This document shows, piece by piece, positions 1 through 64,000 of a stretch of 64,000 bases of DNA; the first letter of the stretch is position 1; every line of letters starts with the position of its first letter. The translations under genes and the position numbers were made by a program. This DNA comes from Aphrocallistes beatrix (taxonomy: Eukaryota; Porifera; Hexactinellida; Sceptrulophora; Aphrocallistidae): contig OY725496.1 of the NCBI GenBank assembly GCA_963281255.1, positions 496,001-560,000 on the forward strand, read 5' to 3'. Below the pieces are notes generated by a model. That model had not been told where the DNA came from and did no database searches. It was given only the letters and a program-made list of their open reading frames with translations.

Positions 1-730
1 CTGTAAGTCTGCATTTCTTGTGGGGGGAGGTTTATCCAATTTTGGCCCAAACTAAACCTGAATTCGAACGCGTCACAAACCCGATTCTAACTCTGTTCTC
101 TGTAACTACCTCAAGACTAGACTAGATACAGGACGACATGCCTAATTTTATTTACGGGACTAGACAGGACCATCCTGTATAATCGAGATATCTAATTTCA
201 GTCCTATCCTGGAAATTAGGTATTTTACTTGTCTTGTCGCGGAGATTATCCATTTTTTCTCAACACTTGAATTACCAATAGCACTTTTTTCTACTATTTT
301 TTAGAAATTTTTGGAAACATCCAGGTTTTGGAATTATTTAGGAAAGATTGTTTCTGAACGTAAGTCAATTTACATGTCGTCCAGACATTTTATATGGTGT
401 CCCAGAAAGTAACTTATTTTTCCCAGGAAAAAAATAACAAGTTTATTATTAAAAGGTTTTGTTACATTTCCTCCGATCAACCTACTCGCCTTTTCATGGA
501 AATTAGGCATACCCGTTAGTTATAATTTGAACTATTTAAGTAGCTATAATAGTTTGAATCAAGCTGAACTACGAGTAGAGATACAAGTTTATTTGTAAGA
601 ATCAAACTAAAAATGGCAAAAAAGATGAACTCTATATTTACTACTAGTTGTATATTTTTTGAAAGAAATCTCATATAAAAAATAGAAGATAAATATTAGA
701 AACTCCTTAATAAAGAATGTTATAAATTGG
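1..730. other. Non-coding flank, no gene seen
   Basis: I see no convincing coding sequence. Around 110-235 there are imperfect copies of a motif with 'catgcctaatttt' and 'gggactagacaggac' that resembles the GGGACGG-type repeats at 16.6 kb and 18.7-19.6 kb, so this is probably a degraded member of the same dispersed repeat. The rest is AT-rich unique-looking DNA downstream of the minus-strand NHL gene. Confidence 0.5.
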
Positions 731-1942
731 TTAGTAAATTTGAAAGCATTTGTAACTCAGCTGGTTAATAACGACAATGTGCTGTAGATTATCCATAACG
801 ACACCTTTAGGTAGAGATAGAAATCCTTCTCCTAGTGTCTCTACACATTCTCCTGAAGAATTGAATACTTTTAAACAACTACCTTCAAAGTCACTAACTA
901 TAAAGTTACCCTTATTATCAATTGTGAAGAAGTAAGCGTGAGATATCTGACTCTGTAGTCCTGTGAAATGGATAGAACGGAGATAATTGTGTTCTGTATT
1001 GAATGCGTGAATTGTGCTATTAAGCTGAACGAGAACAAATATCTGATTTTGGAATAGTTTGATATCTTCTGGATATTCTAGTTTGCATTCTCCGAAATTC
1101 TTTACAAATGTCAGATCTAGTTTCAATACTTCGATTCTGTTATGTCCTCCATTACAAATATACACAAATTCATTATGTACGCAAAGACCTCTTGGACTCT
1201 TAAGCTGAATAGCATTCTCACCTTCTAAGCTAGTACTCTTCACAAATTCTCCAGTTTTAGCAAACTTGGAAATTGCTGAACTTGATAAGTTTGTGACAAA
1301 TATGAATTCCCTCGATAGACAGATACCATAAAGTCCATTCAACTGTTCTTTTCCAAATTTTCGAATAAAATCTCCTTCAGAAGAATAAACACATACTAAT
1401 AACTTATAGTAATCAACAACAAACACTTCGTTACTCGTATCGTCCATAGATATACCCTGAGGGTTAATAATTTCTTCTTCACCGTATCCTCTCCTCCCTT
1501 TCATAACAAGAGGTTCTCTTCTCTTTCTGTACGCCACTGTTTCTACTCCTCTCGAATGCATTCTCTCTACACAATCAGAAAACTCTTCAATATTTTTTAC
1601 AAACTTTAGAGTAGAAACTTGATCTAAATTCGACTTATTTCGTTTCAATTCTGCTATTTTATCATCCCATATTTGAACTACGTCATTTTTATTTGCTGTA
1701 ATCAAGTTGGACATCAACTTTCTCGTTGATTCTTTGATCCTTTCCACCTCTTGTATCGCTTCGGACAGTTCCTGATGCTGCTGGTAGAGTTCTCTCATCT
1801 TCTTCACTCTCTCAAGAAGAGACACTCTTCGTGTTTCGAGGAGAGAATGGAAGTGAGAGAACTTCTCTTCTATTTCCTGTGTCAAAGCATCGAACCGAGC
1901 CAATCCCTCCAAACCTCCTCCAATACCTTCACGCGTTGCCAT
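731..1942 (-). CDS. NHL-repeat beta-propeller protein with N-terminal coiled coil (copy A)
   Basis: Single-exon 403-aa protein. Residues about 15-120 are charged and heptad-like (LETRRVSLLERVKKMRELYQ), giving a coiled coil. From about 155 to the end there are six blades with the NHL pattern: a hydrophobic G-I-x-(V/L) strand, a 'FVVDYY' or 'IVSDF' strand, then a 'KVFNSSGE' turn. It looks like the C-terminal part of a TRIM/TRIM71-type protein but has no RING or B-box, so ubiquitin-ligase activity is not implied; family members use the propeller for protein or RNA binding. No signal peptide or membrane segment is visible, so it is probably cytoplasmic. The start is the Met of MATREGIGGG, conserved in the paralogue at 3700. 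It is transcribed away from that paralogue, and the upstream DNA is an inverted copy of the paralogue's upstream DNA. Confidence 0.85.
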   Translation of the reverse strand: MATREGIGGGLEGLARFDALTQEIEEKFSHFHSLLETRRVSLLERVKKMRELYQQHQELSEAIQEVERIKESTRKLMSNLITANKNDVVQIWDDKIAELKRNKSNLDQVSTLKFVKNIEEFSDCVERMHSRGVETVAYRKRREPLVMKGRRGYGEEEIINPQGISMDDTSNEVFVVDYYKLLVCVYSSEGDFIRKFGKEQLNGLYGICLSREFIFVTNLSSSAISKFAKTGEFVKSTSLEGENAIQLKSPRGLCVHNEFVYICNGGHNRIEVLKLDLTFVKNFGECKLEYPEDIKLFQNQIFVLVQLNSTIHAFNTEHNYLRSIHFTGLQSQISHAYFFTIDNKGNFIVSDFEGSCLKVFNSSGECVETLGEGFLSLPKGVVMDNLQHIVVINQLSYKCFQIY

Positions 1943-3699
1943 TTACTCAATTGAACTCGTTAATAATTATAATGTATGCATATCTAGCTGAGATTTAATT
2001 AAATATGAATTATTCTTCTTAATTGTGTCTATAGAGCTATCCAATTACAGTATTTGGCGGACAATTATATTGTAGTAGAATAGACTGCATTCGCCTTCAG
2101 TATGTAATATCGACTAAAATAAACAGCACTGCTATCTAATCGGGAGAAAATCACCTTGGAGATATGGAGATTGTCGTAAGGCGGGAGAATTTAGTAATTA
2201 CCAAGCTACAGTTCTATCTGAGTCTGCTCTATGTCCTAGCATCATATATCCTATATCTTACAGGAACAAAACTTCGAGCTGTCTGAGACTATAGACTCAG
2301 ATCTAATGATCCTTGTTTGCAAATGCCATTTTAAGCCACTGTGTTGGCCGGAATTTATTTGGAGGTCCCTCTTCTATAAATGCCAGTTGCAATGTTGAAT
2401 CCTGAATTCTGAATGGCTAATACATTTCGACACCTAAATTAATGGAAAATACTTCTCTAAGCAATCTTAAAATAAATTTTGACCATTCAGAATCCAAGAT
2501 CTAAAAAAACACAGCTGGCATTTAGAGAGGAGCGGCCTCAAATGAACCTCACCCATACAGTGGCTTAAAATGGCATTTGTAAAACAAGGATCATTAGATC
2601 TTCGTCTGAAGTCTCAGATTGCGCGAAATTTTATTTTATGAGATATAGAATTGAAATTTATCGTAAATTTGATTCTAATTCAGTATTTTTGTGGAGCGGA
2701 TGTACTGCCCTTCCATCGGGTTATTCCCACTTTGAATGTTCTTTTTGATTAATATACTCAGCGATTTTTTTCAAAGGTATTTGGCGGAAACTATTTATGA
2801 ATGCCTACATGCGGACAAAGATATTCTAGATGAATATCTATTACATCACTTGGGCTCCTAGATTATCGCTCTCCGTAATAAATTATCCTAAAAAATTAGA
2901 GGGAACCCTACTTTAACTCTATCACAAGACGTCGCTATAGATAATCAACAACATGTGGTTGCCCCAAGCTCGTAAAAAGTGGTAAAGCCATCGTCATTAT
3001 GTTAATCAAAAATGGCGCGACTTATCCACTTGATCGTCATAGAACAAACACAGTTTATGAAAGAAGTGATAAATGGTTTACGCGAAGTGCCGCTTCCTAG
3101 GTCCTTCAACCATAGAGAGGTGAGGTCAGGGGAGGCAACTACCCCCCCTGGATGGATAAAGTCTGAATATTTATTTAGTATTATAAAATAATTGGTGACC
3201 CCAGCTGGTTGATATACCTCACCTCTACAAGAAAATTCCTGGCTACGCAAGGTGTGCTTGCCATCATTCATTCGGATTGGGAATGTTTTAAAATTTAGAA
3301 CCTAGAGTAATGTTTTGATCTTAATTAAACTTATTTCAATCACCATTACACACACTGTCATTACCAAATCTAAAGTCTAGCAAAATGATAGGGAATAGAG
3401 TAGTTTCAGATATGACTGTAGTTTAGTAATTACTATAATTGTCCCACCTACTACAATGTATATTGTTCCAAGTAGAATTTTTCCTCGCTTAGTTGGCTGT
3501 ACTGTGTCTATGTGTCGATAGTGAATACTACTTGTATATAATATAGGCGAACGCAGGCTACACTGCTATAATATATTATTCCACCAAAATACTGTAATTG
3601 GATATCTCTTTAGGCACTTCTAAGAGTACTAATTCGTATTTAATTGAATCTCAGCTAGATATGTATACATTATAATTATCATTGAGTTCTATTGAGTGA
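1943..3699. repeat. Inverted duplication forming the shared upstream region of two NHL genes
   Basis: DNA immediately upstream of each NHL start is the same sequence in opposite orientation. The run around 1965-2005 (taatgtatgcatatctagct) matches the reverse complement of 3645-3690. 'ccaattacagtatttggcgg' near 2040-2058 matches 3583-3603 in reverse, and 'taatttagtaattac' near 2188-2202 matches 3421-3437. So the duplication included promoter DNA as well as the genes. The middle holds a fold-back element (2281-2619) and otherwise no gene. The open stretch at 3002-3271 (minus) has no recognisable domain and I do not call it. Confidence 0.75.
2281..2619. mobile_element. Fold-back MITE between the two NHL genes
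   Basis: About 340 bp with long imperfect terminal inverted repeats. The left arm runs from gtctgagact through 'gatctaatgatccttg' and 'aaatgccattttaagccact' (about 2281-2350). The right arm (about 2555-2619) is its reverse complement and ends agtctcaga. A second inner pair (ctgaattctgaatgg near 2402 and ccattcagaatcc near 2492) extends the hairpin. There is no coding capacity. I could not see a clear target-site duplication, so the superfamily is undetermined. Confidence 0.7.
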
Positions 3700-4911
3700 A
3701 TGGCTACGCGTGAAGGTATTGGAGGAGGTTTGGAGGGATTGGATCGGTTCGATGCTTTGACACAGGAAATAGAAGAGAAGTTCTCTCACTTCCATTCTCT
3801 CCTCGAAACACGAAGAGTGTCTCTTCTTGAGAGAGTGAAGAAGATGAGGGATCTATACCAGCAGCATCAGGAACTGTCCGAAGCGATACAAGAGGTGGAA
3901 AGGATAAAAGAATCAACGAAAAAGTTGATGTCTACCTTGATTACAGGAAATAAGAATGACGTAGTTCAAATATGGGATGATAGAATAGCAGAATTGGAAC
4001 AAAACAAGGCTAATTTAGATTTAGTCTATAATCTAAAGTTTCTCGACAGCAGTGAAGAGTTTTCTGATTGTGTGAAGAGCATGCATTTGAGAGAAATAGA
4101 AGCAGTGGAGTATAGTAAGAGAAGAGAACCTCTTGTCATGAAGGGAAAGAGGGGATACGGTGAAGAGGAAGTTATTCATCCACTTGGCATATCTATTGAC
4201 GATACGAGTAATGAAGTTTTTGTGGTTGATTATTATAAGGCCTTAGTATATGTCTATTCTTCTGAAAGAGATTTTATTCGAAAATTTGGAAAAGAACAGT
4301 TGAATGGACCATATGGTATCTGTCTATTTGAAGAATTCATATTTGTATCAAGTCTATCAAGTTCAGTAATTTCCAAGTTTGCTAAAACTGGAGAGTTTGT
4401 GAAGAGTACTAGCTTAGAAGGTGAGAATGCTATTCAGCTTAAGAGTCCAAGAGGTATATGCGTGCACGATGAATTTGTGTATATTTGTAATAAAGGATAT
4501 AACAGAATCGAAGTGTTGGAACTAGATCTGATATTTGTTACGAATTTCGGAGGAGACCATCTGAAATATCCAAATGATATTAAACTTTTCAAAAATCAGA
4601 TATTTGTTCTCGTTCAACTTAATTGTACAATTCACGCATTCAATACAGAACACAATTATCTCCGTTCTATCCATTTCACAGGACTACAGAGTCAGATATC
4701 TAACGCTTACTTCTTCGCAATTGACAATAAGGGTAACTTTATAGTTAGTGACTATAATGCTGGTTGTTTGAAAGTATTCAATCCTTCAGGAGAATTTGTA
4801 GAGACACTAGGAAAAGGATTTCTATCTCTACTAGAAGGTATCGCAATGGATAATCAACAGCGTATTGTCGTTATTAACCAGCTGAATTATAAGTGCTTTC
4901 AAATTTACTGA
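3700..4911 (+). CDS. NHL-repeat beta-propeller protein with N-terminal coiled coil (copy B)
   Basis: 403 aa, same length and domain order as the minus-strand copy at 731-1942 and very similar along its whole length. Residues about 15-120 form a coiled coil. Six NHL blades follow (for example HPLGISIDDTSNEVFVVDYY, SPRGICVHDEFVYICNKGY, AYFFAIDNKGNFIVSDYNAG), ending in the closing strand CFQIY. RING and B-box are absent. Substitutions between the copies are scattered and keep the frame open, so both may be functional. The ATG follows a non-coding stretch that is the mirror image of the one upstream of copy A, so the pair is divergently transcribed and may share regulation. A decayed third copy lies at 16.8-17.7 kb. 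Confidence 0.85.
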   Translation: MATREGIGGGLEGLDRFDALTQEIEEKFSHFHSLLETRRVSLLERVKKMRDLYQQHQELSEAIQEVERIKESTKKLMSTLITGNKNDVVQIWDDRIAELEQNKANLDLVYNLKFLDSSEEFSDCVKSMHLREIEAVEYSKRREPLVMKGKRGYGEEEVIHPLGISIDDTSNEVFVVDYYKALVYVYSSERDFIRKFGKEQLNGPYGICLFEEFIFVSSLSSSVISKFAKTGEFVKSTSLEGENAIQLKSPRGICVHDEFVYICNKGYNRIEVLELDLIFVTNFGGDHLKYPNDIKLFKNQIFVLVQLNCTIHAFNTEHNYLRSIHFTGLQSQISNAYFFAIDNKGNFIVSDYNAGCLKVFNPSGEFVETLGKGFLSLLEGIAMDNQQRIVVINQLNYKCFQIY

Positions 4912-5112
4912 TTTATTTATAACATTCTTCTTTAATTATTTCCCGATATTGAGTCTTGTTATTTTTTATTTTCCTAGTGTGATTTCCTTCCAAACCTTAA
5001 TTTATGTCAATTGTACTCAGCTATTTCACCTTTTTAATTTGATTTTACAAATAACCTCATATGTCTGCTCTACCCATAGTTCAGCTTTGTTCCAAACTAT
5101 TATTATTACTTA

Positions 5113-6042
5113 CAAGCACGCTTCGCTTGCTTGCGCTGCCGCGGCTTGCGGACACTGTGTGTTCGCAGAGTCGCCCTGCGTGCGCCTGGAGTCACTCAAT
5201 CAAACATATTTTGGGATTTTCTTTCCTTTATATAAATATTTCAAACAAAGGTCAACGAAAAATTTCTCATATGGATCCGAAAATATAATATTGGAAATCT
5301 ACAGCACTAAAAACCCCATGTCAACCGTTGGAAGCTATTCTATAGCCTATTTTTGTAATTTGTCTACTTTATGTATCTATTGTAAACAAAAGTAAACAAA
5401 TAATTCATCACATCGATCTGAAAATATGATATTCGAAATCTACACCCCTAAAAAACCCATGTCAACCGTTGGAAGCTAGTTTCTAGCATATTTTTGAGAT
5501 TTGTTTACTTTATGTATCTATTGTAAACAAAAGTAAACAAATTGATCATCAAATTTACTCGAAAATATGATATTCGAAATCTACACCCCTGAAAACCCCA
5601 TGTCAACCGTTGGAAGCTAGTCTCTAGCATTATTTTCAAAATTAATCAAATGGTGTGAAAATATGTATATAAAGGTGTGAAAATATGCAGATAATCTTTT
5701 TTATTGCCATACACTATAATACATTTAAGATATCAAACATAAGTTGTGGCTTTGAAGTATTAATAACAATGACGATCTATTTATTGTAGTGTCGTACTTG
5801 TACAATGATTTCTATTGTGATAGTGTAGTCATTTATTTTGTATAGAAAAGGTGCGAAAAATTGTTTTCCATTTTTTTGCAGAGATGTGAAAATTTCACTT
5901 AGATCTTAGAACTTAATCGTAGTCATATCATTTGACACCTACATGCCAATTTTCACACCGCTATGACTTCCCAATTTTTCAATCAATTCGGACAAACACA
6001 CCAACAAATTTAAAAAAAATCCTAGCATTTTAATATATAAGA
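5113..6042 (-). mobile_element. Non-autonomous Helitron-like element, family A, full length
   Basis: 930 bp, read on the minus strand as 5'-TCTTATATATTAAAATGC ... GCGAAGCGTGCTTG-3'. It begins with TC and ends with a GC-rich palindrome-bearing tail and CTTG followed by T. The GC-rich end (5113-5200) contains a near-perfect stem (gcggacac / gtgttcgc) and the repeated 'cttcgcttgcttgcgctg' block. The interior carries tandem units of roughly 125 bp with 'gatattcgaaatctacacc' and 'catgtcaaccgttggaagct'. No protein is encoded. TC...CT-type ends, a 3' hairpin and A/T insertion fit Helitrons, although CTTG is not the canonical CTRR. Confidence 0.6.
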
Positions 6043-6076
6043 CAAGCGCGCTTCGCTTGCTTGCGCTGCGCGGCTT
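6043..6076 (-). mobile_element. Partial Helitron-like 3' end abutting the previous copy
   Basis: The 34-bp GC-rich terminus (caagcgcgcttcgcttgc...) starts at the very next base after the TC end of the element at 5113-6042, giving a tail-to-head junction with no spacer. Such direct abutment is expected from rolling-circle transposition or insertion at a terminus. Only the terminal block is present. Confidence 0.55.
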
Positions 6077-6262
6077 AAAAATCAATGGCTATTTAAATTA
6101 ATAATAAAGGAACTTTCACTTCAACCAATCAAGCTGAGAAAACAAAATAATTATGACATTTGCAACAATCAATATTAATTGATTAAATATTTTTTTAGGT
6201 TTAGAAAAAAGTCCTGTTAAATACGATTTGAACTGATATCTTTAACTGAAGAATTTGCATTT

Positions 6263-6565
6263 GTGCCAGATACAGTAAGAATCTGAGTTTGTGCCAGATA
6301 CAGTAAGAATCTGAGTTTGTGCCGGATACAGTAAGAATCTGAGTTTGCGCCAGATACAGTAAGAATCTGATTTTGTGTCAGATTCAGTAAGAATCTGAGT
6401 TTGTGCCAGATTCAGTAAGAATCTGAGTTTGTGCCAGATACAGTAAGAATCTGAGTTTGTGCCAGATTCAGTAAGAATCTGAGTTTGTGCCAGATACAGT
6501 AAGAATCTGAGTTTGTGCCAGATACAATAAGAATCTGAGTTTGTGCCAGATACAGCTAGAATCTG
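6263..6565. repeat. 28-bp minisatellite, about 11 units
   Basis: Direct repeats of a 28-base unit (gtgccagatacagtaagaat + ctgagttt) with few substitutions, running without spacers. It lies immediately before the palindromic array. It is not a CRISPR array because there are no unique spacers. Confidence 0.95.
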
Positions 6566-6566
6566 C

Positions 6567-7655
6567 TATGTTATAACATGTGTTATAACACTGTTATAAC
6601 GCATGTTATACCACTGTTATAACACATGTTATAACACTGTTATAACACATGTTATAACACTGTTATAACACATGTTATAACACTGTTATAACACATGTTA
6701 TAACACTGTTATAACACATGTTATAACACTGTTATAACACTGTTATAACACTGTTATAACACATGTTATAACACATGTTATAACACTGTTATAACACATG
6801 TTATAACACTGTTATAGCACATGTTATAATACTGTTATAACACTGTTATAACAGTGTTATAACACATGTTATAACACTGTTATAACACTGTTATAACACT
6901 GTTATAACACATGTTATAACACTGTTATAACACATGTTATAACACTGTTATAACACTGTTATAACACATGTTATAACACTGTTATACCACTGTTATAACA
7001 CTGTTATAACACATGTTATAACACTGTTATAACACATGTTATAACACTGTTATAACACATGTTATAACACTGTTATAACACTGTTATAACACATGTTATA
7101 ACACTGTTATACCACTGTTATAACACATGTTATAACACTGTTATAACACATGTTATAACACTGTTATAGCACATGTTATAACACTGTTATAACACTGTTA
7201 TAACAGTGTTATAACACATGTTATAACAGTGTTATAACACATGTTATAACACTGTTATAACACATGTTATAACACTGTTATAACACTGTTATAACACTGT
7301 TATAACACATGTTATAACACTGTTATAACACATGTTATAACACTGTTATAACACTGTTATAACAGTGTTATAACACATGTTATAACACTGTTATAACACT
7401 GTTATAACAGTGTTATAACACATGTTATAACACTGTTATAACACATGTTATAACACTGTTATAACACTGTTATAACACTGTTATAACACATGTTATAACA
7501 CTGTTATAACACATGTTATAACACTGTTATAACACATGTTATAACACTGTTATAACACATGTTATAACACTGTTATAACACATGTTATAACACTGTTATA
7601 ACACTGTTATAACACTGTTATAACATGTGTTATAAGTGTTATAACACGTGTTATT
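6567..7655. repeat. 1.1-kb self-complementary tandem array (TGTTATAACA core)
   Basis: Alternating 11-bp (acactgttata) and 12-bp (acacatgttata) units. The core TGTTATAACA is its own reverse complement, and the 12-bp unit adds the palindrome ACATGT, so both strands read nearly the same and the whole array can fold back at many registers. The order of 11- and 12-bp units is irregular. There is no coding potential. Confidence 0.95.
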
Positions 7656-9336
7656 AACTGCGGTTGTGGAAACTAGTCAAACATTAGGAATCCAGGATTG
7701 AGAAAGAAAATCCTACTAGTTTGCCTCGTCTCGCACATTGGAACTTTTTTAAGTAATAACTGGGTTAGATTATACCCTCATCATGTTTCGCGGCGCATTT
7801 GTGGGATGTCTTGGTGGTGGCTACATGATATAGATAGAGACAAACTGTGGTTTCTTTACGATATTTTTTATACATGATGCAAAATTGAAAATATTTATAT
7901 AGAAAGGTGTTGTAATGCTTTTAATAAATATATTTCTCAAGTAACCTAATCTCTATCTCTTCTCATTTTCAAGTTAATTTAACATCGAGGTAAATCTTTT
8001 TAGATAACATAGGAAAGCATAATTACGCAAATTTTCGACATTTAATATTTTTTCGATTAGTCATCGCCATCTGACCACATAAATATAATTATTAAAATTT
8101 GTCAAGAGATATGATGAACATTTATTCGTTGAAAGATTTATTTCATCACTTTTAATTATGAAGTTATTTAGTTTTAAATCTGTATAGTATTATCCTTATA
8201 TGGATATTAATATTAATATTAATCTTGCTCAGTAATAGTTATTGTGTAAAATAATTCCGCTCCAAATTAATAATTATAAGTCTAAACTCGATATTATTGG
8301 TTGTGGACTCTAATCTCACTTGAAACAATAGAATTTGGTCATTGTATAGAATCAAATAAATAATTTTAAATAACGATTGTAGAAAAATGGTACGTCATAG
8401 AAAAATCTGCGACTGCATAAGGTGTTAAAATCAGCAAAGTTATAATGAGTAATTTTTAGACATTAGAAAGATTCATCAGCGTTTGAGTTTGTCTAGTATA
8501 CATATATAAAGTTATATAATTATATATTACATCTATACACACATATATTGTAATAATTTCTTTGACACGGTGCTAACAGTAAGTAATAATACATGTATGT
8601 TAGTCATCGGATATGAGCGTATTGTATTACAAATAAACCCATAGTTCATATATATCAATATCTACATTACAGCACTCGTGCCTAGAAGCAATATACCTAC
8701 TAAATTATCCTGTTTTCTATTATTAGCATCTGCAATGCAGTGACTATGCGATGCTAACTACATTTGTTTCAATAGGATAATTCACCTTAAGTTTGTCTCC
8801 TATGCCGTTTACAGATAAAGGTAGTAGCCTATAGACTAACCAAAACAATTTGATAAAATTTCCATATTCCATTGATATATTATACTAATAAAAATGATGG
8901 CAATTTAAATGAGAAAGTTTGATCATTTGCATTCAGTTGTACTGTATAATATGGATTTTCCGCGCCTAATGTTATCAACCTAAACAGATGTAATCTTGTC
9001 CTGGAAATTAATTGCATCTTTTAGATTGTATTATTTTTGCTACCAGTGGAATTAATGGAATTTATTTGCCAAAATAATTCCATGGATAAAATGTAATGAG
9101 TAAAAGTGGTTTACTTAAGTATTTATACATATTGGGAAATTTTGAGTGACAATTCATTGAAAGTATCTAATATCCTAGCAGAGATGGATCTAACTAGTCA
9201 TTAATTAAAGCAACGCCCTTTTAAAGCAACACCTTCTTTTCAGTATTTTCATTAGTTTTGTTAGAGTTATAACAAGTTTTGGTAGACATTTAACTAAATG
9301 TGTTAGTGTCATAATTAGAACCCAATATTAAATACA
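7656..9336. other. AT-rich non-coding stretch
   Basis: About 1.7 kb in which I find no convincing gene, RNA or repeat belonging to the families described elsewhere in the window. Short AT-rich simple-sequence runs occur around 8500-8560. Confidence 0.5.
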
Positions 9337-10263
9337 CAAGCACGCTTTGCTTGCTTGCGCTGCGCGGCTTGCGGACACTGCGTGTCCGCAGAGTCGCCCT
9401 GCGGGCGCCTGGAGTCACTTAATCTAACATATTTTGGAATTTTTTTCTTTGTATAACTATTGTAAACAAAGGTCGACGAATAATTTATCTCATATGGATC
9501 TGAAAATATGATATTCGAAATCTACACCCCTGAAAATCCCATGTCAACCATTGGAAGCTAGTCGCTAGCCTATTTTGTAATTTGTTTACTTTATGTATCT
9601 ATTGTAAACAAAAGTAAACAAATTGATCATCAAATATACTCGAAAATATGATATTCAAAATCTACACCACTGAAAACCCCATGTCAACCGTTTAAATCAA
9701 GTTTCTGGCATATTATTGAGATTTGTTTACTTCAGGTATCTAATGTAAACAAAAGTAAACAAATAATTTATCATATTAATCTGAAAATATGATATTCGAA
9801 ATCTACACCCCTGAAAACTCCATGTCAACCGTTGGAAGCTAGTCTCTAGCATTATTTTCAAAATTCATCAAATGGTGTGAAAATATGTATATAAAGGTGT
9901 GAAAATATATAGATAATTTTTTTGATTGTCATACACTATAATACATTTAAGCTATCAAACATTAGTTGTGGCTTTGAAGTATTAATAACAATGACGATAT
10001 ATTGTAGTGTTGTACTAGTACAATGATTTCTATTGTGATAGTGTAGGTCATTTATTTAGTAATAGAAAAGGTGCGAAAAATTGTTTTCCATTTTTTTGCA
10101 GAGATGTGAAAATTTCGCTTAGATCTTAGAACTTAATCGTAGTCATATCATTTGACACCTACATGCCAATTTTCACATCTCTATGAATTCCCAATTCTTC
10201 AATCAATTCGGACAAACACATAAATAAAAAAACAAAAAAATCCTAGCATTTTAATATATAAGA
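9337..10263 (-). mobile_element. Non-autonomous Helitron-like element, family A, full length
   Basis: 927 bp, collinear with the copy at 5113-6042. The GC-rich CTTG end is at 9337 (preceded by A on the + strand), the TC end at 10263 (followed by T), with the same internal 125-bp-type units and the same ggtgtgaaaatatg and 'tttgacacctacatgccaat' blocks. The two copies are similar over their whole length, which defines the element's limits. Confidence 0.6.
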
Positions 10264-10429
10264 TTTACTTATACTTAGTACATGTCAACTTAAGTCGTGA
10301 TGAAAGCAGGACGCGGTGTTGAAATTGCGGGATTTGGCAGGACGCATGGAAAAGTATTGAACATAGACGCAAAGCAGTACACTATGGGGAAATTTGATGT
10401 AAAATGGGACATTAAAGAAAATGAGTTCA

Positions 10430-10590
10430 TCCCTGCCTAACCATTAACCTCCCCCAGCCGCACCTCTGCAAACCTACCTACCATCCCAGGCCTAGCCGCT
10501 AGCCTCCCAAGCCTACTAGCTAACCTCCAAGGCCTACCTACTAACCTTCCCAGGCCTACTAACTAACATCCCCAGGCCTAACCATCAGAC
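10430..10590. repeat. Short minisatellite with CCCAGGCCTACT-type units
   Basis: About five imperfect units of roughly 28-30 bp containing 'taacctcccaggcctacc', directly upstream of the truncated membrane-protein fragment. It forms part of the unrelated DNA that replaced that gene's 5' half. Confidence 0.7.
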
Positions 10591-10593
10591 GCT

Positions 10594-11199
10594 TTGTCAA
10601 AAGTGGAGCGGCCATGGCTGCCCCAGCCGCCCCATGTCTGCAAACTTTGGAAACAATTAGGGCAAAAAGTGTCACCTAGTAACCAAAGAGACGAGTCAAA
10701 ATGTTCAGTAAAATACGTACTTAATTTCCAGGTTAGGCCTGGAATAGATAGCTCGATTACTATTGACTTGAAAATAATTAGCAAACCTAAAGCAGCTATC
10801 GAAAAATCAATTAGACTAGTGAAACAATTCGCAGTCTTTTCATCATTGAACTGTTTTGACATTGGATGTGGAATTCTGATCAATTTCCTCACTCATTACA
10901 CTTTCGTCATCTCCATACTTATTTACTTCGCTCCATGTTTCTCAGAATACGCTTATGGCAAAGTACTCTATCAGTCTCTACTCGTATACCCGATTCAGAT
11001 TAATCAACTTAAAAAGGCAGTAGAAGTCATCGATTGGATCGCAAATTTCTTATTTGCTATAGCTTCTTTTTGTATATCTTCTCCTTTCTTTTTAATGTCA
11101 TTTCTTATGTTTGGCTCTAAGTTATGGAAAGACCTAAGGACGAGATTTGGAGTTCGTCCTCACTTCACTCCAATACTGACCCAACCATTGTTAAAATAA
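10594..11199 (+). pseudogene. 3' fragment of membrane-protein family A gene
   Basis: An open frame of 201 codons. Only the part from about residue 56 onward (TIDLKIISKPKAAIEKSIRL to the C-terminal RFGVRPHFTPILTQPLLK) matches the intact gene at 22020-23174, where it corresponds to the last ~150 residues. The homology begins abruptly at about 10757. The first ~54 codons come from the adjacent minisatellite-like DNA and have no counterpart, and the N-terminal membrane segments are missing. I read it as a truncated copy left by the block duplication rather than a gene. The retained part is nearly identical to its intact paralogue, and the downstream DNA is homologous too. Confidence 0.75.
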
Positions 11200-12139
11200 A
11201 ATTTTATTTTTATATTTTTTTGCAATTTAAATATAGATACAATAAAAGGTTCACAATAAGATATTTCCCAAAATGAAGGTGATAAGTAGAATTCGATAAA
11301 TGATGGAAAGTAAACAAAGGGGAATTCTAATGGCTTAAAGAGTGGTAATATAATTTCCACTACAAATAAATCCCGGTGATGATAAAAGTTAACCATTATA
11401 ATTTACAATTTTATTAGACAAAATAAAGGAATATTTAATGATCTCAGCCTTGTATTTATGTGCCAATCTGTCGAAATTACCAAAGATATCCTGCTTAGAC
11501 TCTTCTATTGCATATGTTTGACTTTAATCTTTATTTTTTAAAGAAAATCCCAAAGGATATTGAATAGTACTGCTGTGTGCTTAAGTAATAGGACAAAGTA
11601 CATTCTTACCACTAGTGTGATGTAATGAAAATTCATCATGAAGAATGCCAGCAAAGTGCAATCTAATATTTATTACAACATTATTTATGATTGGGATAAT
11701 AGGAAAAATTAGGGCAAAAAGACTTTTATCATCCATTAGTTTATTACAAAGAAAGTATGTAGTGATCAGTCTTGCATTACAAATGCATTCTGCATTGCTT
11801 TTCGAATTACTTATTGATTTGATGGTGAACTTACTATCATAGAGCTAAGTAGCCGTGTATCAACTTACAATAACATTTTTAAATTAGTTTCCAGATAGAT
11901 TTGCACCCCAAAACATCTCCTATATAGAAGCGGCACCAAAAATGTTAATGAGACACAAATAGACTTTGAATAAATTATTTCGTAATGCAGAACTTAAATT
12001 ACATATTTATTTGTAATACACTAACAAACGACAATTTTATCTCTAATTTTACTATATTTGGATTGATTGAGTATGTTTTAGTATTCAGTCTATTCTCTTA
12101 TAAATATCGGGTTTCATTTGTTTTAGATATTACCAATAA
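11200..12139. other. Intergenic DNA duplicated at 23175-24157
   Basis: Collinear with the spacer between genes A and B of the second block: the same 'aaaaggttcacaataagat', 'gatctcagccttgtattt' and 'cttaccactagtgtgatgta' runs in the same order. The open stretches here (for example 11645-11842) are not conserved as proteins between the two copies, so I do not call them. Confidence 0.7.
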
Positions 12140-13291
12140 ATGGATTTTTATCTAAATCACATTGATAATACGATTTTCAAGGCTATAATCTGCCTGACGG
12201 TCCCTTTAATATCCATAGCAGCGCTTTTCAATTTTATTTGGAACATTTCTATCATCAAAAAAATAAAACTCAACGCTGAATTGAAGTCAAATGCAAATGA
12301 AAGGGCCAAGTATGATATGTTTGGTAATTTCGCTCGACTGGCACATAACTACAAGGTTGAGGTTGTTAAATACTCCTTTCTTTTGTCTGTAAACATAATT
12401 GAATTATTAACAGTGAGTGCTATTAGTATTGGGGATATATCTTCCTATTTCTATATTCTAAAAAATCCCAGTCATTTTGACAAATTCGTTAACACATCTA
12501 TTTGTTTTAAAGAATACTTAAATCTTCCGAATACACAAATGATTTCATCCATTGTACCACCCATAAACTTCTTTCTAGCATTAGGAGGAGTTTGTTTCTT
12601 ATTCTCGATGACTCTTTGCACTTGTCTCATCAAATACTTACATGACGACTATTACGACATTAAAGGAAGTTTCAGATGGATAAAGCGCTTTCTCATTTTT
12701 ACAATATTTCCTTCTTTCTTGTTATTATTCAGTGCAATAAAACAATTGATGATATTTCAGAATGTCATTGAACCTGTGATGCACATAATATATTTTTGTA
12801 TTCTGGTCAGGTATTCGCGAAAATTTCATCATAATTTGAAGAGAAGGGCCATCGATTTAAAAATTATTTGCAAATCGAAAGCCAGAATTCAAGGATCCAT
12901 AAAATTAGCCCATCAATTTGCTATCATATCAACTTTAAATATTTTTTTCTTTGGTTGTTTCATCATATCGAATTTGTTGTCAAAATATATTTTTGTACTA
13001 TCTATATTTTTATATTTTGCTCCTTGTTACTCCGATTATGTCTTTGGACGAGTCATCTATACACCTCCACTAACAACCCATGAACAATTCAAACAGATCT
13101 ATTTAGCTTTCAGTATCGTCAATTGGATAAGTAATTTCTTCGGTGTATGTTGTAGCATATGCATCTCCACTCTCTATATTTTGGTTTCATTTTTTATGTT
13201 CTGCAAAAATATATGGAGAGATCTCAAAATGCGATTTGGGTATGGGAATCCTACTAGATTCACACCTCAATTAGTGCAACACCTTATCTGA
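12140..13291 (+). CDS. Multi-pass (about 7-TM) membrane protein, family B, copy 1
   Basis: 383 aa, single exon, start MDFYLNHIDNTIF. Hydrophobic spans suggest about seven membrane segments (approximate residues 15-40, 75-100, 140-165, 180-205, 208-230, 270-310, 325-355). Between TM1 and TM2 is a conserved block, ERAKYDMFGNFARLAHNYKV; before the sixth span is KRRAIDLKIICKSKA; the C-terminal tail ends WRDLKMRFG...TPQL. The family A protein shares these blocks. I do not recognise the family. The topology is compatible with a receptor, but no rhodopsin-type DRY or NPxxY motif is visible. It is nearly identical to 24158-25312 and differs by a one-codon deletion in the 'LLLLF' stretch. No signal peptide is evident. 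Confidence 0.75.
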   Translation: MDFYLNHIDNTIFKAIICLTVPLISIAALFNFIWNISIIKKIKLNAELKSNANERAKYDMFGNFARLAHNYKVEVVKYSFLLSVNIIELLTVSAISIGDISSYFYILKNPSHFDKFVNTSICFKEYLNLPNTQMISSIVPPINFFLALGGVCFLFSMTLCTCLIKYLHDDYYDIKGSFRWIKRFLIFTIFPSFLLLFSAIKQLMIFQNVIEPVMHIIYFCILVRYSRKFHHNLKRRAIDLKIICKSKARIQGSIKLAHQFAIISTLNIFFFGCFIISNLLSKYIFVLSIFLYFAPCYSDYVFGRVIYTPPLTTHEQFKQIYLAFSIVNWISNFFGVCCSICISTLYILVSFFMFCKNIWRDLKMRFGYGNPTRFTPQLVQHLI

Positions 13292-14324
13292 TGAAAAAGA
13301 ATGACAACAAAACTTATCTTCATGCTTGTTTTCATATTCATAATTGCTATTATATAATGCTCAAATAACTTAATATGTTTACTTTCTCATCATTTGTGTT
13401 GCTCTTTTAAATTATGAATTGTACAACAATAAGTTCTGATACAAACTTCGTTAAGTATATTCCAACAATCTCAGTTATCATGGTTCCTAGAGAATGTAAT
13501 TCGAATATTTTCAATGATTTTAAAAGATTTTCCGAGTCTAATCTAGAACTGTATTTTGTGGAGAAAAAAACGCATCCACCCATCTTGGTGAATACATAAT
13601 TTGGTGGTTTATGTCCGTTCGGCAAGTTGTCCTAGCACCGAAAGAATGCGTCCTGACATGCAGCCAAAATCGCGAATCAGGGCCCACTGCTTTTCAAACT
13701 ATCTTTACAAGGCTTCATATAGAATGTTAAGAGCAGTGCATTTATGGAACCATTGGGATCAGATTCTGGATCGGAGATGTGAATGAAAGTGTCATTTTGT
13801 GTGATTTTGCAAAAGGTAGCTTATTTGAAATCGCGAATGAATAACCACTCTCATTTCTTAAATGAATTCAATGGATTTGTGAAATATTTCCATTTTTGAA
13901 TGGAAGGTATCTTGGACAAAATCTTCATGGAACATGAATGGTGAAGATATCTTTTACAGAAGCAGTGGACACTGATTCGCGATTTTCAGCTACAATATAC
14001 GGTGTTACTTGAAACTTGACAGTTTCGGTGTGTAAGCGGTTTGGTTGCCTCCGTTTTGACCTGCAACCAATAATTCACTGTGTGCATAGTTGATGAAACT
14101 CATTTGTTAATATCAATATCACAATTTGATGCATTGAATCCATAGTAGTAACACTAAGAATTGTTAAAATATACTATAGGAGTATTATTGAGCCTAACAA
14201 CTAGAATAGATATATATAAATATAGTATGTTGCTATAGTATAGTTGTACCTCTAACAATTCTAACTAACATTATTAAATAGGAACACTAAGACTGAGCAA
14301 TATTTTCAGGGTTCATTGTGATAT
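13292..14324. other. Intergenic DNA with a MULE-end relic
   Basis: No gene seen. Around 13610-13640 the run 'cggcaagttgtcctagcac' matches the right end of the MULE-type insertion at 35254-36068, so a decayed terminus of that family lies here. The corresponding place in the second block (about 25610-25680) has it too, so it predates the block duplication. 14185-14320 matches the upstream DNA of the intact GNAT gene at 38260. Confidence 0.6.
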
Positions 14325-14847
14325 ATGGCGAGTTCAATTGGAACTTATGAAACATACAAATTTTCTAAATAAGAGATTATTTTTTCTCCCGTCCAGGAGT
14401 TTTAAATTGAAGAATGTTCTATTGCTATCAGTGAATGGTATGCGAGTCAGCCGGAATATTGTTTGGTGGCTGAACTTAATAAACCAAGAATTTCGAAAGA
14501 AGATATGAAGAATGCAATATGTGAGAGAGGAACCGTTTTTATTCAAATGCATTTGAAGGACACCAAATAATTTGTTGGCTGTACAGGAGTTTCTAAGCCA
14601 GAAATCTCAGCTAGTGGTCTAATAAGTTACTTGTTTCTCCAATCAGTAAAAACAGAATATAGGAAACGTGGACTGAGCACTTTACTGCACGAAGAAGCCC
14701 TTAGAACTTCAACACGAATTCGTTCTCAAACGAGGTTTCAAATTGATGAATATAATGACGATACATAAAAGTGAATTTAAAGGGTCCCCAGTATCCCATG
14801 CCATTATAGATCGTATTACTATACATGAATTTGAGAAGTTTATCTGA
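14325..14847 (+). pseudogene. GNAT acetyltransferase pseudogene (copy 1)
   Basis: Begins with the same MASSI start as the intact gene at 38260-38835 but hits a stop at codon 16 (TAA in 'ttttctaaataagag'), has a second stop where the family has Glu (accaaataatttgttgg), and lacks roughly 60 bases after 'cttagaactt', removing much of the region after the acetyl-CoA loop. The C-terminal end (HEFEKFI-type) and the 3' flank are still recognisable. Clearly non-functional. Confidence 0.9.
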
Positions 14848-15122
14848 ATCTACATAGAATCGTGTAATTAGTGTTTGCTATGTATGTATGTCAACTGTTA
14901 GTCATGTTGGGTCATTTTCATTTTTGTAAAATCTAATTATGCTTTTCCTTTTACTAGAACAAACTGTAAAAAACACTTTAATTTAATTTTGTATTAATGC
15001 TAGGACTTTACACATTCAAATGAACAATTTTGAATATTTTCAACTTATTTATTCATTAGTATCTATTTTTTAAATTGAGCTATCATTCTACCATTTAAGG
15101 CCAGCTGTTTATATGTAGCTCC

Positions 15123-15262
15123 GTCTATTACTTTGGTGCAATTTATCCCTGCGCTTATTTTAGAAGATTTTTTGGAATATTTGGTAGTAAAATATATTCT
15201 TAAGTATATAAACTAGTCTCAGGTACACTTTCTAGGGTATAAACACAGATGTCGTAGCGCCG
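15123..15262 (+). pseudogene. Relic of the fluoride-channel 3' end
   Basis: 'tactttggtgcaatttatccctgcgcttatt' and the following 'aaatatattcttaagtata', 'agtctcaggtacacttt' and 'gatgtcgtagcgcc' align with the last codons and 3' flank of the fluoride-channel gene at 63750-63895. Only the terminal codons (LAQFILALI) and downstream DNA are present. Confidence 0.7.
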
Positions 15263-15266
15263 GGTC

Positions 15267-15390
15267 CAGAGTTGGAATCGGGCCCACTTTTCAGAAACCA
15301 ACCCGAATCTGAATTTGACTCTCGGATCTGAACCCGAGCCTGGTCCAACCCTGACCTGACTTGAAAAGCCCGAAACCGATTTTAACTCTG
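15267..15390. mobile_element. Small hAT-like MITE
   Basis: Starts cagagttggaatcgg and ends ccgattttaactctg, a 15-bp inverted repeat with a CAGAG terminus as in hAT elements. The interior is GC-richer and made of 'acccgaatctgaa / ccctgacctgac'-type words. The same element sits at the equivalent position at 27049-27167 and 29129-29247, but the parental flank after the fluoride-channel gene (about 63887) lacks it. Confidence 0.6.
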
Positions 15391-15743
15391 CCAGATGGGT
15401 CGAGGGGTGATTACACTCCCGATGAGTCCCTCAAATGGGATGAAACCACTCACATAACAGATCTATGGGTTAGAGTCGAGCCACGGTCTTCTTACCCTCT
15501 GGCTAGGATGCTCTAGTTCATAACATAAATGTCATAGTTCACTTTATTTGATCCTTTCATTAAAACCATTTCTAAAGAAAGACCGTCAGATGCAAGGCCT
15601 AGATATCTCATTTTTAAGCCAATTTTATCCTAATCGCAGAGATAACTTACAAAACCCAATTATACAAAATATAAATTCACACACACCATATAGTAAAATT
15701 GTTAAAACTAGTTTGCTGAATTCTGTCTACGAAAATCTCAACT

Positions 15744-15820
15744 ATGAATACATTATTCATTGCATTTTCTATTCTTTTAACATTGAGGTTTATTATTTAT
15801 CAAGAAAGTATTCATATGTT
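15744..15820 (+). pseudogene. Decayed signal-peptide exon
   Basis: MNTLFIAFSILLTLRFII followed by YQES is the same leader as the exons at 29825 and 39345, but the Cys before the cleavage site is Tyr and the splice donor (aaggtactatg) is lost (ttcatatgttt). It continues into a short tail and a stop, and no downstream lectin or EGF exon follows it. Confidence 0.6.
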
Positions 15821-15866
15821 TAAATATATTTTTATTGTTTAGCATGAACTTGCGTGTTTCTAATAA

Positions 15867-16243
15867 AATAGGCTGGAGACTAGCTTCCTACGGTTGACAT
15901 GGGTTTTTAGGGGTGTAGATTTCGAATATCATATTTTCAGATCGATGTGATAAATTATTTGTTTACTTTTGTTTACAATAGATACATAAAGTGAACAAAT
16001 TACAAAAATAGGCCAGAGACTAACTTCCAACGGTTGACATGGGTTTTTTAGTGCTGTAGATTTCGAATATTATATTTTCAGATCCATATGAGAAATTTTT
16101 CGTTGACATTTGTTTAAAATATTTATATAAAGGAAAAAAATCCAAAAATATGTTAGATTGAGTAACTCCAGGCACCCGCAGGGTGACTCTGCGGACACAC
16201 AGTGTCCGCACGCCGCGCAGCGCAAGCAAGCGAAGCGTGCTTG
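15867..16243 (+). mobile_element. Helitron-like element, family A, 5'-truncated
   Basis: On the plus strand this copy ends in the GC-rich tail (gcaagcaagcgaagcgtgcttg at 16222-16243, then T). It keeps about 375 bp with two internal 'ggttgacatgggtttttagg' units. The TC end is missing. The apparent reading frames at 16020-16298 fall within the repeat and are not genes. Confidence 0.6.
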
Positions 16244-16589
16244 TAAAATATAAAATGAAATGCAGTTTTTCATCTTCATAATGTTTCATGATGTCCATAC
16301 TGTATAGGAATTAGGAATCTGAATAAAATGTCCAGCATTTATTCAAAATTCTTAACTGCCCTATGATTTCTCTTATCAATGAACTTGCCATATTTTCTGC
16401 TATAAAACAATTTTTATATAATGAATAGGTATGAATCAGAGCTGATCAGAAGTATGCGAGGGATATCATTGTATCCTCCTTCAGCAACTATCAATAGTTT
16501 GTATCATCTCATTCTGAGAGTGAAACTTCCCAAGAACATTATGTTATCATTAACACATTCAACTGTTCCGCTTTTTTCGGGACTTTCCT

Positions 16590-16710
16590 CTACTTTCACC
16601 GGGCATGCCTAATTTCCGGGACGGGACGGGACCGTTCCGGGAAATCTAGGTACCTAATTTTCGGGACGGAACCATTAAGTATCTCCGGAGATTTCCAAGC
16701 GGAAGTCTCC
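16590..16710. repeat. GGGACGGGAC-type short repeat
   Basis: Imperfect copies of 'cctaatttccgggacggga' next to 'gttccgggaaatctagg', related to the first part of the minisatellite at 18706. It abuts the start of the NHL pseudogene homology. Confidence 0.5.
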
Positions 16711-16845
16711 GGAGATGAAGGTAGTAAGACCGAGAGAAAGGAGTTGTAAGCCCCTGGAATTATATGGAGACTTCGTTTCAGGTTATAATATTCCCACGAG
16801 GCGCTGCAGCGCGAAAGCGACTGACCCAAAAGAAAAAGGATGTGA

Positions 16846-17737
16846 TGTTAATAAATCCAATTTGGAAGTCATTTATAATCTAAAGTTTCTCGACAACAGT
16901 GAAGAGTTTTCTGATTGTGTAAAGAGAATGCATTTGAGAGATATAGAAGCATTGGAGTATTGTAAGAGAAGAGAGCCTCTTATCATGAAGGGGAAGAGGG
17001 GATACGGTGAAGAGGAAGTTATTCATCCACTTGGAATATCTATTGACGATACGAGTAATGAAGTATTTGTTGCTGATTACTATAAGGCCTTAGTATATGT
17101 CTATTCTTCTGAAAGAGATTTTATTCGAAAATTTGGACAATAATATTTGAATGAACCTTATGGTATTTGTCTATCTGAAGAATTCCTATTTGTCTCAAGT
17201 CTATCAAGTTCAGTAATTTAAGTTTGTGAAGAGTACTAGCTTAGAAGGCGAGAATGCTATTCAGCTTAATAGTTCAACGGGTATGTGCGTACATAATGAG
17301 TTTGTGCATATTTGTAATAAAGGATATAACAGAATCGAAGTGTTGAAACTAGATCTGACATTTTTAAGAATTTCGGAGAAGACAGATTAAAATATCCAGA
17401 AGGTATCAAACTATTCAAAAATTAGATATTTGTTCTCGTTCAGCTTAATAGTACAATTCACACATTCAATACAGAACACAATTATCTCCGTTCTATCCAT
17501 TTCACAGGACTACAGAGTCAGATATCTCACGCTTTGTTCTTCACTGTTGACAATAAGGGTAAATTTATAGTTTGTGACTATAATGCTGGTTGTTTGAAAG
17601 TATTCAATCCTTCAGGAGAATGTGTAGAGACACTTGGAGAAGGATTTCTATCTCGACCTCAAGGTGTCGCTATAGATAATCTACAGCGGATTGCCGTTAT
17701 TAACCAGCTGTATTATAAACACTTTCAAATTTACTGA
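16846..17737 (+). pseudogene. NHL-repeat protein pseudogene (third copy)
   Basis: Homology to the NHL gene at 3700 starts about 100 codons in (LKFLDNSEEFSDCVKRMHLR) and runs to the shared C terminus (KHFQIY, stop TGA). The coiled-coil N terminus is missing, replaced by GGGAC-repeat DNA. A stop interrupts at 17141-17143 (GGACAATAA where the paralogue has GGAAAAGAA). About 22 bases are deleted around 17219 (taatttaagtttgtg). The frame is open again only from 17534. It is a dead, 5'-truncated copy. Confidence 0.85.
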
Positions 17738-17886
17738 CTTATTTTTAACAGTACTCGTTAATTAGTTCCCAATATTTGTTCGAGTTTAGTTTTATTTTCC
17801 TAGTGATCTTAGAATTGTTATTAGCTATTTACCTATATTTTTGGAATTATTTCTTACGAATTAATTTATTTCCATTATACTCATAA

Positions 17887-18140
17887 CAAGCGCGCTTCGC
17901 TTGCTTGCGCTGCGCGGCTGGCGGACACTTCGTGTCCGCCGGAAGAACCCTTCGGTCGTCTGGAGGTGACATTGGTTAATTATAAGGGAGATAACATCTC
18001 TAAATATGTCCATCTTAGTTTTAAAATCGATATCACTCGAAAAATCACCAAATTTGTCAATTTTTAAAATTTTGATGAGTAATGATGACGTCATAACAGA
18101 GTGATGAGTCATCGTTTTTTGCACTATAAGACTATTATAT
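17887..18140 (-). mobile_element. Helitron-like element, family B, partial
   Basis: The GC-rich end starts CAAG at 17887 (preceded by A), with perfect stem gcggacac/gtgtccgc, followed by the family-B body: 'ggttaattataagggagata', 'acatctctaaatatgtc' and a TGACGTCAT palindrome near 18085. It loses homology to other B copies just before the hAT MITE at 18149. An inverted GC-rich terminus (gcgcagcgcaagcaagcg) also lies at 18620-18655 on the far side of the MITE. Confidence 0.55.
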
Positions 18141-18148
18141 ATTATGAT

Positions 18149-18529
18149 CATAGTTGCACGCGGGCCGAAATTTGTAACTGCGGCCCGCAATTTTAAGTTA
18201 ACCCGGCCCGCGGCCCGCAAGAAGCCCGCATAAATATATTTGGCCCATTTTGTAAGTTACTAACTATAGAGAGACACTTGGGAAATCCTTTTATGGGAGT
18301 GAGTTTCTGCAAACACAAATAAGTGGAAACTAACAAAGTTCCATTTACGTAAGTATTCCTTAATTGGTACCTCGTGACAATTAAAAACATCTCTCGGTTG
18401 TCATCGCGGGGAGTCCTGCCAAGATTTCCGGCCCGTGGAGCCCACAAACTGTTATATTTGGCCATCACGGCCCGCGGGCCGATAAGAAAAGTCAGTCCGC
18501 AGCCCGCGGGTAGCCAGCGTGCAACTCTG
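18149..18529. mobile_element. hAT-type MITE with 8-bp target duplication (copy 1)
   Basis: Terminal inverted repeats catagttgcacgcgggcc and ...cagcgtgcaactctg, subterminal GC-rich words (cggcccgc), 381 bp, non-coding. It is flanked by attatgat (18141-18148) and attctgat (18530-18537), 7 of 8 identical, as expected for hAT 8-bp target duplication. A second copy with its own duplication is at 61002-61360. Confidence 0.8.
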
Positions 18530-18699
18530 ATTCTGATAGCGGAGCTTGATAGTTATTTTGAAATTTAGATCTTTCAAAAAAGTGTCAAATTAGCAAAAAT
18601 GTCGAAAATGATCAAAGTGTCCGCAAGCTGCGCAGCGCAAGCAAGCGAAACGCACTTGTTACTGATTAGACTTGTTTTGAACTATGTTCTTGGTCATGC

Positions 18700-19045
18700 C
18701 TAGTTTCCGGGACAGAACGGATTAAGATAACTAATTTTCGGGACAGAATGGGTTATGTTACCTAATTTCCCGGACAAGACGGGTTATAATTCCTATTTTC
18801 AGGGACAGGACGGATTAAGATACCTATTTTCTGGGAAAGGACAGATTAAGATACCTATTTTCAGGGGCAGGACGGATTAAGATACCTATTTTTTGGGAAA
18901 GGACAGATTAAGATACCTATTTTCAGGGGCAGAACGGATTAAGATACCTATTTTCTGGGAAAGGACGGATTAAGATACCTATTTTCAGGGGCAGGACGGA
19001 TTAAGATACCTATTTTCAGGGGCAGGACGGATTAATTTACCCACC
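18700..19045. repeat. 31-bp-type minisatellite (gacggattaagatacctatt)
   Basis: About ten units of 'gacggattaagatacctatt' + 'ttcaggggcag' or 'ttctgggaaag', two alternating subtypes. The array is interrupted by a different minisatellite and resumes at 19546-19615, so the second array sits inside the first. Confidence 0.85.
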
Positions 19046-19046
19046 A

Positions 19047-19520
19047 ATGACACCCTGTGGTCCAAGTGGACCCCAGGCAATCTTGAGGTCCAAAAAGACC
19101 CCACTAAGACTAGCACGACATACAATTTTTGGGGTCCATTTGTACCCCACTGCGACTAGGACGTCATATTTACTGGGGTCCATTTGTACCCCACTGCGAC
19201 TAGGGCGTCATATTTACTGGGGTCCATTTGTACCCCACTGCGACTAGGATGTCATATTCACTGGGGTCCATTTGTACCCCACTGCGACTAGGACGTTATA
19301 TTCACTGGGGTCCATTTGTACCCCACTGCGACTAGGACGTTATATTCACTGGGGTCCATTTGTACCCCACTGCGACTAGGACGTTATATTCACTGGGGTC
19401 CATTTGTAACCCACTGCGACTAGGACGTTATATTCACTGGGGCCCATGTGTACCCCACTGCGACTATGATGACATTAAAATCTCTGGGGTCCATTTGGAC
19501 CCCACTTGGACTATGACGTA
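19047..19520. repeat. 44-bp minisatellite nested inside the 31-bp array
   Basis: About eight units with 'ggggtccatttgtacccca' + 'ctgcgactaggacgttatattcact'. Each unit contains the inverted pair ggggtcc / ggacccc-like words, and the array starts with 'ggtccaagtggaccc'. Flanking 31-bp units on both sides show it is inserted or expanded within that array. The open frame at 19047-19247 is a by-product. Confidence 0.85.
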
Positions 19521-19863
19521 GGAATTTTGATGAGAGATCTTGGCGGGTTAAGATACCTATTTTCTGGGAAAGGACGGATTAAGATACCTAATCTCCGGGA
19601 GGGAACGGGTTAAAGGTAGCATGGTTACTCAATTTCAAGGCTATTGAATAAATAAGTTGAAAATATTCAAGATGGTAAATTTGATCTGTAAATACTAGCA
19701 TTAATATGAAATCAAATTCAAGTGTTTCTTACAGTTTGTTTTAGTTAAAGAAAATTCATAAATAGATTTTATTTAGAGGAAAAGGATCCAACATGACTGA
19801 TACATAGTTGAGATACATAGTTGAGATACATAATAAACACAAATCACACGATTCTATGTAGAT

Positions 19864-20441
19864 TCAGATAAACTTCTCAAATTCATGTAGAGTAATACTA
19901 TTTATAATGGCAGTGGACTGTGAGTCTAATTTTAATTTACTTTTATGTTTCGTTATTACCTTCATCAGTTTGAAACCTCGTTTGAGAAAGAATTCATGTT
20001 GGAACTTCAGACTTTCAATTATATGAAGTGTTACTCTATTAGCGCCCATCTCCTTGGCAGTTGTTAGTGCTTCATCGTAGATCAAAGTACCTAATCCACG
20101 TTTCCTATATTCTGTTTTTACTGAATGCAGAGACAAGTAGCTTGTTAGACCACTAGCTGAGATTTCTGGCTTAGAAACTCCTGTACAGCCAACAAATTCT
20201 TTGGTGTCCTTCAAATGCATTTGAATAAAAACGGTTCCCTCACATATTGCATTCTTCATATCTTCTTTCGAAATTCTTGGTGCTTTATTAAAGTCAGCTA
20301 CCATACAATATTCCGGCTGACTCGCATACCATTCACTGACAGCAATACAAATTCTTCGATTTGAAACTCTTGGACGGTAGAAAAAATAATTTCTTCTTTA
20401 GAAAATTTGGACGTTTCACACGTTCCAATTGAACTCGCCAT
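19864..20441 (-). pseudogene. GNAT acetyltransferase, frameshifted (copy 2)
   Basis: The MASSI start (20441) through 'VQEFQIEE' is present, but the next codons are out of frame: one base is missing in 'gaagaatttgtattg' (minus strand, about 20345-20357) where intact copies read 'gaagaatgttgtattg'. After that the frame is open for 146 residues (Met at 20304) and includes the acetyl-CoA loop YRKRGLGTLIYDEAL with canonical R-x-x-G-x-G, and the C-terminal FEKFI. It is either a recent pseudogene or a shortened protein lacking the first strand of the fold; I favour pseudogene. It forms one arm of the inverted duplication with 28046-28624. Confidence 0.7.
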
Positions 20442-20796
20442 AGATCGCAATGGACTGAAATAACACTCACTTTTAGTGTTGCTTACTCACTGACACTTTT
20501 ATGTTACTTGTTAGATATGGTTATATATCAAATCAAGTTGAATATGCTGAATAATGTTCATTCATATTCATATAGTAATATCTTTTATTCAATTCTTCAG
20601 TTACGATGAATTCAATTTATCAAATTGATATTTTCAATTTAGTTTTATTTCAATAATGTACATACAACACTATTGGGATACGTATTAGTGCTTCTTACAC
20701 AATTATTATTACATTCCATGTCTGCCCATCATGCGAAAAGCTAGTTCTTGATAGTAATCAATTGTAAACCAAATGATTGTTAAAATAAAAGAGTAA

Positions 20797-21165
20797 AGTT
20801 TATAGATTTATATACCCCCCGAATCCATGCTAATATGTTCTCAGGGGGTTCACAATCTCGGTGAGGTGTTAAACCTACTGACAGTTGCTGACTGAGGTGT
20901 ATGTAGCATGTGTGTATGTATATGATAGCATGTTTACAGAGAAAAACTCGGCTACCAGTAGGCAAGAAAGATAGCACCTAACTTTACCTTAAGATGACAT
21001 CCTTAGTGCTTTCAGCTCACTAAGGTTCTGCAAGAGTGCTCAGATTACATTACCGAAGCAAAGTAATTGAGAACAAAATGCAAATGACTAGGGCGAGGTT
21101 AGAACCCGTGACCTAAGTCTTGGTGTTCAAACGCCCTAACCACTGCACCACCCAAGCAGATGTTT
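20797..21165 (-). mobile_element. Possible tRNA-derived SINE
   Basis: Minus strand, 5' end at about 21157: a tRNA-like head (21091-21157) with an A-box-like TGGTGCAGTGG that fits TRGYNNARNNG, then 33 bases later a B-box-like GGGTTCTAACC, with complementary GGGTGG / CGCCC ends. An unrelated ~290-bp body follows, ending in GGGGGGTATATAAATC. No anticodon arm of good quality is visible, so it is not a working tRNA gene. It is absent from the other arm of the inverted duplication, though the junctions there are not clean. No second copy was recognised in this window. Confidence 0.5.
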
Positions 21166-21535
21166 TTATAAACAAACAAACTTCGCTCGATTGCGCTGCG
21201 CGACTCAGAGTTGCACGTGGGCCGAAATTTGCAACCACGACCCGAAATTTAGTGCAACCCAGTCTGCAAACGAATTATCTTACCCGCAAGTATCCCGCAT
21301 AAAGATTTTCGACTGGCAAAACATTCTGGATTAACAATGTACGGAAATGCTTCAATAGCTCACCCAATGTCACAGCTTCGAGGGCACAAAATTATGGGGA
21401 GACGCTAGACTTTGTAACTATGACACCGAGATACTAGTTCATGCTCATTGATCTGATCTAAACCTATGCAGTCGACTCTCGCCAGTTCATGCTAAATAGG
21501 GAATATCTATTTGAAAATACGTAGGGGATACAGAC

Positions 21536-22019
21536 AATTCGATACACGATAGTTCGATACAAATGGCTTGGTGAGGCTCAGCCTCCCCAAAATTTAATCT
21601 TATTGGCTTCTAACTGAGGGGCTTTCCACTAAGTTAATCGAAGATATGGTGATAATAATTTCGCACAAATTTTTTTAATCAAAATATTTAAGTTACATTG
21701 AACTGAGCTCCTTGGAACTGAAGCATGATTATTTTGTATGGTAGATTATTGTTGACCCATGAATTAGTGTTCTGATTGGGAAATTGCGCTCAAATATAGA
21801 TGCAGCTCATATAAATAGCTAGTGTAATTATATAATATCCTCCAATCACAATGCTTATATCTTGTTATCCTATCATTTTCGGAGATTAAGCAATTTGCTG
21901 TGGGAGAAGTAATACGTATGTAATATTATCCAGGTTCTAATAATAGGATCAAGACATAATACAAAACTATAAAAATGCACAGTATTGAGCTTGGATAGAA
22001 AACATTATATACAGATAAT
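21536..22019. other. Upstream region of membrane gene A
   Basis: No gene or known repeat seen. AT-rich, unique-looking, probably holding the promoter of the gene at 22020. No TATA box can be assigned with confidence. Confidence 0.4.
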
Positions 22020-23174
22020 ATGGATGATAATACTTCGATCAGTCATACTAGAGTTAGTATTGAGATTGTAGGTATTTTTTTGCCACTCGTTATGATAACA
22101 ATAATTTTGTACTTTTGTTGGAATATTTACTTCCTCAAAAAGGTTCGATTCTTTATAAAAGAACGCTCAAAAGCATTGGAAAGAGCTAAGTATGATATTT
22201 TAGGAAATTTCGCACAATTAGCTGAAAATCATAAGGTAGAGATAGTGAAATATTCTTTTCTCTTTGCTATCAACATCATCGAAGCTATTGCATTGACCGC
22301 AATTGTGGCAGCATATGCTACTACATATCTGGTTATCTATAGAAATAACTCATTGAATTTTCCCGATAGTGTTGAAACATCTAATTGTACCTCGGAATAT
22401 CTCAGTGTAAAGAATATGCTAACAGTTTCTTCTCTGATTCCACCACTTAACTTGTGTCGTGCATTCGCACAGGTTGGGCTGATATTTTTGATGGCTCTAT
22501 GCATATGTCTCCTCAAATTCTTGCAAAATAGCTATTATAACATTAGAGGAAATTATAGGTGGATTTTACGTTTTCTATCGTTCACTTCATTTCTCTGTAT
22601 CATAATGCTGATTCTCAGTAGTGTGCCTTCCTTAATGATTTTCGGATTCTTATTTGAACCTTTAATTCAGTTGGGTTATTTCTGTTTATTAATCAAATAT
22701 CTGCGCATATTCAAACAGACATTGAAGAGACAGACTATTGACTTGAAAATAATTAGCAAACCTAAAGCAGCTATCGAAAAATCAATTAGACTAGCGAAAC
22801 AATTCGCAGTCTTTTCATCATTGAACTGTATTGGCATTGGATGTGGAATTCTGATCAATTTCCTCACTCATTACACTTTCGTCATCTCCATACTTATTTA
22901 TTTCGCTCCATGTTTCTCAGAATACGCTTATGGCAAAGCACTCTATCAGTCTCTACTCGTATACCCGATTCAGATTAATCAACTTAAAAAGGCAGTAGAA
23001 ATCATCGATTTGATTACAAATTTCTTATTTGCTATTGCTTCTTTTTGTATAACTTCTCCTTTCTTTTTGATGTCATTTCTTATGTTTGGCTCAAAGTTAT
23101 GGAAAGACCTAAGGACGAGATTTGGAGTTCCTCCTCGCTTCACTCCAATACTGACTCAACCAATGTTAAAATAA
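22020..23174 (+). CDS. Multi-pass (about 7-TM) membrane protein, family A
   Basis: 384 aa, single exon, start MDDNTSISHTRVS. About seven hydrophobic spans: TM1 around 15-35 (GIFLPLVMITIILYFCW), then near 75-100, 140-165, 185-205, 208-230, 275-305 and 325-355. The cytosolic-looking block ERAKYDILGNFAQLAENHKV follows TM1, KRQTIDLKIISKPKAAIEKS precedes the sixth span, and the tail is KDLRTRFGVPPRFTPILTQP. N-glycosylation sequons lie near the N terminus and in the loop with ETSNCTSEY. It is a paralogue of the family B genes. The family is not one I recognise; a chemoreceptor-like or orphan 7-TM role is a guess from topology only. An AATAAA overlaps the stop codon and could serve as poly(A) signal. 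Confidence 0.75.
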   Translation: MDDNTSISHTRVSIEIVGIFLPLVMITIILYFCWNIYFLKKVRFFIKERSKALERAKYDILGNFAQLAENHKVEIVKYSFLFAINIIEAIALTAIVAAYATTYLVIYRNNSLNFPDSVETSNCTSEYLSVKNMLTVSSLIPPLNLCRAFAQVGLIFLMALCICLLKFLQNSYYNIRGNYRWILRFLSFTSFLCIIMLILSSVPSLMIFGFLFEPLIQLGYFCLLIKYLRIFKQTLKRQTIDLKIISKPKAAIEKSIRLAKQFAVFSSLNCIGIGCGILINFLTHYTFVISILIYFAPCFSEYAYGKALYQSLLVYPIQINQLKKAVEIIDLITNFLFAIASFCITSPFFLMSFLMFGSKLWKDLRTRFGVPPRFTPILTQPMLK

Positions 23175-24157
23175 AATTTTATTTTTAATATTTTTGTGTA
23201 ATTTAAATATAGATACAATAAAAGGTTCACAATAAGATATTTCCCAAAATGAAGGTGATAAGTAGAATTCGATAATGATGGAAAGTAAACAAAGGGGAAT
23301 TCTAATGGCTTAAATAGTTATCATATAAATTTCACCACAAATAAATCCGGGTTATGATATTCATGATAAAAGTTAAACATGATAGTTATCAATTTTAATA
23401 GGCAAAACAAGGGAATATTTAATGATCTCAGCCTTGTATTTATGTGCCAATCTGTCGAAATTACCAAATATCTCCTGCTTAAACTCTTCTATTGCATATG
23501 TTTTACTTTAATCTTTATTTTTAAAGAAAATCCCAAAGGATATTGAATAGTATTGATGTGTGCTTAAGTAATAGGACAAAGTACATTCTTACCACTAGTG
23601 TGATGTAGGTAAAATTCATCATGAACAATGTTAGCAAAGTGCAATATAATATTGATTACAACACTCTTAATGATTGGAATAATAGGAAAAATTAGGACAA
23701 AAGACTTGTATCATCCATTAGTTTATTACAAAGAAAGTATGTAGCGATCAGTCTTGCATTACAAAATGCATTCTGCATTGTTTTTCGAATTACTTAATGA
23801 TTTGATGGTTAACTTACTTTCATAGAGCTAAGTAGATGTGTATCAACTTACAAAAACAGTTTCAAATTACTTATTCTTAATTTGAAACTGTTTTACTTAT
23901 TACTTAGTACCCCTTACTTATTACTCCAAAACATCTCCCATAATAGAAGGGACAGCAAAAATCTTAATGAGACACAAATGAACTTTGAATAAATTATTTC
24001 ATAATGTAGAAGTAAATTACATATTTATTTGTAATTCACTAACAAACGACAATTCTTTTTCGAATTTTACTATATTTGGATTGATTGAGTATGTTTCAGT
24101 ATTCAGTCTATTCTCCTATAAATATCAGGTTTCACTTGTTTTAGATATTACCAATAA
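23175..24157. other. Intergenic DNA between membrane genes A and B
   Basis: Homologous to 11200-12139. It contains a local duplication, 'aattacttattctt' followed by its inverted relative 'aagaataagtaattt'-like sequence near 23865-23925. The short open frame at 23985-24173 leads into the B gene's start but is not preserved in copy 1. Confidence 0.6.
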
Positions 24158-25312
24158 ATGGATTTTTATCTAAATCACATTGATAATACGATTTTCAATG
24201 CTATAATCTGCCTGACCGTCCCTTTAATATTCATAGCAGGATTTTTCAATATTATTTGGAACATTTTTATCATCAAAAAAATAAAACTCAACGCTGAATT
24301 GAAGTCAAATGCAAATGAAAGGGCTAAGTATGATATGTTCGGTAATTTCGCTAGACTGGCACATAACTACAAGGTTGAGGTTGCTAAATACTCCTTTCTT
24401 TTGTCTGTCAACATAATTGAATCATTAACAGTGAGTGCTATTAGTATTGGGGCTATATCTTCCTATTTCTATATTCTAAAAAATCCCAGTCATTTTGACA
24501 AATTCGTTAACACATCTATTTGTTTCAAAGAATACTTGAGTCTCCCGAATACACAAATAATTTCATTCATTGTACCATACATAAACTTCTTTCTAGCATT
24601 AGGAGGAGTCTGTTTCTTATTCTTGATGACTCTTTGCATTTGTCTCATCAAATACTTACATGATGACTATTATGACATTAAAGGAAGTTTCAGATGGATA
24701 AAGCGCTTCCTCATTTTCACAATATTCCCTTCTTTCTTCTTGTTATTATTCAGTGCAATAAAACAATTGATGATATTTCAGAATGTCATTGAACCTGTAA
24801 TGCACATAATATATTTCTGTCTTCTGGTCAGGTATTCGCGAAAGTTTCATCATAATTTGAAGAGAAGGGCCATCGATTTAAAAATTATTTGCAAATCGAA
24901 AGCCAGAATTCAAGGATCCATAAAATTGGCCCATCAATTTGCCATCGTATCAACTTTAAATATTCTCTTCTATGGTTGTTTCATCATATCGAATTTTTTG
25001 TCAAAGTATATTTTTGTATTATCTATATTTTTATATTTTGCTCCTTGTTACTCCGATTATGTCTTTGGACGAGTCATCTATACACCTCCACTAACAACCC
25101 ATGAACAATTCAAACAGATCTATTTAGCTCTCAGTATCGTCAATTGGATAAGTAATTTCTTCGGTGTATGTTGTAGCATATGTATATGCACTCTCTATAT
25201 TTTGGTGTCATTTTTTATGTTCAGCAAAAATCTATGGAGAGATCTTAAAATGCGATTTGGATGTGGGAATCCTACTAGATTCACGCCTCAATTAATGCAA
25301 CAACTTATCTGA
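24158..25312 (+). CDS. Multi-pass (about 7-TM) membrane protein, family B, copy 2
   Basis: 384 aa, nearly identical to 12140-13291, with the same start (MDFYLNHIDNTIF), the same conserved loop ERAKYDMFGNFARLAHNYKV, the same KRRAIDLKIICKSKA block and the same WRDLKMRFG tail. Substitutions between the two copies are mostly conservative and no stop is present, which argues that both are under constraint or that the duplication is recent. It shares the overall plan and several blocks with gene A, so A and B arose by an older duplication. Function is unknown. The ATG is preceded by 'ttgttttagatattaccaataa', which contains a possible splice acceptor, so an upstream untranslated exon cannot be excluded. 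Confidence 0.75.
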   Translation: MDFYLNHIDNTIFNAIICLTVPLIFIAGFFNIIWNIFIIKKIKLNAELKSNANERAKYDMFGNFARLAHNYKVEVAKYSFLLSVNIIESLTVSAISIGAISSYFYILKNPSHFDKFVNTSICFKEYLSLPNTQIISFIVPYINFFLALGGVCFLFLMTLCICLIKYLHDDYYDIKGSFRWIKRFLIFTIFPSFFLLLFSAIKQLMIFQNVIEPVMHIIYFCLLVRYSRKFHHNLKRRAIDLKIICKSKARIQGSIKLAHQFAIVSTLNILFYGCFIISNFLSKYIFVLSIFLYFAPCYSDYVFGRVIYTPPLTTHEQFKQIYLALSIVNWISNFFGVCCSICICTLYILVSFFMFSKNLWRDLKMRFGCGNPTRFTPQLMQQLI

Positions 25313-25920
25313 TGAAAATGCATAATCTATCTTCATGCTTGTTGTTCATATTCATGATTACTATTATTTAATGCTCAAATAACTTCATATATTTTATTTT
25401 CTCAGTATTTGTGTTGCTCTTTTAAATTGTGAATTGTTCAACAATAAGTTCTGATACAAACTTTGTTAAGTGTAAAATTTTATACTCTAACAATTTTCAA
25501 TTGTTATGGTCTTTAGAGATTATAATTCGAATAATTCGAATAATGATTTTAAAAGATATTTCGAATCTGATCTGGAAATGTCTTTTGTGGAGAAAATATC
25601 GCATCCACCCATCTTGCCGAATACATAATTTGGAGATTTTGTATGTCATTTCGGCAAGTTGACCTAGCACCGAAGAAATGTTTCCTGATACGCATCGAAA
25701 ATCGCAAATCAGGGCCCACTGCTTTTCAAATTATCTTTCCAACGCTTTAATTTCTACGAAAAATTAGCTCACGCATTTTCCCGAACACACTAAATTTGTC
25801 GAAATATAGAATGTTAAGATCTGTACATTTAGAGAACCATTTGGATCAGATTCTGGATCAAAGATGTGAAAAAAGTGCCACTTTGTGTGATTTTGCAAAA
25901 TATACCTTATTTGAACTCGT
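25313..25920. other. Intergenic DNA with decayed MULE end
   Basis: Homologous to 13292-13880 of block 1. It includes the 'cggcaagttgacctagcacc' relic near 25650-25670. No gene seen. Confidence 0.55.
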
Positions 25921-25974
25921 GAATGAATAACATAATTCATTTCTTAAATGAATTTAATGGATTTATGAAATATA

Positions 25975-26702
25975 CTGGAGTTATAACTGGTGCTATAACT
26001 GGAGTTATAACTGGTGTTATAACTGGTGTTATAACTGGAGTTATAACTGGTGTTATAACTGGTGTTATAACTGGTGTTATAACTGGAGTTATAACTGGAG
26101 TTATAACTGGAGTTATAACTGGTGTTATAACTGGAGTTATAACTGGAGTTATAACTGGTGTTATAACTGGAGTATTAACTGGTGTTATAACTGGTGTTAT
26201 AACTGGAGTTATAACTGGAGTTACTATAACTGGAGTTATAACTGGTGTTATAACTGGAGTTATAACTGGAGTTATAACTGGTGTTATAACTGGAGTTATA
26301 ACTGGAGTTATAACTGGAGTTATAACTGGAGTTATAACTGGAGTTATAACTGGTGTTATAACTGGAGTATTAACTGGTGTTATAACTGGTGTTATAACTG
26401 GAGTTATAACTGGAGTTACTATAACTGGAGTTATAACTGGTGTTATAACTGGAGTTATAACTGGAGTTATAACTGGTGTTATAACTGGAGTTATAACTGG
26501 AGTTATAACTGGAGTTATAACTGGAGTTATAACTGGTGTTATAACTGGTATTATAACTGGAGTTATAACTGGAGGTATAACTGGTGTTATAACTGGAGTT
26601 ATAACTGGTGTTATAACTGGAGTTATAACTGGTGTTATAACTGGAGTTATAACTGGTGTTATAACTGGAGTTATAACTGGTGTTATAACTGGAGTTATAA
26701 CC
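25975..26702. repeat. 12-bp minisatellite (gttataactgga/t) with a 195-bp higher-order period
   Basis: About 60 units of 12 bp built on the palindrome GTTATAAC. Because 12 is a multiple of three, one frame stays open for 276 codons (25923-26753) and would encode (ITGV)n. I regard this as a by-product of the periodicity. Two marker variants ('agtattaact' and 'gttactataactgg') recur with a spacing of 195 bp (for example 26171 and 26366), so a 16-unit block has itself been duplicated. Confidence 0.95.
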
Positions 26703-26925
26703 AGTGCCCCTTCACTTTTTTCGCTTGGGGGGGCGCTCCTTACCTCATGCTGACTACCATTTTAATTTTAGCCTTAGAATGTATTACGTAGCATAACAAA
26801 TTCAAATCAATTGTTGCCATTTTAAACTAACCATATTCTTTTTCTCTTTCTTATTATCACCATTTCTATACCATCAGGGGATTAAAGTTTCACGAAAAAA
26901 CAGGAAGCGCCCCCCCACTTCTATT
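26703..26925. mobile_element. Possible small MITE with GCGCCCCCC arms
   Basis: 'cgcttgggggggcgctcc' near 26720-26740 is inverted as 'ggaagcgcccccccactt' near 26905-26922, around an AT-rich non-coding centre. Short arms and no visible target duplication, so low confidence. Confidence 0.35.
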
Positions 26926-26944
26926 TTTCGCAAAACACCGCTGG

Positions 26945-27045
26945 AAGTATATGCTTGATGTTTTTATTGTTAAAATATTCTTCACTGTCTGAGCTTGTCT
27001 CAGCTATACTTTACAAGGAATAAACACAGATATCGTAGTGCCAGG
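26945..27045 (+). pseudogene. Relic of the fluoride-channel 3' flank
   Basis: 'agtatatgcttgatg', 'aaaatattcttcactgt', 'cttgtctcagctatacttta' and 'gatatcgtagtgcc' follow the same order as the DNA just after the fluoride-channel stop at 63819-63890. Only flank, essentially no coding sequence. Confidence 0.6.
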
Positions 27046-27048
27046 TAG

Positions 27049-27167
27049 AAGAGTTGGAATCGTGTCCACTTTTCAGAAACCGACCCGAATCCGAATCTGA
27101 CCCTCGGATCTGAACCTGAGCCCAGTCCTGACCCGACACGAAAAGCCCGAAACCGATTCCAACTCTG
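27049..27167. mobile_element. Small hAT-like MITE (second copy)
   Basis: Same element as 15267-15390, 'gagttggaatcgtgtcc' to 'gaaaccgattccaactctg', in the same position relative to the fluoride-channel-flank relic. It was therefore carried along by duplication rather than inserted independently. Confidence 0.6.
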
Positions 27168-27321
27168 CCAGATGGGTCGAGGGGTATCTACCTTCCTGAT
27201 GAGTCCCTGGAAGGGAAATCTGTCCATTAAAATCTCGACTATGTAACTTTACGTATTCTTTGCATTTTCTATTTTGATTACATTATAGCTTATGCTTTGT
27301 GAGGAAAACATTCAAAGTTCT

Positions 27322-28640
27322 ACGTATGTTCAAATAGATATTCCCTATTTAGCATGAACTAGCGAGAGTGGATTGCATAGGTTTAGCTCAGATCAATGAG
27401 CATGAACTAGTTTCTCGGTGTCATAGTTACAAAGTCTTGCGTTTCTTCATAATTTTGTGCCCTTGGGTGAGCTATTGGAGCATTTGCGAACATTGTTTAT
27501 CCAGAATTTTTTGCCAGTCGAAGATCATTATGCGGGATATTTGCGGGTAAGATAATCCATTTGCAGACTGGGCTGCACTAAAATTTCGGGACATGGTTAC
27601 AAATTTCAGCCCTCTCGCAATCTCGCAATCGAGCGAAGTTTGCTTGTTTATAAAATATAATTGGATCTATCCAAGGTAAAAAGTAAATTGTTATCACGTT
27701 ATTTTAACAATTATTTGGTTTACAATTGATTACTATCAAGAACTAGCTTTTCGCATGATGGGCAGACGTGGAATGTATAATAATTGTGTAAGAAGCGCAC
27801 TAATACGTATTCCAATAGTGTTGTAGTACATTATTGAAATAAAACTAAATTGGAAATATCAATTCGATAGATTGAATCCATAGCAACTGAAGAATTGAAT
27901 AAAATATATTACTATATGAATATGAATGAACATTATTCAGCATATTCAACTTGATTTGATATATAACCATATCTAACGAGTAACATAAAAGTGTCAGTGA
28001 GTAAGGAACACTAAAAGTGAGTGTTATTTCAGTCCATTGCGATCTATGGCGAGTTCAATTGGAACGTGTGAAACGTACAAATTTTCTAAAGAAGAGATTA
28101 TTTTTTCTACCGTCTAAGAGTTTCAAATCGAAGAATGTTGTATTGCTGTCAGTGAATGGTTTGCGAGTCAACCGGAATATTGTATGGTAGCTGACCTTAA
28201 TAAACCAAGAATTTCGAAAGAAGATATGAAGAATGCAATATGTGAGAGAGAAACCGTTTTTATTCAAATGCATTTGAAGGACACCAAAGAATTTGTTGGC
28301 TGTACAGGAGTTTCTAAGCCAGAAATCTCAGCTAGTGGTCTAACAAGCCACTTTTTTCTCCAATCAGTAAAAACAGAATATAGAAAACGTGGACTAAGCA
28401 CTTTGCTCTACGATGAAGCCCTTAGAACTGCAAAGAAGATGGGAGCTAATAGAGTAACACTTACTATATTAGAAAGTCTGAAGTTTCAACATGAATTCAT
28501 TCTCAAACGAGGTTTCAATTTGGTGAAGGTAATAACGAAACATAAAAGTGAATTTAAAGGCCCCCCAGTATCATATGCCATTATAGATAGTATTACTCTA
28601 CATGAATTCGAAAAGTTCATCTGAATCTAGATAGAATCGT
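27322..28640. repeat. Right arm of the large inverted duplication
   Basis: Reverse complement of 19860-21535 less the SINE-like segment. It includes the segment with 'gatcaatgagcatgaactag' and 'catttgcagactgggctgcac', the GNAT upstream DNA, and the GNAT copy. The degenerate leader-exon relic at about 27239-27320 (ATG followed directly by TAA) lies just outside it. Confidence 0.8.
28046..28624 (+). pseudogene. GNAT acetyltransferase with one nonsense codon (copy 3)
   Basis: Same 5' end as the intact gene (MASSIGTCETYKFSKEEIIF), then TAA at 28115-28117 where the intact gene has CAA (V-Q-E-F). After the stop the frame is open to the end; an internal Met at 28184 gives 146 aa with YRKRGLSTLLYDEAL and FEKFI. 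The acetyl-CoA loop has Ser in place of the second Gly (R-x-x-G-x-S). The lesion differs from the frameshift in the mirror copy at 19864-20441, so the two copies were inactivated independently. It could in principle express the shorter form. Confidence 0.75.
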
Positions 28641-28959
28641 GTAATTAGTTATTACTATGTGTGTCAACCAACTATCAGTCATGTTGGGTTATTTTACTTT
28701 ATATGCTATCAATTCATGCATTTACTTTAACTAAAAAAATGTAAGAAATACTTTTTAAATTTTATTTTATATTAATGCTAGTATTTTATATATTCAAATG
28801 AACAATTTTGAATATTTTCAACTTATTTATTCATTAATATCTATTTTTGAAATTGAGCTATCATTCTACCTTTTTAACCCTAGATTATCGAAATGTCGTG
28901 ATATTGCGGATGTCTCCATCCATTTTCAATGGGAAAGAAGCCATAAAGTTGTACCACTG

Positions 28960-29105
28960 TGGTACATTTCGTTAGTCCCCTGCTGCGTCAATTATTTTGG
29001 TACAATTTATCGTTGCGCTTATTAAAGTATATGTTTGATTTATTTAATGTTAAAATATTCGTAACTGTATGAGCTAGTCTCAGCTACACTTTATAGGATG
29101 TAAAT
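28960..29105 (+). pseudogene. Relic of the fluoride-channel 3' end
   Basis: 'tcaattattttggtacaatt' followed by 'atcgttgcgcttatt' and 'agtatatgtttga' aligns with the last ~20 codons of the gene at 62722-63819, followed by the matching 3' flank (ctagtctcagctacacttta, atatcgtagcg). This is the best-preserved coding scrap of the three relics. Confidence 0.7.
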
Positions 29106-29128
29106 ACATATATCGTAGCGTCAGGTAG

Positions 29129-29247
29129 CGGAGTTGGAATCGGGCCCACTTTTCAGAAATCAACCCGAACCCGAATCTGACCCCCGGAACTGAACCCGGT
29201 CCGACCCTGACACCACTCGAAAAGTCCGAAACCGATTCTAACTCTGC
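29129..29247. mobile_element. Small hAT-like MITE (third copy)
   Basis: 'ggagttggaatcgggccc' to 'gaaaccgattctaactctg'. Same family and same relative position as 15267 and 27049. Confidence 0.6.
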
Positions 29248-29519
29248 CAGATGGGTCAAGGGGTGATTACCCTCCTGATGAGTCTCTGAGATGAGATGAA
29301 GCCACTCACATAACATACCTATGGGTTAGAGTCGAGCCATGGTCTTTACCCACTGGCAAGGATGCTCTAGTTCATAACATAAATGTCAGAATTCACTTTA
29401 TTCGATCCTTTCATTAAAACCATTTCTAAAGAAAGACCGTCAGATGCAAGACCTAGATATCCCATTTTTAAGCCAATTTTTATCCTAATTGCAGAGATAA
29501 CTTACAAAACCCAATACTT

Positions 29520-29970
29520 CAATGGCGTTATAATATACTGAAACTATGTTAGGTGCTCTCCTGTAGGCGAGAAACAATTAACCTAGAGATAGACTAGTGA
29601 ATAGCAAGGTTACTATGTTACGAGTTCAAGCTTTAATCAGTACTTTTTGCATAGTAAAACATATTTCAATCATGTTTAAGGTATAGTATTACTACCTGAA
29701 CAATTTAATATTATACAATCTTGTATCTATATGCATTAGCGTTCTATACAAAATAGAAATTCACACACTATATAGTATCATTGATAAAACTAGTTAGCAC
29801 AAATCTGTTTACGAAATCTCAACTATGAATACATTATTCATTGTATTTTCTATTTTGTTAACATTGAGGTTTATTATTTGTCAAGAAAGCATTCAAGGTA
29901 CTATGTTTAATTAAATAGTTTTTTATTGTTTAGCATGAACTTGCGTGCGTCGACTGCAAAGCTATGTTTA
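29520..29970. repeat. Duplicated upstream block with leader exon (copy 1)
   Basis: Nearly the same sequence as 39055-39505, from 'actgaaactatgttaggt' through 'gagttcaagcttt', the leader exon, and on to 'gcatgaacttgcgtgcgtcg'. It therefore represents the promoter and first exon of the modular secreted-protein locus, duplicated with it. Confidence 0.8.
29825..29897 (+). CDS. Signal-peptide exon of modular secreted protein (copy 1)
   Basis: MNTLFIVFSILLTLRFIICQ followed by ESIQ: Met, a hydrophobic core of about 18 residues, then a plausible cleavage site near C/Q-E. The exon ends CAA G and is followed directly by a donor (G|GTACTATG), leaving phase 1. The EGF-FN3 exon at 34604 starts with two bases (AA), giving G+AA = Glu, so the phases agree. 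The 4.7-kb intervening DNA contains the RAG-like transposon. Because the downstream exon is broken, this copy is probably no longer producing a full protein. That the two exons are spliced together is inference. Confidence 0.55.
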
Positions 29971-30026
29971 GATCAGTCTAGTAGAAATTGGTTGGTACAT
30001 ACAGTAAAACCTGTCCATAACGGTCA

Positions 30027-30551
30027 CACGTCCACTTAAAATCTTAAAAAATCACGAAAAAATTACGTTAAGCTTATCTCAGTATTTACAAACATTTTGG
30101 TATTTTTCAGCTCCAGCGGATCAAAGTAAGACCTTGAAAATTTTATTATTTCATTTTCACATATAAATGTGGTGTATATTGTGTTAAAATCCACTTCATC
30201 TGTTATAACTTCCATTCTCCATTAATAAAAGCTCTGAAAATTAGCTACAAATTCTAAATTACTAATACTTGGATCGAACACACCTAAAGTTATAATCTAG
30301 CCAACTAATTCTCGAATTATTACGTCATCATGACAGTACAAAATTTCATAGCAATGACTCAATTCATTACAGCTCAGGCAATATTCATCATAAATCAATG
30401 AAACTTAAACACTAGATCTATCTTACCCTTTTCTGCCAGATTGTCTCAAAATCTCGTCAAAATGCAAATTCATCATTGATTATGACGTCATAATTGTGTA
30501 TAAAAAGTGGAAATTTTACCAATTCAATTTTTACAATTTTTATCATTTTCG
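30027..30551 (+). repeat. Left terminal inverted repeat of the transposon
   Basis: About 525 bp, from CACGTCCACTTAAAATC to 'tttatcattttc'. It pairs with 33420-33928 almost throughout, with scattered mismatches and small indels. It carries a TGACGTCAT palindrome near 30483-30491. Confidence 0.9.
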
Positions 30552-30559
30552 AGTCAAAC

Positions 30560-30783
30560 TCATTAATTAATATACACATATTGATTTCTTATTGTAATTC
30601 TAATAAAAATGGAAATATTTTGAAATTTCGAAAAAGTAAAAGGTGACAATGACGTCACAACTCCATGATGAGTCGATATTTTCTTAGTCTGAAGTTAGAA
30701 CTTAGTGGAGCCATAGCCAAAAGACTCCCACATGCCAAAAATCAGCTTTCTGCGCTTGTCAGTTTCTTCAATCAATTCGTTAC

Positions 30784-30828
<45 letters not shown>

Positions 30829-30874
30829 CAAATAAATAAATAAATATATATTAATCGATTTTTAATAGTAAGGA
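30560..30874 (-). mobile_element. Helitron-like family B 5' fragment inside the transposon
   Basis: Reading the minus strand from 30874: TCCTTACTATTAAAAATCGA, the same TC-terminus as the full B copy at 44081, preceded by A. It is followed by the B-family words (gaagaaactgac, agcgcagaaagctgattttt, tgacgtcattgtc). A (GATA)n microsatellite of about 11 units (30785-30829) has expanded within it. It sits between the left inverted repeat and the transposase start. Confidence 0.55.
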
Positions 30875-30894
30875 TATCCTTCAGTTTATTCATT

Positions 30895-33048
30895 ATGATA
30901 ATAAATTCATCTATACCCCCTGCTTCCTCTGTGATACCTTTCGTATGTCCCCACTTTAATGAGTACTGCTACTGTTGTGGAGTCTCATGGTCCAAAGTGG
31001 TGCTGTACCCTATCACAAATTGTATGGCATTAAAGATGGATAAAGAATTCCAGGAATATGCAGGGCCAACTGGTTCGCACTCAGATCTCACTGGTCCCTC
31101 TTCCATATGCGGTAATTGCAAGATCACTCTCACCGTTAATACAAATGCTCAGCTGGACAGTTGGAAAAAGCAATTCGCCAAGAGAAGAATAGAACACTAC
31201 TGTATAGTGCGGAGGTGGCCAAAGCCAGATCACACAGAAGAAAAATGCTGGTATTGTGACAACCACAAGCTCAAGATGAGGAAGGGGAAGAAGAAAAACA
31301 GAAAGGGTGCAGGGAGACCCCCAGGATTTTCTTTCATCACTCCGTTTCGACCAGCGAAGACTCGTCAGGAGTTAACACAGGGCCTAATAGCTCAGGCTGA
31401 GGATGCTGGACAAATCGATCAATTGGTTCGAGCTGGGCTGAGTGCCATTCGTAAGTCGCGAGGTCTCCCCAAGGATGCACCCTTTGAACTATTAGGTCAT
31501 CATGGCAGGGCAACTACCTTCCAACGAGCAAACCCCAGCCAGAAGCGGACAAAGCTTGTAGTTCCTACTTCCTTCATTCGACAGCTCCAGCTTGTGACCA
31601 CGACCTCTAATTCCTCCATGGACTGTCTTATGACTATCATGAATCGGTTCATCGGTTCTGCAGTTCGTCTCCCAAAAAGACTAACAATTGTGTCGGAACG
31701 AGCTGAGTATATGACCCACTTTGCCATAAAGAACTTTGGAGAAGCTGATGATCTGTTACATGAAGCGACTGACACATTGGCAAAGTTTTGGATGGCTGAG
31801 ACTGGCGAAGTACACAGGCAGAGTCGAAATTCTACATATGGAATTGTTCGGGATATATGTGGGGAATTAGTCAGTCAAGAGTACAAGTCTGGAGACTGTC
31901 TGAAAATGTCAATTGATGGCGGCGGCGGATCTGTAAAAGTGATAATCAATCACCAAGGAGAAGCCATTAGTTTCAAAGGCAAAGGAGAGAGACAGATTCC
32001 ATTCGTCATCGCTATTTCAGAGGCTAGTGAGAGTCGAGCTCTACTATCATGCATGATGTATGACCTGTCCCCTATGTTTGACGATTATAATGTAACAGTG
32101 GCATGTGACTTCAAGTGCGCCCAATTGCTAACTGGCTGCACCACGACTGCTTGTGTGTTCTGCTGTACAACTGGCAAGAGGGTAAACAAGAGCCAAATCT
32201 ACTCTCCGGACAACAGAAACGTTCCAAGGACTGCAGATCAAGCAGCCTTATTACTCAAAACCAAGCCGGCCAGAGCAAGACACATTGATGGACAGATACA
32301 TCACCCTATTCTGGACCTCGGAAATGACCCTGTAGAGATATTCCATATACCTGTTTTACACATATCTATGTGCATATTGCGGCAATTGTTTCAACGCGAG
32401 ACTCGACTTGGCTCGACCTGCAAGGATGTATGGGAATCAAGAAAGCTCAAACTTCTGGTATTCCTGGAGACCAACTATCAAGTGAAAGCTTTGACCGCAA
32501 CCTGCACCAGCACACTCAAAGCCGAGCACATGAAGTGTCCCTCATTCGCTGGCAAGGACGTTACTAGGCTCGCCTCAGCAGTTTCAAGTGCTAGTGGTGC
32601 TGTATCTCTATGGATTGACTCTGGCTTCTCGGATTGCTCCGTTTTTGTCCTCAGAGCATGGCACTCACTTCGAACTGCTGCATGGGCTGGAGAAGAGATT
32701 GGGGAAGTTGCAAGACTCCTTTACGAATTCAGGATAGTGTGGCTTGATAATGGACTGACAGTAACGCTTCTTATCCATTGCTTGCTCGCTCACTTCATGG
32801 ATTGGTATTCTATACACCGAGGAAAGGTACAGCTCCTTACAGAGGAGCAAATTGAGTCATGTCACAATGACTTCTCTGCGGTACAGACCACTCATCATAG
32901 TACTGCAGTAGATGCACTAGGTCGATACAACTTCACCAGGAAGGATGGCCATAAGAGAAAGGCTGATGCACCAGCTAGACCCATTAGAGAGTCAGCCAAA
33001 CGGGCAATTCGTTTCTGGAAGGAGATCGATGGTACAGACGAAGACTAG
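30895..33048 (+). CDS. DDE-type transposase with RAG1/Transib-like layout
   Basis: 717 aa, one exon. N-terminal Cys/His clusters (C18, C25, C27, C28; C72 and C75; C103; C118, C121, H124) look zinc-binding. A basic KKKNRKGAGRPPG stretch (about 132-144) resembles an AT-hook-like GRP motif, as in the RAG1 nonamer-binding region. Candidate catalytic acids: D341 in MSIDGGGGSVKV, D405 in VACDFKCAQLLTG, E654 in EEQIESCHNDF. A C-x4-C-x2-C cluster (415-423) lies between the second D and the E, and H470 and H633 could complete a zinc site. The order Cys-rich, GRP, D, D, CxxC, E matches RAG1/Transib, and the element's CAC termini agree. It should cut and join the 30027/33928 ends. Start chosen as the first Met; M44 or M48 are alternatives. 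Assignment to RAG-like rather than another D-D-E superfamily is inference. No RAG2-like (Kelch) gene is nearby. Confidence 0.65.
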   Translation: MIINSSIPPASSVIPFVCPHFNEYCYCCGVSWSKVVLYPITNCMALKMDKEFQEYAGPTGSHSDLTGPSSICGNCKITLTVNTNAQLDSWKKQFAKRRIEHYCIVRRWPKPDHTEEKCWYCDNHKLKMRKGKKKNRKGAGRPPGFSFITPFRPAKTRQELTQGLIAQAEDAGQIDQLVRAGLSAIRKSRGLPKDAPFELLGHHGRATTFQRANPSQKRTKLVVPTSFIRQLQLVTTTSNSSMDCLMTIMNRFIGSAVRLPKRLTIVSERAEYMTHFAIKNFGEADDLLHEATDTLAKFWMAETGEVHRQSRNSTYGIVRDICGELVSQEYKSGDCLKMSIDGGGGSVKVIINHQGEAISFKGKGERQIPFVIAISEASESRALLSCMMYDLSPMFDDYNVTVACDFKCAQLLTGCTTTACVFCCTTGKRVNKSQIYSPDNRNVPRTADQAALLLKTKPARARHIDGQIHHPILDLGNDPVEIFHIPVLHISMCILRQLFQRETRLGSTCKDVWESRKLKLLVFLETNYQVKALTATCTSTLKAEHMKCPSFAGKDVTRLASAVSSASGAVSLWIDSGFSDCSVFVLRAWHSLRTAAWAGEEIGEVARLLYEFRIVWLDNGLTVTLLIHCLLAHFMDWYSIHRGKVQLLTEEQIESCHNDFSAVQTTHHSTAVDALGRYNFTRKDGHKRKADAPARPIRESAKRAIRFWKEIDGTDED

Positions 33049-33419
33049 CGAGATAAACAAATATTGGTGTAATCATAGCGGAAGGTTTCGGTTGAAATAG
33101 TGTAGTAGAATTCTATGTACTAATATTCTCATTATATTCATATTATCAATATAAACATTTTCTCAATAGATTGATATTTTCACTAAACAGATATTCTAAT
33201 AAATAATATTTCAGTCTGGTGAATGTCGTAGCACAAATCAATTCCAACTCAATTGAGGGCAATGTCGTTTGCTCATACAATCTCAAAGTATGTCATTATA
33301 GACAATGTCGGGTAGTGTATAGGAGCGCGCATCGTTTTCTAGATCGCTAAAGATCGGTATAGCGCATACCCAAAACAACTTTGCAGTAGCCGTGTACTTG
33401 CCATCGACACTTTTTGCCT
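33049..33419. other. Transposon 3' spacer between gene and right repeat
   Basis: Non-coding, AT-rich. It contains a possible AATAAA (about 33201) suitable for the transposase transcript. Nothing else recognised. Confidence 0.5.
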
Positions 33420-33928
33420 CGGAAAATGATAAAAATTGTAAAAATTGAATTGGTAAAATTTCCACTTTTTATACACAATTAAGACGTCATAATCTAATGA
33501 TGAATTTGCATTTTGACGAGATTTTGAGACAATCTGGCAGAAAAGGGTAAGATAGATCTAGTGTTTAAGTTTCATTGATTTATAATGAATATTGCCTGAG
33601 CTATAATGAAATTTTGTACTGTCATGATGACGCAATAATTCGAGAATTAGTTGGCTAGATTATAACTTTAGGCGTTTTCGATACAAGTATTATTAATTTA
33701 GAATTTGTAGCTAATTTTCAGAACTTTTATTAATGGAGAATGGAAGTTATAACAGATGAAGTGGATTTTAACACAATATACACCACATTTATATGTGAAA
33801 ATGAGATATTAAATTTTTCAAGGTCTTACTTTGATCCGGTGGAGCTGAAAAATACCAAAATGTTTGTAAATACTGAGATAATCTTAACGTAATTTTTTCG
33901 TGATTTTTTACGATTTAAAGTGGACGTG
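33420..33928 (-). repeat. Right terminal inverted repeat of the transposon
   Basis: About 510 bp, reverse complement of 30027-30551, ending ...aaagtggacgtg at 33928 immediately before the cggtca target duplication. Confidence 0.9.
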
Positions 33929-33959
33929 CGGTCACGGGAAGTGTCCAAAAATGAGCATT

Positions 33960-34275
33960 ATGTACAGGTGGCTTTTATAGAAAGCTTAGTGTTGTTTTTA
34001 CAAACAAAAGATTTCCTCCAATCCAATACATTAGAAAAATGTGCGTGCTCGGATAAGACGTGATTTCAGATCAGCAAAACTTCATTTACTACGTAAAAAT
34101 GTATCGATTGAAGTACGGACTTAAATCATATCTACAATGGACACTTGAAAAATCACAAGGATGTATTTTAGTTAATATCTATTTGGTTATTAAGTTAGAC
34201 TAGATGCCTAAACTCTGGGAGTTTTACTAAATAATTACGTAGCATTTGTAGTTTTGTATTATTCAGGTCGAAGTA
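33960..34275. other. Relic of the lectin-gene first intron and acceptor
   Basis: 'ggataagacgtgatttcag', 'aaatcatatctacaatggacacttgaaaaatcac' and 'atgcctaaactctgg...tttgtattattcag' follow the order of 40685-40912, the DNA just before the first C-type lectin exon in copy 2. The acceptor-like cag at 34275 is followed not by a lectin exon but by a MITE, so the lectin exons have been deleted here. Confidence 0.6.
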
Positions 34276-34560
34276 GGAATAAGGTCTAAAACAAGCATGA
34301 ATAAGATAAATTATGCTTAGTAAGAGTAAGACCGAAAATGCTTCACAGTACCCCCTCACAACCTTTGGACATTAGGACACTATTTCAAGCCTAAAATGCT
34401 CCTTTCACTAGGTTCTCATACATATTACTCTCCAAAATATTTACTTTCGCTCATCCTCCAATTTTAGATCCAATTTACTTTGTAGATTCTAGGGTTTTAC
34501 TGACATAAAATGGTTTTGGCTTTATTCCTACTTAAATTTTTGACTTTACTGGGATTTCCC
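34276..34560. mobile_element. MITE with GTAGGAATAAGG / CCTTATTCCTAC arms
   Basis: Starts gtcgaagtaggaataaggtc and ends with 'ggctttattcctactta' in inverse orientation. The interior has 'acactatttcaagcctaaaatgctcc'-type words. A homologous element is at 45955-46275 in copy 2. Non-coding. Confidence 0.55.
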
Positions 34561-35253
34561 GTTAAATTTTGATGAGTTCAACAAACACAATTCTCTCTTC
34601 TAGAAATTTGTTCTCCTGGCTATTCTTTCAACAATAAAAACTTTTCTTGCATTGACGTCAACGAATGCATAGTTGACAATGACTGTGATCACACATGTAC
34701 AAATACGATTGGAAGTTATTATTGCTCTTGTAGAGAACATTATTACCTATCCAACTATACTTCCTGTCGACTGAAACACTTAAGTATTCAGTTAATTGGT
34801 GCTGACAATTCAAGTCAAAGCATTCATTTCTCATGGGATACTGTATATCTTCCTGTTACAAGACTGAATGAATTAACATACAGCATATGGGCACGTGATG
34901 TTACCTTTGTGCTAGATGTTCCGTATACAGAGAATGGAACCACACGAAATTTGGAATTTTTGTTAAATGGTCTCCTACCTTACAGAACTTATGAAATATA
35001 TGTGGTTGGCATCGATAGCCAAACTGCTAACTCATCTAACACTATAACAATGACAACTTTAACTGATCGACCTGGATCACCCCCATTAGACATTCTAGCA
35101 TACTCTACTGATCCATTTACGATCAGATTAACTTGGTCGCCTCCTAACAGAGAGACACGAAATGGAGTTATAACGAGTTACACAATTCAATACGGAAGAA
35201 CTGATAGGAGAGTTGAAAGGTTTCATACTATTTCTGCTACACTAAATTCATTC

Positions 35254-36068
35254 CGTATCCGCCCACCTTGCCGAAAGACATTTTGCCGAAAGACATCTTG
35301 CCGAAAGGACATCTTGCTGAAAGGACATCTTGCCGAAAGTATGTGGTTTGATGATTACTTATTATTACAATGAGAATCCGGAAAGCATGTTATGAAGAAC
35401 TTATCGATTCACTATCTGATGAGCTAGTTGATGACTTAAGCGATTTTCTCCATTATTTTGAGAAGACATGGATAGGTTTAGAACATCATGGAAGAAAACG
35501 TCGCCCTTTATTTCCAATCGAACTATGGAACGTCAGAGATAGAGTGGAACGAGCTCTTCCACGGACGAATAATTCTGTAGAGGGTTGGCATAGGGCTTTC
35601 GATATTAGAATAAATACAACTCATCCTTCTGTCTCCAAACTAATTCGGAAAATTATTATGGAACAGAGTGATAGTGAAATTACCTTGGAAAAAGTTAGAA
35701 GCGGACATCAACTGCCCCAATCAAAAAAGAAGTACCTCTAATTAAACAAGCGTTTAGAGAAGATGGTTGATGAATATATATACATTCCACATCTAGAATA
35801 TCTGCGCGGCATATCACAAAACTTATCTTTCTAATATTTTTGTTTTTCTTGTTATTACTTCTTAACACTTAATAATACACTTATTGAAACTCTGAACCAG
35901 TTATGCGACACTCAGTTGTTAATTATGATTATTACAATTTGATATTCAATAGCTTTCGGCACAATGTCCTTCGGCGAGATGTCCTTTCGGCAAGATGTCC
36001 TTTCGGCACAATGTCTTTCGGCAAGATGTCTTTCGGCGAGATGTCTTTCGGCAAAGTGTCCTAGCACC
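35254..36068 (+). mobile_element. Deleted MULE-type transposon with 8-bp target duplication
   Basis: 815 bp flanked by attcattc on both sides (35246-35253 and 36069-36076). The uninterrupted site is visible in copy 2 at about 50012-50019 (aattcattcgacat). Both ends carry arrays of 'ttgccgaaagacat' words, in inverted orientation relative to each other (35270-35340 and 35955-36060). The interior keeps a transposase C-terminal part (35370-35741). An 8-bp duplication and subterminal repeat arrays fit Mutator-like elements. Confidence 0.8.
35370..35741 (+). CDS. C-terminal fragment of a MULE transposase
   Basis: 123 codons: YFEKTWIGLEHHGRKRRP, then FPIELWNVRDRVERALPRTN followed by NSVEGWHRAF. The W-N...R-T-N-N-x-x-E-x-W/H signature is the region downstream of the catalytic core in many animal MULE proteins. 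The D-D-E core and the N terminus are missing, so the fragment is inactive and the element non-autonomous. The Met at 35370 may simply be internal. It ends with a basic tail QSKKKYL. Confidence 0.65.
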   Translation: MRIRKACYEELIDSLSDELVDDLSDFLHYFEKTWIGLEHHGRKRRPLFPIELWNVRDRVERALPRTNNSVEGWHRAFDIRINTTHPSVSKLIRKIIMEQSDSEITLEKVRSGHQLPQSKKKYL

Positions 36069-36559
36069 ATTCATTCGACATCAACAATCTGGATGAGTAC
36101 ACTAGTTATACATTACGAATTGCTGCAGCTACCTCTGCAGGTGTAGGCGTGTACAGCTCTGAACTGGAAACTAGAACGCGAGAAGGCATTCCTTCAGCTA
36201 GTCCAGAAGTGCGCTTTCTATCCAAGACCCCAACCACTATCTCCATTCTATTACAACCTCCTGATATAGAAGATGTCAACGGTATTTTGACATATTACCT
36301 TGTCACCTACAATGGCAACATGATTGATACAGAGGAGAAGAGTAAAGTTTTTTCAACTCTCAATACAAGCCAAACACAACTCAATCCAATTAAAGGCGCA
36401 TTATTTGATTTGATGGAAGGAGTAGAATACAACATTAAAGCGAGAATTCATACTTCAGTGGGAGGAGGTCCCTACTCCTCCTTTATCTCCGTCACAACAA
36501 CCGAAATTATTCGTACGCTTTACTACTTCCATGCCCTTGCTTTACAAACCCTCAGTTAA

Positions 36560-38259
36560 GATGGAACAGATTCTAAAATAAGGTTACAACAATCCTATTG
36601 TATCTTATTGTGTTGTAATAACAACAATTGTGGTGCGAATTGTCGGCATCTCCGTAATTCTGAGGTTAAAATAGGGTTTCATTCTAAAAGAATGGCCAGA
36701 ATTCGGAATAGCGGGGTGACCGGAATTCAGAAATAAATTAATGTTAATGTCTATAGTAAGTTAAGCGGGACTTCAAAAAGTGACCAGCATATCGAGGTGG
36801 CCGTTAAGCGGGGTTCCACTGTAATACTTTATGTTAATAAAGTCATTAATCTAAGTATATTCAATGATATTGAGTAGAGTGAAGGAAGCGACCTGATTAT
36901 ATTTTGCTCCTATTTTCAAACGAATAAAGATAATTTGTGAAGAGTACATGATAATCTAAAAGAAGCACCCTGGTGAGAAAGACAAGGATTATTCATTCTA
37001 CCTATAAGCGAGGCCATTTCTACTGTTATGCATCATGATGTATCTAGTGTAGTTAAATCAATTCCGTTAAGTAACAACTGAATTTCATTTTGCACTTATG
37101 GTTCATATGAGGTTTTACCATGGTCATTTGTGTCGCGTACCACTAAATTGTGCCGTGTGCCACAATTTGTGATGGTGATTAGGTTATGTTGAAATAGATT
37201 TACGGAATTCTACGCTACAAAACCAACAATGGTTATGCAGTATAAGAATTTCACGAATGTAACAGTTTCGTATCCAAAACTTTTGGCTTCCCGCCCAAAT
37301 TAACTTAACTGGAAATGAGTTATCAAATTAAAAACTTTTAGCAAAACGATTGACTGAATTTAGAATAGATTTAAGCTCTAGAGTGAGACTATATTAAACT
37401 AGACTGAAATGAGAGAAAACAATTACAGACTAGGAATTCACATCACACCAATTCAACAATACACTATGTACCGTTTATTTTTATATCATTGAGATGTACT
37501 GTAGTAATTCTGTTCTCACTACTTTGGTAGTTATTCATTGAATAAATAATAACTACTAAATGATTAAGAAAAAATACAACACAGTGCACCTTCGCTAAAA
37601 GGAATAGCTACCAATGATCGAAAACATCACTCGGATTAGTGGATTCGTTCCGATTAGTGAAATAAAATTAATTCAATGAGGAATTTAAAATAACAATCGC
37701 GCTTCGCTTGCTTGGGCTGCCCGAATTGTGGACACTGTGTGTCCCCAGAGTATCGCTACAAATGCTTGGGGATATTCAGAAAAGATCGATTGCTAAAATA
37801 ATGCCATTTATCTACGGTTAATCTTGAATTCAGAACTGGAGATTAAAAGTAAATGATAAATGGAATTTGCTTAATACAAAGCTAACTAATCCAATAATGT
37901 AATGTCAATTAAAATCTACAAAATTCACAATCTAAAGATCATTATATTTGAATGACTCGAAAAACCTTAATCGAGTAACCTTAACAACAATTGAGGTATG
38001 GATTATGTACTATAATAAACTAATTTAACCATTAAATAACTTTTAATGATAAAAAAACAGACTCAAAATAGCTATATGTATAGTAACCCTAAGAATTGTT
38101 AAAAGATACTAGAGTAGTATTAATGAGCCTAACAACTAGAATAGATATATATAAATATAGTATGTTGCTATAGTATAGTTGGACCTCTAACAATTCTAAC
38201 TAACATTACTAAATAGGAACACTAAGACAGAGCGATATTTTCAGGCTTCATTGTGATAT
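36560..38259. other. Gene-poor stretch with several repeat relics
   Basis: 36720-36836 ends in 'ggtggccgttaagcggggttccactg', typical of a pogo/Tigger-like terminus. 37090-37190 is an inverted copy of a repeat also at 56130-56260 and 60100-60190 (caccaaattg, gcgacacaattt, catatggaccatgg). 37696-37770 is a decayed GC-rich Helitron-like terminus (caatcgcgcttcgcttgctt). 38095-38225 matches the GNAT upstream DNA at 14150-14300. No gene seen. Confidence 0.55.
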
Positions 38260-38835
38260 ATGGCGAGTTCAATTAGAACACGTGAAACGGACAAATTCTC
38301 CAAAGAAGATATTATATTTTCTACCGTCCAAGAGTTTCAAATCGAAGAATGTTGTATTGGTGTCAGTGAATGGTATGCGAGTCAACCGGAATATAGTGTG
38401 GTAGCTGACCAGAGTAAATCTTCAAGAATAACGAAGGAAGATATGAAGAGTGCTATAAGTACTGGAACAGTTTTTATTCAAATGCATTTGAAAGAAACCA
38501 AAGAATTTGTCGGCTGTATCGGCGTTTCTATGCCAGAAATCTCAGCTAGTGGTCTAACAAGCCACTTGTTTCTCCAATCAGTAAAAACAGAATATAGGAA
38601 ACGTGGACTAAGCACTTTGATCTACGATGAAGCCCTAACAACTGCCAAGGAGATGGGCACTAATAGAGTAACACTTAATGTAATTGAAAGTCTGAAGTTC
38701 CAACATGAATTCTTTCTCAAACGAGGTTTCAAATTGATGAAGATAATAACGAAACATAAAAGTGAATTTAAGGGCTCACTATCCATTAGTATTATAGATA
38801 GTGTTACTCTACATGAATTTGAAATGTTTATCTGA
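38260..38835 (+). CDS. GNAT-family N-acetyltransferase (only intact copy)
   Basis: 191 aa, MASSIRTRETDKFSKEDIIF start. The GNAT fold is suggested by the order: central strand with 'EFVGCIGVSMPEISASGL', then the acetyl-CoA motif V-K-T-E-Y-R-K-R-G-L-S-T-L-I-Y-D-E-A-L (R-x-x-G-x-S; the third position is usually Gly or Ala), then 'NRVTLNVIESLKFQHEFFLK' and RGFKLMKIITKH typical of the last helix and strands. It would transfer acetyl from acetyl-CoA to an amine; the substrate is unknown. No signal peptide, so cytosolic. Three other copies in the window (14325, 20441 minus, 28046) carry different disabling lesions. The upstream ~150 bp is shared with copy 14325, suggesting that the promoter was duplicated with it. 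Confidence 0.75.
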   Translation: MASSIRTRETDKFSKEDIIFSTVQEFQIEECCIGVSEWYASQPEYSVVADQSKSSRITKEDMKSAISTGTVFIQMHLKETKEFVGCIGVSMPEISASGLTSHLFLQSVKTEYRKRGLSTLIYDEALTTAKEMGTNRVTLNVIESLKFQHEFFLKRGFKLMKIITKHKSEFKGSLSISIIDSVTLHEFEMFI

Positions 38836-39054
38836 GTCTACATACTTGCAGAATCGTGTAATTAGTGTTTATTGTATATCCCACCTATCAGTCATGTTAG
38901 ATCATTTTCCTCTATATAAAATCTATTTAGATTTTACATTAACCAAAACAAACTGTGAGAAATAAATGTATTGAATCAAGTACGCTTAATACGAAGTATC
39001 TCCATTATGAACAGATTTTTTGGTCCCTTGGTTGTTCACAATAAGTGACCCTGA

Positions 39055-39505
39055 CTGTATACTGAAACTATGTTAGGTACTCTGCTGTAGGCGAAATATA
39101 CAATTAATCTAGAGAGAGATTAGTGAATAGCAAGGTTATTATGTTACGAGTTCAAGCTTTTATCAGTACTTTTGCATAAAACACATTTAAATCATGTTTA
39201 AAGTATAGTATTACTACAAGTTAATATTATACGTACAATCTTGTATCTATATGCATTAACGTTCAATACAAAATAGAAATTCACACACTATATAGTATCA
39301 TTGTTAAACTAGTTAGCACAAACTAATCTACGAAAATCTCAACTATGAATACATTATTCATTGTATTTTCTATTTTGTTAACATCGAGGTTTATTATTTG
39401 TCAAGAAAGCATTCAAGGTACTATGTTTAAATATATTTTATTGTTTTAGCATATACTTGCGTGAGTCGACTGCAAAGCAATGTTTAGATCAGTCAATGAG
39501 TACGA
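39055..39505. repeat. Duplicated upstream block with leader exon (copy 2)
   Basis: Collinear with 29530-29970. It includes the signal-peptide exon and the following 'gcatatacttgcgtgagtcg' segment. It marks the 5' limit of the second modular locus. Confidence 0.8.
39345..39417 (+). CDS. Signal-peptide exon of modular lectin-Ig-EGF-FN3 protein (copy 2)
   Basis: MNTLFIVFSILLTSRFIICQ + ESIQ, then donor G|GTACTATG. Ends in phase 1 (CAA G). The nearest compatible acceptor is at 40912 (ttcttcag|GT TGC TAT), giving G+GT = Gly and the junction ...SIQ-G-CYEDK. It is the most likely first coding exon of the gene whose other exons are 40913-41314, 42258-42554, 43082-43468, 43650-44036 and 49367-51645. 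Joining is inferred from phase and order. Confidence 0.6.
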
Positions 39506-39759
39506 ACTGGTATCTCAATTCGAGCATTGCATCGGATGTAGACTCGGGATGAGGATTCGTAGGACCCTTAGGTTAGGACTCAGGATTGGTAGGGATAATT
39601 ATTTTGGGTAATTAGAATTATGGTTAATGGAATATTTAACAATCTTCAATAAATTATTCGTAGGCCATGGCCTACAGTAGCCTACGCCAATATAATAGTA
39701 CATGATCCCTGAAAATTTAGGAATGAATCAAGTGAGAAAAGAATGGGATTAGTTAGTAC

Positions 39760-39935
39760 GTACATTGAACCCTGTCCATAACGACCACCCAAAGAATTGA
39801 CCAAAATCGTTAAGTATAGGTGGCCGTTATATAAGTTATTGTAGTGAGAAAGTCAACGACGGGACTGATTTTAGCGGGCGTTATGTATAGAGTAACCACA
39901 ATACAGAGTGGCCGTTACAGCAGATTTTATTGCAC
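39760..39935. mobile_element. pogo/Tigger-like relic
   Basis: 'ccctgtccataacgaccacc' ... 'taggtggccgttatataag' ... 'gagtggccgttacagcagatt' are the terminal-repeat words of a pogo-type element. The same family is the insertion site of the RAG-like transposon at 30 kb. No transposase sequence. Confidence 0.5.
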
Positions 39936-40207
39936 ATTTACTAATGAAACATTTTCTTCCAATCTTATACAAGTACATTATAATCATGTGCTGCCAAGTG
40001 AGTTCAGAAAAATTCCTGGAGATTGACCATAAAATTTACGGAGAAACAAATTTTTTTTACGGAGCATTCTAAAATCCCTTAATGACCCAACAGGTCTTAA
40101 TTTACTTTTACAAATAACATAAACTAACAACTTTGTATGAATAAACTAACAACTTTGTATGAATAATAAAGATAGATATATGGACGCTTTCGCAAACTAT
40201 CAAAGCA

Positions 40208-40440
40208 CTATTTAATATGGTCGTACATACTTTGTGAAAATAACTCGTACATTTTCGAATCAGGTACAAATGATGAGGAATTATGAATATTGGTTTTCAC
40301 CGTTAACAAAGAACTCAAGACCTCAGTTGATAGGCTGTTTCTTTGTTGTGTTTTGATTAATTTCATCTGCGAAAATATTCGCTCACAGTCTGCATTGCTG
40401 TGTGGCATAGAAGATTGGATGTCAAATTTGTCAACTGATT
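40208..40440 (-). pseudogene. hAT transposase C-terminal (dimerisation) fragment
   Basis: The frame reads DKFDIQSSMPHSNADCERIF then SQMKLIKTQQRNSLSTEVLS and SLLTVKTN. This is the hAT dimerisation motif (P-x-S-N/S-A-x-x-E-R-x-F-S ... R-N-x-L). The upstream frame is closed by a stop at about 40440 and the rest of the transposase is absent, so it is a fragment. It is the only hAT protein trace in a window that contains several hAT-like MITEs. Confidence 0.75.
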
Positions 40441-40912
40441 ATATCTCGCGATCTAACATAATTTGAAGAGTATTAGTAATGTGATATAATCAGAATGATA
40501 ACATGGTTCACTAATAATAACAAAACGCAGTTAGATTTATAAACAAGAAGTATTAAATGTATTACGCAAGAAATACGTATAAATCGGGTCTTCATGCGTA
40601 GACACGTAGATTGCAGTCAAATTTACGTAGTCTACGTAAATTTACGGAGACTTGGCAGCACTGATTATAATCATGTGCTGCTAGGATAAGACGTGGTTTT
40701 AGGTAAACAAATTTGATTCTCAACTTAAAATGTTTTGAGTGAAATTCTGTTGTCTACACACTCCTTGAAATTATATCTACAGATTGACGCTTGAAAACAT
40801 TTATAGAGACGTATTTTACTATATATTTGAGTTATTTACTAGTCAGCCGAAATGCCTAAACTAATTTTGTTGAATAATTTCGTAATACTTAGTACTTTTG
40901 TATATTCTTCAG

Positions 40913-41314
40913 GTTGCTATGAAGATAAGTGCTATAAAGTATTTACTCCTTATCCTAGCCCTACTTGGCATGAATCCCGGTCGAAGTGTGTTGAATGGGG
41001 AGGCAACTTAGCTTCTATTGAATCTAGCCAGGAAAAAGATTACATTTTACAAAGCCTAATCCTTTCCAGGGGAAAAAATTGCTGGATTGGATTAAATGAC
41101 ATTGAAGAAGAAGCATATAGCAATGGAGCAACTTTTACCTGGATAGATGGTTCTAACGGTACATATAGATATTTTGCATCTGGACAGCCAAATAATGGGT
41201 ATAACTACTGGAGACGGAGAGAGAATAAAGATTGTGTATATATTTCGGATTCTAGATATTGGAATAGCTATGACTGTTACTCCAGACTAAGCTGTTACAT
41301 ATGCAAAAAGATTG
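40913..41314 (+). CDS. C-type lectin-like domain exon 1
   Basis: 134 codons, phase 1 at both ends (acceptor ttcttcag; donor ATTG|GTGAGT). A complete long-form CTLD: CYEDKCYKVF, WHESRSKCVEWGGNLASI, CWIGLNDIEEEAY, FTWIDGSNGTYRYF, SGQPNN, KDCVYIS, WNSYDCYSRLSCYICKK. The sugar/calcium signature QPD/EPN is replaced by QPN and the WND motif by W-N-S, so calcium-dependent sugar binding is uncertain. An in-frame ATG at 40852 would give MPKLILLNNFVILSTFVYSS, itself a plausible signal peptide, so the exon may also be a first exon from an alternative promoter; reading past the donor would then end at 41484. Extracellular. Confidence 0.75.
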
Positions 41315-41924
41315 GTGAGTTTTCGCTTAATCAGAGAAGTAATGTAGATTTTGAGAATGTTCAAATCTCAATTTCAGGACTTTCTAAATTATTTACAAAT
41401 TTAATTAAAATAGCAGCACCTTTTAACCCGCGGTTGGCTAGGAATGTTGAAAGTGAAAATGAAAGTACATTGAAAGTGAACTGAAAGTGAAAGTGAAAGT
41501 GGGGTTTTCTCTATTTATACTTTTGAGACCTAGCCAGGCGAGGGTTACACCACCTATGGATGTGAAATTATGGATACATATGTACCGTAACCTGGGGCGA
41601 CTTTAGCCTTAAGAGGTGACTTTGTCCCACAATTGCAATTTTAATAAAACATACTAAAACTCATGAGTCAATGTAATCACATTGATAATATGTTGGATTA
41701 AACTCTCGATATATCCAAAGGTATTTAAACCGAAATATTTCTAGGTTCGAGTATATTTTATTAAATTTGCTATTGTGGGACAAAGCAACCTCTTAGGGCC
41801 AAAGTCGCCCCAGTTTACGGTATATATTTATTTTAACCATTTAAGCCCTAGTTGGGGTATATCATCTTCTTGCCTCCTCAAAATACATACCTAATATTCA
41901 TAGAAACATTCAACCCTAAAAAAT
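41315..41924. other. Intron between CTLD exon 1 and Ig-like exon
   Basis: Contains 'gtaacctggggcgactttag' near 41588 and its inverse 'aaagtcgccccagtttacgg' near 41801, a fold-back repeat of about 235 bp (roughly 41580-41825) whose arms also share 'ttaagaggtgactttgtccca' / 'tgggacaaagcaacctcttag'. It is probably a MITE. No exon seen. Confidence 0.5.
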
Positions 41925-42151
41925 GATGACTCATCACTTTTTTATGACGTCATCATTACTCATCAAAAAATTTTAAAATTGTCAAATTTGGTGTTTTTTC
42001 GTGCGATATCGATTATAACAGTAGGACAGACATATTTATAGATGCTATCTCCCTTATGATTAACCAATGTGACCCCAGGCGATCGAAGGGAGCCTCCGGC
42101 GGACACAAAGTGTCCGCCAGCCGCGCAGCGCAAGCAAGCGAAGCGCGCTTG
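41925..42151 (+). mobile_element. Helitron-like family B, 5'-truncated
   Basis: Ends in the GC-rich tail gcgcaagcaagcgaagcgcg + cttg, followed by T. It contains the TGACGTCAT palindrome and 'gatgctatctcccttatgat'. It lies in the intron before the Ig-like exon. Confidence 0.55.
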
Positions 42152-42257
42152 TTGTTATTAACCATCTAATGACATATACACTAAATACAGAACCGACGAC
42201 CAGAAAAGGATAAACCAAGTCACAAGAACAATTGTTACTTTTTTACTATTCTTTTAG

Positions 42258-42554
42258 TTAGTTTGTTTGGAAAGAAGAATGAATATTCATTTCAGAGTTT
42301 GTCTGATTTATCTGTAATAGAAACTAATTCAACTCTATACTGTCTAACATCAACAACGAATCAGATTGAATGGTCTTTCAAATCAGATGAAATTGATTCA
42401 GCAATTTCGTTAACCTCTAAATCTCAATGGTTCCCATCAACTGGAATTTCATACTTGGATACCAGTCAATTCGGGTTCTATTATTGCCATATAGTATTTG
42501 GAACAAGTTCAAGGAATTATACAACTAGATTTGCTACACGAAGTAAAGGAAAAG
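42258..42554 (+). CDS. Immunoglobulin-like domain exon
   Basis: 99 codons, phase 1 at both ends (acceptor ttcttttag|TT; donor AAAG|GTATTA). Ig signature: Cys in NSTLYCLTS, Trp in QIEWSFKSD, and L-D-T-S-Q-F-G-F-Y-Y-C as the D-x-G-x-Y-x-C motif of strand F. About 55 residues separate the two Cys, as usual for V- or I-type Ig domains. There is no Met needed inside; it is an internal exon. N-glycosylation sequons (NST, NYT). Confidence 0.65.
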
Positions 42555-43081
42555 GTATTAATAATGTCATATAATATTTTAATTAATTAAAATGCAGTGC
42601 GTTTCCGATTTCTCGAACTGATCTGATAACCGATCGATCAGGATTACCAACTCAGATAAACCGTCCTATCTGATTAGATTGAAATTAGAGGGGTTTGCAT
42701 CCGAACGCGGGAGTTTATAAAGGTTGATTTCTTGTATTTTTCGATTGAAAATACAAAAATAATGTCACTGACAAAAGTTGTGTAAATTGCATATATTTCA
42801 AGTATTGAAACAAAATCTTACTTGTTGAACCTAAATGCTTTTTGGCCCAATCATCATAACCCATTTAGGTTTGATACCAAAATGGTGCGAAAATTTATTT
42901 TTTGTTGTCTCGCTGAGATTTATGCTTTAACCAAGTTTACAATTAAATATTGGAAATTTATATAAATTTTCATAACCTTCATATCCCAGAATTTGGGAGC
43001 AAGCAAAGTAAACTAGTAACGATTAACCTCAGGTAATAATATTTTTAACTGAAAATTCAAATAATTGATACTTTCTTACAG
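42555..43081. other. Intron between Ig-like and CTLD exon 2
   Basis: About 530 bp, AT-rich, ending in the acceptor ttcttacag. Nothing else recognised. Confidence 0.5.
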
Positions 43082-43468
43082 GCTGTAAAGGAGGCAAATG
43101 TTTTGAGGCAATTTTTAATCCTCACACTGCACTAAATTGGCAAGAAGCTAGATCTGAATGCATGTCATGGGGAGGAGACCTTGCTTCGATTAGGTCTTCA
43201 GATGAAGAAAGTTTTATTCTGAGCTTAGGGAAATCGTACTATGGATCTTGTTGGATAGGACATCATGATCGATACAATGAAGCTAGAAACAATGCCACTC
43301 TATTTGTATCGTTGGAAGGTAGTCTGAGTCTGTATCGCAACTTTTATTCAGCTCTCTCTGATCTATCTGGAAACGAGGATTGTGTACATCTCAGAAGATG
43401 GAACCAAGATGGATGGGATGATCTTTCTTGTCACAATAAATTAAATTGTTATATTTGTGCAAAACCAA
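43082..43468 (+). CDS. C-type lectin-like domain exon 2
   Basis: 129 codons, phase 1 at both ends (acceptor ttcttacag|GC; donor CCAA|GTAAGT). CTLD landmarks: GCKGGKCFEAIF, WQEARSECMSWGGDLASIRS, SCWIGHHDR, EDCVHLRRW, WDDLSCHNKLNCYICAK. EPN/QPD and WND signatures are absent, so this is probably a non-sugar-binding CTLD. Conserved Cys for the long-form fold are present. Confidence 0.75.
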
Positions 43469-43649
43469 GTAAGTATGCAGAAAAATTTATTTTGTGATAA
43501 GACATATTTATTACACTAATTTTTGAAGAGACAAAAAAACATGTGGGAGGTAAACCAGGAGCCCCGCTTCCGAGCTATAATTTAGTTTCTATTTAACTGT
43601 ATTGTGTAATATAACGAGAATTTCATATTTTTTCTTTAATAATTTGTAG

Positions 43650-44036
43650 GCTGTAGAGATGATTCATGTTTCGAGGTTTTTACTCCAAACAATGCGATTA
43701 ATTGGGACAGTGCTGAATATAATTGTGAGGAATGGGGAGGATCTCTCACTTCAATCAGATCTGAACCTGAAGAAGAGTTCCTCCTCAACTTAATAACAGA
43801 AACTGATGCAAATTGTTGGGTTGGTTTGACTTATCCGATCAACTTCTTTCCTGAAAACAATCCAAACTTGTTTGAATGGACAGATAGTAGTCATACTGTG
43901 TATAGACATTTTCATTCGGAATTGAGTTATACTTCTGGTAGAGATAATTCTTGTGTATTTTTATCAAAGCAATACAATTCATGGTTTGTTTCTGACTGCA
44001 ACAGTCTTTACAACTGTTTTATATGTCGTAGATCAG
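43650..44036 (+). CDS. C-type lectin-like domain exon 3
   Basis: 129 codons, exactly the length of exon 2, again phase 1 at both ends (acceptor aatttgtag|GC; donor TCAG|GTTCGT). GCRDDSCFEVFTPNNAINWD, CEEWGGSLTSIRS, NCWVGLTY, FEWTDSSHTVYRHF, SCVFLSKQYNSW, CNSLYNCFICRR. It probably arose by duplication of exon 2. Calcium/sugar signatures are not canonical. The next phase-compatible exon recognised is the EGF-FN3 exon at 49367, with transposon-rich intron between. Confidence 0.75.
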
Positions 44037-44080
44037 GTTCGTTATTTGTATACTTGCTTATAGTATAGAGATATAGTATA

Positions 44081-44612
44081 TCCTTACTATTATAACTCGA
44101 TTAATGTTTATATATATAGATACAACCTTAACTAATTGATTGAAGAAACTGCCAGTGACAGAAAGCTGATTTTGGGCATGTTCGAGTTTTTTGGCTATGG
44201 CTCCAGTAACTTCTGAGCTCAGATCAAAATGTCGACCCATTATGGAATTATGACGTCATCGCTACCTCCTTAATATTGAGAAATTTCAGTTTTTGTATAT
44301 AACTGAGCCATTCCAGGTGATAGAAGGGTGAAATTTTAATAGAATGTGTATAATAATATATCTCACTTATAATGCAACTATCATCAAAAAATGATGACGC
44401 ATCACTCTGTTATGATGTCATCATTACTCATTGAAAATTGACAAATTTGGCGATTCTTTCGAGCGATTTCGATTATAACAGTTGGACAGACTTATTTCGA
44501 GATGTTATCTCCCATATAATTAATCAATGGCGACCCTAGGCGCCTAAACGGCGCCTCCGGCGGACACATATTGTCCGTCAGCCGCACAGCGCAAGCAAGC
44601 GAAGCGTGCTTG
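44081..44612 (+). mobile_element. Helitron-like family B, full length
   Basis: 532 bp: 5' TCCTTACTATTATAACTCGA (preceded by A) and 3' ...gcaagcaagcgaagcgtgcttg (followed by T). It has two TGACGTCAT/TGATGTCAT palindromes and the body words 'gaaactgccagtgacagaaag', 'agatgttatctcccatataa'. This is the best copy for defining family B: same kind of termini as family A but an unrelated interior. Confidence 0.65.
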
Positions 44613-44761
44613 TATATATATATATATTAACACCTTTTGAAAGTCAATCTTATTTTAAGGGAAATGCGAGTTCTCAACGGCTAATATTGGATATTTCAAT
44701 ATATAAAATCCGTTTACACTTTGAAAATGACAATCTATGAATTTTATGAATTTCTAACATA

Positions 44762-45643
44762 CAAGTCCGTTTCGCTTGCTTGCACTGCGCAGCTTGCAGA
44801 CACTGCGGTCCCCAGAGTCATCCTGTGAGCGCCTGGCGTTACTCAATCTTACCTATTTTGGGAATTATTTTTCTTTTAAAAGTTAACGGATCATTTCTCA
44901 TATGGATCCAAAAATATAATTTTTCGAAATCTACAGGACTAAAAACCCATGTCAACCGTTGGAAGCTAGTCTCTAGCCTATTTTTGAAATTTGTATACTT
45001 TATGTATCTATTGTATGCAATCTAATTATCAAATTTACACGAAAATATGATATTCGAAAACTGAATCCTTGAAAATCCCATGCCAACCGTTGAAAGCAAG
45101 TTTCTAGCATATTTTTAAGATTTGTGTACTTTAAATATCTACTGTAGACAAAAGTAAACAAACATTTAGCTTATTTGATCGAAAATACGATATTCGAAAT
45201 CTACACCCCTGAAAACTCCATGTAAACCATTGAAAGCTAGTTTCTAGCAATTTTTTCAAAATTCGTCAAATGGTGTGAAAATATGTATATAAAGGTGTGA
45301 AAAATGCACATATTCATTTTTATTGCTATACATTATGATAAATTTAAGATATCAATCATAATTGTGGTTTTGAAGTATTAATAACAGTGACGATCTATTG
45401 TAGTATCGTACAATGATTTCTATTGTGATACAAAGTATAGTCATTTATTTTGTATAGAAAAGGTGTGAAAAATTGTTCTCTATTATTTTTGCAGAGGTGT
45501 AAAAATTTCGCTCAGATATTAGAACTTAATCGTAGTCATATCATTTGACACCTACATGCCAATTTTCATTTGTCTACGACTTGCCAATTCTTCAATATAT
45601 TCGGACAGCAAACGAAAAAATCCTAGCGTTTTAATATATAAGA
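44762..45643 (-). mobile_element. Helitron-like family A, full length
   Basis: 882 bp, CTTG end at 44762 (after A), TC end at 45643 (before T). Same interior order as 5113-6042 with more substitutions. It lies 3'-end to 3'-end with the family B copy ending at 44612. Confidence 0.6.
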
Positions 45644-45674
45644 TGTATTAATACATATTTTAATACCATTTGAT

Positions 45675-45902
45675 GAATTTTAAAAATCGCTGGAGACTAG
45701 TTTCCAACGGTTGGAATGGGATTTTTAGGGTGTAAATTTCGAATATCGTATTTTCAGATCTGTATAATAAACTATAGGTTAACCTTTGTTTAGAATATTT
45801 ATATAAAGTCAACAATTTCTTAACATAGGCTAGATTGTGCAACTTCAGGCGCTTACCCAAGTGTCCGCAAGCTGCGCTGCGCAAGCAAGCGATGCGCGCA
45901 TG
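45675..45902 (+). mobile_element. Helitron-like family A, truncated and decayed
   Basis: About 230 bp with one 'caacggttggaatgggattttta' unit and a decayed GC-rich terminus (gcgcaagcaagcgatgcgcg). 5' end missing. Confidence 0.5.
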
Positions 45903-45954
45903 TTATGCTTAAATTCACAAATATAATTGACTAGCAGGAGGCCTATATAAATTG

Positions 45955-46275
45955 AAGTAGGAATAAGACTTAAAATCGGCTAAGTAGGAATAAGTTCTAA
46001 ATATTTTCGAGGTAGGAATAAGGCCTAAAACTGGCTAAGTATGAATAAGATCAAAAATTTGCCAAGTAGTAATAATACCTAAATTCTCACACAGTAACCC
46101 ATCATGAATAATGATGCCACCTTTGGACCTTAGACACTATTTCGAGCCTAAAATGCTCCCTTTCTCTAAGTTCTTTACATTTACTCTCCAAAATATTCAC
46201 TTTCGTTTACTCTCCAATTTTAGATATTATTTCTACTTTGTAGGTTTTGGGCATTATTCCTACTTCAAATTTTGA
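45955..46275. mobile_element. MITE with GTAGGAATAAG / CTTATTCCTAC-type arms (copy 2)
   Basis: Homologous to 34276-34560. The left part has several 'gtaggaataagrcctaaaa' units; the right end is 'gcattattcctacttcaaa'. It sits in the same relative position in both modular loci (upstream of the EGF-FN3 exon), so it predates the duplication. Confidence 0.55.
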
Positions 46276-46484
46276 ATTTAATCAAGGCACATGCATTTGT
46301 TCGAATTTTCTGCATGTAGTCAAGTCGTTAGTTCGAATCGAATTTAGTAATGTAGTTATTAGTTCAAATCGAATTTATTAATGTAGTCGCATAGCATTCT
46401 ATACATAAGACAATGGCAGTCACTGTTTTTATGGACCAGGGATTGGTTAGCATATTTACATTTTCATTCATCCTTTATACGTTA

Positions 46485-46710
46485 CAAGCGCGCTTCGCTT
46501 GCTTGCGCTGAGCGTTTGTGCACACCTCGTATCCGCAGAGTCGACCTGCGGGCGCCGGGAGTTACCCAATCTAGCGTTTTGTGGGATTTTATTATTTTGC
46601 ATATATATTGTAAACAAAAGTAAACAAATATCCACATAACCCTTTTCTTTTTATAGACTGCAATAAAATTAAGATATCTAATATAAGTTGTGTTTTTTCG
46701 TAGTTGTTTA
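46485..46710 (-). mobile_element. Helitron-like family A, 5'-truncated
   Basis: GC-rich CTTG terminus at 46485 (after A), then 'ggagttacccaatctagcg' and 'attgtaaacaaaagtaaaca'; the rest of family A is mostly missing. Confidence 0.5.
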
Positions 46711-46984
46711 AATTCAGTAAATTGTTTCAACAAACTTGAGAATATGGATGATTCTAGAATATTTACATTACTTTAGTCTTAAGAAATCACTCACAGGTCT
46801 TGGAATGGCTCCATAACATTTTCGCGAAGAGCACCATCTTTTTAAACATAATTCAAATTCATTTAAATTAGTTGTGGACTGTCGATATTTATTATATTAC
46901 TTATAACTACCGAATGACTATTACTAGATATGACAACATGTGATATAAAGAAAAGTAAAATATTTGTTATCATGATATAGATTT

Positions 46985-47664
46985 ACTAGTTCGTAATGTT
47001 TTGAAACCTATCTTCTATCGGTGAACGGCACACTGGACAAGGCTGCCTAGATTCATTTAACTGTTCACTGCAATCTGCACAGCAGTTGGCATGCCTACAA
47101 GGCATGAAAATCCACGGTACGTTTAATATATCAGCTAATTGACTTCAGTTTGGAGTGATAACTCTCTGCAGCATTGTTGGTGGAGATATTAAGCAGGTTA
47201 ATTGAGAGTTCTTCAGGAGTAATTTTGTTAATCCAATGTTTCTGATAATATTTTTGCAATATTTCCAGTTTCCTCATGTCAAAAGTTTCAATTGTAGGGA
47301 CTTGAAGACAAAATAAGTTGGGTTGATCAATTCTGGGGGAAGAAATGAGATAGACATCAAATGCCGAATGAATGTTGTCACTTGAATATTGCTTTTGAAA
47401 GAGTAACTGAGTTGTTTTGCATTTTGTTTTCAAATTGAAGACATCAGATTTGCATTCTTCAATATTATGATCCTGCTGTGATTAAGGAGTAATAAGATCC
47501 GTCTCTCTATTGAGTCTTGAAGTACCTTTGCAGCCACCTTGGAAAATTGCACATTTAAGATAAATATACTTTTCGTTTATTTTGAAATTGATATATTTAA
47601 AACTATCTGAAGTAGTATATACTCTTCGAATAACTCGCCTGTAAGAACTCAAAGCGATATCCAT
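46985..47664 (-). pseudogene. FLYWCH-MULE transposase relic with RING-like tail
   Basis: Minus strand from 47664: a FLYWCH-type zinc finger (YIYLKCAIFQGGCKGTSRL ... QDHNIEE), one stop at 47482-47484, then in the same frame 'FQKQYSSDNIHSAFDVYLI' and 'STNNAAESYHSKLKSIS', the segment that follows the catalytic core in FLYWCH-MULEs. The catalytic core itself appears deleted. After a stop at 47131 and in another frame (47010-47118) lies MPCRHANCCADCSEQLNESR followed by QPCPVCRSPI, the second half of a C3HC4 RING finger. Transposase genes with a C-terminal RING exist in animals, so these are probably one former gene. Confidence 0.65.
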
Positions 47665-48260
47665 TAGAAAATAGTACAGTAATTTTAAAATATCTTAATT
47701 TACACTAACATTCGCTAAGAAGCCAATGTGTTTTCTAACAGCGACAAAAAATAACTAACCACAACTTTTATATGAAGAATTGTATAAATTAATAATATAT
47801 TGTTCACGTGCTTTTCCAAAACAATAATCTACTATTCTTTCGTTAACCGAAGAAATCTAGTCAAAAACAGGCAAATTTGATTCATCAAATCTAAACATGC
47901 CATTTGATAATTGCCGGTGGAGAATATTGTGACTAAGTCAAAACCGAAGATATTTTCTGATAAAACAATTCTGACAAAATCAGAACTCAATAAAAACCAT
48001 TCTGACAAGTCAGAACTCGATAAAACCATTCTGACTAATACTAGTGATGGATTTTAATTTAGCGGTTTTAGGATTAAGAAGTTACTAAGCAATCTATGGT
48101 ACTAATTTTTGGTGACTGCCATTGCCTTAGTATATAGAATGCTATGGTAGTGGTTAGTTCGAATCGAATTTGGACATGTACCCATCAGTTCGAAATGATT
48201 CTCAAAATAGTGTCAATAGTTTGAATAGATTTTCAATGTATATTGTCATTAGTTCAAATA
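47665..48260. other. Intronic or intergenic stretch
   Basis: 'aaaaccattctgacaagtcagaactc' words repeat around 47960-48040 in direct and inverted form. Nothing coding recognised. Confidence 0.4.
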
Positions 48261-48846
48261 CTTAGGGCGGTCAGAAAGTTCTAATCAGTGCTATCATATA
48301 CTCTTATTGTACCTTATTGGATCGATATTGAAGTTTGAATTTACTTCTTAACACATTCACAAGTGATACCAATTTACAGAATCAAAATCTAGAGAAAACT
48401 CTTTGTATACCACGTCCTATATATTGTGTCGCTTGAGCCACCGTGTAAAATTATGGCCACAAATCACCCGTTCACCACTCGTCCTTCCCTAAAAAGTAGG
48501 CTCCATTATCAGATATTTGAATCTGAGAGAGTATCATTCCCATCAACTTCCTAAGATTGATTTGTATTTGAGCATTCGTATCGATTAGTAATGCCCTTGT
48601 AATGTCGTTACTCTTGAGGGAAGGACGAGCGGTGGTCGGGTGGTTTGTGGCCATAATTTTACACGGTGGCTCAAGCGACACAATATATAGGAAGTGGTAT
48701 ACAAAGAGTTTTCCCTAGATTTTGATTTTGTAAATTGGTATCACTTGTGAATGTGTTAAGAAGTAAATTCAAGCTTCAATATCAATCTAATAAGGTACAA
48801 TAAGAGTGTATGATAACACTGATTAGAACTTTCTGACCGCCCTAAG
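48261..48846. mobile_element. Mariner-type fold-back MITE
   Basis: 586 bp between TA dinucleotides (48259-48260 and 48847-48848). Terminal repeats begin cttagggcggtcagaaagtt and run about 230 bp inward with few mismatches (ending near 'cgtccttccct' / 'agggaaggacg'). Only a ~130-bp non-palindromic centre. No transposase. The TA duplication and terminus are typical of Tc1/mariner elements. Confidence 0.85.
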
Positions 48847-48848
48847 TA

Positions 48849-49366
48849 TATCACCAACGTATTATTTGTTGCTAACACCGAAGTTATAAACGTACTTTTG
48901 AGGTACGAATTTCACCTAATACAATTGTGAAAAGATTCTCGAATTTCTCATATCCTCAACAGATAATGCTGACTTTCCCTCAGTTCTTATAGATAGCTCT
49001 CCGTAATGGCACTCAACCATCCCCTTCGTTCAGAAATGCCTTTTTTTATTCTCAATTTTCTACTATTCTCTAAAGAAAATGCTGATTTTCACTCAGTTCT
49101 TGTAAATATCTCTTCCAAATGCCACTTAATGACAGTACTAAATTGAAAACCTAATCGAACATAAAGCAGTACATTGAAAATCCATTCAAATTAATATTAT
49201 CCTTCAATTTACGTAAACCCCGAATACGATTCGAACAAATGATTGCATTATCAAAGTCGATTCGAACTAACGGCTACTTTGAAATCCGAACTAATGCTGC
49301 ATCCCTCTTTACTCTGATTTCCCGTCTAATTATTATGATTTTAACTATTACAATTCTCTCTTCTAG
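48849..49366. other. Intron 5' of the EGF-FN3 exon
   Basis: AT-rich, ends in a strong pyrimidine tract and acceptor (ctctcttctag). The last ~20 bases are shared with the acceptor at 34603. Confidence 0.5.
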
Positions 49367-51645
49367 AAATTTGTTCTCCTGGTTATTCTTTCAACAATAA
49401 AAACTTTTCTTGCATTGACGTCAACGAATGCATAGTTGACAATGACTGTGATCACACATGTACAAATACGATTGGAAGTTATTATTGCTCTTGTAGAGAA
49501 CATTATTACCTATCCAACTATACTTCCTGTCGACTGAAACACTTAAGTATTCAGTTAATTGGTGCTGACAATTCAAGTCAAAGCATTCATTTCTCATGGG
49601 ATACTGTATATCTTCCTGTTACAAGACTGAATGAATTAACATACAGCATATGGGCACGTGATGTTACCTTTGTGCTAGATGTTCCGTATACAGAGAATGG
49701 AACCACACGAAATTTGGAATTTTTGTTAAATGGTCTCCTACCTTACAGAACTTATGAAATATATGTGGTTGGCATCGATAGCCAAACTGCTAACTCATCT
49801 AACACTATAACAATGACAACTTTAACTGATCGACCTGGATCACCCCCATTAGACATTCTAGCATACTCTACTGATCCATTTACGATCAGATTAACTTGGT
49901 CGCCTCCTAACAGAGAGACACGAAATGGAGTTATAACGAGTTACACAATTCAATACAGAAGAATTGATAGGAGAGTGGCAAGGTTTCTTACTATTTCTGC
50001 TACATTAAATTCATTCGACATAAGCAATCTGGATGAGTACACTAGTTATACATTACGAATTGCTGCAGCTACTTCTGCAGGAGTAGGCGTGTACGGCTCT
50101 GAACTGGAAACTAGAACGCGAGAAGGCGTCCCTTCAGCTAGTCCAGAATTGCGCTTTCTATTCAAGACTCCAACCACTATCTCCATCCTATTACAACCTC
50201 CTGATATAGAAGATGTCAATGGCATCTTGACACATTACCTTGTCACCTACAATGGCAACATGGTTGATACAGAGGAGAAGAGTATAGCTTTTTCATCTCT
50301 CAATGCAAGCCAAACACAACTCAATCCAATCAAACGCGCATTATTTGATTTGATGGAAGGAGTAGAGTATGACATTAAAGCGAGAATTCACACTTCAGTG
50401 GGAGGAGGTCCCTACACTTCATTCATCTCCGTTACAACAATAGAAACCGCACCTTCTGGTACACCACTACGTGTACAGTTTGATGGTGTGTATCCAACTA
50501 AATTGGATTTCAGTTGGATGCCTCCAGAATTAGAATTACAAAACGGAGTCATTACTGGGTATCTCATACAGTATCATGGCCTACTTATTGATACAAATGA
50601 ACGTAATCATACTACTAAAATCCGAAATGTTATAATTTCAAATTTAGAAGAAAGCTCTGCTTATGAGATATCAATATGTGCCTTCACAGATGCTGGGATG
50701 GGTCCTTGTCTTGAAGTTGTAAATCGGACTGAAGAAATAGCTCCTGGGCAAACTCCACAAAATGTAGTTGTTGAGGTGAGTAAATCCACTTCCATACTTG
50801 TTTCATGGAACCATTTGTTACCTGAAGAAGAGAATGGCTTCATTTTATACTATTTAATTATCGTTGAAGGAAGAGGGGTTGATAGTTTGTTGCACAGACT
50901 GCATGCCAACTCGACTGCTACCTATTTTATAGTAGAAGATCTCCAAGAAGCAAATGAATACAGCGTACGTCTATGTGCAGTTAATAGCGCAGGTAATGGT
51001 CCCTATTCACATTCAATAATGGTGAAAACCTATGAAGATGTGCCTTCAGCTGCTCCTCAGGGTCTATTCGGTGTAGGCAACACCAATTTAATTATCATTA
51101 TCTGGGACCCTCCACCACAAATAGAAAGAAATGGAATAATTATTCATTACCAAGTTACATATCATGGAATGAGAATCGATAAGAGGGTTCATAGTTTAAA
51201 TGAAACAGGATTAAGGAAGGTAATCCCAAATCTTCACGAGGGTGAAACTTATCAATTAAAAGTCCGAGCTTATACCTCTCAAGGATCAGGTCCTTACTCT
51301 CCGATTTTATTATTGAAGACGTTTGAACGAGAACCAACTGCTCCTCCTAGAAACTTCACGATAGCTCATGTATCTTCTAGTTTTATACGCGTTGTGTGGC
51401 AAGAGCCTCTACTTACTGAACAAAATGGCGTTATCATAGGCTATGACATCTCTATCGATGTTACAAGAACTCATAATGAAGTATCTGTGGTCAGAATTGG
51501 AGAGAAAGTGAGATCTTATACTCTGAGAAATTTGGATCCTAATACCAAGTATTTGATGAAAATCAGAGCTGTGACTCAACCAGGTGTTGGTCCCTATTCG
51601 TTACCAGCCATAACGAAAACATTAAGTGCTCATGTTGATGGATAA
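49367..51645 (+). CDS. EGF + seven FN3 terminal exon of modular secreted protein
   Basis: A 2.3-kb exon that opens in phase with a phase-1 donor (first two bases AA). It encodes about 759 residues: a calcium-binding-type EGF module (IDVNECIVDNDCDHTCTNTI), then seven FN3 modules. The first is divergent; the others have the linker 'P-S-x-x-P', the W-x-P-P strand (LTWSPPNRETRNGVITSYTI), and 'Y-x-x-x-(I/V)-x-A-x-x-x-x-G-x-G-(P/V)-Y' (for example TLRIAAATSAGVGVY). It stops at TAA after LSAHVDG with no membrane span, so the protein is probably secreted or matrix-associated. Adhesion or ligand-binding role inferred from modules only. Preceding exons are inferred to be the CTLD/Ig exons at 40.9-44.0 kb. 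The broken paralogue is at 34604. Confidence 0.8.
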
Positions 51646-52179
51646 GTCAGTCTTGAACTTAATGGATATTTTTGAACTAAAATAATTCCTACACATTTGT
51701 AGCGTCATGTGAGTATCTATATCCTTTGTGTAAGTAGAGAACAAAATATAAATGTATTTTTTGTGAATAGGTATTATCATTTTTTCTCGTATCAAAACCC
51801 TTTCATTTTTGCATTGGGGCGGGCTTGTTAAATTGTGAATGAGTTTCGAAATTCTTAATCTGGAATATTTTTTATTAGTTAATTAAATACTTCAATACGG
51901 GCACTGATCCCGATGTATTTTTATAAAACTACGCAAATGATCCCAAATGGGCAGGGGGAGAATAAATTTAACTTTAAATAACTTCATCCTCCCACCCAAC
52001 CTAAAACAGAAAGTGACACAACTGTAGATTTCGCCTTGGACTTCATGGTGGACTTACAGTGCCCTCTAGATTCACAACTGTGTGTTGTTCCCTCTATCGG
52101 AAACTGTAGTTGCTTCCCAGATCACTTGTTTTGCTCTGTTAGAGAAAAATGGTTCCACTAAGTTCTAATCTCAGACGAA
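51646..52179. other. 3' flank of the modular gene
   Basis: No coding sequence. It includes a 'caaaatataaatgtatttttt' stretch that may hold the poly(A) region. Nothing else recognised. Confidence 0.4.
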
Positions 52180-52557
52180 AATATCGACTCATCAAGAGAT
52201 TATAACGTCATTGTCAACTTTTATAATTAGAAATAACTCAGCCATTTTAGGTGCTATCATAGAAGGCTGAAACTTTAATAGATGTGTATATTAATATATC
52301 TCACAAATAATACAACTATCATCAAGAAATGACGACTTATCACTTTGTTATGACGTCATCATTAAGCATCAAAAATTTTAAAAATTGACAAAGTTAGTGA
52401 TTTTCACGTGCGATATCGATTGTAGCAGTAAGACAGACGTATTTAGAGATGTTATCTCCCTTATAATTAATCAATGTGACCCTAGGCGCCTATAGGGCGC
52501 CTCCGGCGGCCACAAAGTGTCCGCCAGCCGCGCAACGCAAGCAAGCGAAGCGCGTTT
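52180..52557 (+). mobile_element. Helitron-like family B, partial
   Basis: Body words (gatgttatctcccttataatt, TGACGTCAT near 52355) and a GC-rich terminus decayed at the very end (gcgaagcgcgttt). Confidence 0.5.
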
Positions 52558-52566
52558 ATAACTAAA

Positions 52567-52910
52567 CAAGTGCGCTTCGCTTACTTGTACTGCACGGCTT
52601 GCTGACACTGCGTGTCCGCAAAGTCGGCCTGCGGCACCTGGAGTTACTCGATCTAGCCTATTTTGGGAATTTGTTTAATTTATATAAATATTGTGAACAA
52701 AAGTTGGTCAATAATTTCCTCATATGGATCTGAAAATATGATATTCGAATTCTACACCCTCTAAAAACCCCATGTCAACCGTTGGAAGCTAGTCTCCTGC
52801 ATAATTTTCTAAATTCGTCAAATCGTGTGAAAATATGTATATAAAGGTGTGAAAATATATACATAACTATTTTTAATGCCATACACTATCATATAATTGA
52901 GACATCTAGA
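52567..52910 (-). mobile_element. Helitron-like family A, 5'-truncated
   Basis: CTTG terminus at 52567 (after A), 9 bp from the end of the preceding family B copy, so two 3' ends face each other. It loses homology after 'catacactatcatataattgag'. Confidence 0.5.
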
Positions 52911-53094
52911 ATGGTCCGATCAACTTGCGTTTTGACGTAAAACAAATAGCAATAGAATCTATTCCAATAGGGGTTTTTTACCCAGAAATAGCTATATAAT
53001 AACATACTAAAAATGTGGTACAATCTAATTAGTGGAACCTTCCAAAATATGCTAAACAGGCCGTCGGCGCGGGCAAAATTTTAATTTGGAAAAA

Positions 53095-53266
53095 TTTAAC
53101 TTTTTTTGATTTTTCGAATTATATCGATTATACCAGCAAGACATGCGTATTTAGAGATGTTATTTACCTTATAATTAATTAATGTGAGCATAATCGTTCA
53201 AAGGGCGCTTCTGGCGGACACAAAGTGTCCGCCAGCTGCGCAGCGCAAGCAAGCGTAGCGCGCTTG
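53095..53266 (+). mobile_element. Helitron-like family B, 5'-truncated
   Basis: Last ~170 bp of family B, ending gcgcaagcaagcgtagcgcg + cttg, then T. The stem cggacacaaagtgtccg is perfect. Confidence 0.55.
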
Positions 53267-54099
53267 TACTACTGAAATATTCAAGATTAGGTCGGGATTC
53301 GAATTTAAGAACTAATGAGTAGTATTGAGTACACATTCTTTGATGACTTCTCCATTTTCTAAGTTGAATTGTGTTGGTTAATTAAATCGAGTTTAAATGT
53401 TTTGCAGCTAGTTAACTCAACAGATAAGTTTGTAGTCAAATTTTTTATCCTCGCTGGTCACGTGACCAGCAATGATACAAGAAATGAGTGTCAAATTAAT
53501 TATGACCAAAAACGAGATGCATGATATGGAAAAATTTGGAGAATTTGTCTAAAAGTGGGTAAAAAAGGGGGAGATTGAAGCAGGCAAAGCAAGGCCGCGG
53601 GCCGCCTGTTGGACAGCGCTGAGGTAGGCAATAGGCGACTTCCTAATCACCAATAATACACTTTATCTCTCTGAGGCTCATGAGACGACTGCCAGAAATA
53701 GTGAGGAGGCAACTTCTTCCTTTGCATAGGTCCCAAGTGACCAGTATCAGGCGGGTCAGACCCACATTAGGGATTGTAAACCCCGCATTCGCGCTGAAAT
53801 CTGTATCCACTCTCACTTTTATGGAATTTGAAGATCATAAGCTGATCGAACTATTTATGTTTCGGAAAATATGACTAAACCTGGGGCCAGAGTCAGACTG
53901 GTCCTTCCCCCAGGAAACTTTCCTAGTGGCTAGGTTGACTCACATAGGTACCACTCAAACTTAGGATATATGCCCTGCTTCAATGGTAGTATGCCCCCTG
54001 ATGATTATCAAATATAATAAAATCACCAGTAGGATATTAGAATAGCTTAAATTACTTAATTGTTTTTTATTTTTGGATTGCTGGAAGTGTCCCGTTACC
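53267..54099. other. Non-coding stretch
   Basis: No gene recognised. 53640-53960 is GC-richer than its surroundings, with open frames that have no recognisable domain. It could be part of an unidentified repeat. Confidence 0.4.
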
Positions 54100-54431
54100 A
54101 TGTTCCCATCACATGTGAGAAAGCGGGTAGCCATACATTCATCAAATTTAGAAAATATTTCTTATTTGTAACATCAAATACAATAATGACTCCTCCTCCC
54201 TTCTTCGGGCAAAGTTTGATTACTTCTTTAGCATGATTATAGTTCCCAGAAGTATCAAAACATTGTACCGAAACATCCTCACCATCAAGCTTTATATATT
54301 TTGAGTGAGATGGAATAACAAATGTTGCCCTATATTTTAGAGGTAGAGGTAGGGAATAAGGTTCATCAATATTGAAAAAGATGCTCGTTTTTCCAACATA
54401 CGAATCTCCAATTAATACGATAAAAAGACAT
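54100..54431 (-). pseudogene. Truncated small GTPase relic
   Basis: The minus strand reads LIGDSYVGKTSIFFNIDEPY (P-loop), then 'YIKLDGEDVSVQCFDTSGNY' (G3 region) and 'VIIVFDVTNKKYFLNLMNVW' up to HVMGT, where homology to the GTPase genes at 57-62 kb ends. About five bases are missing between the ATG (54431) and the P-loop, putting the start out of frame. The G4 (NKCD) and G5 (SAK) halves are absent. Non-functional. Confidence 0.8.
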
Positions 54432-54641
54432 TAGTTTGAGTAGAAAATAAAATTTCTATAAAAACATTTAGAAATGGATAAGAACTAGTGGAAAAGAGTA
54501 AGTCAAATATATAGAAAATTCATTCATTTAAGCATCCCCAGTTAGATATACGTATTAACAATGGATCATGTCCAGAGCATTAATAAAGGAGTACCCTCCA
54601 AAGAGACGAATATTGAAAATGTAAAGGATATTTTTTTTTAA

Positions 54642-54777
54642 TGGCCAGCGCCACTGTTCCGGTTGGTATGGTTTTAACCGGACCACTTTTTAAAGTGGCC
54701 CCAGGTTGGTCATGTTAAACCGGACAACTTTTCAAAAGTGGTCCGGTTGATTAGGTAAAAACCGTGGCGCCGGCCCT
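54642..54777. mobile_element. Small fold-back MITE
   Basis: 'ggccagcgccactgttccgg' and 'aaaaaccgtggcgccggccc' are inverted, with nested arms 'ttaaccggaccacttttt' / 'aaaagtggtccggtt'. 136 bp, non-coding. Confidence 0.6.
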
Positions 54778-54987
54778 TTTTCTGAAAGAACCAATGCTCG
54801 TTCTTTTCATTTTGAACGAATATCTGATATTTTGGTCTATACTGTCTTTCTCAGAATAAACGCCGTTTTGAATAAGTGCCGGGGATTAACGGGCATAAAA
54901 GAAATAATCGCTCTGGCGCTTATTCGGGGAAAGACTATTCATTTCAAACCGGAAAAAAATTGTATTAATATTCTATCACTGTTAGAT

Positions 54988-55292
54988 GAGTAGACAATAC
55001 TTCTGAATTAGAAACACATTTCCAATTAGCCCTGGAAGCACAGAGGAATGTTACAGATCCAGTGCATTCCATTTCGAAGCAGAGTGTGATTCCTACGCCG
55101 AATTTCTCTCTCTCCAACCCAGAAACCAGACCGCACAGCGAAGTTAGAAGTGTGAAGACATCAGTGCACAGTTACTACTTGAAGTATGACATGTTTGAAG
55201 AGATTGGCAGTCAGCCTCTCTCTGAGTACGATATTGACTCAGAAGATGAAGCCTGGATACAATCACAGAAGAATAGTGTAATGAGTCCTTGA
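54988..55292 (+). CDS. Possible EPL1 (enhancer-of-polycomb-like) domain fragment
   Basis: An open frame without its own ATG: TSELETHFQLALEAQRNVTD, then QSVIPTPNFS, a Tyr-rich middle (HSYYLKYDMFEEIG) and 'LSEYDIDSEDEAWIQSQ'. The order E-x-x-x-H-x-Q-x-A-x-x-A-Q ... V-I-P-T-P ... Y-D-x-D-S-E-D-E is what I would expect of the EPL1 domain found in Enhancer of polycomb, BRPF and JADE scaffold proteins. Only about 100 residues are present, followed by a stop. It is either a single exon of a larger gene or a stranded fragment among transposons. I cannot find partner exons. Low to moderate confidence. Confidence 0.4.
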
Positions 55293-57058
55293 ACACTGTC
55301 TGATGGACCACGATAGACCACCTGGGATCAAACACTCAGTACCTCTTACATAGCCATAGAAAGCGGTGCTGTTGGTATGGTCAAGGCCTTACCACCTTTT
55401 TTACAAATTATATTAGTTCTATGGGCAATAAGGTGGATGAGCCATAACTATACTTGCCAACCGTCCCGTTTTTTGCGGGATGTCCCGATTTTTTCGCTCT
55501 TCGTATGGGATAATTCTCTCGAGTGTCCCGATTTTAAATAAAATTTCCGCATTTAATCTCGCTTTTGGTGACCAATATATAATAGTGCTTTTATATTGCG
55601 TCCCGCTATGGCCTTAACACTTTTTATGAGCTCCCGACGGCAATGTCTTACCCATCATACATGCCAACCTCTCAAGTAAAAAATCGGGATATAAATGGTA
55701 TTTTACCGGGACATAGTATATTTGTATTAGTCCTATCCTTACTATTAAAACTCGATTAATGTATATATATTGTACACTGAAAAGCGGGGCGATTCTACTT
55801 TTTGGAACGTTTTCGCGGGACATTACTTTCTACTTATGTCCGAAAAAGCGGGACGTCTCACCAAAAATGGGACAGTTGGCAAATATGCGTTGTGCACTAG
55901 GTGCGAATTGCGCAGCGTCCACCCAACTATGACTAGACCAGATGGGAACCTCATACATGCCAACCGTTCCATTTTACCCACGCCGAGTATTTCTGAGACC
56001 TGTTGCATGATATTTTGGGATTCCTATATTAAGTAACCATGGATTATAGAGTTCCGTGATATTTTGAGATATCGTAGCATTCTGATTTTGTTTTGCCTAC
56101 TCAAATGGCCTTGTGTTTCAATCGGTTTCATTATAACCTGATAACCACCGCGACCAAATTGTAGCGCATGACACAATTTGATTGGCACGCGACACAATTT
56201 AGTGGCAAGCGACACAATTTACTATGATAGAACCTCATATGGACCATGGATCAATTATATTTTCCATTTATGCAAAACCGTCCCATATTATCCACGCCGA
56301 GTACTACTGAGACCTTTTTTTGTACAAAATATCCTCGAAAAGTAGCCAGGGTGATTAATATTTTTAGCCCAATTGAAAACCTGATGGAAAAATTATAATA
56401 TCAGATAGAGCGTAAGATACAGTAGAACTCGGGATAAGACGTACCCCTTCGGGAAGGAATTATTAGTAAGTACTATCCTTAGGTCCGACTAGCCGAGTTT
56501 ATATTACATTGAAATCTATATTAAAGATTGATTTTGGTAATCAGAGAAATGAGTACGTACTAAACCGAAGAACGTATTATCCGAGTACGTACTAACCGAG
56601 TTCTACTGTACTCTCCAATGATTATAGGATATATGTACGAATATCATGAATATCATAGATAATTTGGCCCAAAATTCCCTGTCCCCGGCATTATCACTAT
56701 ATCCAATGAATGGCGGACACTTCGTCGCTCGGAATTTTCGAATTTTCGTACCCTAAAATGTCCCTTTCGCACTTACTGATTTCTCAATCAACCAAATAGT
56801 ATTTTGAGACCACTGAAGATTGTAAATTTTTCAATACGTATCAGGTTAAATATATATTAGTCGAAAAATCCATATTTATACTAATTAATAAATTTGATAT
56901 TGACATCGATTAACCGGTTAACCGCCCTGGAGGAAACCAAAATAACCGACCCCGAATATCGGTTAACCAACCCCAGCCCTACTCGCAACATATTATAATT
57001 TTAAATTCTGAAATTCGCAAATTAATTATTAGAATTTTTTTAGATTTTAGTGAGGAGA
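55293..57058. other. Gene-free stretch with repeat relics
   Basis: Includes 'gtcccgattttttcgctctt'-type GC words around 55450-55900, a Helitron-like B 5' end at 55736 (tccttactattaaaactcga), a dispersed repeat at 56130-56260 also seen at 37.1 and 60.1 kb, and the MITE at 56420. A poly-T tract before 57050 ends in a possible acceptor (tagattttag) upstream of the first GTPase. Confidence 0.5.
56420..56608. mobile_element. pogo-like MITE with TA target duplication
   Basis: 189 bp, termini cagtagaactcgg and ccgagttctactg, flanked by TA on both sides. The inner words 'ataagacgtac' / 'gtacgtacta' and 'gtactatcct' are also partly inverted. A related right end is at about 59110-59150 and 60905-60950 (attatccgagttcatattga). 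Confidence 0.75.
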
Positions 57059-57664
57059 ATGTTCCCTTATCGTGTTTCATTAATTGGGGATTCTTACGTT
57101 GGCAAAACACAGCTCTTTTTAAAAAGTCAAGATCCTCATTTCGAACTCCATGATCACGGATATATACTACCAACATTAGTTTTTTCATCTAACATCGTAC
57201 CTGTAAAGCTTGATAGTGAGGATATTATAATGCTATATTTCGACACTCGAGGGAATTATAATCGTACCCGAAATTTAACAAAACATTTTGCAGATAAGGG
57301 AGACGGAGCCATTCTTATATTCGATGTTACGAATAAAAAATCTTTCCTTAATTTGAAGAATGTATGGCTACCCGCTTTCTCACATGTGATGGGAACATCT
57401 TTTCAATTCATGCTAGTAGGGAACAAGTGTGATCTGGTGGAAGAGAGAGAGGTTGATTATACAACTGCAAAGGAGTATGCAGATAGTTTGAATATTCTTT
57501 ATATCGAGGTCAGTGCGAAAGATGGGACGAATGTGGAAATGATGTTTGTACAAATGACAGCTTTGACAAGGAATAAGTCAAATATTTCGATTAAACCTGC
57601 CTTGAAGAAGAATAAAAGTACTTCAAATGGAGTTAGTGGACGTAGTTTGTGTACATGTTTATAA
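57059..57664 (+). CDS. Ras-superfamily small GTPase (copy 1)
   Basis: 201 aa from the ATG at 57059 (MFPYRVSLIGDSYVGKT). P-loop G10-D-S-Y-V-G-K-T17, G4 NKCD, G5 SAKDG, C-terminal CTCL, a CaaX-like box ending in Leu that predicts geranylgeranylation and membrane attachment. G3 is D-T-R-G-N-Y instead of D-x-A-G-Q-E: the catalytic Gln is Asn-shifted and Ala is Arg, so intrinsic GTP hydrolysis may be altered. Rab/Rho-like size. The second half is nearly identical at DNA level to copies 2 and 3, while the first half is divergent. It probably acts in membrane or cytoskeletal signalling; the partner is unknown. Confidence 0.8.
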   Translation: MFPYRVSLIGDSYVGKTQLFLKSQDPHFELHDHGYILPTLVFSSNIVPVKLDSEDIIMLYFDTRGNYNRTRNLTKHFADKGDGAILIFDVTNKKSFLNLKNVWLPAFSHVMGTSFQFMLVGNKCDLVEEREVDYTTAKEYADSLNILYIEVSAKDGTNVEMMFVQMTALTRNKSNISIKPALKKNKSTSNGVSGRSLCTCL

Positions 57665-58016
57665 CACTTCGCTCCTTTTAACTAGTCTAAGAATACATTG
57701 TACAATTCAGTTGTTTCGTTTGAATGCCATTAGATGTTAGATGTAGATACGATATTTATTGAAGGGTCGAAATCTGAGGTTCCGTGAGTAACCTCCTGCT
57801 AGTAAAGTTTGATGACTGATTTTGGTACTTTGGGGCATTTGTCGAAAGATAAGCTCCTAGGCCGGTCTGGAAGATGGGGGGGGGGGATTGTAGGGGGGGT
57901 GTCCGAAGGGTACCGGCGAGGAAATCGGATTTTTTATAAAAGTTGCTATTAACTTCACTAATGACACTCTCTTGATTAAATTGATATCAAGGAATTCATT
58001 CCTGATGTTAACTTTG
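57665..58016. other. 3' flank of GTPase copy 1
   Basis: The first ~80 bases after the stop (cacttcgctccttttaacta) are shared with copy 2 at 59937, so the conversion or duplication tract extends past the gene. A G-run (about 57878-57887) follows. No gene. Confidence 0.6.
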
Positions 58017-58235
58017 GGATACGGACATTTCGGTACGTGGACAATTCGGTACGGACATTTCGGTATGTGGACATTTCGGTACGTGGACATTTCGGTACGT
58101 GGACATTTCGGTACGTGGACATTTCGGTACGTGGACATTTCGGTACGTGGACAATTCGGTACGGACATTTCGGTATGTGGACATTTCGGTACGTGGACAT
58201 TTCGGTACGTGTGTACTCAGTATATGGACGATTCG
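58017..58235. repeat. 16-bp minisatellite (ggacatttcggtacgt)
   Basis: About 13 units of 'gtggacatttcggtac' with a few 'gtggacaattcggtacg' variants, and a duplicated internal block. All the overlapping open frames here (both strands, 57857-58334) are products of the repeat. Confidence 0.95.
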
Positions 58236-59339
58236 GTAAAAATTAAGTTGGATTGTAAAAGAATCACCACAAATTAACATATAAAACCATTCAGGAATTA
58301 CGCAATGCAATTGCATGATTTCTTTATTTTTCACACATGGCTTCTTTTAAACCCTATTCATCGATATAATGACAAATAACAACATCATACTAACGCAGTT
58401 GAAGCTTGGCATCGCTCATACAATGCTACCATCGGATGTTACCACCCCAACATAGTGCTCACCCTCACCATTATTTTAAGTTTTTATCCAAAAAATACGT
58501 TACAACGTCCCTGCCAATGCAGAAAATATATTAAACACATAGATTCTAACCAGAGGCGTAGTCAGCCCAATTCTTAGGGTGCTGCAATTCTGTGAGAGGG
58601 TTGCGGCACCCAATGCTAATTTATGAAATTTTAGTGGGCCTTTGAGGTTGCGGCCTAGGTCCCAAGTGCTGCACCCTTGCTACGCCTCTGATTCTAACAT
58701 AAATAAAAACACGACCAAGGGGCAGTCGAGATCTGTTCGTATTACCCAGAGTGATTTACATGTATTTTCTATGTTCGAATTGGGACACCAGAGTTCTATC
58801 TAAGATTTTAATTGGGGGAAGCTTCCCCCTACCCCCATTCAGTAGATCAATCAATTCGTATCAGATATATAGATATACAAGCTTCGCTTGCTTGCGCTGC
58901 GCAGCTAGCATACACTTTGTGTCCGCTGGAGGCACCCTTTGGGCGCCTGGGGTCGCATTGGTTAATTATAAGGGAGATAACATCTCTAAATACGTCTGTC
59001 CTACTGTTATAATTGATATAATGTGCCATGGCAAAAATATGCTTCGATCGGGGGGGGGGTCAAATGTATACTGGAAATTCAGACAAATGCTCTCCTTTCT
59101 CGCTCTCCCTTCGTATTATCCGAGTTCATATTGACTCGGTTTTACTATATTTTACTACTTAAAACTCTATCATTGACCGAAAAATCTGATAGCAGACTCC
59201 CATCCAGTCTGTGAGAGACTTTTTTCACTACTTTGTTGTATTATATAATTTTACGATGGTACATTGATTTTAGATTGTTACTGTTTTCTCTAACCTCAGC
59301 CTAAGTGAAGTAGTGTTATAGCTGAGAACATAGAAACAC
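58236..59339. other. Gene-free stretch before GTPase copy 2
   Basis: 58560-58690 has 'ggcacccaatgctaatttatgaaattttagtgggcc' words suggesting an old repeat. 59040-59220 is homologous to 60840-61001 plus 61361-61385, the DNA before copy 3, but without the hAT MITE that interrupts it there (empty site 'catccagtctgtgagagact' at about 59200-59219). It is probably promoter and 5' UTR. Confidence 0.6.
58878..59020 (-). mobile_element. Helitron-like family B, truncated
   Basis: GC-rich terminus at 58878 (after A): caagcttcgcttgcttgcgc, 'ggttaattataagggagata', then loses homology after 'cctactgttataatt'. Confidence 0.55.
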
Positions 59340-59936
59340 ATGGCAGTTTCTCGTGTTGCACTTATCGGGGACCCTTTTGTTGGCAAAACTCAACTATATT
59401 CGCAACTTATAGATGGTACACCCCTAAGCACAACTTATATACCGACACCGGGAGTTCAGTTTGACAAAAAGTATATAAAGCTTGATAATGAAATGTTAGA
59501 AATGGTATGCTTTGATACGGCAGGAGCTTATATTATAACCAATAGGTTAATCGTATATTATGCGAATAAGGGAGAAGGAGCCATTCTTATATTTGATGTT
59601 ACTAATAAAAAGTCTTTCCTAAATTTGAAGAGTTTATGGCTACCCGCTTTCTCACATGTGATGGGAACATCGTTTCAATTCATGCTAGTAGGGAACAAGT
59701 GTGATCTGGTGGAAGAGAGAGAGGTTGATTATACAACTGCAAAGGAGTATGCAGATAGTTTGAATATTCTTTATATCGAGGTCAGTGCGAAAGATGGGAC
59801 GAATGTGGAAATGATGTTTGTACAAATGGCAGCTTTGACAAAGAATAAGTCAAAGATTTCGATTGAACCTGACTTGAAGAAGAATAAAAGTACTCCAAAT
59901 GGAGTTAGTGGAGGTAGTTTGTGTACATGTTTATAA
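59340..59936 (+). CDS. Ras-superfamily small GTPase (copy 2)
   Basis: 198 aa, MAVSRVALIGDPFVGKT start. P-loop G10-T17, switch I Thr likely T36 (YIPTPGVQF), G3 D59-T-A-G62 followed by Ala-Tyr rather than Gln-Glu, G4 N119-K-C-D122, G5 S149-A-K151, C-terminal CTCL lipidation box. It is the most canonical of the three in G3, but still lacks the catalytic Gln. The upstream ~100 bp resembles that of copy 3, so copies 2 and 3 share promoter ancestry. From about codon 78 on, the DNA is nearly identical to copies 1 and 3. Confidence 0.85.
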   Translation: MAVSRVALIGDPFVGKTQLYSQLIDGTPLSTTYIPTPGVQFDKKYIKLDNEMLEMVCFDTAGAYIITNRLIVYYANKGEGAILIFDVTNKKSFLNLKSLWLPAFSHVMGTSFQFMLVGNKCDLVEEREVDYTTAKEYADSLNILYIEVSAKDGTNVEMMFVQMAALTKNKSKISIEPDLKKNKSTPNGVSGGSLCTCL

Positions 59937-60186
59937 CACTTCGCTCCTTTTAACTAGTCTAAGAATGCATTGTACAATTCAGTTGTTTTTGTTTTGGATG
60001 CCATTAGATGTTAGATGTAGATGCTAATATATTCTATTCTTGTTGGACACCTCCAGTTGTATGTATGTGCATAGATCTTCACAATATTTTTGTAGGGTGT
60101 ACTTGATAACCACCGCCACCAAATTGTTGCACATGGCGCAATTTGATAGCACGCGACTCAATATAGTGGCACGCGACACAATTTAG

Positions 60187-60705
60187 CATTAGTCCTACTC
60201 CATATGTAGGCATTAGTCCTACTTTTTCAGATGTACGCGTTAGTCCTACTCCTAAAATTGGCGTTAGTCCTACTATTTTCAGATGTAGGCGTTAGTACTA
60301 TTCTAAAATACTGCTTTCCGCTTCTCCAAATCATACTATTTCAATTGATCCTCACCAAAAGGTGCAATTTATCCCTGTTGTTCATTGTCATTCACTTAAA
60401 ATACCACTCAACCACCTCTTCATTCATAAATGCCTCTTTCACAGCCTTGGGCTAATATTCTCAACTCAAAATGCTGCTCTTCGCTTTATTCTTACATATA
60501 TCTCATTGAAATGCTGGACACTTGTGGGAGTAGGACTAACGCCTACATCTGAAAAAAGTAGGACTAACGTCTACATCTGAAAAAAGTAGGACTAATGCCA
60601 ATTTAGGAGTAGGACTAACGCCTACATCTGAAAAAAGTAGGACTAATGCCAATTTAGGAGTAGGACTAGCGTCTACAAGTCAGAATTAGGACTAACGACG
60701 CGTCC
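60187..60705. mobile_element. Fold-back element with arrays of TAGTCCTAC / GTAGGACTA
   Basis: The left side carries four or five 'aggcattagtcctact' units (60187-60300), the right side four or five inverted 'agtaggactaacgcctacat' units (60520-60700). It interrupts a dispersed repeat that is uninterrupted at 56205-56235 (gcgacacaattt | ... agaacc). No coding sequence. Related in style to the gtaggaataagg MITEs at 34.3 and 46.0 kb. Confidence 0.6.
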
Positions 60706-61001
60706 CCACAATTTATTAAGGTAGAACCCTATATGGACCATGGATCAATCATATTTATATATATTAACAAATAAATATTAATCGAGTTTTAAAAGTGAGG
60801 ATTCATGATAACCAAAAAGATGTAATATGCCATGACAAAATATGCTTCAATCGGGGGGGGGACAAATGCATACTGCAAATTCAGACAAATGCAGCTCTCC
60901 CTTCGTATTATCCGAGTTCATATTGACTAGGTTCTACTGTATTTTACTACTTAAAGCTCTATCATTGACCGAAAAATCTGGCAGCAGACTCTCATCCAGT
61001 C

Positions 61002-61360
61002 CAGAGTTGCACGCGGGCCGAAATTTGTAACCGCGGCCCGCACTTTTAAGTTAACCCGGCCCACAGCCCGGCCCGCAAGAATCCCGCATAAATCTTTTTG
61101 GAACGCTTTGTAAGTTACTAACTATAGAAATACACTAAGGGAATCCTTTTATGGGAGTGAGTTTTTGCAAACACAAATAAGTAGTAACTAACAAAGTTCC
61201 ATTTACGTAAGTATTCCTAAATTGGTAGCTCGTGACAATTAAAAACATAGTCTCGGTTGTCATCGCGGGGAGTTCTGTCAAGATCTCCGGCCGATGGGCT
61301 CGCAAACTATTATATTCGGCCCGCGGGCCTGCGGGGCGGGCCGGCCAGCTTGCAACTCTG
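61002..61360. mobile_element. hAT-type MITE with 8-bp target duplication (copy 2)
   Basis: 359 bp, cagagttgcacgcgggcc ... agcttgcaactctg. Flanks atccagtc (60994-61001) and atccagcc (61361-61368), 7 of 8 identical. The unoccupied site is seen in the homologous DNA upstream of GTPase copy 2 at about 59200, which proves the insertion and its limits. Family member at 18149-18529. Confidence 0.9.
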
Positions 61361-61494
61361 ATCCAGCCTGTGAGAGACTTTTTTCTACTGATTTGTTATT
61401 TTTAATTTTAGGACGGTACATTGAATTTAGATTGTTGCTGTTTCCTCTAACTAGTTAAGTTAAGTAGTTTTATAGCTGAGAGTATATAAAAAAC

Positions 61495-62091
61495 ATGGCA
61501 GTATCTGGTGTTTTGCTTATCGGAGAACCTTTTGTCGGCAAAACTCAACTAGCTTTGCATATAAAAGATGCTACACCCCTGAGCACAGCTTATTTACCGA
61601 CATTGGGAGTTCACTTCGTCACAAAGCATATAAAGCTTGATAATGAAATGTTGAAAATGGTATGCTATGATACGCCAGGATTTTATACTATAACTCATAA
61701 GTTAATTGTACATCATGCGAAGATGGGAGATGGAGCCATTCTTATATTCGATGTCACAAATAGACAATATTTCCTAAATTTGAAGAGTTTATGGCTACCC
61801 ACTTTCTCTCATGTGATGGGAACATCTTTTCAATTCATGCTAGTAGGGAACAAGTGTGATCTGGTGGAAGAGAGAGAGGTTGATTATACAACTGCAAAGG
61901 AGTTTGCAGATAGTTTGAATATTCTTTATATCGAGGTCAGTGCGAAAGATGGGACGAATGTGGAAATGATGTTTGTACAAATGACAGCTTTGACAAGGAA
62001 TAAGTCAAAGATTTCGATTAAACTTGACAAGGAGGAAAATAAAGAGAAGAGTTCAATTAGGAAGAAAGAGTGTTTGTGTACATGTTTGTGA
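61495..62091 (+). CDS. Ras-superfamily small GTPase (copy 3)
   Basis: 198 aa, MAVSGVLLIGEPFVGKT start. P-loop G10-E-P-F-V-G-K-T17, G3 D-T-P-G-F-Y (Pro for Ala, no Gln), G4 NKCD, G5 SAKDG, C-terminal KKECLCTCL with Cys cluster. The tail before the Cys box (KLDKEENKEKSSIRK) is more basic than in the other copies and could aid membrane binding. The central part (from about codon 78 to 175) is nearly identical in DNA to copies 1 and 2; the 3' UTR is different from them, so the shared tract ends near the stop. Confidence 0.85.
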   Translation: MAVSGVLLIGEPFVGKTQLALHIKDATPLSTAYLPTLGVHFVTKHIKLDNEMLKMVCYDTPGFYTITHKLIVHHAKMGDGAILIFDVTNRQYFLNLKSLWLPTFSHVMGTSFQFMLVGNKCDLVEEREVDYTTAKEFADSLNILYIEVSAKDGTNVEMMFVQMTALTRNKSKISIKLDKEENKEKSSIRKKECLCTCL

Positions 62092-62721
62092 ATTTTTTTT
62101 ACATTGAAAATACATTTTGTCCTCTGAGTTAACTGTTTTATGAACGTTTTAATAATTATACGTCATATCTATTCTATTTGAAAGTATTTTACTTGAAAAT
62201 GTTAAAAAACTGTCAGTCAACAGGCTGATAGTACAGCTCCATTAAGTGACTCGTAGGGCATTCGCATAAAATACAGCTTATATTCACAAAACACATGCAA
62301 TTTTCGAAGAATGTGTCATTCAATCTTTTAGCCCAAATAGTCAATGGGACAATGTCTAATTGAATCAAGAGTGAATTAAAAATTAGATGACGTCATATCT
62401 ATCTATTCTACGAGTATTAAATATTTGTTTGACAGCTTTCTAGCTTAATTAGAAACCAAAGAAGAAATCACAAAATGCTGCATTCTTATTAAATAATTGA
62501 TATATCACTATCAGTATACATCAGTAAAAATATAAGTCCAAGAAATGAAATCACAAAATGCTGCGACCTCATTAGAAAATTTGCAGTGTATGTCCCAATA
62601 AGCAACACTTAACGTGATAAGTTATACGTATATGATCAAGTTTGCTCGCTTATAAATTCCAAAGTTAGTTCGTATGATCAACATGGTGACTTTAACTTTT
62701 GGACAAGTTAATTAGTTAGGA
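62092..62721. other. Intergenic region upstream of the fluoride channel
   Basis: Contains a TGACGTCAT palindrome at about 62389 and a repeated phrase 'aagaaatcacaaaatgctgc' / 'gaaatgaaatcacaaaatgctgc' (about 62462 and 62543), a short direct duplication. No gene. Confidence 0.5.
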
Positions 62722-63819
62722 ATGAGTATTGATAAATACGAGGAACTTTCTTCCAATTATGCCTCCGAAATTACTCCCTTGACCAGGGAAGAATCAGGTA
62801 CAGTGGTATACCAATCAATTAATGCAAAAAGTGGTGCATTAAACTGCAAGAAAATAAGCAAAATAATCGGAAGATTTTTCGCAGCAATGAAATTCAAGTA
62901 TGCCCAAAATTTCAGTTTATTCGAACACATTCTATACTTTTGCACTCTCAGTCTAGGCTCTTATGCTGGAGTCCTAATTCGCATTTATCTCATCAAGTTT
63001 TCTCGAGACAACATACATATATTTCCTTCTTTCTATGCTCAGTTTGTTGGATCAGCTGTTATGGGATTTGCAGCATCACATCAAAAACTCTTAGAGAATG
63101 TACATAAGTCTCTTTATCAAGGTATTACAACTGGACTATGCGGTTCTATCACTACATTTTCAACCTTGAATTCTGAAGCATCAAAACTATTATTTATGAG
63201 GGATAAAACGCCCATTGGAATGGTCTTCGAATGGAGTACAGTGCTAATTATTGGATTGATAGTATCCATTGGTTCTCTCTACTTTGGAAAGCATTTAGCT
63301 TTGATATCCCCTCTGTGTGACCATCGGTTTAAAAAGAAAGAGTTTTTTCGTCAAAGAAAACCCTGTCGAATCATAGTACCGGCATTCATAATAGTCTTCT
63401 GGGCCTGTAGTACTGCGCTTATCATAGGCCTGATGCAGCATTTTGGACTTAACGAATTGCTATTTAGCATTGTGTTCTGTTTTGTTGGAACTTATATCAG
63501 ATGGCACCTTGCTCCACTCAACTTAATTTTCAACAACTTCAAGCTGGGAACATTCATTGCCAATATTTCAGGGGTTTTCATATTAGGAACATTGTCAGTT
63601 GTATCCTCACACTTTAAATCAGAGTTGAGTGATATTGAACATTCAATCATTAAGGGATTAACCAATGGATTTTGCGGTTGTCTCACAACAGTGTCTACAT
63701 TTGTGATGGAGCTATCCATTCTATCATTAAAGGACAGCTATTTATATGGCGCTGCATCTATTATTTTGGCGCAATTTATCCTTGCGCTTATTAGAGGAGT
63801 ATATGTTTGGAGTATTTGA
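62722..63819 (+). CDS. FEX: Two-domain fluoride channel (FEX/CrcB family)
   Basis: 365 aa, single exon. Two CrcB-like halves in tandem: GSYAGVLIRIYLIK (about 79-92) and GLCGSITTFSTLNSE (about 137-151); then FVGTYIRWHLAPLN (about 256-269), GTFIANISGVFILGTL and GFCGCLTTVSTFVMEL. The paired G-x-C-G-(S/C)-x-T-T-x-S-T motif is diagnostic. The second half keeps the Asn of the channel helix (IANISG) while the first half has Gln/Phe at that place (YAQFVGS), matching the known asymmetry of eukaryotic FEX in which one half dominates. About nine membrane spans, with a ~65-residue cytosolic N-terminal tail. It exports fluoride passively across the plasma membrane. Its 3' end appears as fragments at 15.1, 26.9 and 29.0 kb. 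Confidence 0.9.
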   Translation: MSIDKYEELSSNYASEITPLTREESGTVVYQSINAKSGALNCKKISKIIGRFFAAMKFKYAQNFSLFEHILYFCTLSLGSYAGVLIRIYLIKFSRDNIHIFPSFYAQFVGSAVMGFAASHQKLLENVHKSLYQGITTGLCGSITTFSTLNSEASKLLFMRDKTPIGMVFEWSTVLIIGLIVSIGSLYFGKHLALISPLCDHRFKKKEFFRQRKPCRIIVPAFIIVFWACSTALIIGLMQHFGLNELLFSIVFCFVGTYIRWHLAPLNLIFNNFKLGTFIANISGVFILGTLSVVSSHFKSELSDIEHSIIKGLTNGFCGCLTTVSTFVMELSILSLKDSYLYGAASIILAQFILALIRGVYVWSI

Positions 63820-64000
63820 TATTTAAATATATTCTTAACTGTATAAGTTAGTCTCAGTTACACTTTACAGTGTATACACATCGATGTCGTAGTGCCATAT
63901 GTCCCCCAACATTATTGTCTACAGACTTATGGCATTAGGGCGAGGGTCCCTGAACAAGTGTTCCTAGTGCCTTTGGTCGGGAGCTATCTGACATAATGGG
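63820..64000. other. 3' flank of the fluoride-channel gene
   Basis: Parental version of the flank found as relics at 15.1, 26.9 and 29.0 kb ('agtctcagttacactttaca', 'gatgtcgtagtgcc'). Here 'gtgccatatgtcccccaac' is uninterrupted, i.e. without the hAT-like MITE that sits at this point in the relics. Confidence 0.6.

Follow-up and report, generated by a model that had tools for sequence, protein, structure and literature searches.

The window, the whole stretch of 64,000 nucleotides that was analysed, harbours at positions 30027-33928 a transposon whose single gene and CAC ends raise the question of how closely it is related to RAG1 and the Transib transposases. Read directly from the sequence, the element (family A hereafter) begins with CACGTCC and ends with GGACGTG. 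The initial annotation had described a 3,902-bp unit with CAC ends, half-kilobase terminal inverted repeats (TIRs), a flanking CGGTCA and a 717-codon gene, and all of these are present in the sequence (Table 1). The two TIRs, of about 520 bp, share about 93% identity with gaps (BLASTN). The transposase gene is the sole sense ORF of at least 80 aa in the interval 29500-34500; there is therefore no RAG2-like partner, as had been noted at the outset.

Table 1. Features of the family A element in the window (positions are those of the window).
Feature	Position	Strand	Evidence or remark
Left target-site duplication (TSD), CGGTCA	30021..30026	.	direct reading
Left TIR, starts CACGTCCACTT	30027..30558	+	BLASTN; end shared by other family A copies
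Transposase gene, intact, 717 codons, single open frame	30895..33048	+	ORF listing; copy C20 carries an identical gene and C14 one of 717 codons
N-terminal zinc region C25xxC28/C72xxC75/C103/C118xxC121 (residues 25-121), RAG1-N/Chapa-like	30967..31257	+	Cys residues conserved across all three of families A-C
GAGRPPG (residues 138-144), preceded by a basic stretch; putative DNA contact	31306..31326	+	sequence motif
Catalytic D341 codon	31915..31917	+	invariant in alignments A1, A2 and A3
Catalytic D405 codon (motif CDFK)	32107..32109	+	invariant in alignment A2, nearly so in A3
C420xxC423, C(2)C zinc half-site	32152..32163	+	alignments
L488-H489, LH motif	32356..32361	+	alignments
H628-x4-H633, H(4)H zinc half-site	32776..32793	+	alignments
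Catalytic E654 codon (EEQIESCH)	32854..32856	+	aligned to family C SEQSGExxH by MAFFT and hhalign
Right TIR, terminates GGACGTG	33413..33928	-	BLASTN
Right TSD, CGGTCA	33929..33934	.	direct reading

The host genome contains six near-identical full-length family A copies, the window copy included, which differ by 3-21 substitutions per pair over about 3.9 kb (about 99.5-99.9% identity). The other five have their boundaries at identical bases, except that the right end of copy C20 lacks the last bases. Because five more full-length copies share its boundaries, the element is not a chance repeat. No short family A derivatives were seen, the end pattern giving 13 exact matches and 4 with one mismatch versus 5 for the reversed control. 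Family A is a young transposon that is apparently still mobile. Its youth and the uninterrupted ORF of several copies make it a candidate active relative of the RAG machinery that would make do with a single protein, and one outside Bilateria if the host is such an animal; the proposed early-branching animal host agrees with the neighbouring genes, which nevertheless fall short of proof.

The transposase exhibits the motif order D341-D405-C420xxC423-LH489-H628x4H633-E654, which is common to RAG1/Transib and is also the set reported for Chapaev; D341, D405, C420, C423 and E654 all occupy the positions originally assigned to them. The pairs C420/C423 and H628/H633 lie between D405 and E654, as in the CMC/CMCT clan (EnSpm/CACTA, Mirage, Chapaev, Transib/RAG1), to which the enzyme that generates antibody diversity in vertebrates also belongs, and CAC..GTG at both ends of five of the six full-length copies agrees with the CA..TG termini of that clan. 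The C(2)C, LH and H(4)H motifs described for Chapaev in excerpts of PMC4079192, and likewise for CMCT in excerpts of PMC12730594, correspond to C420/C423, L488-H489 and H628-x4-H633, respectively. The D-D-E triad with ZnC2 and ZnH2 sites of Transib/RAGL also appears to be present, judging from motif and spacing. A partial copy, L038, has N in place of the second catalytic D (D405).

Relatives of the family A transposase, here called families B, C and D, were found in the same genome. Family B shares about 30% protein identity with family A (hhalign 99.7%, E 1e-25) and has GQP in place of the GRP of GAGRPPG. Family C is about 20% identical to family A; its ends are CAC..GTG, its N-terminal zinc region resembles that of RAG1, and it too carries GRP. 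The A+B profile matches family C (hhalign 96.8%, E 2.9e-10) with both D residues, CxxC, LH, HxxxxH and E654 in register, and family B alone matches it weakly (17%, E 0.0015). The family A transposase had no match in Pfam or NCBIfam and no relevant match among PDB sequences, and no relative was matched in the viral contig and genome contig collections.

The RAG1-like reading of the initial annotation holds for the motif set, the spacing and the N-terminal zinc resemblance, but the assignment to RAG1/Transib proved too narrow. Among PDB sequences no RAG1, RAG1L or HzTransib chain was matched by the family A transposase at E <= 10, although the RAG1 core used as a control query matched RAG1L at 1.5e-72 and HzTransib at 0.005. 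The HMM-HMM comparison with the RAG1 core, put forward as a check of the RAG1 reading, did not bear it out: the match was not significant (hhalign P 0.03), that of the A+B+C profile was borderline (1 of 40 shuffles reached the score), and the A+B+C+D profile failed the shuffle control (15 of 100). Three of the five profiles align D405/C420/C423 with RAG1 D708/C727/C730; the D405=D708 register is absent from the A+B and D profile alignments. Chapaev is described as having an N-terminal Chapa zinc finger, which the RAG1 N terminus has in common with it. As for the Cys-rich N terminus, likened to that of RAG1 from the beginning, the family C profile matches the RAG1 N-terminus at E 8.6e-4 (0 of 150 shuffles), the A+B profile does so by a narrow margin over just 13 columns (0 of 100 shuffles), and family D alone gives no match. 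At the level of sequence, the N-terminal zinc region thus resembles that of RAG1, clearly in family C and weakly in A+B.

Target-stagger length is usually taken as a signature of the transposase superfamily. The genome search confirmed the ends of the element in the five further copies, the truncated right end of C20 aside, and its TSD in part: a perfect 6-bp TSD flanks four of the five family A copies with both ends intact, whereas copy C11 has one of 5 bp (CAAGC, read from the flanks). Family B exhibits 6-bp TSDs in all three end pairs, and family C 4-bp TSDs in nine of twelve, the remaining three being without a TSD. That the 6-bp repeat consists of 4 bp plus element bases was rejected: the window CGGTCA has A, not G, preceding CAC. 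The seven 6-bp sites of families A and B, a count from which the 5-bp family A copy was excluded, have in common the palindromic pattern YRNNYR/CGRYCG, with Y1/R6 in 14/14 half-sites, R2/Y5 in 14/14 and C1/G6 in 11/14 (p 1e-6 against the window base composition). A length of 6 bp is outside the descriptive range of 2-5 bp for the CMCT clan (excerpts of PMC12730594) and outside the 3-4 bp that are general for Chapaev (excerpts of PMC4079192). RAGL/Transib TSDs are 5 bp "almost always" or "invariably" in the excerpted text of PMC7204232; here this length was found in one of five family A copies and in none of the three family B pairs. A literature search of partly available texts, with Repbase Reports outside its scope, found no Chapaev-type 6-bp TSD, so that a precedent is possible. 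Homologous transposases of one host genome are accordingly associated with 4-bp (family C) and 6-bp (A, B) duplications, and the stagger determinant in the clan of RAG1 can therefore be tested by comparing related proteins.

Taken as a whole, family A is probably a DNA transposon of the CMC/CMCT clan, young, autonomous and moving by cut-and-paste, with Chapaev-like elements as the closest relatives found and with A+B as a lineage having 6-bp TSDs. It would be a cousin of RAG1/Transib rather than a member, the nearest relatives found looking Chapaev-like. With Chapaev it shares the CAC..GTG ends (termini called invariable for that group), the D-D-E triad with C(2)C, LH and H(4)H, a Cys-rich N-terminal region and a single transposase gene. 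It differs in its 6-bp TSD, its symmetric CGRYCG-like target and its low identity to the 4-bp-TSD family C, Chapaev itself being compared by description. The Chapaev label is based on the motif set together with family C, whose own name comes from its features. In EnSpm/CACTA, ESTA, CNEST and other CMCT lineages, C(2)C and H(3-4)H likewise occupy the interval from the second D to E and the termini are CA..TG, according to reports on the clan; compared by description (excerpts of PMC12730594 and PMC12810828), fungal EnSpm and CNIRT6 have 3-bp TSDs and ESTA and CNEST have TA, versus 6 bp here.

It is improbable that family A is a true RAGL element of the RAG1/Transib lineage which lost RAG2L and moved its stagger to 6 bp. 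The CAC ends, the GC-rich symmetric target, the RAG1-like N-terminal zinc region and a D2-to-E layout of 15, 69, 139, 5, 21 (19, 68, 142, 5, 20 in RAG1), with CxxC and HxxxxH half-sites, speak for such an origin; the GRP motif is a further similarity. However, the D1-D2 gap is 64 versus 108 in RAG1, the Pfam search gave no RING finger, the ends past CAC depart from the protostome RAGL consensus (excerpts of PMC7204232), and families B, C and D match far better than RAG1/Transib. Direct membership was rejected on the TSD, the absent sequence match and the absent RAG2L. A new CMCT-clan superfamily, neither Chapaev nor Transib, is unlikely but deserves more weight; it implies the same mechanism as the Chapaev-like reading and overlaps with it, so that the two are not exclusive. 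The 6-bp TSD in two families and the distance to family C point that way, as does the yield of the A and A/B/C-profile searches, only two proteins, both of family A; the presence of all three Chapaev motifs and the clear homology of A and A+B to the 4-bp family C point the other way. The least probable origin, by a wide margin below even odds, is another 6-bp-TSD superfamily such as IS3EU, whose fungal families produce 6-bp TSDs (excerpts of PMC12730594) and which would account for the long TIRs as well. It was rejected on the fungal IS3EU ends, TAYGG..CCRTA in the same excerpts versus CAC..GTG here; there is no Pfam match, and the C(2)C-LH-H(4)H motifs fit CMCT.

A bolder reading can be offered tentatively, and we hold it to be somewhat less probable than its negation: A+B would be a major branch of the RAG1/Transib/Chapaev clan that has so far escaped description, with RAG1-like active-site and zinc spacing and N-terminal zinc region, the first 6-bp stagger of the clan, a palindromic CGRYCG target and recent or current mobility in an early animal. 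If so, staggers of 4, 5 and 6 bp would form a natural series within a single protein architecture.

For the preferred Chapaev-like transposon we propose that one protein suffices for transposition. The N-terminal zinc region and the GRP stretch would anchor the transposase on the long TIRs, and the protein would bring both ends together. It would cleave precisely at 5'-CAC with its RNase-H-type site, D341-D405-E654, presumably braced by the C420/C423-H628/H633 zinc site; the ends are observed, the chemistry is taken from the clan. The ends would then be joined to a target of approximately palindromic YRNNYR/CGRYCG form whose strands are cut at a distance of 6 bp, a stagger proper to the A+B lineage, 4 bp being used by family C in the same genome. 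Gap repair after joining would leave the 6-bp TSD that is seen as a footprint. Sequences related to the invaded repeat were found at six places, where they match through the joined site at 76-80%. Three of the four aligned relatives gave no alignment through the junction at stricter scoring; the fourth, an empty-site relative at C7:1935968 that speaks for the proposed insertion, carries a single CGGTCA at the site, followed by a 4-base difference.

The window holds a complete transposon. Its coordinates, ends, long terminal inverted repeats (TIRs), 717-codon gene and CGGTCA at both junctions, all claimed in the initial annotation, are recovered in the sequence. Besides the transposase ORF, no second sense ORF of at least 80 aa occurs within 29500-34500, the sole other frame being an antisense one of 91 aa; the reported absence of a RAG2-like partner therefore holds for this interval. 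About 255 bp that follow the left TIR and precede the ORF (30621-30877), including a GATA repeat, constitute a dispersed short repeat inside the transposon, with at least dozens of genome-wide matches (~79-91% identity). The left TIR exhibits repeated ACGTCAT / TGACGTCA sites (30316-30331 and 30479-30494), which resemble CREB/ATF sites.

Features of the element and its surroundings, in window coordinates
Feature	Position or size	Remarks
Transposon unit	30027-33928	starts CACGTCCACTT; other end is its complement
TIR arms (window copy)	532 and 516 bp	~93% identity between arms
Transposase ORF	30895-33048	single, 717 codons
Flanking duplication CGGTCA	30021-30026 and 33929-33934	
Older dispersed repeat hosting the element	29990-30026 and 33929-33970	ACAGTAAAACCTGTCCATAACGGTCAC...GTACAGGTG
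Local duplication stretches	731-5000, 12140-25312, 19864-38835, 34576-51645, 57044-62091	by eye; some copies Pfam-scanned

The initial annotation had proposed other genomic copies as a check on element ends and duplication length. Among the best-scoring candidates from 100.5 Mb (28 contigs), we identified five further full-length copies, most with a 6-bp target-site duplication (TSD), and at least three older or rearranged ones (with the window element, family A). Any two of the six full-length copies are separated by 3 to 21 substitutions across ~3.9 kb. Three copies (window and contigs C20 and C14) retain an open 717-codon ORF, the C20 protein being identical to the window transposase. In the C11 copy the frame runs to 734 codons and the C terminus is altered, the match to the window protein stopping at residue 702; the longest frame in the C2 and C1 copies is 476 codons. 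Database proteins P0002 and P0005 (381 aa), both from ENA sources, are 99% and 74% identical to the window transposase, respectively. P0002 is without seven residues (DVTRLAS) at window ORF residues 555-561, possibly a false mini-intron in the annotation or a copy variant. Family A is young and recently spread.

Three related families are present in the same genome. Family B (contigs C12, C13 and C3) has CAC..GTG ends, TIRs of ~300 bp (one copy measured), an ORF broken close to the C terminus (one copy read) and a 6-bp TSD in all three end pairs (CGGTCA, TGATCG, CGGTCG; by eye from flanks). Family C, ~20% identical to family A, is more abundant (37 end matches at ≤2 mismatches) and its ends read CAC(A/G)GGTGTAATATTTGG. 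Nine of its 12 end pairs examined show a 4-bp TSD (one of these, within a stretch of Cs, may be anything from 3 to 5 bp), and three show none; no GC bias is seen at its targets (11/36 over nine scored sites). Family C has 15 database relatives, seven from ENA sources and eight Perkinsus proteins at 36-52% identity; those of the transposase at locus L040 (812-3070) include P. marinus, P. chesapeaki and P. olseni at this level. Horizontal transfer is possible, given these similarities. Family D exhibits a 602-residue open stretch (one locus read).

Profile comparisons by hhalign join A with B (99.7%, E 1e-25) and D with C (99.7%, E 7e-26). Family C is matched by A+B at 96.8% (E 2.9e-10), by A alone at 95.7% (E 9e-9) and by B alone at 17% (E 0.0015); D matches A+B at 78% (E 2e-5). 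Residues invariant among A, B and C include D341, D405, K407, G414, C420, C423, L488, H489, H628 and H633 in the core and cysteines 25, 28, 72, 75, 103, 118 and 121 in the N-terminus. E654 pairs with the glutamate of family C SEQSGExxH in MAFFT and hhalign alike; the family B protein P0003 ends upstream of this position.

The 6-bp duplication first read at the window copy is borne out by family A copies having both CAC and GTG ends: four of five show a perfect 6-bp TSD (CGGTCA, CATTCG, CAGTCG, CGCATG) and the fifth a 5-bp one (CAAGC). In C20, the sixth copy, the right end is missing. Six relatives of the repeat invaded by the window element match over the joined site (76-80%). Among four relatives aligned, that at C7:1935968 carries a single instance of the site, followed directly by a 4-base difference; the other three give no alignment over the junction under stricter scoring. 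The family B copy at C12 lies in sequence similar to this repeat, and the target CGGTCA is also there. We pooled the seven 6-bp sites of families A and B, excluding the 5-bp site. Y1/R6 and R2/Y5 each hold in 14/14 half-sites, and C1/G6 in 11/14 (p 1e-6, window GC 35%), with GC at 27/42 positions (p 1e-4), these p-values assuming independence and counting the two half-sites of each site separately. Thus the target is roughly palindromic and GC-rich (CGRYCG). The new point is the 6-bp stagger in two families, A and B.

As its footprint shows, the element ends precisely at CAC, inserts with a 6-bp stagger, has a target preference and has spread recently. By analogy with the clan, the zinc/GRP region of the transposase would bind the TIRs and the D-D-E site with its CCHH zinc brace would cleave, with strand transfer and then host gap repair presumably following. 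RAG and Transib form flank hairpins.

PMC12730594 characterises the CMCT clan (EnSpm/CACTA, Mirage, Chapaev, Transib/RAG1) by CA..TG ends, 2- to 5-bp TSDs, and C(2)C and H(3-4)H motifs located after the second D and before the E. For Chapaev, PMC4079192 gives CAC/GTG ends, motifs C(2)C, LH and H(4)H and TSDs generally of 3-4 bp. The element exhibits these motifs and ends, but its TSD, mostly 6 bp, departs from both ranges as well as from the 5 bp given for Transib and RAG1-RAG2-like transposons (PMC7204232), including one of a unicellular alga (PMC9435367). Accordingly we call it Chapaev-like and assign it neither to Chapaev nor to Transib. PMC4411706 places Chapaev in a broad-sense Transib superfamily and describes a Chapa zinc finger common to Chapaev and the RAG1 N terminus. 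The element is real and young and exemplifies CMCT-clan transposons well.

With regard to the initial label, RAG1/Transib-like, the catalytic layout is close to that of mouse RAG1. Spacings in the transposase and mouse RAG1 (residue numbers checked against PDB sequence letters) are 15 vs 19 (D2-C), 69 vs 68 (C-H), 139 vs 142 (H-H) and 21 vs 20 (H-E), and HxxxxH is common to both, whereas the D1-D2 gap is 64 vs 108. Sequence comparison lends no support to a close link with RAG1: a PDB sequence search with the transposase gave no hit, and the proposed HMM-HMM comparison with the RAG1 core is not significant. P is 0.03 for the A+B+C profile, its score being reached by 1/40 shuffles, and 15/100 shuffles reach that of A+B+C+D. 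The best alignment with either profile puts D405, C420, C423 and H489 on RAG1 D708, C727, C730 and H795; family C alone has the D and CxxC in that register, and the A+B and D profiles do not recover D405/D708. Against the RAG1 N terminus, the zinc region of family C scores E 8.6e-4 (0/150 shuffles), that of A+B+C exceeds 40/40 shuffles and that of A+B exceeds 100/100, though narrowly and across 13 columns; family D alone gives no match. The label should be softened to "cousin".

Seven of eight nearby frames scanned match Pfam: NHL repeats (two), GNAT, C-type lectin, EGF/fibronectin-III, Ras-like and CrcB. This set is in keeping with an animal host. Similar NHL proteins occur in demosponges. 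Local gene duplications, by eye with 2-3 copies each, involve NHL, multi-TM, GNAT acetyltransferase, EGF-FN3 and Ras-like proteins. A minisatellite at 25923-26791 (~12-bp unit) is open in three frames, with (GVIT)n, (VITP)n and (SYNW)n-like readings.
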